Virus record (IMG/VR): IMGVR_UViG_3300010153_000053
Coordinates: 1 to 31,104 of that record
Source of the DNA: a virus
DNA length: 31,104 nt
Strand: one strand, 5' to 3'
A program made the position numbers and the translations under genes. Shown one piece after another: positions 1 through 31,104 of the stretch; position 1 is the stretch's first letter, and the number at the start of each line of letters is the position of its first letter. Under the pieces are notes generated by a model. It saw nothing but the letters and a program-made list of their open reading frames with translations. It did no database searches and was not told where the DNA came from.

Positions 1-3000
1 AAATCGTGATAATGTATAGTTTCAAAATGTTCAGGTAATGAATTATATGCTGCTTTGTTAACTGCATTACCTTTCCAACTACGAGATGTATTATCTGAGA
101 AGTATGTATTAGGTCTACCAAGGTTAGGATGCCACATACATAGGAATGCATCAGGTACATGATTACTATATGTATCTTGATTACCATTAATTATATCAGG
201 TAATATATTCGCAAATACACTCTTACGTTTATTTGTAAGTATTTCACCTGCTGGTAATGTATTATAACTATGTGTTAAAGTAAGTATTGCATCATCATAT
301 ATGTTATCCCAAAAACTATCAGCGCCTGATTTAGCACCTAATGTCAATGTTTTAGGTATATTGATTGTTGCAGCCGTATCTCCGCTAACACTTGTTAGTT
401 CCTTAGAATAGATAGTTCCATTCTTGCCCGTATACTGCACTTCTTGTTTATAGTAAGGATACATTGGGAACGTATTTGCGTTATCTACAACTATTGTTCC
501 GCTAGTATTGAAAGATACAACAGTACATTTTGGATTTAGACTTATACTTTTATTGTATTTATCGTATATGTCAAAGTACAAAGAAGTATATCCGTTAATT
601 GTTAACTGACTTCCTATACTTCCGAAGGTACTTCTCATAAACATATAGTAATCTTCGGGACTATATTGAGATAGTTTTCTATAATTTGTTGCTTCTGAAA
701 CTGCTGACCCATTATGTTTGATTGCATTCTTGTGTAATATGCTCCACCATGGTATATGCAAAGTGTGTGCGGGGGTCGCATCGCTAAACATTGTGCTATA
801 TGGGAAACCCTTTCTAGTAAACGCAGGGCTTTCTGTTAATTGTACACCTACATGGTTATACAACATCAACGGTGGTATGTTTGTAAATTGACTACCTTGG
901 TCATTACTAATATCTAATATCGCTTCATTGATGAATACCTCACAACCGCGTACATCTGCTTGTGTTGCTTTTGCTAACACTAATGTCATACCACCCTTAG
1001 TGCGGTCTACATTACCATCACTATCCATTTTTATGCCAATGACCGTGTTTATCTGCTGACTGGTTAATGCAGCACCTGAATTGTTATGGTAGCCAACTAA
1101 CTGATTATGGAACACATTAGGTTGTATGACTATTTGGTAAGCACCCACTTCCGCAGGGTCAGGGAAGTGTCTACTCTGTGTATATTCACTAGCAGCCTCA
1201 AGTACAATACTGTGACCACCTGCTTTGTTTACAGTTGCCGCTAAAGTTGTACTTGTACCATCAGATGATGCTAATACACCGTAACCGTCATATTTCACAC
1301 CACTCTCGAACATTAACGTAAATGCCCCGCCGTGAATATCGCTGGGCGGCGACGGTGCGGCGTTTACACCACTAAAATTAATCTCTGCATCCATAGCATG
1401 AATGTTCTCTGTTATACCACCTGTGCCTATTGCTGTGGCTACTGCCGCTTTCTTATTCGTAGATGTTGTATTATCTGCAACTAAACTTGAATCAACAAAA
1501 CCATTTGTCATTTGGTAATCAATCAAATGTCTTCTGTATAGGCTTTGGTAAGCAGGGTGCGCCCAGTGTCCGGGTAGCATCGGCATTGTTGGTGTGACGA
1601 AGTGATGTCCCATTCTTGGGAATGGCATAGGTGTCAACACAGGTTTGCTATATGCGTCGTATCCTATTGTCTGTCCTGATACATAGTACAACGTGTTAGC
1701 CATATCAGGTGAGTTGCCGCTAACTTCTGCATGGTCACGTAATCGACGTGCTGCGAAGAACCTGTTGCTTCCAGCAGGTATGTAATAGGAAGGTACTACC
1801 TTTAGATTTGTAACAGTTTGACCTGCCATGAATGTAGCAAAGTTAACATCGCCAACAACGTCTAATGTATTATCACTTTGCGCAATGTATGTGCATACAG
1901 CACCTTCATCAGTTGTCGGGTTATACACACGTAGGAACTTTCGAGTATCTTCTTTAGTACCAAACCCAGCATCAAAGACGTTTGCATTGAGTATATTGCT
2001 TCCGTGTGTTGTATCGATGGTAAGTATGCTTGTGCTACTATTCCACGCTGTTACAGATACTACGTCGTTCTCTACACCACTTGTATGTGTATAGACAGTT
2101 GGATACCTGTGTGTATGCGTGTGCCCCATCTTTGTGACATGGAAAAATAATGTGCGGTCATGTAACTCATAACTAGTCTGCAATGGAGAGTTATCATTCC
2201 ATGCACCTAGTTCTGAATCAAAGGTTACTGGGTTGATGCGCTCCCAGTTGTGATTTTCATATGTAGGTGCTTGACGTGGGCTTGCTACACTGTTGTCGAA
2301 TAGATGTCCTATGTGACTCTCACCCATGTCAGGGTGTATCATACCGCCTGTACCAATTGTCTCATGCTGATATGCTTGTATTGGGTCGAATCCTGAACGT
2401 ACAACTATGTTGCCCGGTATACTGTTAGGGTCAGGTAACTGTACCTTCAAGTTAGGTATCTTACCACTGTTAGCAAGCGCAGGTGCGTTACCCTTCACAC
2501 CTCTGTTCTCAGGTATACGGAATCCACGTATGATAGTCCCCAATGGACTGCCGCCCTCTATCTTGTGTACTTGCCCTGTCTCATCTCTTACGGTGATGCT
2601 TTGGAATTGTATCTCTTCATTTGGTATGTTTAGTACGTTACCAATCTTGTATGGGTGCTTACGCATAAGTTCAGGGTGCGCTAACTCTTGTGCTTGTAGT
2701 ATAGGCATCATAGCGCTGTTTGTAGTCTCGAAAGAGAACCTTACGTTACCATATATCTTCTCACCTGTTTGGTATGCGGTGTTGCTCTTTACACGTGTCA
2801 TCCATGGTACTGCACCAAGACCGCGAGCGTTGATTGCTGGCATACTGAGGTTACCACCATCCATTCTCTTCCACACTATGTTCTCTACTGAGAAGTTCTT
2901 TGCGGCAGAATCTTGATACATCTGTAATGCGTTTACATCACCCATCCAATAATTAATGGGGAAACCGCTACTATGTGCTGCTGCATATTTATCAGCAGAT

Positions 3001-6000
3001 GTGTTACGTTCTGCATCGTCTGTTTGTAGTAAAGCAGAACCAACAGAATGGTCTAAGTCGAATAGTAAATCACCTGTCTTATTTAGACCCGGTGTAGCGT
3101 TTTGCAACTTCAAATCAGTAGGTGTAGCGCTGAAAAAGTATGTTCCTGAGCCGCCTGAGAATAAAGTATCAGCCCAGTTTCCATTAGATGGTGTGCCGAC
3201 AGGCACTATTGTATCTTCAACGATTAGAGCCTCTACATTCGGTCCAGCGTTTGCAGGTGCGACAAATCTATCTTGACCGTGGAACCTTTCATCCCATTGT
3301 GTAGTACCAGCGTATGTAATTGGGTTACTACCTTGTCCTATGACTTGTAACCAGTCACCGTTTGCGGTTATTCCATCTCTATCGTACTTTGCAATTAATG
3401 AACTCTCACACTCGTAACTGACTACTAGGAATGCGCTACTGTACAACCCTTGCGGCGTTGTTAGTTCCTTGGGTAATGTAGTGGTGTAGTTAGTAGGTGC
3501 GACCCATTGGTTAGCGTTACCTGTTTCATCTGTATCATTGAAGTTGTAAGTGTAAGTATCCCATCCTTCGCTACTACCACTTCCTAAATTAAACTTAGAG
3601 TAAAAACCTGACTTAACTAAATGAGTACCTAGTGCGTTTCCTATACCGTCAATTGTAGGTGTGCTTTCAGGACTACCCTGCATAGGTGCTACAACAGGTA
3701 TGTTACTATGCACATTCATTACTGTACCAGCAGTTCCGTATGGTGAGAAGTTAAGCATCTCATGGTATGCGCCTAACCCAGCAGCATATCCACTAGTTGT
3801 TGTAGAACTAGTATTCTTTGTAATCGTAGTATTTATCTTCAAACTATTCAGATAAGAATATCTCTCACCATGCCAGCCTATTGCACCTATTGGTTTTGTT
3901 CTATCAACAGCGTCTACTATGCCTGAGAAGTGAACCTGTGTCATGTGGTCACGTGTTGACACATTCTCGTTATTGAAACGCATTGTACCTGCTTTGCTCC
4001 ATACATAAAGGGTATAGGAACTAGAAATAGCCTCAGTAAAAGACGTTCCGTCATCATCTATGTATTTTTCCCAAGTTTCAGGCGCTTCTAGAAGATTCAA
4101 ACCATTTATTCTATTGGGTGCAAGATAGAATCTAACTTTCCAATTACTACTATCTGCTAACACTTCTCTAGAATGATAGCAAGCGAATCTAGTATTAGTT
4201 CCTTGATGTAATCTAATCCAACCTGATGTGGGTAATTGTTCTAATGTTGTTTGTGAACTACTTGACGGGGTTTCTACATAATTACCTGCATCAGTAGTAT
4301 GGTCGTAATCAGAAGTTCCAGCAAGCGGTATCCACCCATATCTATCTTGACGCATTGCATTACCCATAGACGGCATGTGTGTGCCACCGAGAGACTTGAG
4401 TGCCCCAGCGCCGGGGAATGCGTTTATTGCAGCGCCTAGTACAGTAGCAAGTTCTTCACCGTTCTGACAACGTGTCGCATCTACTACGATGTATTCCATC
4501 TTTGCATCTGCTGTTGCTACGGCTTCGCTACCATTCCCTATGTAATCTAGAATGCGCCCTGTAAGCACACCCGAAGTTCTAAACGCAGTAGGATGTATTT
4601 GGTTTGCACGTTCCCAATTGCTACTCAATACTCTAGCAGCAGATTTACCCGCGTGTGGTGGATTAAATGTAATTTGATTGTCTAACCATGAGCCGCCCGG
4701 ATGGAAACCACCATCCATGTGCCATACTGTATCTGCCGCCATAGTGATACCGAATCCGATAGTAGGCGTATGCATCTTAGGATGTATATGTGTTAAGTCG
4801 TATCCTATTTGCGCTGTACCTGTAACATCATGCGGTGTATCGTCATTGAACTGTTGACCGTAGTGCCTACCATGTTCAGGTCTTTGTGAGAACTTGCCCT
4901 TCCAACAGTAACCAGCAGGGCTTTCCCAATTCACCATCGCTCTCCAATGGAAGCCCGCAGTAGCGTCGTAGTATACCTTGCTCGGTGGCATGAAATTGTA
5001 TTTCTCATTTACAATATGATTCGGGAATACATGTCTTGAATTGGCTATTGATTCGTCTAACGGTATAGAAGCCCACGTGCTACCACTTACGATAACTCTA
5101 CCCGGAAACGGCTCTTTGGTATTAGCAGCATTACCGCTATCCGCATCTGCTACTTCTTGTGTAAATGGGAATGCTTGCCCCGGTCCAAATATGAGGTAAG
5201 TGGTCTTACTGTCTGTACCATCTGCATGGTCTTCATATCGCGCTGTTGGATGAGCAAATCTCAATACAAGCGGTACGGGCTTTGCTTTTATTTCACCTGC
5301 GCTATATGTCACACCACCTTTAGATAAATCAGGTGCTAGTATGTTCTGTTGATTGAACGCAGGTGGTGTAATACTACCACGATGCTGATTACACAATGCA
5401 GCGCCGGGGAAGAAGGCAAACATTGCATTTCCGTCTAACATAGCATAACTCGTAGATATTTCATTTGCATTCTGTAATCCGGTAACACCAGTCGGTCCAG
5501 TAGAATACGGATGGGTATAGAAAGTAGAATAGTCGTTCTGCGTACCATCGTTTACATCGAGTGTCACACCACTAAATCCACCACCAAAGAACAACGGCAC
5601 ACTGTGGTCTTTGCTACTCTTACCACCACGGAAGTAGACTATTGGTTCAGAAAATACGCTACCAATGGAGCGCAGTCCATCGAACTCTCTTGTATTGTCA
5701 GTAGATGCATATAGAGATGTTAGTAAGTCTATGCTACCTTCGGCAGTAGGCCAATTTTCAGTAGCCGTATCTGCAACCCATTCTAAAGTAGTTACATCTG
5801 AACTAGTTGTCATTTTAGCAGTCGCAACAATGCTTTTAGTAGGAGAAATCCATATTCTTTTTCTTTCAGGTGCACTTACCAATGACGGTGTTGGGGAAGG
5901 TCTGTATCTAGGTATTATGAAATGAAATGCTCTTTGTGTCAATTTCGCTCTAAGTCCAAAAGAGGTACTTTCACTAACATCAATGATTACATGAGGATTG

Positions 6001-9000
6001 TCTATTTTAGGTAAAATATGGTCTCCACAAGAACGAGTGAATTGTAATCCTCTCAATCCTTCTGACCAATTATTAATATCAACTGGTACGTTTTGTGAAT
6101 CAACTAAAACTGGTGTTGCAGTATTAGCATTACTTCCCTTAGCCACGGTATTAATTTGCAATAAAGTGTAAGGTACATAACCACAATCTACGTTTCTACT
6201 GCTATCATCTATTAATGTATCAGTTACTGCACGCGATGTACCAAAAGTCCAATCAGCAGTACCGCTAGGTCTAACTGCTTTTTCTATTTCTCCAAACTCT
6301 AAATGTGCTGCTTTAATTCCTTGGTCTTGATGTAAAGTAGCAGTAAAACTTTTATTTAATGGTTTAATCTTATTTTTAGTATCATAACTTCTTATCTTAA
6401 TTGCATTAGGGCTTACACCCCATTCACCTAATGTTTTTCCATCTGCTGCATACATATTAGTACAATCGAATGTTAAACCATCTTCTGTATTTATTTCTTC
6501 ACCTGCGTTGATTGCGGCTGCTGTTACGGCAGCCATAATCTCGTCTGTTAACAAACAAGTCCAATTAGCAGATGAAGATATTTGTTTATTTGCATTAAAG
6601 GTACTTAATTGCGTAGATGTTATACCTTGTATTCCGTAGAACACATCCCCATCTCTATATGTATATGATGCGGTATATCCCACATTTGCTATTGCTGCTG
6701 GTGAAGATGTTTCTTTATATCCTGAAATATGTATAACGCCATTTTCTTTAGGGAATCCATAATAACCTAATTTATCACTACCAAAAGAAGTAGTAAATGG
6801 TACTTTATGAGTTATAGTTAATTTAGTACCGCTAAGAACAATATCATCTACGAGAATAGTACAATCAGGAGAAGGTACACCCCTCCACTTGCCACCTAAC
6901 CAACTATGTTCAGTAGTAGTAATATCTACGCTAGAGCCATCTATTGTGGTAGTACTTGCAATTTCCATACGGCCTGTAATATCTCCTGAACCTTGAACGT
7001 GTTTTCCAATAGTGAATCCACCTTGTGCTACATCTCTGTCATCAAAGAATACACAGACTTCATCATCTATTGTATTAGGTAACGAAGTATTGCTATTAGC
7101 AAAAGCATCTCCTATTTTTTTGTAGATAAAACGAACGCCCGAATCTGCACCTATATTGTTCTTAAATCTAAATCCATAAATCGGCTCATTACCTACTACA
7201 TCGCTAGATATATCTTTAGTAGGTATGTAACTTGAGTATGTTGTTGTAGATAAAGTCCCATATCTTTTAGTGTAAGAATCGCTATTTTGCTCTCCACATC
7301 CCCATTTACCAGCATGGGGAGACCAACCCGGTACACCGCTTGCTACTAACCCACCAAAGTTAATTCTTCCAATAGCGTTTGTACCAGTTCTTAAACCTTT
7401 GATTAATGAAGATGATGAACCTTTAATGTCTAGAGATTCTGTATTTATTGTATTATGGCCTTTACCGCTAATTGAGTCAGACACTGCTCTCATTACAGCA
7501 TTATCATCGTAGTCTGCAACACTAATTACATCTTCACCACTATTAGACGATGTGATATATTGTTGTAGTGTAGTAATCGGTGCAAACGGTCTACCGTGTT
7601 TATTCAAAGGCATTGGAGCAGGGTGCATATTTTCTCCTTCTCTTTCATCAGGTAATGCCCAAAAGTTTCTCCATCTACCTCCATGTCCTACTAAGAATTG
7701 AGGTTGATAAGACGTTTGCCCGTTACTATTATCTAACCAAGCACAGAAGTTTCTACCACTTGCCCCCGGTACTGTACTATGAAGAACAATTGTGTAACCT
7801 ACATTCCCGTTTAAATCTTGAACTTCCCTACCTATATGAGCGCGTATGTACCCCATGTGTGTGCCTCTATCACCGTTATCAACATCCCAAAATGGCGCAG
7901 GGTCATGCGCTGAACCAGTTTGTACTCTAGCAGTTAATGCAGCATGTTGATTAACTAAGCGAACTATTTCTTCTGCACCCGCTAAAGTGTTTACTACACT
8001 ATCTTTTTGGGATACTACACCTAAGTCAATCGTCAATCTTCTGATAAAATCCATATCTTTCCATTGAGGTAAATGTTGTAATCTAGATTCACCATGTGAA
8101 GATAAATCAAGAGTAGTATTACGTATACCCTTTAGACACAAAAATGCAGGTATAACTCTAGTACCATCAGGAGTATCAAAGAAAGTAGACGGGTCTCTTA
8201 AAGAACAACCAGTAGTATCTGTTCTTAATGAAGATAGTTCTTCTACATACACACTAACATTATTATTTGGAATGCGTGAAAAAGAATGTAATGGATTAGC
8301 AATTTTGAATAATACTACACTATCGTTAGTTCTAGGTGTAAGACTGTATCCTGTTGAAAGTCCACTAACTTCTCCACCATAGGAATATCCCGTATGTACG
8401 TGATGGCCGTGTGCCTTACCATACAATCTAGCCCCCTCTATTTTTCTACCATCAGTGGGTAGTCTGACGTTGCTTGAAGACAGTACGGCTGTTGTATCCC
8501 CGTAGGTGGTGCTATCCAACAAGTCCTCAGTGTGCCTGTTAGCCAAGTCATGCGCATATGCGCTTTCTATATACTTAGATTGTTGAGTACTTCGTATGTA
8601 TGGGTTCTGAGATAAAAAGCCGTTTGTAACATCTATTTGCGTAGTCCATGGACTTGGACCTGAACCGTTGTACGCAGCGTTGACTTTGTGTAATTCTGTT
8701 CTACTTGTGTCGCCGCTTTCTACCACTTCTTTAGGCCAACCTATTTGTGTAGCCTGTGAACTAGTCTGCACTTGCATGTGTATATCTTGGAATGCGATGA
8801 ACTCTTTGTCATGTGCTACATTGTATAACAACACACGTGCGTGTTCGTCGGTAGACAAGTAAGGGTCGATATAGGCTACAACGGGTGCTTGTGCCGATGT
8901 AAGCCCGAGTGCTAGATAATTTTCTTCAACTGTTCTGTTTACATGTTGCACATAGTTTCTTGCAGTTTCTAAACAAGTGTTACCAATTAAAAAGTTCTCT

Positions 9001-12000
9001 AATGGGATGCTATCTCTAGGGTTAGTTGTGTCTAATTCACCTGCACCATTATCAAACGCATTCCACACTTGTGATTCATTCAACACACCTCTACTCTTAG
9101 CGAATAGACCTTCGACGGCATGAGGGTTATTGTATGACATATTAGCCCATACTGTATCTCCGTCACGAAGTCCACCTTGTGCATACGGATTTATCCATGT
9201 AGCGTTTAACACAGCATCTTTATCTTCATAATCACCAATCCATGTGGCTAACTTGATAGTACCACTGCCGGGTAATGAAGGAACACTGGCTGTCATGTTA
9301 ATTGTTTGAACACCGGATGCATTGGCACTTTCTACTGTACTAACAATTCCTATTCTTCGTATCTTGTCAACAGTGTCATCATTGTAGTAATAAAGTGTGT
9401 CACCTTTCTTTACATTCATACCGTGTAGGTCATTGACATTCTTACCACTAGCCCCGTCTACTGTAATAGCAGATGATGACATTGCGGTTATAGTAACGTC
9501 AGTGATGTTGAGACTGTTTTTTAATTCACGATAGTATTGAGAACCATCACTAACTATCGCACTTACAGAAGTACCGAGTATAGTTCTACGCTTACTTGTA
9601 AGTGTTATATCTATTCCATCAGGTAAACCATGACCGTACAATTCAGTACCGTCACTTATATTGCCTGTGATACCTCCACCAACTGTAATGGTAGTTGATG
9701 AAACCGCCGTAATTTCACCTCTATTCGTACCATTTGCTATAAATATAGAATCTCCTACTGTAAAAATATCATTTGGTGTACCAGCAGATGCAGTCATTGC
9801 ACCAGTGTGACTATTAGAATAGCCACTTCCTAGTGCGTTAGTAATTGTAATACCGTATGATACAACAGGGTATGTGCTACCCGAAGATTGCAACACTAGT
9901 GTTATGCTATTTTTAGGCGTAGCGACACTGTTTATTGTTTTAATATGACCATGATATTGATATTTGTAAATTGTACCATTATCATTGTATTGTACTTCAT
10001 AGCCTAAATCACCAGTAGCAGAAGGTGCATCAGCAAGTGTATCATATCCTAGATTTGGAAACTTAACGAAGTCATCAGCACTTAGTGTAACGGTTATGGC
10101 TTTATCATTATACGCACTTAGTTTTGCAACAGTAGCAGACAACACCTTACCAGTAGCACGTTTACTATCTATTCTTGCAGCATGTGGATTACTTTCAGGT
10201 CCAGCCTTAAACTCAACCGCACTAACATATTGACGTAACCCATAGTCTACATTTCCACCTTGTGTCTTAACACTTGCAGCATCATAATAGTATTCATCTC
10301 TATTTTCATAATCTGATGAAGGGGTTAAAATATCTGACGATATAGCCCTTACACTATCGTCTACTACTGGACCACCAATAAATACACTAACACCGGGTTG
10401 TAAAAACTCTGTAAACTTTTCAGTCATGTTATACAAAGAATTGTTAACTAAACCAATTTGTAAATATCCATCACTAGAAGGATTATTTCTATACCAAGCC
10501 CAATCTCCACTATTTAAAAATACTTTTCTATATCTTAATTGTGTATCTATATCTTGAAAAGTAGATGCAGACGTTGTTGCTGCTGGAAAAATACCTATAT
10601 CATTGACATACAGTTTTAGGTTAGTTGCATCCCATTTTATTACAGAAGTAGAAGGTACGTGTGTATTATTAGAAATAGCAGTAGAATATGCAGAGTGTGC
10701 TTCTCTATCAGCAAGTTCATTTTCGCTTTTTTGCCTTCTACCAACTGGACTAGGATTGTACGTGTGTGCGGTATGTGTCGCATCTACATGTATTTTAAAA
10801 GCGTTATTTGGTCCTACTGAATCGTGGAAAAATTGTTCTGCAAATACAGGTATTTCTGCAAGTGCTCTAGTACTAGCGTATTGAGTACCTAGTTGGTAAT
10901 CATGTTGCACATCATTCATAGTTTGATGCATTCTATCGTTTACAGTAGTACCATTTTCTAAGTCAGAGTTTTCACCAAATCCTGATTCGTTATATATTGT
11001 AAAATTACCATTTATAGTTACAGTACCTGATGTTGGACCTTTCATATAACCCAGCGCATTTAGCAATTTTGCAATAGATAAATACTCACTACCGTTATTA
11101 GAAATAAAATCTCCTGAACCTAACGTTGCTGCTGCAAATACAAACGTAGTGCCTGTTTTACTAGTGTATTTAGCACTACTACCATCTTGTAAGTGTATTC
11201 TACCATACCTAGGAAATCCATATGTGCCCCAACTTGCTAAGTCTTCGCTTTCATTATTTAAGGGTTTAATGTGTAATGTACCTGTGTCATTATTAGGTAC
11301 TACTAGTTTAGTAGCAGTTACAGCATACGACCTGCGTGTAGAGTATGCTTCGTGTGCTAACATACTGCGCTGGAATACTGGTCTAGTATCCATAGCGCCT
11401 TGGCCCGGACCACCAAGTGTAACGGTGACAACAGGCGCGTTAGGCTCTATTTCCTTGACTATATGTGAGTCAGGGCTACCCTTACCAGTGAAATCAATTG
11501 AACGGGATATTAGACTGTCCCCTACACCTATGCAACTTAGTGTAGTGTAACCACCTTCATCCCCTACGCTTTCTTCAATCGACCTGACTTTTGCACGACT
11601 CATTAAGTAAAGTATAGTTGCTCTATTAAACCTAGTAGACAAATTAACATTAGCAAGTTGCATACTTCTTCTTCGGTCAGTAGGTTGAATGAAGATTCTG
11701 AAATCAGCATCATTCGTATCTGCTAAGATATGGTTGTCTATTATATCGTATGTTTCATGTATAGGTGATGAAGAAGACACAGTTCCAGTATCAAACTGCC
11801 CAGCAGAACCGCTATCCAACACTACATCAGGCGCTAGTCTAGAATAACTACCTTTATCAATCAAGGTTTTAGTTTGGTCTATTTTGTTTAGATACAGCCT
11901 ATTGAATGCAGAATTATGTAGACCGCTTGTACTCACAGATTCAATTATGGCTTGCGGTGTACCGTTTTGTATAGAGTCTGCATTATTTCTTGGAGTATAA

Positions 12001-14258
12001 TTAGCAGGTGTTAACGTTTCATCAACTTCTGTATCGGCAGAATATCCTTCCGAAGTGTCACCTACTAAACCGTGTTCTTGTACTACTGGACTATCGATTC
12101 CTAAATCAGATGCATACACATCTATGTATCCGCCGGGCGCATGTAGTGTCATACCTGAACCAATTGCATGGATTATAGAATCGTAAACATACTCTGCACC
12201 GCTTACTAATGTATCAGATGAAGGTACAGTTTTCTCTACCATTAGTAGAGGTTGTACAGTACCACTCATACTTGCACCAGTTAAATCAATCGCACTGTAA
12301 TGTATCTCTACAAATGGAGAAAGTGATGGAGTCAAGGCTGCTAATCTAGGTACGTGAAGTATAGCGACTCTACTTTCTTTAGAAGGTGTGACATGATAAT
12401 CTCTAATGTTACTATCGTGATGAGTTTCATCGTTATCCGCATCGTACTTGTTATATTGCGGTATTGGACCTTTTAGAGCAAATGGGGTATAATCAAAATC
12501 AGGACCGCCTATTGCAATCAGTTTTCTTTTACCAGCAGGTGGACTACTAGTGCCGTTGTAAGAATTGAATGCTACTGTTATTGTACTGGAACTAACAACA
12601 TTGTCTATTACTACATCATTGAAATCTCTATACACATCTACTAAACTATTTACAGCGACTTGTTTTTCTATTCCTTTATGCATATCGCTATACATCACGT
12701 CAACAATATCTGCGTTACCGTTACCTTGTTGGTCTATTATTTCATCAATAGCCTTTGGTAACATGCGTAAGAAAGTGTGTCCTTCAACATGATTCTTAAT
12801 GTGTCTACCGCTATGTCCTATTTGGAAATCTTCGCTCAGAGTAGTAGGCCACACTACTGCAAATGGATTATTTGCATCAGATGTGGTTGTAGCAATAGTA
12901 CTAGAATAAACAAATCCATGGTTTTCAAAATCACTTTCATCGATTATCATTTGCCCTGTTCTATCTATAATCTGAGAAGTATAATGAGGCGGTTGATATG
13001 GTTTAGATGTTCCACTATCAATCAATAAGTCTGCACCAACTACAACGAAGTGATTATCTACATTAGCACTTCTAGAAGTATTCAGAACACCTATTAATCC
13101 GTTATTACTATTACTTGTATTAATAAAATCTAAATGGATACTAGATACAGTTAATGTAGGGTTTGTATTTTCTAGATTATTTATAGAATGTAATCTTAAT
13201 CTTTCAGGAGGTTTTTGATTAGGTTTACTTGTTGAAGGCGTTATACCATCAGGATTAACTAATATATTGTATGGTACATGAGATATACTTCTAACAACAG
13301 TTGAGCCTGAGGAAGAATCTAACACCTCGTAATTACCTGAACTGTACGGTGAAGAAGTAAAATCAATAGTACCAGTAGTTACTGTATTGCCCGTAAGTTT
13401 TGATGCGAGTAACTGAGCATCTGTTTTTGTCATAGTTAATACTGATAACCCACTACTACTTGTGTGTGCACTGTAAGTAAAAACATCTTCAATAGGAGCG
13501 ATAGGCTCTTCAAATCTGTATAGAAGTAAAGTGTCACTATCCGATAACGGGGAGTTACCTTCTATCATTGAAGTCTTGAATGATGCATTAAGATGAATGC
13601 CTTCCATCGTACCTCTAAACTTACCACCTTTACCTCCGATGTATGTTTGCTTGGTAGAGGGCTTTAGCGCTAAGTCTCTGTCTTTGATAGATTGCCTTAC
13701 AACTAACTCCCCGTTAATGTATAGTTCTATGGCTGTGGTTCTTACCGTCGCTATTACATGAATCAAAGGTCTATGGTTTTTGTTTAGTTCAGTCGCATCG
13801 TCTCTGCTACTAACGAATCTGTTGTACGAATCTTGTAGACCTTGGTACTCAATATGTGGATATACAGTACCTTCGTATCTATCTGTTGCTAAGGTTGCTG
13901 TGGTTAGATAGTATCTTTCTTCACCACCTTCACCTTCCATAAATACCTCAAAAGATGCAGGGCCGGGTGTGTCTACATGACCGAGTGAAAGTTTGTATTG
14001 ACCTTCTTTCTCTATTATTGTACCGCCGCAATCAGGCATTACCCACGCTTCTATTGTTAGATTCTTATTGAAAATACCCGATGTTGCTACGCTATCACGT
14101 GTAGATAATGGCGCATTCTCGGATAGGATAACTCGTACATCGTCAGTTCCTCTTGTAGTTCTATGTCCTAATTCGCTAAAGTCACCTTCGGGAACTATAA
14201 TACTGTCAGTGATACCATTGAAAAAGAAGCCATGAGTCTTACGGCTAATTACTGTCAT
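1..14258 (-). CDS. Giant tail tip/receptor-binding fibre-like protein (C-terminus outside window)
   Basis: One reading frame starts at the ATG at 14258-14256 and shows no stop before base 1, giving at least 4752 residues. The start follows a GGGGGAAG ribosome binding site and lies 19 bases after the preceding stop. Residues about 10-250 read as a LamG/concanavalin-A-like domain: an LTIEAWVMP strand at 67-75, YINGELV at 180-186, an IGGKGGKFRGTMEG strand near 207-220 and LLLYRF at 244-249. The rest is rich in Gly, Ser, Thr, Asn, His and Trp with few Cys, as in beta-structured adhesins. Parts near 9270-9780 look like small beta-barrels with a GDxI/L motif. No transmembrane segment or signal peptide is seen. 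Its place as last gene after the tape measure and distal tail genes fits a tail tip or host-binding fibre. Fusion with a tail hub (Tal-like) protein is possible. No enzymatic domain was recognised. Confidence 0.85.
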   Translation of the reverse strand, partial: MTVISRKTHGFFFNGITDSIIVPEGDFSELGHRTTRGTDDVRVILSENAPLSTRDSVATSGIFNKNLTIEAWVMPDCGGTIIEKEGQYKLSLGHVDTPGPASFEVFMEGEGGEERYYLTTATLATDRYEGTVYPHIEYQGLQDSYNRFVSSRDDATELNKNHRPLIHVIATVRTTAIELYINGELVVRQSIKDRDLALKPSTKQTYIGGKGGKFRGTMEGIHLNASFKTSMIEGNSPLSDSDTLLLYRFEEPIAPIEDVFTYSAHTSSSGLSVLTMTKTDAQLLASKLTGNTVTTGTIDFTSSPYSSGNYEVLDSSSGSTVVRSISHVPYNILVNPDGITPSTSKPNQKPPERLRLHSINNLENTNPTLTVSSIHLDFINTSNSNNGLIGVLNTSRSANVDNHFVVVGADLLIDSGTSKPYQPPHYTSQIIDRTGQMIIDESDFENHGFVYSSTIATTTSDANNPFAVVWPTTLSEDFQIGHSGRHIKNHVEGHTFLRMLPKAIDEIIDQQGNGNADIVDVMYSDMHKGIEKQVAVNSLVDVYRDFNDVVIDNVVSSSTITVAFNSYNGTSSPPAGKRKLIAIGGPDFDYTPFALKGPIPQYNKYDADNDETHHDSNIRDYHVTPSKESRVAILHVPRLAALTPSLSPFVEIHYSAIDLTGASMSGTVQPLLMVEKTVPSSDTLVSGAEYVYDSIIHAIGSGMTLHAPGGYIDVYASDLGIDSPVVQEHGLVGDTSEGYSADTEVDETLTPANYTPRNNADSIQNGTPQAIIESVSTSGLHNSAFNRLYLNKIDQTKTLIDKGSYSRLAPDVVLDSGSAGQFDTGTVSSSSPIHETYDIIDNHILADTNDADFRIFIQPTDRRRSMQLANVNLSTRFNRATILYLMSRAKVRSIEESVGDEGGYTTLSCIGVGDSLISRSIDFTGKGSPDSHIVKEIEPNAPVVTVTLGGPGQGAMDTRPVFQRSMLAHEAYSTRRSYAVTATKLVVPNNDTGTLHIKPLNNESEDLASWGTYGFPRYGRIHLQDGSSAKYTSKTGTTFVFAAATLGSGDFISNNGSEYLSIAKLLNALGYMKGPTSGTVTINGNFTIYNESGFGENSDLENGTTVNDRMHQTMNDVQHDYQLGTQYASTRALAEIPVFAEQFFHDSVGPNNAFKIHVDATHTAHTYNPSPVGRRQKSENELADREAHSAYSTAISNNTHVPSTSVIKWDATNLKLYVNDIGIFPAATTSASTFQDIDTQLRYRKVFLNSGDWAWYRNNPSSDGYLQIGLVNNSLYNMTEKFTEFLQPGVSVFIGGPVVDDSVRAISSDILTPSSDYENRDEYYYDAASVKTQGGNVDYGLRQYVSAVEFKAGPESNPHAARIDSKRATGKVLSATVAKLSAYNDKAITVTLSADDFVKFPNLGYDTLADAPSATGDLGYEVQYNDNGTIYKYQYHGHIKTINSVATPKNSITLVLQSSGSTYPVVSYGITITNALGSGYSNSHTGAMTASAGTPNDIFTVGDSIFIANGTNRGEITAVSSTTITVGGGITGNISDGTELYGHGLPDGIDITLTSKRRTILGTSVSAIVSDGSQYYRELKNSLNITDVTITAMSSSAITVDGASGKNVNDLHGMNVKKGDTLYYYNDDTVDKIRRIGIVSTVESANASGVQTINMTASVPSLPGSGTIKLATWIGDYEDKDAVLNATWINPYAQGGLRDGDTVWANMSYNNPHAVEGLFAKSRGVLNESQVWNAFDNGAGELDTTNPRDSIPLENFLIGNTCLETARNYVQHVNRTVEENYLALGLTSAQAPVVAYIDPYLSTDEHARVLLYNVAHDKEFIAFQDIHMQVQTSSQATQIGWPKEVVESGDTSRTELHKVNAAYNGSGPSPWTTQIDVTNGFLSQNPYIRSTQQSKYIESAYAHDLANRHTEDLLDSTTYGDTTAVLSSSNVRLPTDGRKIEGARLYGKAHGHHVHTGYSYGGEVSGLSTGYSLTPRTNDSVVLFKIANPLHSFSRIPNNNVSVYVEELSSLRTDTTGCSLRDPSTFFDTPDGTRVIPAFLCLKGIRNTTLDLSSHGESRLQHLPQWKDMDFIRRLTIDLGVVSQKDSVVNTLAGAEEIVRLVNQHAALTARVQTGSAHDPAPFWDVDNGDRGTHMGYIRAHIGREVQDLNGNVGYTIVLHSTVPGASGRNFCAWLDNSNGQTSYQPQFLVGHGGRWRNFWALPDEREGENMHPAPMPLNKHGRPFAPITTLQQYITSSNSGEDVISVADYDDNAVMRAVSDSISGKGHNTINTESLDIKGSSSSLIKGLRTGTNAIGRINFGGLVASGVPGWSPHAGKWGCGEQNSDSYTKRYGTLSTTTYSSYIPTKDISSDVVGNEPIYGFRFKNNIGADSGVRFIYKKIGDAFANSNTSLPNTIDDEVCVFFDDRDVAQGGFTIGKHVQGSGDITGRMEIASTTTIDGSSVDITTTEHSWLGGKWRGVPSPDCTILVDDIVLSGTKLTITHKVPFTTSFGSDKLGYYGFPKENGVIHISGYKETSSPAAIANVGYTASYTYRDGDVFYGIQGITSTQLSTFNANKQISSSANWTCLLTDEIMAAVTAAAINAGEEINTEDGLTFDCTNMYAADGKTLGEWGVSPNAIKIRSYDTKNKIKPLNKSFTATLHQDQGIKAAHLEFGEIEKAVRPSGTADWTFGTSRAVTDTLIDDSSRNVDCGYVPYTLLQINTVAKGSNANTATPVLVDSQNVPVDINNWSEGLRGLQFTRSCGDHILPKIDNPHVIIDVSESTSFGLRAKLTQRAFHFIIPRYRPSPTPSLVSAPERKRIWISPTKSIVATAKMTTSSDVTTLEWVADTATENWPTAEGSIDLLTSLYASTDNTREFDGLRSIGSVFSEPIVYFRGGKSSKDHSVPLFFGGGFSGVTLDVNDGTQNDYSTFYTHPYSTGPTGVTGLQNANEISTSYAMLDGNAMFAFFPGAALCNQHRGSITPPAFNQQNILAPDLSKGGVTYSAGEIKAKPVPLVLRFAHPTARYEDHADGTDSKTTYLIFGPGQAFPFTQEVADADSGNAANTKEPFPGRVIVSGSTWASIPLDESIANSRHVFPNHIVNEKYNFMPPSKVYYDATAGFHWRAMVNWESPAGYCWKGKFSQRPEHGRHYGQQFNDDTPHDVTGTAQIGYDLTHIHPKMHTPTIGFGITMAADTVWHMDGGFHPGGSWLDNQITFNPPHAGKSAARVLSSNWERANQIHPTAFRTSGVLTGRILDYIGNGSEAVATADAKMEYIVVDATRCQNGEELATVLGAAINAFPGAGALKSLGGTHMPSMGNAMRQDRYGWIPLAGTSDYDHTTDAGNYVETPSSSSQTTLEQLPTSGWIRLHQGTNTRFACYHSREVLADSSNWKVRFYLAPNRINGLNLLEAPETWEKYIDDDGTSFTEAISSSYTLYVWSKAGTMRFNNENVSTRDHMTQVHFSGIVDAVDRTKPIGAIGWHGERYSYLNSLKINTTITKNTSSTTTSGYAAGLGAYHEMLNFSPYGTAGTVMNVHSNIPVVAPMQGSPESTPTIDGIGNALGTHLVKSGFYSKFNLGSGSSEGWDTYTYNFNDTDETGNANQWVAPTNYTTTLPKELTTPQGLYSSAFLVVSYECESSLIAKYDRDGITANGDWLQVIGQGSNPITYAGTTQWDERFHGQDRFVAPANAGPNVEALIVEDTIVPVGTPSNGNWADTLFSGGSGTYFFSATPTDLKLQNATPGLNKTGDLLFDLDHSVGSALLQTDDAERNTSADKYAAAHSSGFPINYWMGDVNALQMYQDSAAKNFSVENIVWKRMDGGNLSMPAINARGLGAVPWMTRVKSNTAYQTGEKIYGNVRFSFETTNSAMMPILQAQELAHPELMRKHPYKIGNVLNIPNEEIQFQSITVRDETGQVHKIEGGSPLGTIIRGFRIPENRGVKGNAPALANSGKIPNLKVQLPDPNSIPGNIVVRSGFDPIQAYQHETIGTGGMIHPDMGESHIGHLFDNSVASPRQAPTYENHNWERINPVTFDSELGAWNDNSPLQTSYELHDRTLFFHVTKMGHTHTHRYPTVYTHTSGVENDVVSVTAWNSSTSILTIDTTHGSNILNANVFDAGFGTKEDTRKFLRVYNPTTDEGAVCTYIAQSDNTLDVVGDVNFATFMAGQTVTNLKVVPSYYIPAGSNRFFAARRLRDHAEVSGNSPDMANTLYYVSGQTIGYDAYSKPVLTPMPFPRMGHHFVTPTMPMLPGHWAHPAYQSLYRRHLIDYQMTNGFVDSSLVADNTTSTNKKAAVATAIGTGGITENIHAMDAEINFSGVNAAPSPPSDIHGGAFTLMFESGVKYDGYGVLASSDGTSTTLAATVNKAGGHSIVLEAASEYTQSRHFPDPAEVGAYQIVIQPNVFHNQLVGYHNNSGAALTSQQINTVIGIKMDSDGNVDRTKGGMTLVLAKATQADVRGCEVFINEAILDISNDQGSQFTNIPPLMLYNHVGVQLTESPAFTRKGFPYSTMFSDATPAHTLHIPWWSILHKNAIKHNGSAVSEATNYRKLSQYSPEDYYMFMRSTFGSIGSQLTINGYTSLYFDIYDKYNKSISLNPKCTVVSFNTSGTIVVDNANTFPMYPYYKQEVQYTGKNGTIYSKELTSVSGDTAATINIPKTLTLGAKSGADSFWDNIYDDAILTLTHSYNTLPAGEILTNKRKSVFANILPDIINGNQDTYSNHVPDAFLCMWHPNLGRPNTYFSDNTSRSWKGNAVNKAAYNSLPEHFETIHYHD

Positions 14259-14277
14259 CCGTCTTCCCCCAAGTTAT

Positions 14278-15390
14278 CTAAGATAGAATCAAATTATCTA
14301 TCGGTGCGAATATCATATTAAAATTGTAAACCGACTCTCCAGCATCGTATGTAATGTCAAACTTTTGCACCGACCCTTGTATCCCAGTAGTTTCCTCCTT
14401 CATAGAAAAATCTACACTGGCTGGTAAATCATTTCCTTCTGATGTTTTATCATGTCCATCGTAATTACCAGTAGGCATGAAGAAATTCCTCGCAACATAT
14501 TGGTCACCACCAGTTGCTTTCAAAGTAGAGTTATACGGTATCTGTATTCCAACAATGTAATCTTTTACCTCACTTTGTCTACCGTTTTTTCTGTTAAAGA
14601 AATCACTCACCGGACCTCTTCTCTTACTGTTGTTGATTATGCCGTATAAATCCATAGTTTTGTCACCAGCAGATTTTTTTCCACCGTCTGACCCTCCAGC
14701 GAACTTGTTGATAGTAGGAGGTTGTAAGAAAACCCGATTCGTTGCAAGTTTAATTTGAAACTTAGGGGTAGTTCTACTCATAGCGCTGTTTTTACCTAAA
14801 CTAGTCATTGCTATATTTACGATACAATTAGATGGTGCATCGTTATAATCTAGACCTTCAACGGGCGTAGCGGTAAAGTCTGAACTTAATTGAGCGTTGA
14901 TATATGCAACAACCGCAGTTGCTAATTGAACAGATGTAGCGTCGCTAGTATTCACTAATACAGTTGGACTACTACCTGAGCCACCATTAGAAGAATAAGC
15001 AGTACCACCAGTAGAACTAGTAGTTGTAAAAGATATTAATTTATTAGCACCATTTATTGCTGTATCAAAAGTTTGTAATACTAAATTATAATTTAATAAC
15101 ATACTGAGATTACTTGCGGTAGTAAATTGAAGACCAGTGTTTGTTAATCCAAAATTAATTGTAGCATTGTGTGCTGTACTCTTTGTACCCTCTCTATCGT
15201 CTGCAATGATGCCTTGAATATTTATCATAGCACTGTTAACGTTCAAATCCATACCTATACGCTTACTTCCAGTGAACGGTATAGGTGAGCCTCCTACCTT
15301 ACGAGAAGTACTGAGAACCATAGTGGTAGCGTCTAGTTCGATGGTGTTACCATTTTCTTGTACTAATCTAATTGGAATGCCCCCAGCCAT
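14278..15390 (-). CDS. Distal tail/minor tail protein candidate
   Basis: A 370-residue protein beginning with ATG at 15390, with an AGGTAGGTGA ribosome binding site inside the end of the tape measure gene. The N-terminal 60 residues carry a beta-rich segment around GSKRIGMDLNVNSAMINIQG, followed by an S/T/G-rich linker near 125-145. A helix resembling the AxxLAxxINA pattern of phage structural proteins lies near 155-170. The last 70 residues are again beta-rich and end in a YNFNMIFAP strand. There is no signal peptide or membrane segment. The position between the tape measure and the giant fibre gene is that of a distal tail (Dit) or baseplate adaptor protein in siphoviruses. The role is inferred from position, since no family motif is decisive. 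Confidence 0.7.
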   Translation of the reverse strand: MAGGIPIRLVQENGNTIELDATTMVLSTSRKVGGSPIPFTGSKRIGMDLNVNSAMINIQGIIADDREGTKSTAHNATINFGLTNTGLQFTTASNLSMLLNYNLVLQTFDTAINGANKLISFTTTSSTGGTAYSSNGGSGSSPTVLVNTSDATSVQLATAVVAYINAQLSSDFTATPVEGLDYNDAPSNCIVNIAMTSLGKNSAMSRTTPKFQIKLATNRVFLQPPTINKFAGGSDGGKKSAGDKTMDLYGIINNSKRRGPVSDFFNRKNGRQSEVKDYIVGIQIPYNSTLKATGGDQYVARNFFMPTGNYDGHDKTSEGNDLPASVDFSMKEETTGIQGSVQKFDITYDAGESVYNFNMIFAPIDNLILS

Positions 15391-15394
15391 TCAA

Positions 15395-16318
15395 TCACCT
15401 ACCTCTACCTACACCACCGATACTGCGTGACATTTCTTGTTGTACTAAGTCGCTGATTTCTCTTGCTAATTGTCTTTTATCAGTACGGTCAGTAAGCCCG
15501 CTTAAATTGAATGTCATATTGAAAGTGTGGCCTCTGCCACCACTAGGTGAATCTCCACCTCCACCGCCACCAGTGACAGCATTTATGGCGCTACTTCCTA
15601 AATCTTTTACTCCGCCAACTATTGATTTACCAAAATTAAACACCCCTTTCAAAGCGCCACCAATTTTATCAAAGACCATGCCTAATGTTTTATCATATAC
15701 TGCCGTCATAACGTTTGTAACAGTATCCCAAGCACTGCCTATTGTATCAAATACACTTAACGCTGCTATTTTTAGACTACGAAATGCATTTCCAAAAGTA
15801 ACATCAAATATAGTACCCATACCACTAAAAATAAGTTTTGAAATAGTTTTGATTCCGTTAAAGGCTAAGGAAGCACCTGCTTTTAATCCCGACCATAGTT
15901 TACCAAAAGTACCATTCCATATAGTTTTGACATTATCTAGGGCTTTACCCCACTCACCTTTGAATATGTTAACCCAAAACATCATTCCCTCTTTCATCAG
16001 ATTCCATATCGGCATAATAGTAGCATTCCATAAACTTCGCATCCCACTGAGTAAAATACCAAATACAGATTTTATAGCATTTAAGTTTGCTATTGATTTT
16101 GCTTTGTACCAATCCCATAAAGGACCAATTGTTTTATCCCATAAGTCTTTCATTTCTTTGAATACTTTTCGCGCTACTTTACCAGCAGCCTTGAGTGCTT
16201 TACCGAGTGAACTACCTATACTACTGGCTACACTACCGAGTGTACTCATCATGCTACCTATACCACTTAGAGCACTAGTCGTAGAAGCCAAAGAATTGAG
16301 TAACGCTCCTAGTGCCAT
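15395..16318 (-). CDS. Tape measure protein (short)
   Basis: A 307-residue protein with ATG at 16318, 1 base after the chaperone T stop, and a GGGAAG ribosome binding site. The N-terminus (1-45) is a small-residue-rich helix of Ala/Gly/Ser. Residues 50-215 alternate amphipathic Trp-rich helices (for example LWDKTIGPLWDWY, repeated LW and IWN steps) with hydrophobic stretches, as in tape measure proteins. A Gly-rich linker near 247-266 (GGGGGG) precedes a C-terminal domain of the type NMTFNLSGLTD followed by an acidic/basic helix ending in a GVGRGR tail. This composition and the position directly after the G/GT chaperones identify a tape measure. At about 1.5 angstrom per residue it would specify a tail near 45 nm, which is short. 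A complete antisense frame over the same bases is treated as a shadow. Confidence 0.88.
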   Translation of the reverse strand: MALGALLNSLASTTSALSGIGSMMSTLGSVASSIGSSLGKALKAAGKVARKVFKEMKDLWDKTIGPLWDWYKAKSIANLNAIKSVFGILLSGMRSLWNATIMPIWNLMKEGMMFWVNIFKGEWGKALDNVKTIWNGTFGKLWSGLKAGASLAFNGIKTISKLIFSGMGTIFDVTFGNAFRSLKIAALSVFDTIGSAWDTVTNVMTAVYDKTLGMVFDKIGGALKGVFNFGKSIVGGVKDLGSSAINAVTGGGGGGDSPSGGRGHTFNMTFNLSGLTDRTDKRQLAREISDLVQQEMSRSIGGVGRGR

Positions 16319-16319
16319 A

Positions 16320-16613
16320 CTAATCTTCCCTCTCTAAAAATGAATAATCAAAATCTACTACATCACTACTTTCTGTATTATTTTCTAGGTTCTGTTTTTT
16401 CTCTGCTAGGCGCTCTTCTTCATTGACAGCAAGTGCCCATGATAGAGATTGTTTGAAGACGCCCTCGCTCATATGGTATACCTCATGTAGTGATATGCTG
16501 TAATGTTTCGCTACGATGTATGCGAACAACTGCATCTGCATTTCTAAATCACTAGGGTTTTTAATTACCTTTTTCTTTAGAAATTGCCGAACCCTCAGTT
16601 GCTCGCTTTCGTA
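16320..16613 (-). CDS. Tail assembly chaperone T part, made as G-T frameshift fusion
   Basis: This is the -1 frame downstream of the slippery heptamer in gene G. It is open from 16613 to the TAG at 16320-16322 (97 residues: 24 linker residues, then the 73 from the ATG at 16541). The ATG at 16541 has no Shine-Dalgarno site in front of it, so independent initiation is unlikely. Entry by frameshifting gives a G-T fusion of about 212 residues. The T part has a helical region (residues after MQMQLFAYIVAKHYSIS) and an acidic C-terminus ending DFDYSFLERED. In lambda and many siphoviruses the G and GT proteins load the tape measure and recruit tail tube subunits. The tape measure gene begins 2 bases after this stop. 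Confidence 0.85.
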   Translation of the reverse strand, partial: YESEQLRVRQFLKKKVIKNPSDLEMQMQLFAYIVAKHYSISLHEVYHMSEGVFKQSLSWALAVNEEERLAEKKQNLENNTESSDVVDFDYSFLERED

Positions 16614-16957
16614 AAACCCCCCTGCATTGCCTCCGCCAGTTCATCGGGCTTTGGTAATAGAGAGGCTATTTGTTGACCGACATATGCGTTTAAGTTCATC
16701 ATGTCGTCTACGGTAAGTTCCGGGTTTGTTCTTACGACCCAGTTTGAAAATGCGTAACGCCAGTATCCTTGAAGGTTTAGCGATATATCATCACCATTCA
16801 TCTGAAACATACTTTGTGCTGCTTGTTGTACATCAAAGAAAGTTAATTCTCTAATCCATACTTCCATCATTAAATCAGGATTTTCTTTGTCTACACGGAT
16901 TTCGTGTCGTTGTTCATTCTTCTTCGCCAGTAAGTTCTGTTTGTCTACTATCGTCAT
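16595..16957 (-). CDS. Tail assembly chaperone G
   Basis: A 120-residue protein with ATG at 16957, preceded by GGAAGTGA with a 6-base spacer. The start lies 44 bases inside the end of the upstream SAP-domain gene. The body is a compact alpha-helical chaperone-like fold: EVWIRELTFFDVQQAAQ, a YWRYAFSNWVV helix and an LTVDDMMNLNAYVGQQIASLLP helix. The end, QGGFTKASN, contains the GGG GGT TTT codons of the frameshift site. Size, position between tail tube and tape measure, and the frameshift into a second frame all match the lambda gpG/gpGT class. Sequence similarity to lambda G was not tested. Confidence 0.87.
   Translation of the reverse strand: MTIVDKQNLLAKKNEQRHEIRVDKENPDLMMEVWIRELTFFDVQQAAQSMFQMNGDDISLNLQGYWRYAFSNWVVRTNPELTVDDMMNLNAYVGQQIASLLPKPDELAEAMQGGFTKASN
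16613..16619 (-). promoter_or_regulatory. Programmed -1 ribosomal frameshift slippery site GGGTTTT
   Basis: On the coding strand the codons CAG GGG GGT TTT ACG occur six codons before the end of gene G (the last zero-frame codons are TTT ACG AAA GCG AGC AAC TGA). The heptamer G GGT TTT is a canonical X XXY YYZ slippery site. A -1 slip continues as TAC GAA AGC and stays open into the T frame to 16320. The run G6T4 lies at 16622-16613. No downstream stem-loop or pseudoknot was worked out. Confidence 0.88.
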
Positions 16958-17660
16958 CTGTTGTCACTTCCTCGGTTGCAGCCTCTTGCGAGGGGGCATC
17001 CGGTGTTACATCAGCAGACTCTTGCGAATGGGCTTCTGTTACACCTTGTGTCGGTTGCTCGACAATACCTGCGTCGTCGTGTCGTAGCCTTAACACTACC
17101 TCAGATTTAGTACCACGAATGGTAATTCCGCGTGCTTTGCATTCTTTTTGGAGTTCTCTTACGGTGAAAGAATTGTAATCAATTTCCCCACCAAACGGAT
17201 TATTAACTTCGGGGACTATCATCATTTCAAGATTTTCTTCAACATTTTGAACAGGCTTGTCAAAAGTAATTCCCACTGCATCTTCGATAGCATTTTCAAC
17301 AACTTCAGCAACTTCTTCCACCTTCTCTTGTATCTCTTCTACCACGTCTTCTACTACTTCGCTTATTGCGCTCCTAGCAGCCTCTACCCATGAAGGTTCT
17401 TCTTCCTCTATTTTCTCGATGATTGTTTTAACAGGTGTGTCTTCTATCTCTCTAGCGATAGGTTCAAACACAGTTTCTTCGGTAATTGTCTTACCTTCAT
17501 TAATCATTCTTAGAACCATAGAGTCTACTACGTTTCTAGAATTAGTTTTGAACAACTCTTGGTTGTACGGTATATCGACACTATCGATTAACCAATAAAC
17601 ATACTTTTCGTGAGAATTACGAGAGTAGAACTGAACTCTTTTTACAGCAGTTGGTAACAC
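16914..17660 (-). CDS. SAP-domain acidic protein in the tail module
   Basis: A 248-residue protein starting at GTG 17660, preceded by GAGGTGA with a 4-base spacer that includes the tail tube stop codon. Residues 1-85 form a mixed alpha/beta region (RVQFYSRNSHEKYVYWLID). Residues about 84-130 are a strongly acidic amphipathic helix with repeated VVE/EVVE steps, likely a coiled coil. Residues 163-196 match a SAP motif (FTVRELQKECKARGI, then GTKSEVVLRLR), a fold that usually binds DNA. The last 50 residues are a low-complexity E/Q/T/D tail. The end overlaps gene G by 44 bases. A nucleic-acid-binding type domain between tail tube and chaperones is unexpected. Binding to protein instead of DNA is possible, and no function is assigned. 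Confidence 0.8.
   Translation of the reverse strand: MLPTAVKRVQFYSRNSHEKYVYWLIDSVDIPYNQELFKTNSRNVVDSMVLRMINEGKTITEETVFEPIAREIEDTPVKTIIEKIEEEEPSWVEAARSAISEVVEDVVEEIQEKVEEVAEVVENAIEDAVGITFDKPVQNVEENLEMMIVPEVNNPFGGEIDYNSFTVRELQKECKARGITIRGTKSEVVLRLRHDDAGIVEQPTQGVTEAHSQESADVTPDAPSQEAATEEVTTDDDSRQTELTGEEE
16964..16971 (-). promoter_or_regulatory. Ribosome binding site GGAAGTGA of chaperone G
   Basis: GGAAGTGA followed by CAACAG and ATG 16957. The same octamer precedes the starts at 23404 and 26289. It lies inside the coding sequence of the SAP-domain gene. Confidence 0.6.
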
Positions 17661-17664
17661 TATT

Positions 17665-17672
17665 TCACCTCA
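17665..17672 (-). promoter_or_regulatory. Stop codon fused to ribosome binding site (TGAGGTGA)
   Basis: The TGA stop of the tail tube gene (17672-17670) forms the start of TGAGGTGA, whose GAGGTGA is the Shine-Dalgarno site for the GTG at 17660. This arrangement favours translational coupling of tube and SAP-domain protein. Confidence 0.7.
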
Positions 17673-19742
17673 AGCATGTATGACTGTATCAACAGCAATA
17701 ACCTTGACTGACTTAGGTAGAATCTTTAGTTTTGCTCTGAGTGGTCCTTTATCCTCAGGCACAGGCAATGGTGCTTCAACAATGTAATAGTCATCCATTA
17801 GTATGTCAATAGATTCTGCTGTACCACTAGATACTTGTTTTGTAAATGACAAGCGTATCATGTCTGAATCAGTTTGTGCAGTCTCATCTGTATCATCAAA
17901 GTTCTCCACTGCTCTACGCATATTGTGATAGAATAATGGGTCATCTACAATTATCTCCATCTCAAGGTCATACTCTGTTTTACCCTCTACTGCTAGTGTA
18001 GGGTTACGAGTACCAGCAAATGGAACTTGGTCGGTAGCACTGTTTGCTATATTAGCCGCACCAATAGTATAGTACTGCTCTACACCAGTCTTACCGTTTA
18101 ACGTGAATGAAACAACTTGACCTAGTGTTGTACCTAGCATAGATATAGAACCGTTGTAGAACATGAATGGTTTCTGTGTACCTTTACCTATACCCGATAC
18201 TTTTCTCTTCACTTCTGTATTAGCAGTATCTTCAAAGAGTCTGTGTGTATTGTATCTATCTCCCTTGTTACTTGCTTCTAATCTACCAGTATCTGTATAA
18301 CATAATGCTGAGTCAAAGTTTGCTGTCAATCTTAGAGCAGCGTCTGTGTCTGTGGTTAGTGAGAAATCTTTAACTTTACAGCCTCTAAAGACCCGTGTTA
18401 GTTGTTTTGAATCTCCTGTACCACCATCGGTAGTACCATCGTTACTGTCTATGTCTCTTCTTCTAACACTGACTTCCATAGCAAAAGAAGGTACAGTTGT
18501 ACGAGAAAAGAAAAGATGGTTAACTGGATTAGTTAAAGCACCAGTTGTAGTATCTCTATGAGGACTACCATTGCTACTATCTGTTGCATATCTAGCAAAC
18601 TCTACTACTGTATTATCTTCATACGAAAATTGTAGAGGGTCGTCTAGCCAAACTTTACCAGCACCACCAGTTACAGTAATGGCTACTATTCTTCTTGCTT
18701 CTTCTTTCATAGCCTTGTCAATTATCTGTGTAGCGTTTACATTCGGCCATGCATCTGCATCAGCCCCACCACCAACACCAGTATCTCTGTAACTCTGCAC
18801 ATCTACTTTATCAACACCTTCTGTATTGTCACCGCCTAGTAAGAATACATAGTCACCTACACCTACATCTACTGAATTAATTGCTGGATTAGTGCTACCG
18901 CTACTATCGAATGCTATGTAAGAATCTCCTGAATAAACAGCAGCAGACAAGGAAAATGTATCACTAGCATGACCATCTTGTCTTACAGTCGCAGCGTTTA
19001 CAACTTCGTGCCCTAAACAATAATAGAACCATCGACCATTATGTATATTACACTCAAATGAGCCACCAACGTTAGTAAATCTACCCGGCACTTGTACTGC
19101 TACATCTCTACCAAGTCCAACAACATGGTATCTCTTGAGGTCTACTTTAGTCTCAGGAAGTGCGACAGTGCTTACCAGTCCAACGAATTGGTCAGTCAAT
19201 ACGCTCTCAGCAGATGCGTTTGCAGCATCAGCGTGTTCCATACCTACATCAATTGCGGGTGTAGTAAAAGGTAAGATAGTCATTACATCATTAGCCTTAG
19301 ACGCTTGGTCTGCTGCTGTGTGATTTGTCTTTAATGCAGGTGTTACCGTAATCTCAGTTTTACCATCATTGTCGTTATCAGCGTCATTACAGACTTCTTG
19401 TTTGATTATAGTATACATTCTACCCGATACAGCATAATCATCTTGTGTGTCCCAATTAGGACTAGAAGATGCTATTGTGAATATAACTTTGCTACCGACT
19501 AGCATACCATTTGGATATTCTAATATTCCAGCGTTTACAGGGGTATTATCACTACCACCACTTAATACGATTACACTAGTGTCTTTTACTAAATCTTGAT
19601 GCGGTGCGTTAGCGGCATTAGCGTCAGTTTCAAAAGACGCTGTAAATGTAAAAGCGCTTGCGTATCCGTGTTCTAATCTCACTCCAGTTTCGTGACCGAA
19701 TGTAATCTCGGACAAATCACTCTTGTATACTGTCGACGGCAT
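17670..19742 (-). CDS. Major tail tube protein, oversized
   Basis: A 690-residue protein with ATG at 19742 after a TGAGGTGA site. Tail tube character is seen at residues about 205-260 (VVGLGRDVAVQVPGRF, GGSFECNIHNGRWFYYCLG) and in the C-terminal half: GCKVKDFSLTTDTDAALRLTANF at 454-476, MFYNGSISMLG at 527-537, VVSFTLNG at 543-550 and a DLEMEIIVDDPLFY strand. Usual tube proteins are about 150-350 residues. The extra length lies in an insertion of about 50-160 and another of about 268-385 (VGDYVFLLGG, RRIVAITV), both of which look like small beta-barrels. It follows the terminator gene and precedes the chaperones, as expected for the tube. No tail sheath gene is nearby. The tube call rests on fold-like motifs and position. 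Confidence 0.82.
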   Translation of the reverse strand: MPSTVYKSDLSEITFGHETGVRLEHGYASAFTFTASFETDANAANAPHQDLVKDTSVIVLSGGSDNTPVNAGILEYPNGMLVGSKVIFTIASSSPNWDTQDDYAVSGRMYTIIKQEVCNDADNDNDGKTEITVTPALKTNHTAADQASKANDVMTILPFTTPAIDVGMEHADAANASAESVLTDQFVGLVSTVALPETKVDLKRYHVVGLGRDVAVQVPGRFTNVGGSFECNIHNGRWFYYCLGHEVVNAATVRQDGHASDTFSLSAAVYSGDSYIAFDSSGSTNPAINSVDVGVGDYVFLLGGDNTEGVDKVDVQSYRDTGVGGGADADAWPNVNATQIIDKAMKEEARRIVAITVTGGAGKVWLDDPLQFSYEDNTVVEFARYATDSSNGSPHRDTTTGALTNPVNHLFFSRTTVPSFAMEVSVRRRDIDSNDGTTDGGTGDSKQLTRVFRGCKVKDFSLTTDTDAALRLTANFDSALCYTDTGRLEASNKGDRYNTHRLFEDTANTEVKRKVSGIGKGTQKPFMFYNGSISMLGTTLGQVVSFTLNGKTGVEQYYTIGAANIANSATDQVPFAGTRNPTLAVEGKTEYDLEMEIIVDDPLFYHNMRRAVENFDDTDETAQTDSDMIRLSFTKQVSSGTAESIDILMDDYYIVEAPLPVPEDKGPLRAKLKILPKSVKVIAVDTVIHA

Positions 19743-19751
19743 GGCTCTCTC

Positions 19752-19759
19752 TCACCTCA
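19752..19759 (-). promoter_or_regulatory. Stop codon fused to ribosome binding site (TGAGGTGA)
   Basis: The TGA of the tail terminator-like gene (19759-19757) begins TGAGGTGA, followed by GAGAGAGCC and the tail tube ATG at 19742. This is the same octamer as at 17665-17672. Confidence 0.65.
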
Positions 19760-20206
19760 TGGGATTAACTCTGCAAAGATAACAACTTCTATCTGAAAGG
19801 TCATTCTGAACAGTTTTTTACTTCTATCTGATAAATCGGTACGTGTTTTGTACACAAGCCTATCAAAGTTCACACCATCACCTTTTCTTTTAAGATGTAT
19901 GCATCTTCTTAATTCATTTTCCATCTTTTTCAATTGCTCTCTACTTCTTGTAGTACGCATATCTACTGTAATGTTGATACGTGTAGTGACAAAATCGTAC
20001 AGCATTTCAGGTAATTCTTCGTTATGTGCTGTTTCAAAAACCATGACATAATCCGTTCTATCAAGGTCAAGTCTCTTTCCACGTTCCGGTGAAACGTCTG
20101 CTATATCAATAATGACGGGTTTGAAATTGTTAGTATTACCCCTAGTCCAGTTATTTTTTAGTACACCAAGTACTACATCAATACCTTCATCAAATGTCGC
20201 TACCAT
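19757..20206 (-). CDS. Tail terminator/tail completion protein candidate
   Basis: A 149-residue protein with ATG at 20206 and an AAGGAG site 7 bases upstream. It overlaps the preceding gene by 7 bases. The order helix (VATFDEGIDVVLGVLKNNW), beta strand (FKPVIIDIADV), then YVMVFETA, RINITVDMRTTRSREQLKKMENELRRCIH and a long C-terminal strand pair (KKLFRMTFQIEVVIFAEL) is typical of the alpha/beta tail terminator fold that caps the tail tube. Position just before the tube gene supports this. It has no signal or membrane segment. The assignment is by size, predicted fold and synteny. Confidence 0.7.
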   Translation of the reverse strand: MVATFDEGIDVVLGVLKNNWTRGNTNNFKPVIIDIADVSPERGKRLDLDRTDYVMVFETAHNEELPEMLYDFVTTRINITVDMRTTRSREQLKKMENELRRCIHLKRKGDGVNFDRLVYKTRTDLSDRSKKLFRMTFQIEVVIFAELIP

Positions 20207-20532
20207 TCTGCAAACTCCTTTTTACGTTTTTCGCGTTCATGAGCATCAAAATCAGGTACTAATTTACCGCCATCATTCTTGAGTTTATGTTCCATGAGTC
20301 CCGGTGATTCAGTCATCATACGTCTATTGACTCTATCTTTCAATGCTACTTCTTGTTCAACAGTCATATTTTCTGATTCTAGTTCTTTTTCAGAACGTTC
20401 TACACCTTCTCTATATTCCGATGGCCCTTCTGTAATAGCCTTCTGCAAATCTGCTTGGTATTCTTTTTTACTTAATTCTAAAGATATAGTTTCTTTCCAC
20501 TCATCGTAGATTATCTTTTTTGTATCACTCAA
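20200..20532 (-). CDS. Small helical neck-region protein, TTG start
   Basis: A 110-residue protein starting with TTG at 20532-20530, because a strong GAGGTGG site (20545-20539) stands 6 bases upstream and the first in-frame ATG is at residue 56. It overlaps the adaptor gene by 8 bases and the tail terminator gene by 7. The protein is highly charged and helical, with Lys/Glu-rich heptad-like stretches (residues 1-75), and ends REKRKKEFAEW. No known domain was recognised. Its place between adaptor and terminator suggests a head-tail joining or head-tail chaperone role, but this is only positional. Confidence 0.7.
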   Translation of the reverse strand: MSDTKKIIYDEWKETISLELSKKEYQADLQKAITEGPSEYREGVERSEKELESENMTVEQEVALKDRVNRRMMTESPGLMEHKLKNDGGKLVPDFDAHEREKRKKEFAEW

Positions 20533-22177
20533 AGGTTACCACCTCTATGTAACGTGGGAATGTTCTATCTATATCTGCTCGATATAATTGTATTTTAGAT
20601 GCTAGGTCAACATTTTGTGTACCCTCAGGTATCAGTACACTTCGGTCATCACTCATTAGTAAATCAATAGCCACCATCTTAGTACAAATATCCTCTATCG
20701 CTTTGTCTACGTATCTCTCACCATATATGTATGATGTCTTTATCGCATTCCACTCAAAGAAAGGGTATGAGTTATTGAAGTAGATAATACCCATTTCATG
20801 GTCTATCCACCAATCTCGCAATCTACCTTGGTCACCACTAGCACTACCACCATGCAAATCGACTGATAATCTATGTTGAGATATCAGTGTTCCAGTTGTG
20901 TTTAGAGTAGTTAGAGGTGTGCCGTTTACATTAGCACAACCAGTGAATGTACCAAAAGCAGTCACAGCACCTGTATCGGGGTGAAACGTGGTTGCAGTCT
21001 TACCAGTGTAAGATAACACTTCATTTCCTATTTGCAGTAGACCTTTTTCTGCAAATGATGTAGTGTTAGATGCTTCGATAGTTGCAATACTATCTTCGTA
21101 AATATACCCAAGAGTAACTGTGGTAGAACTCACAGATGCACTATAAGCACTGGATGTTGATGTTTGTGATATTTCAATACTAGTAGTATCGGTAACCGCT
21201 ATACTGCAAGTCTCACCAGCGCTTGTTTGTCTCATACTAGTAACTTTGACTGTGCCAGTACCATAGTCAGAATTAGCAGTAGCGAGAAACTCATTGTGTA
21301 CAGCAACGTTAGATGTACTACCTTCTAATGTGAAATTAGGAGAAAATACAACATCAGTTTTCCCAACTCTATCTTCTTTGTTAATTAAATCAGCAAGGTT
21401 TTGTGCAGTAGTTGTTTTATCAAAATCTGACCGCCATTGTGTTGTACCAGTACCAACTGTAAGTGTCGCCATGCTACCATTGCCCGGAGACAAATATATT
21501 GAATCGTTAGATAATGTTGCGTAATTTTCTATTTTTATCCTAGCCTCAGCAGCAGCGATTTCTCGATAGTCGTCACCTTGCCACAACTCTAATCTCAATA
21601 CTTGTTGTACATTTCTAAATAACAACGGACTAGTACCTACGTAATCTGTGTAATATCTACGACGATATGGTTTGTAAGTATCGAAGTTGATATATTCTGC
21701 TTGAACTAAATAAGGTCTCCAAGCATTATGAGTTTTGTTATCTATATGGTCTTGCATACGAAGTATGATACTTTCAACTTTACTCTTTGTAATACCTCTT
21801 GTTCTTCCGTTTGAAAAAGAGGCTTGATTCTGAATAAATGTATTGTCAGCAGTCTGATAATCTGCCGCAGTCACGTTACCACTGAATGCTAGTTTTACAC
21901 CATTGATTGAACTTGTTATTGCAGTGATAGTACGTTCAAAACCTAATGGGTCTGCATCTGAATAAACTAATATCGAGTCTCCAACTGAGAATCCGATGTT
22001 TCTGTAATCATTACCAGTGACATAAACTCCATCAGTGTCACTGTCATATGATGTTGCTATTGCTTCTTGTGGACCTATATCTAACAAATCAGCAACTTTC
22101 TGTGCTGTGGTATATACGATTGAAGATGGGTCAAGTGGTCTTGTCTCTCCCTCACCCGGACTGAACACTTGTGGCAT
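20525..22177 (-). CDS. Head-tail adaptor-like protein with inserted beta domains
   Basis: A 550-residue protein with ATG at 22177 overlapping the previous TAA by 1 base (TAATG) after a GGAGGGG site. The first 35 residues (VYTTAQKVADLLDI) and the last 60 (YVDKAIEDICTKMVAIDLLM, then the DRTFPRYIEV tail) read as the helical ends of gp6/gp15-like head-tail connectors. Between them lie beta-rich insertions: residues 42-117 with VGDSILVYSD and ERTITAI, a segment near 255-340 with TAQNLADLIN, and further S/T-rich strands to 430. Ordinary connectors are about 100-150 residues, so most of this protein is insertion. The position between the capsid gene group and the tail terminator fits a neck protein. 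No sequence search was possible. Confidence 0.68.
   Translation of the reverse strand: MPQVFSPGEGETRPLDPSSIVYTTAQKVADLLDIGPQEAIATSYDSDTDGVYVTGNDYRNIGFSVGDSILVYSDADPLGFERTITAITSSINGVKLAFSGNVTAADYQTADNTFIQNQASFSNGRTRGITKSKVESIILRMQDHIDNKTHNAWRPYLVQAEYINFDTYKPYRRRYYTDYVGTSPLLFRNVQQVLRLELWQGDDYREIAAAEARIKIENYATLSNDSIYLSPGNGSMATLTVGTGTTQWRSDFDKTTTAQNLADLINKEDRVGKTDVVFSPNFTLEGSTSNVAVHNEFLATANSDYGTGTVKVTSMRQTSAGETCSIAVTDTTSIEISQTSTSSAYSASVSSTTVTLGYIYEDSIATIEASNTTSFAEKGLLQIGNEVLSYTGKTATTFHPDTGAVTAFGTFTGCANVNGTPLTTLNTTGTLISQHRLSVDLHGGSASGDQGRLRDWWIDHEMGIIYFNNSYPFFEWNAIKTSYIYGERYVDKAIEDICTKMVAIDLLMSDDRSVLIPEGTQNVDLASKIQLYRADIDRTFPRYIEVVTFE
20539..20545 (-). promoter_or_regulatory. Ribosome binding site GAGGTGG deciding a TTG start
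   Basis: GAGGTGG, then TAACCT, then TTG at 20532. Spacing and a six-base anti-SD match make TTG the best start for the 110-residue protein. The site lies inside the last codons of the adaptor gene. Confidence 0.65.
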
Positions 22178-22596
22178 TACTTACCCCCCTCCAAGTTTAG
22201 AGGTGTATCAAAATAAGTAGGGTCTCTATTTGGATAATTGGGTTTTATTCTAAAATCAGGGTGCTTCGGGTCGTAATGCCCAGTTGCTGCTCCACCGTAC
22301 CGCTTGATGTCTTCTACATTTCTTTCGTCATAAGGTACGTACTCAGGACTGCCAGTTCTTTCTTGTATTCCATAATCGGGTTCTTCTAGTCTCTGTATTT
22401 GAACTGAGCCGAGAGGACTCTTTGCTTGTTTCCTACGAGCCATAGCCAACGCAGCCGGATGAATTGTACCTAGACCGTATACATCAGGCTCGATTTCTCC
22501 AAGTTCAGGATAACCATACGTGTCTTCATCAGTTGAGAATAATTGCTGTTCAGGTAGAGCCTTGAGAACCGACCAAGCAATATCAAACTTGTTCAT
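22177..22596 (-). CDS. Hypothetical virion protein, 139 residues
   Basis: It starts at ATG 22596, overlapping the previous stop in ATGA, with GGAGG and GAGG sites upstream. The N-terminus FDIAWSVLKALPEQQLF forms one helix. The remainder is Pro/Tyr/Asp-rich and looks extended (EPDVYGLGTIHPAALAMARR, then a P/Y/D-rich C-terminus ending LNLEGGK). There is no membrane segment, Cys motif or known domain. It is translationally coupled to the zinc-ribbon gene upstream and to the adaptor gene downstream by overlaps of 4 and 1 bases, so it is likely made in proportion with them. Function unknown. Confidence 0.72.
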   Translation of the reverse strand: MNKFDIAWSVLKALPEQQLFSTDEDTYGYPELGEIEPDVYGLGTIHPAALAMARRKQAKSPLGSVQIQRLEEPDYGIQERTGSPEYVPYDERNVEDIKRYGGAATGHYDPKHPDFRIKPNYPNRDPTYFDTPLNLEGGK

Positions 22597-22895
22597 AACC
22601 TCGCCTCCTCATTACGGCTACCGAGATTATAGTCCATAGGTTTGTCGCAAGCACCACAAGTAGCCCTCCACATGAAATGGAGTAATCCACAATGTACACA
22701 ACGTGTACCTGCACCTATATCTAATACATCAGCGATTTCTGAGTTTCTTGCTCTCTGTTTCCTAGTGATACCCTTCAACGGAGCATCTGTGTTTTGCACA
22801 GTACCTGCATCGTAATGAATATCTGAGCGTACGTTATGTTTTTGTGCTCTGCTAATGTCATCAATATCAAGCGTTTGTAACTCGAATCCTGACAT
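22593..22895 (-). CDS. Zinc-ribbon protein in the head-neck region
   Basis: A 100-residue protein with ATG at 22895, GGTGG upstream. Residues 66-69 (CVHC) and 80-83 (CGAC) form two CxxC knuckles separated by ten residues, the pattern of a zinc ribbon. The N-terminal part is acidic then basic (GITRKQRARNSEIADVLDIG). Zinc ribbons occur in many small viral proteins and can bind nucleic acid or other proteins. Here the capsid-neck context suggests a structural or packaging-related role, but no specific function can be named. The stop overlaps the next start as ATGA. Confidence 0.75.
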   Translation of the reverse strand: MSGFELQTLDIDDISRAQKHNVRSDIHYDAGTVQNTDAPLKGITRKQRARNSEIADVLDIGAGTRCVHCGLLHFMWRATCGACDKPMDYNLGSRNEEARL

Positions 22896-22914
22896 TCACT
22901 CACACCACCTTCTA

Positions 22915-23109
22915 TCATGCTTTCTGATATACTACTAAGAATATATTACCTAATACTGTAATCGGCTCTACTGAAATTATCTTTGCACTAGCATAACCAG
23001 TTAATGCTTCAATGTCAGTAGTCATAGCAGTGCTTAATACACCATCATTACCTGCATCTGAAAATGCTTTAGGACTATAAGGTCCAAGTACTTGTATTGC
23101 TTTAACCAT
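22915..23109 (-). CDS. Small hypothetical beta-rich protein, 64 residues
   Basis: ATG at 23109 with a GGCGGTGA site 5-6 bases upstream, 16 bases after the previous stop. The short protein runs MVKAIQVLGPYSPKAF, then a DAGNDGVLS turn, and ends with two strands (AKIISVEPITVLGNIFLVVYQKA). It has no Cys and no membrane segment beyond a short hydrophobic strand. No family was recognised. Position among capsid-associated small genes suggests a minor virion protein. Confidence 0.6.
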   Translation of the reverse strand: MVKAIQVLGPYSPKAFSDAGNDGVLSTAMTTDIEALTGYASAKIISVEPITVLGNIFLVVYQKA

Positions 23110-23125
23110 CTAGGTCACCGCCAAA

Positions 23126-23404
23126 TCAGCGCTTTCCTAGTGCCCACCAAGAACCAGTGTTTCCACTGACGCAATCGACTACTAATGAGCCGGGTGCTGC
23201 GTCTGCAACGATAGCAAATGCTCCGTCTACGCCTCCACCAGTAACGTCACCAAAGGTGTCGCCCATTACTCCACAAGCGAGTATCTCTGATAAGCCCGTT
23301 ACTATCGTGCCTGTTGCTACGCTCGCTGCGTTCCAATCTCCGGTAACCATCATTAGGTCGCCTAATACGTGTGTTCTATTATCTTCTGTACTGCTAAATG
23401 CCAT
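23126..23404 (-). CDS. Small beta-rich virion protein, decoration-like
   Basis: A 92-residue protein with ATG at 23404 after TAAGGAAGTGA, in which the TAA is the stop of the preceding gene. The layout THVLGDLMMVTGDW, then GTIVTGLSEILACGVMGD, a Gly/Asp linker and a final strand ending GSWWALGKR resembles small beta-sandwich proteins found beside capsid genes of many marine tailed viruses. A head decoration or spike role is plausible but not shown. It has no signal peptide. Confidence 0.62.
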   Translation of the reverse strand: MAFSSTEDNRTHVLGDLMMVTGDWNAASVATGTIVTGLSEILACGVMGDTFGDVTGGGVDGAFAIVADAAPGSLVVDCVSGNTGSWWALGKR

Positions 23405-23410
23405 ATTTTT

Positions 23411-23418
23411 TCACTTCC
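23411..23418 (-). promoter_or_regulatory. Ribosome binding site GGAAGTGA overlapping a stop
   Basis: TAAGGAAGTGA: the TAA (23421-23419) ends the SAP/HeH-like gene and GGAAGTGA serves the ATG at 23404 across a 6-base A-rich spacer. Confidence 0.6.
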
Positions 23419-23844
23419 TTAATTTTCTTCTATAATTGGTACTACTGATGCTTCTTCTACTGCTTCTTGAATTATTTCATCAACAACTTCTTCGACCACT
23501 AGTTCCGGTTCTATCTCTTCCTCAGCCGCCGGGCTTAAAACCATGTCGACCATTGTGAGTAAAGATGACTTCGTTTTGTATCCACCGGGTACTGTTACAC
23601 CATATGATTTCAACCAAGTTTCAATCTGTGCTTTACGCCATCCTGAATCCGGTAATCCATCACCTAATGCATCTGAGTGTAGTAATTCATCACCTTCGAT
23701 GCGCATACCATCACCCATTTTACGTCTAAACTGGTCTACCCAAGCCTGACTGACTTGTCTAGATTCACCACGTTGGAAATCCCTGACTTTTGGGTCAGGA
23801 GATTTCTTTTTGTAGTAAGGTCCAGTATATGTTACTGTGGGCAG
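23419..23844 (-). CDS. SAP/HeH-like acidic head protein with CTG start
   Basis: Read here as 141 residues from a CTG at 23844. The frame is open from an in-frame TAA at 23847 down to the TAA at 23419. A GAGGTGG site stands 5 bases before CTG, whereas the first ATG (23718, residue 43) has none. The upstream 42 codons also encode convincing protein (TGPYYKKKSPDPKV, then SRQVSQAWVDQFRRK). Residues about 68-103 (GWRKAQIETWLKSYG, then GGYKTKSSLLTMVDMVL) resemble an HeH/SAP-type helical DNA-binding fold. Residues 107-141 are an acidic Val/Glu helix (VVEEVVDEIIQEAVEEA). It may be a head assembly protein. The product and exact start are inferred. Confidence 0.65.
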   Translation of the reverse strand: MPTVTYTGPYYKKKSPDPKVRDFQRGESRQVSQAWVDQFRRKMGDGMRIEGDELLHSDALGDGLPDSGWRKAQIETWLKSYGVTVPGGYKTKSSLLTMVDMVLSPAAEEEIEPELVVEEVVDEIIQEAVEEASVVPIIEEN

Positions 23845-23849
23845 TTAAA

Positions 23850-23857
23850 CCACCTCA
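23850..23857 (-). promoter_or_regulatory. Stop codon fused to ribosome binding site (TGAGGTGG)
   Basis: The TGA stop of the 131-residue decoration candidate (23857-23855) begins TGAGGTGG. Five bases (TTTAA) later comes CTG at 23844, with no ATG, GTG or TTG in frame nearby. Confidence 0.65.
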
Positions 23858-24250
23858 GTTGTATAGTATCATTACTGTTGTAACGTTTGATGTACCGCTT
23901 AGATATTGTAGAGTTGCAGTTAATGCTGTGAAAGATGCTCCAACTGCTACTGCTGCTTCCCCTGCGTCGGTTGCCATAACGCTCAGGATTGCTGATGCTC
24001 CACCGGAGAGAATGATTGTTTCACCATCTGCTCCACCTGTTACGTTAATTAATGCCATTTTTGGTGCTGGGTCGTATCCGTTTGCTCCATCGGTATTTAC
24101 TGCGCTGAATGTACCCGGACCACCGCCCGGATATGTTGTGTCTGCTGCTCCATCTAACCATTCAGTAGTGCTATGAGAACCCGCTCTGAGTTCCCATGCT
24201 CCTACTAATGTTGCTGTCGCTGTTCCGCCTAATGTTAAAGTATCTGCCAT
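23855..24250 (-). CDS. Capsid decoration protein candidate
   Basis: A 131-residue Gly/Ala/Thr-rich, beta-type protein with ATG at 24250, 37 bases after the capsid protein stop. Its leader is identical over 24 bases to that of the capsid gene, including GGAGG and an A7 spacer, so the two are probably made at similarly high level. The segments TLTLGGTATATLVGAWELR and GETIILSGGASAILSVMATDAGEAAVA suggest a small beta-sandwich. No Cys or membrane segment is seen. Position and expected expression suit a head decoration or cement protein. No family motif confirms this. Confidence 0.65.
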   Translation of the reverse strand: MADTLTLGGTATATLVGAWELRAGSHSTTEWLDGAADTTYPGGGPGTFSAVNTDGANGYDPAPKMALINVTGGADGETIILSGGASAILSVMATDAGEAAVAVGASFTALTATLQYLSGTSNVTTVMILYN

Positions 24251-24268
24251 ATTTTTTTCCTCCGTTTA
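24245..24268 (-). repeat. 24-base leader copy 2 (decoration candidate gene)
   Basis: Identical to 25422-25445. On the coding strand it reads TAAACGGAGG, seven A, TATGGCA. It covers the ribosome binding site and the first codons. Sequence upstream of it differs between the two copies. Confidence 0.85.
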
Positions 24269-24287
24269 ATTATTTTCCGCAATAACC

Positions 24288-25427
24288 TTACTTTAGGTTA
24301 CGAATGCTCCCTTGTGCTCCAAAGAAAGTAGTCCATACTTCACCCATGGTTCGGTATAGTCCTTCTTGGCCTAGTCTGTTAATTGCGAATGGGTCACCAG
24401 TCTCGATACCGGACTCAAAGTACTGAGTTGGTATTGCTGTGCTAAAGTGTAGGTAATCTGTATCTAGATAGTAGATTTTTGATAGGTTACCATCGTCATC
24501 CATATCTTTTGTTGGTATGATAGGTACTCCGTTGTATGTTGCAACTATGAAACCTGCTTCCATACCCGGTACACCTTTTACACCGTTGTAGGTTGGTGTT
24601 ACTCTCTTCTCTTCCATGAATCTCTGTTGTGATTGTAGAAGTTGTTGTAGTCTCATCAATGTGTCATATCCAGTTAGCATAACTTTTGGATTTCCACCAC
24701 GAACCCATATCTTTTGGAATAGGTCATCGATTTGGTCTAGAGATAGAACTCTATCTGCTCCAGCAGTACCAAGGTTGGTTTCTGCATCTGACCATGTGTT
24801 AGCACTCCTGTCAATACTGTATAAATCTAAGTCTGCCGCAGCAGTAACCCAGTTTGTGTCTTGACCCATAGTAGCATCGCTTGCTGTGATTCTATCTAAT
24901 GACTCGAAGTTGTTACCAGCAAGTTCGTCTGTATCTACAAGAAGCATCTTGTTGACCATTTCTGCGTGATGTTTACCCATTTCTTCTTTAAGAACTGAGC
25001 GAATATCTCCCATTCCATCATCCTTATCTGCAAGGAAGATTGCTGTTTCAGACATATCGAATGTGTGTGCGATTGTCTTTGGTTTTGCAGCAATGTGCTG
25101 GAAGGTAGGTTTTACAGTCTCAGGTAATGTTGCGTTCTCTGCAACTCCACCGTGTACAACACCAGCATTTGGTCTGCCAGTGATAACGCGCCATCCGCTT
25201 CTGTCCCATGGTTTCTTAGGTAGTATTGAGAAAGCATTGAACTCTTGGTTCAATTGTGACCATACTTTGCGACCGTAGATTGCTTGGTATGTTCCGCCTG
25301 TTGTGGACAGCATAGGGCTGTCAGCCTTGAGTAATTCACTACCAGTGTATGAGTAACCCATTGCGTTACCTGCACCATAGTAGTATCTTTCCATATCTGT
25401 TATTGTTCGTACGTAATCTCTTGCCAT
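24288..25427 (-). CDS. HK97-fold major capsid protein
   Basis: A 379-residue protein with ATG at 25427 after a strong GGAGG and an A-rich spacer. The N-terminal arm has the YGRKVWSQLNQEFNAFSILP stretch at about 51-70. This is followed by GWRVITGRP, a GGVAENATLPETVKP loop and AKPKTIAHTFDMSE, an order typical of the E-loop and P-domain of HK97-like capsid proteins. A spine helix follows (EEMGKHHAEMVNKMLL) and then A-domain segments (NPKVMLTGYDTLMRLQQLLQ; GFIVATYNGVPIIPT). It lies directly after the protease/scaffold gene. No cleavage site or delta domain is evident at its own N-terminus, consistent with a separate scaffold. This is the most abundant virion protein expected from the window. Confidence 0.93.
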   Translation of the reverse strand: MARDYVRTITDMERYYYGAGNAMGYSYTGSELLKADSPMLSTTGGTYQAIYGRKVWSQLNQEFNAFSILPKKPWDRSGWRVITGRPNAGVVHGGVAENATLPETVKPTFQHIAAKPKTIAHTFDMSETAIFLADKDDGMGDIRSVLKEEMGKHHAEMVNKMLLVDTDELAGNNFESLDRITASDATMGQDTNWVTAAADLDLYSIDRSANTWSDAETNLGTAGADRVLSLDQIDDLFQKIWVRGGNPKVMLTGYDTLMRLQQLLQSQQRFMEEKRVTPTYNGVKGVPGMEAGFIVATYNGVPIIPTKDMDDDGNLSKIYYLDTDYLHFSTAIPTQYFESGIETGDPFAINRLGQEGLYRTMGEVWTTFFGAQGSIRNLK

Positions 25428-25445
25428 ATTTTTTTCCTCCGTTTA
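25422..25445 (-). repeat. 24-base leader copy 1 (major capsid gene)
   Basis: Same 24 bases as 24245-24268, with GGAGG eight bases before the ATG. It probably marks high-level translation of the capsid protein. Confidence 0.85.
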
Positions 25446-25464
25446 TTTCCTTTTTTCGATTTAT

Positions 25465-26289
25465 TCACTCCGGGGTGAAGGCTTTTGATGCTAGGTGATG
25501 AACCTCATCCCAAGACATCTTAGCCATATCCTCCGTAGAAGGTACTACGACTGATGTAGTATCTACTGATTTAGCGATTGCTTCTCCGCTTACTGCTGGA
25601 GTACTGATTGACTCAATGCGCTCTGATAATGCACTGATTGCTTTTGTTATCTCGTCTAACGGACCGCGAGCATCGTATGCTGCTGCTTCTGCTTTTGCGA
25701 TTTCTGCTGTACGTTCTGTTGCAAAACGATTTGCAAAAGTTGATTCTAGAGAGCCACGGAACTCTTGTTCCATTGCTGCTGCTTTGTATACTTCATATGC
25801 AGACTCGATGTCTGAATCTGATAATGTTGCTGGATTAATGAAATCGGATTTCTTTACTGTTCCAGTAGTTTTACCTAAAGCACCTGTTGATGGGTTTCCA
25901 CCTTCTTGTACTCGACCTTTTGCTTGTCCAGTCCTTTGTGTTTCATATGCAGCCAGTTCTTCGGGTGTAGAACCTAGATTTGCTTTTTCTAGGTTATCAA
26001 AGTGAACACGTGCCTCAGCAGTGTCAACTCCAGCACTCTTTAGAGTGTCTTCCATCCAGTTAAGATAGTCAGATGTTATAACATCAGAATATTCTGACTT
26101 TTCTACGTCAGCATCTTCTTTCTTTTTGTCATCTTTCATATCCTCTTTCTTGCCGTCTTTTTTATCAGCAATAGCCTCTTTCAATGCAGGTGGCATTTCG
26201 CCTTTCTCCATATTATCAAGTCGACCTTCTAAGCGACTTAGTACGTCACTCATTTGCTTCATCATATCATCATCATTTTCTGTTGTCAT
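25465..26289 (-). CDS. Nested scaffold protein from internal start (predicted)
   Basis: In frame with the protease gene at its residue 182 there is an ATG (26289) preceded by GGAAGTGA and a 5-base spacer. This gives a separate 274-residue product that holds only the scaffold part. The same octamer and spacing serve the starts at 23404 and 16957. It begins MTTENDDDMMKQMSDVLSRL, is rich in Glu/Lys (a DKKDGKKEDMKDDKKKED stretch) and ends in an Ala-rich helical region. The layout matches lambda C/Nu3, where the scaffold is the C-terminal part of the protease gene translated alone. Prediction from sequence only. Confidence 0.65.
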   Translation of the reverse strand: MTTENDDDMMKQMSDVLSRLEGRLDNMEKGEMPPALKEAIADKKDGKKEDMKDDKKKEDADVEKSEYSDVITSDYLNWMEDTLKSAGVDTAEARVHFDNLEKANLGSTPEELAAYETQRTGQAKGRVQEGGNPSTGALGKTTGTVKKSDFINPATLSDSDIESAYEVYKAAAMEQEFRGSLESTFANRFATERTAEIAKAEAAAYDARGPLDEITKAISALSERIESISTPAVSGEAIAKSVDTTSVVVPSTEDMAKMSWDEVHHLASKAFTPE

Positions 26290-26832
26290 ATTTGTCACTT
26301 CCGTGTTTTTATCTTGTTTTAAAATACTAAATGTTGCTTCGGGGTTAATGCCTTTTTCACAAATGGTTATCTCATGTAATTCAAGTTTACTTATTTCTTG
26401 GTAATCTCCTCGTTTAGCATCAGATTTTCTGACTCTTTTAAACGCTTGACCACCGATACTGAATCCTCTGAGAACGCCTTTTCTGATTTCTGCTGAAACC
26501 TCTTTTGCTTTCTCAATGTCGTTACGGAGTTGTACTACTACAAACATCCCAACATCATCGACTTCGCTTTTCCACAACCTCCCTTCGCTATCAGTGTAAT
26601 TCGGTACTACATCTCCAATCTGTATATTACTGTGAGCCAATTGAACGTTTCTGTATGACGGATTTTCCATGAATTTCCGAAATGCGTGTTTCAATGCCTC
26701 CTTTGTTATTACGTCGCCTTGCTTGTCTACAACTTCCACACTGGCATAACCAGCGACGATGAGGTCATTAGCACCCTTGAGGATGGTAATTGGTTCATCG
26801 CCGTATCTGAATTGCTGTTGACTACCGAGCAC
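25465..26832 (-). CDS. HK97-type prohead protease fused to scaffold region
   Basis: A 455-residue protein. Residues about 20-172 form the protease domain: GYASVEVVDKQGDVIT, LAHSN with candidate catalytic His67, LRGFSIGG with candidate Ser125, and KLELHEITICEKGINPEATF with Glu154 as candidate third member. This is the layout of the HK97/S78 prohead protease family. Residues 175-455 are charged, helical and Gln/Glu/Lys-rich with a coiled-coil start (MKQMSDVLSRLEGRLDNMEK), typical of a scaffold. The start is GTG at 26832 after AGGGG. No ATG is in frame upstream before a stop, so the start is moderately sure. The protein cleaves scaffold and capsid precursors inside the prohead. The 48 bases between it and the large upstream gene hold only this ribosome site. 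Confidence 0.9.
   Translation of the reverse strand: MLGSQQQFRYGDEPITILKGANDLIVAGYASVEVVDKQGDVITKEALKHAFRKFMENPSYRNVQLAHSNIQIGDVVPNYTDSEGRLWKSEVDDVGMFVVVQLRNDIEKAKEVSAEIRKGVLRGFSIGGQAFKRVRKSDAKRGDYQEISKLELHEITICEKGINPEATFSILKQDKNTEVTNMTTENDDDMMKQMSDVLSRLEGRLDNMEKGEMPPALKEAIADKKDGKKEDMKDDKKKEDADVEKSEYSDVITSDYLNWMEDTLKSAGVDTAEARVHFDNLEKANLGSTPEELAAYETQRTGQAKGRVQEGGNPSTGALGKTTGTVKKSDFINPATLSDSDIESAYEVYKAAAMEQEFRGSLESTFANRFATERTAEIAKAEAAAYDARGPLDEITKAISALSERIESISTPAVSGEAIAKSVDTTSVVVPSTEDMAKMSWDEVHHLASKAFTPE
26295..26302 (-). promoter_or_regulatory. Internal ribosome binding site GGAAGTGA for scaffold
   Basis: GGAAGTGA, then CAAAT, then ATG at 26289 inside the protease/scaffold gene. It lies at the junction between the protease domain and the scaffold region. 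Confidence 0.6.
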
Positions 26833-26880
26833 ACTAACCCCTGTAACGTATATCCTTACTACTTAATTGCTACGTGACTA

Positions 26881-29800
26881 CTAATCAAGGCTCTTTTCAT
26901 CAAAAACGCTAGACTGCGAAGCATTTTGTTTCTTTTTCTGTTTTCTACCCGGATAATCTTCGGGTTTCTCCATGTCCTCAGTGGGTCGATTCTTCATATC
27001 CCAATCAGGTAAAGATTGTTCTGCGGTCAGTCTTGTTGGTCCTCTAGGGCTTTCTACACCTCCACCAACATCTATTCCCAATCCTCTCCCTGCAAGGTTA
27101 CTATGGCCTTTTTCTATTTTATCAAGTATCTTTTCCATAACTAATAATGCTTTATACATTTCTTTTTGTTTCGGTTTTAACAAAATATTCTTATCTGTTT
27201 TAGGTTTTAATATCCCAGCGCTCTCTTGTTCTACCTGTTCTTCATCCATTTCTGCTTCTATTTGAGATTCTTCTTTCAACAGGTCTTGTAAATGAGAACT
27301 CCAATAAGGTTCTAGACTTTTTGCTAATCTTATAGAATAATCAGAATTACTTAAACTACCTATGGCAGATACCGGATTGACAGCCTTACCTTCTACAATT
27401 TCATACTTGACTAAATCCTCAGGTAGATGAATAATAAAATGTCCATTGTCTATTTCCGTAGCAAATGTAACGTGATAATCAACTTCACTCTTAGCCAATA
27501 TTACCCACTTAGGATGTTTTTCTTCTCCTTTCATGTATGTAGACTTTGCATCACGAAGCATAATCTTATCAGATTCTTTGCCTAAGTCTTTGACCGCAGC
27601 CTCTAACCCCACTTCGTCAGTAATTCTAACATCTGATGGACTAGGAATAAAGACAGGATGATAACTTTCAAATTGTCCTCTTAATATCTTAATTCTCTCT
27701 CTTGTGGTTAATTCAGTAACATCATCATCGTCATAATGAAGTATGTCATTAACATAGAACTCGCCATCTTTCATCATACCATCTATAACATAGTCTTTCT
27801 TACAAACTAATTTTAACGAATCTTTAACATCATCATCTGCTGGTATTTTTTCACCTTTTTCATCGAATACAACTATTCTGTTATTTTTCTTTACAACCTT
27901 GCATCTTGTACCGTCAACTAATGTTGAGACTACCCATTCACCAGTAAACCCTCTTAATTGATTTAAGTCATCCAAATCAAATATACGATGTAAAGGGTCG
28001 ATTAAAGGCACTTCTTTGGGTAAATCGGCTTTACCAATTTGTTGAGGATTGTCAGCATATGATGTACCAGTAATAGGATTAGTTTGATTCCAAGCAGGTT
28101 GTGTCTGTAATATTCTAGGATTTGTAATATCCACATTACCTATGACATTATCATATGTACCTTCACCAAACACATGACGCCATGCTGCTTGAGGCATACT
28201 AGGGTATGCAGAAGTTTGTGGATTGCTACCCACAACAGGTCTTCCATCTCTTTCAAACTCAAAACCAACTGTTGGCTCTGCCATATGACCGTGTTCTCTA
28301 GGCCAATTAGCATGAAGTAATACTCCATCTTGAGATTTTAGTGGCTTCAAAGGTGTAGTAGTGAAATCTATTGTTGGTTTTTGTTCTAGTTCAAAAGGTG
28401 TAAATTGATTGTTTTTTCCTTTGTCAGCAGATTGCTCATCGTATGTTATTATCTGACTTGCTATATCTTTATACGTAGCGTGTTGATTATTGATATTTTT
28501 TAGTGGTTTACCTTTTTTATTCATTTCTCTTGTATGTAATGGGTTTTTTGATTCATAATGAGATAATCCATAATGTTCTAGTTCGTTTCTATCTAATACT
28601 GAACGTTTGCTACTAGGTCTTACTCTTCTTCTTAATTGACTTAAAGTTTGATAAGATGACATAGATTGAGCAGCAGTATTAGGTCTACTCATATTTTCAT
28701 ATAATGTTCTATCATCTCTTTTTTTGGGTATAGAGTTTCTATAATCTTCTAATCTATTATCCATGTGACCATGTAAATCCGTAATACCATCTCTACTCAA
28801 AGCATCCATGTGTTCACTTCCTTGAGGCATAATCTCTTGACCCCATGTTGCAATTTGTCCTAATGATGCTGCTCTAACTGGACCATTTAAAGAAGACAAA
28901 TAATCTCTAACATAATCTTGATGTGCTTCATCATTAGGTAAACCTAGAACTTCTAATGCTTTATCGACTTTCATAGTTGGATTCAATTCGTACATCGTTC
29001 TATCACCTTGATGCATCATGTCGAATATAGTTGCTACATTTTTATGAAACGAGCCACCTTCCATTTCTTCAATGGATTTCCTATCACCCTCACCTATGTG
29101 ATATCCCATAGTTGTAATATTATGATTGGGGTCATGAATAAGACCTCTGCCAGCGTCTTCCCATAATCTTTGAGAATTATGCATGAACTTAATTGGGTCA
29201 CTTGGGTCAAAAGCACTTGGGTCATGTTCTAACACCATTGGAAGTAAAACGGTTTTAGCATACTCTGCTTGTGCTTGTTTATCTGCTAATCTTTTTTTAT
29301 AGAAATCTATGGAATGCTGTTCTCCTTTACCACCGGGCTTCAAGTCTTTCATCTCATTAGGATATAGTAAATTATTCAGTTCTGCAACTCTATCTTCTGC
29401 TCTTTTAATTTCAAGATTTTTAAAATCTTGTGGATTCATATTAGTTCTTTTTTCATCCATATATTGTTGAAGTTCTTCACCTTTTAAGTTTCTAACACGG
29501 TCTAATTCCTCTTCTAAGAAAAGTAAATCTTCACCTTCTACACCACGTCCTTCACTTTCTGCACTACCTGCATCACCCAGCATTCTTAGATATTCAGGAT
29601 GTGATACACCCATAGAGGTTCTTTTATCAGGGTCAGCAAATAATTCTTCATACGATGTTACTCCCCAGCCGGGATGTGAGTCCCATGGTGGATATCTACC
29701 GTTATCAGCAAGAAGGCGGTGATGCATCGCACCTGAATCCATCAAAGAAGTATCTCCCCTTTGTGCTGAACCTACACGTGTAAATGGGTTATCTGAATGA

Positions 29801-31104
29801 AGTTTCTGCATAGCCCCATCTCTAGATATATTACGTTTGATATCATACTTTTCAGAGTCAACATCAAAATTAGTTTCTATGTTTGGAGGACGTGTCATAA
29901 TATTAGGGAAACTAGTAGATTCTGTATCACTTGAATTATTGTGATTATTTCTCAATATTCTACCTCTAGCATTAGGACGTGATTTATCAGTATGTGCCAT
30001 TATTTCAAGTGCACTCCCACTACCAACAACTCCAGTATCCCTTTGTATATTATGTAAATTACCAAACATACCAGTATTACCACTATTAGGGATAATGCTA
30101 TACTGAGTTTGACCTTTTCCTTCCTCATCAGTCTGTAAATAACCTAAAGGAGAAGATTTACCACCATCAGTAGAAAGATGATTATGAAGAATATCAAGAT
30201 AACTGGTATGTGTTTTTCCAATACCCGGACTATGTGAATATGCATCTTCTTCCATATGTGCCCAACCTTTTAGGTTTCCATCTTTATCTTCAAAATAATG
30301 AGACTTCTCTTCGGGTGTTAGTTTTTTATCATCAGGCTTTGGACCGTTATTACCTATCCTTGTAACAGACAGACCTCTTCTAATTGGTTTTTCTTCTGTT
30401 GCTAATCCTTTTTGAAACTGTATATTATCCATAACTTGTTGCATAATTTCTTTATCTAACAAAGGCTCATTATAAGCATTAAATATTGAATGATTATCAA
30501 GTTCATTTAATTTTTTATCATAACCGACTAAAGACTGTAACCCTTCTTCTGTTAATTTAACATCACTAGTTTTATGTATTCTACTAGTAATTATATCTTT
30601 CAAACTCTTACCCTTTTTTCTTTCCCTCTTAATAGCAGCAACATCAGAATTAGAAAAAGAAAATAAGTTATTAATATCATCTATATCAACATCACCTTCA
30701 AACATTTTAACGATATTCTTTCGTAATCTTTCATGTGCTGAATCTTCTATCATACTAGTTTCACCAGTATCAGGGTCTGTATATTCATAAGGCTCTAAAT
30801 AAACAGAGTTCAATGCTTTCTTTACTGCACCTTCCATACCACTAGTTGTATTATCATCTGAGGTTTCTAAGTATTGATGTGTGTTAGGTCCAAATTGATG
30901 TGGCATTCTCGTCCAGTGGTGTAGTTCAGCGTTTGTTCTTCTTTCCTTGTTTAATTTTAATCTAGCCATCGGCATGATATGCCCATCGGATAATTTGATG
31001 TCTTGATGTTCAGGATGGTCTGTTCCATGTTCATGTATATGCTGTAAGATTTTAGTTCTGTCTTGTGGAGCAACAAACTCTAATCCGTAAGCCCATGTTT
31101 CCCA
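26881..31104 (-). CDS. Very large virion protein with degenerate DNA-ligase-like domain (5' end outside window)
   Basis: The frame ends at TAG 26881 and is open to base 31104. The 43 codons upstream of the first visible ATG (30975) still read as protein (WAYGLEFVAPQDRTKILQHI), so the gene most likely starts beyond the window. At least 1407 residues are visible. Residues about 1-980 (from ATG 30975) are hydrophilic, His/Asn/Asp-rich and unrecognised, with a coiled-coil-like stretch near 500-610. Residues about 992-1192 resemble the nucleotidyltransferase domain of ATP-dependent DNA ligases. The C-terminus has a charged helix (KEMYKALLVMEKILDKIEKG) and a Lys/Gln-rich end (GRKQKKKQ). It lies just before the prohead protease, where a portal or head protein normally sits. 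It may be a portal fusion, an internal ejected protein or a packaging factor. Confidence 0.85.
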   Translation of the reverse strand, partial: WETWAYGLEFVAPQDRTKILQHIHEHGTDHPEHQDIKLSDGHIMPMARLKLNKERRTNAELHHWTRMPHQFGPNTHQYLETSDDNTTSGMEGAVKKALNSVYLEPYEYTDPDTGETSMIEDSAHERLRKNIVKMFEGDVDIDDINNLFSFSNSDVAAIKRERKKGKSLKDIITSRIHKTSDVKLTEEGLQSLVGYDKKLNELDNHSIFNAYNEPLLDKEIMQQVMDNIQFQKGLATEEKPIRRGLSVTRIGNNGPKPDDKKLTPEEKSHYFEDKDGNLKGWAHMEEDAYSHSPGIGKTHTSYLDILHNHLSTDGGKSSPLGYLQTDEEGKGQTQYSIIPNSGNTGMFGNLHNIQRDTGVVGSGSALEIMAHTDKSRPNARGRILRNNHNNSSDTESTSFPNIMTRPPNIETNFDVDSEKYDIKRNISRDGAMQKLHSDNPFTRVGSAQRGDTSLMDSGAMHHRLLADNGRYPPWDSHPGWGVTSYEELFADPDKRTSMGVSHPEYLRMLGDAGSAESEGRGVEGEDLLFLEEELDRVRNLKGEELQQYMDEKRTNMNPQDFKNLEIKRAEDRVAELNNLLYPNEMKDLKPGGKGEQHSIDFYKKRLADKQAQAEYAKTVLLPMVLEHDPSAFDPSDPIKFMHNSQRLWEDAGRGLIHDPNHNITTMGYHIGEGDRKSIEEMEGGSFHKNVATIFDMMHQGDRTMYELNPTMKVDKALEVLGLPNDEAHQDYVRDYLSSLNGPVRAASLGQIATWGQEIMPQGSEHMDALSRDGITDLHGHMDNRLEDYRNSIPKKRDDRTLYENMSRPNTAAQSMSSYQTLSQLRRRVRPSSKRSVLDRNELEHYGLSHYESKNPLHTREMNKKGKPLKNINNQHATYKDIASQIITYDEQSADKGKNNQFTPFELEQKPTIDFTTTPLKPLKSQDGVLLHANWPREHGHMAEPTVGFEFERDGRPVVGSNPQTSAYPSMPQAAWRHVFGEGTYDNVIGNVDITNPRILQTQPAWNQTNPITGTSYADNPQQIGKADLPKEVPLIDPLHRIFDLDDLNQLRGFTGEWVVSTLVDGTRCKVVKKNNRIVVFDEKGEKIPADDDVKDSLKLVCKKDYVIDGMMKDGEFYVNDILHYDDDDVTELTTRERIKILRGQFESYHPVFIPSPSDVRITDEVGLEAAVKDLGKESDKIMLRDAKSTYMKGEEKHPKWVILAKSEVDYHVTFATEIDNGHFIIHLPEDLVKYEIVEGKAVNPVSAIGSLSNSDYSIRLAKSLEPYWSSHLQDLLKEESQIEAEMDEEQVEQESAGILKPKTDKNILLKPKQKEMYKALLVMEKILDKIEKGHSNLAGRGLGIDVGGGVESPRGPTRLTAEQSLPDWDMKNRPTEDMEKPEDYPGRKQKKKQNASQSSVFDEKSLD
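27403..28002 (-). other. Degenerate ATP-dependent DNA ligase-like domain
   Basis: Numbered from ATG 30975. Motif I KxDG is L1019-V-D-G1022 with the nucleotide-binding Lys replaced by Leu, though DGTR is kept. Motif III DGE is D1065-G-M1067. Motif IIIa is clear as FYVNDIL (1073-1079), followed by ELTTRERIKIL. Motif IV is DKIMLRDAKSTY (1136-1147). Motif V is KWVILAK (1156-1162). The succession and spacing match the adenylation domain, but the key Lys and Glu are missing, so ligase activity is unlikely. Confidence 0.65.

What the first reader, a model, noticed from the sequence alone, without database searches (positions are those of the whole stretch)
27403..28002. Ligase-like domain without catalytic lysine inside a giant head-module protein
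The block holds recognisable ATP-dependent DNA ligase motifs I, III, IIIa, IV and V in order, but motif I reads LVDG instead of KxDG and motif III reads DGM instead of DGE. It is fused to about 1200 residues of unknown protein and sits directly before the prohead protease. DNA ligases normally belong to replication modules. A pseudo-ligase in a virion gene could bind DNA ends or nicks during packaging or ejection, or act as a decoy nucleotide-binding fold.
Basis: partly seen in the sequence, partly recalled or inferred. Interest (0 to 1): 0.78.

Follow-up and report, generated by a model that had tools for sequence, protein, structure and literature searches.

The report
Dead DNA-ligase domain in viral head protein
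In a large group of ocean viruses that probably infect archaea, a very large protein encoded among the capsid genes carries a DNA-ligase-shaped domain that has lost the key catalytic residues of a ligase, yet is the most strictly conserved part of the protein, so it has probably been reused, perhaps to hold DNA or a nucleotide in the virus head.

Summary
Confirmed and extended. Window 27463-28020 (- strand) encodes a nucleotidyltransferase domain of the ATP-dependent DNA-ligase type (Pfam E 8.5e-6, just under its cut-off; AlphaFold pLDDT 88; best fold matches are archaeal DNA ligases, E 5e-10). It lies near the C-terminus of a head-module protein between portal and prohead protease/capsid genes. 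The window truncates that protein; complete relatives have 1,700-2,150 residues. Among 133 distinct relatives none has lysine at the nucleophile position; the motif III and IV glutamates and first motif V lysine are also gone. Motif I Gly/Arg remain, and the loop RDxxSTYMxGExxHPKW has nine residues invariant in 133/133. dN/dS is 0.01-0.05 here against 0.05-0.43 elsewhere in the protein, so it is not decay. The domain was in all 273 magrovirus-like capsid loci with enough upstream DNA, but not in haloarchaeal, methanogen-associated or more distant relatives. In 22 of 23 long records no other ligase was detected, so published 'DNA ligase' annotations need checking. Most likely it is an exapted pseudo-ligase acting as a DNA- or nucleotide-binding module of a minor head/ejection protein. 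The dead-ligase part is well supported; virion location and ligand are inferred.

The parts
26881..31104 (-). Giant head-module protein, N-terminus cut off by the window edge (1407 codons seen)
   Evidence: near-identical complete relative in L002 5984-11269, 1762 aa
27463..28020 (-). Nucleotidyltransferase core of the pseudo-ligase domain
   Evidence: Pfam; AlphaFold; Foldseek; alignment
27904..27921 (-). Motif I LVDGTR: Leu where ligases have the catalytic Lys; Gly and Arg kept
   Evidence: 0 of 133 relatives with Lys at this position
27772..27792 (-). Motif III YVIDGMM: Glu lost
   Evidence: family-wide I/V/T/M/A, no Glu
27730..27750 (-). Motif IIIa NDILHYD: Asp invariant
   Evidence: 133/133
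27505..27555 (-). RDAKSTYMKGEEKHPKW loop between the motif IV and V positions, most conserved stretch of the family; candidate new functional site
   Evidence: D, Y, M, G, E, H, P, K, W each 133/133; first position R 130, K 3
27490..27504 (-). Motif V position VILAK: first ligase Lys lost; second position Ala here, Arg/Ala/Thr/Lys in relatives
27256..27462 (-). C-terminal extension of the domain; in most relatives an OB-like segment of about 100 aa sits between motif V and this part, absent in the window's group
26884..27108 (-). Conserved C-terminal tail (SPRGPT...LPDWDM...RPTED)
25465..26832 (-). Prohead serine protease (Peptidase_S78), next gene
   Evidence: E 2.8e-9; PHROGs
24288..25427 (-). 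HK97-type major capsid protein
   Evidence: PHROGs, tblastn 33% identity to HVTV-1 capsid protein

Best explanation
The block is a DNA ligase nucleotidyltransferase domain that lost its adenylylation chemistry in the ancestor of this virus clade and was kept under strong selection as a binding module of a minor head protein. Shown: ligase-type fold, family-wide loss of the nucleophile and of the motif III and IV glutamates, strong purifying selection, fixed place between portal and protease/capsid genes. Inferred: the protein is packaged in the head, probably near the portal; the former active-site side together with the invariant RDxxSTYMxGExxHPKW loop binds a nucleic-acid end or nick, or a nucleotide-like ligand, without chemistry, during packaging or just after ejection. 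The helical N-terminal part and the conserved C-terminal tail would anchor it. This would work like the portal-targeted DNA-binding minor head protein gp7 of phage SPP1, with snurportin-1 as precedent for a nucleotidyltransferase fold that only binds.
For: Fold: AlphaFold pLDDT 87.7, pTM 0.82; top PDB matches archaeal ATP DNA ligases, E 5e-10 to 2e-9, 119 matches at E <= 0.001. Loss: 0/133 Lys at motif I, no Glu at motif III, motif IV Glu position variable. Selection: dN/dS 0.01-0.054 in the core against 0.05-0.43 in the other parts. Context: order terminase, HNH protein, portal, three small genes, giant, S78 protease, capsid protein; domain present in 273 of 276 capsid loci with at least 5 kb upstream, exceptions HVTV-1, HCTV-1 and vir519 (loci overlap between searches). 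Profile search also meets snurportin-1 weakly, E 0.02-0.08.
Against: No direct evidence that the protein is in the virion or binds anything. The domain and the whole protein are net acidic in L049, unlike a simple DNA-binding protein. The N-terminal 1,190 residues have no fold match at E <= 0.001 among viral models. A new enzymatic activity of the invariant loop is not excluded.
Confidence: 0.5

Rival explanations
1. Purely structural exaptation: the dead ligase fold serves as a protein-protein docking domain (to portal, protease or capsid shell) and binds no nucleic acid or nucleotide.
For: Net acidic charge; conserved C-terminal tail; position between portal and protease genes; inactivated DNA polymerase F12 in poxvirus virion morphogenesis as precedent (PMC4304020).
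Against: The strongest conservation includes residues at former active-site motifs (motif I Gly/Arg, IIIa Asp) and a polar/charged loop rather than only a hydrophobic surface; surface mapping was not possible.
Confidence: 0.22
2. Injected effector: the giant protein enters the cell with the DNA and the domain acts in conflict with host defences, for example as a nucleotide sink or by masking DNA ends.
For: The positional counterpart in HVTV-1 (gp115) carries zeta-toxin and ADP-ribosyltransferase domains and in HCTV-1 a zeta-toxin domain; toxin domains occur in MuF head proteins and polyvalent phage proteins (PMC5576092, PMC5512222).
Against: No sequence homology detected between the two giant proteins; effector domains usually vary between relatives, whereas this domain is always present and extremely conserved.
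Confidence: 0.15
3. An enzyme with new chemistry: residues of the invariant loop (Asp, Glu, His, Lys) form a new active site on the old fold.
For: Nine loop positions conserved 133/133, including D, E, H, K and Y; very low dN/dS.
Against: The metal- and nucleotide-contacting residues of motifs III, IV and V are gone; no known enzyme family with this signature was found.
Confidence: 0.1
4. A functional ligase with an unusual nucleophile, or a frame/assembly error that hides the lysine.
For: A Lys one residue upstream of the canonical position occurs in 56 of 133 sequences.
Against: That Lys is absent in the window and in 77 of 133; motif III and IV glutamates and the first motif V lysine are also lost; the frame is open and repeated in many independent contigs.
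Confidence: 0.03

Closest known systems
Archaeal/eukaryotic-type ATP-dependent DNA ligases (Pfam PF01068; e.g. Thermococcus and Archaeoglobus ligases 3rr5, 4eq5, 3gde)
   Same: Nucleotidyltransferase fold, order of motifs I-IIIa-IV-V, motif I Gly and Arg, IIIa Asp, S-T-Y and Gly/Trp of the motif IV-V stretch; an OB-like segment after motif V in most relatives
   Different: Catalytic Lys, motif III and IV Glu and first motif V Lys missing; fused to a giant head-module protein; extra invariant HPKW loop; OB-like segment lost in the window's group
Snurportin-1 m3G-cap-binding domain
   Same: Nucleotidyltransferase-fold binding domain without catalysis (general knowledge; weak profile match E 0.02-0.08)
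   Different: Eukaryotic nuclear import factor; no evidence of common recent origin or of cap binding here
SPP1 gp7 / MuF minor head proteins
   Same: Gene between portal and protease/capsid genes; candidate portal-associated minor head protein (PMC5576092)
   Different: No MuF domain detected; far larger; ligase-derived domain instead
HVTV-1 gp115 / HCTV-1 gp109 (Druskaviridae)
   Same: Giant protein at the corresponding place upstream of protease and homologous capsid gene
   Different: Zeta-toxin (and in HVTV-1 ADP-ribosyltransferase) domains instead of a ligase domain; no detectable homology
Poxvirus F12, inactivated DNA polymerase used in virion morphogenesis (PMC4304020)
   Same: Dead replication enzyme reused in virus assembly
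   Different: Different enzyme, virus realm and assembly stage

Membership tests
ATP-dependent DNA ligase (active) | Nucleotidyltransferase fold of ligase type | tested here: met
   AlphaFold and Foldseek
ATP-dependent DNA ligase (active) | Catalytic Lys in motif I KxDGxR | tested here: not met
   Leu in window; 0 of 133 relatives have Lys there
ATP-dependent DNA ligase (active) | Glu in motifs III and IV | tested here: not met
ATP-dependent DNA ligase (active) | Motif V lysines (KxK) | tested here: not met
   first position L/M/V/I; second R/A/T/K mixed
ATP-dependent DNA ligase (active) | OB domain with motif VI after motif V | tested here: inconclusive
   absent in window; OB-like segment in 65 of 90 tree members, no significant database match for it
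MuF minor head protein | Phage_Mu_F domain | tested here: not met
   no Pfam match in complete giants
Virion minor head/ejection protein | Present in purified particles | not testable with these tools
   no proteomic data available
Magrovirus (order Magrovirales) | Capsid protein related to Druskaviridae, 90-110 kb genome, family B DNA polymerase | tested here: met
   relatives up to 115 kb; formal taxonomy and host not tested, reference genomes not held

The most novel reading that the evidence does not exclude
The ligase fold has been converted into a new catalytic or ligand-sensing centre in the capsid, built on the invariant RDxxSTYMxGExxHPKW loop, and is the clade's essential portal-vertex device for handling DNA ends.
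Probability: 0.12. Interest if true: 0.85.

Novelty: new variant of a known kind. Interest (0 to 1): 0.62.

Why it matters
It is a clear case of a replication enzyme that became a dead but indispensable-looking part of a tailed-virus head module, in a group of viruses abundant in the ocean. It shows which parts of the ligase fold can be kept for binding alone, gives a concrete target for structure and binding work, and suggests that 'DNA ligase' in annotations of these viruses may often point to this inactive domain: in 22 of 23 long records no other ligase family match was found. If so, statements that these viruses bring their own ligase need checking.

Tried and rejected
Active ligase: rejected on motif residues across 133 relatives. 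Chance match: rejected by profile, fold and conservation. Decaying pseudogene: rejected by dN/dS and presence in all 273 suitable loci. Homology of the giant protein to HVTV-1 gp112-gp115 or the vir519 protein by profile comparison: none. Relatives in cellular genomes: none. Relatives in named phage records: none. OB segment: no significant PDB sequence match. Looked for intermediates with the Lys in more distant capsid lineages: a distant lineage lacks the giant protein altogether. Reference magrovirus genomes ON649702 and OR863078 were not held, and two key papers were not readable.

Full report
What is there. The window is a 31,104-base virus record. Its last frame, 26881-31104 on the - strand, is open at the window edge; relatives show that about 357 N-terminal residues are missing and that complete proteins have about 1,700-2,150 residues. 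Pfam finds one family of note, DNA_ligase_A_M, E 8.5e-6 and 26.0 bits against a cut-off of 26.2. The core is encoded by 27463-28020; the motif coordinates were checked by translation.

Fold. An alignment of the window domain with 32 relatives gave an AlphaFold model with mean pLDDT 87.7 and pTM 0.82. Its best PDB matches are archaeal ATP-dependent DNA ligases (E 5e-10 to 2e-9), with 119 matches at E <= 0.001; in the viral library an unnamed 827-residue protein leads and DNA ligases and capping enzymes follow. Profile searches of PDB sequences give the same answer, more strongly for the subgroup with the OB-like segment, as does NCBIfam.

Loss of catalysis. Of 133 distinct near-complete cores none has lysine at the nucleophile position (W 54, Y 23, M 19, H 13, F 11, Q 6, L 5, I 2). 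A lysine one residue upstream is present in 56 but not in the window, so a shifted nucleophile is not conserved. The motif III Glu is gone in all, the motif IV Glu position is variable, and the first motif V Lys is L, M, V or I. Motif I Gly is kept in 133 and its Arg in 126, the IIIa Asp in 133. In the stretch RDxxSTYMxGExxHPKW the D, Y, M, G, E, H, P, K and W are identical in all 133 and the first position is R or K.

Selection and history. Between close relatives dN/dS is 0.010-0.054 in the core and 0.05-0.43 in other parts of the protein (simple pairwise estimates, two pairs saturated at synonymous sites). The domain occurs in 273 of 276 capsid-gene loci with at least 5 kb upstream, the exceptions being HVTV-1, HCTV-1 and vir519 (the loci overlap between searches, so this is not 273 independent viruses). 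A more distant capsid lineage lacks it and cellular genomes gave none. About 100 residues after motif V, OB-like by pattern only, are present in 65 of 90 tree members and absent in the window's group; the tree needs about three changes. That this segment is a ligase OB fold is inference.

Setting. In relatives the gene order is terminase, HNH-containing protein, portal, three small genes, the giant gene, S78 protease, capsid protein. The capsid protein is 32-33% identical to that of haloarchaeal Druskaviridae. All 23 long records (79-116 kb) encode a family B polymerase. This fits magroviruses as described (PMC10160649, PMC12999244, PMC10768690); host and formal taxonomy were not tested. In HVTV-1 and HCTV-1 the protein at the corresponding place has a zeta-toxin domain, with an ADP-ribosyltransferase domain in HVTV-1, but no homology to the giant protein was detected.

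Other ligases. Only one of the 23 long records has a canonical ligase (KFDG, DGEL); neither RNA_ligase nor NAD-ligase families were found in any. One record (G032) shows no PF01068 match although its capsid locus carries the domain by the family profile. The records may be incomplete and a very divergent ligase could be missed. Papers state that almost all these viruses encode a DNA ligase; whether that refers to this domain could not be checked because the reference genomes are not held.

Mechanism. Established: a ligase-derived, strongly conserved domain without the ligase catalytic residues, in a head-module protein. Inferred: packaging into the head, portal proximity and ligand binding. 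[quoted passage not shown] these are analogies, not evidence of membership. The acidic net charge speaks against non-specific DNA binding. I put the binding-module explanation at 0.5, structural docking at 0.22, injected effector at 0.15, new enzyme at 0.1. That the domain is a ligase-type fold without canonical ligase chemistry I hold at above 0.9.

Noticed in passing
window 20200-20532 (-) and 26884-27108 (-): The short motif [LVIM]PD[WF]D of the giant protein's tail recurs at the C-terminus of a small late protein in the same viruses, and apart from fragments of the giant gene was seen nowhere else in about 2.1 million residues of frames; profile support is weak (E 3-10). Perhaps a shared docking peptide.
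   Followed up: partly
window 3-14258 (-): A frame of at least 4,752 residues running off the window, with a weak concanavalin-like lectin match; perhaps a giant tail or fibre protein.
   Followed up: no
window 16914-17660 (-): A 248-residue protein in the tail region with a SAP DNA-binding domain, E 4.3e-10.
   Followed up: no
L131 8539-12480 (HVTV-1 gp115): Zeta-toxin and ADP-ribosyltransferase domains in one head-module protein of a haloarchaeal virus.
   Followed up: partly
L269 534-6353: The giant gene appears split into three frames (615, 780 and 543 aa); sequencing error or real interruption not decided.
   Followed up: no
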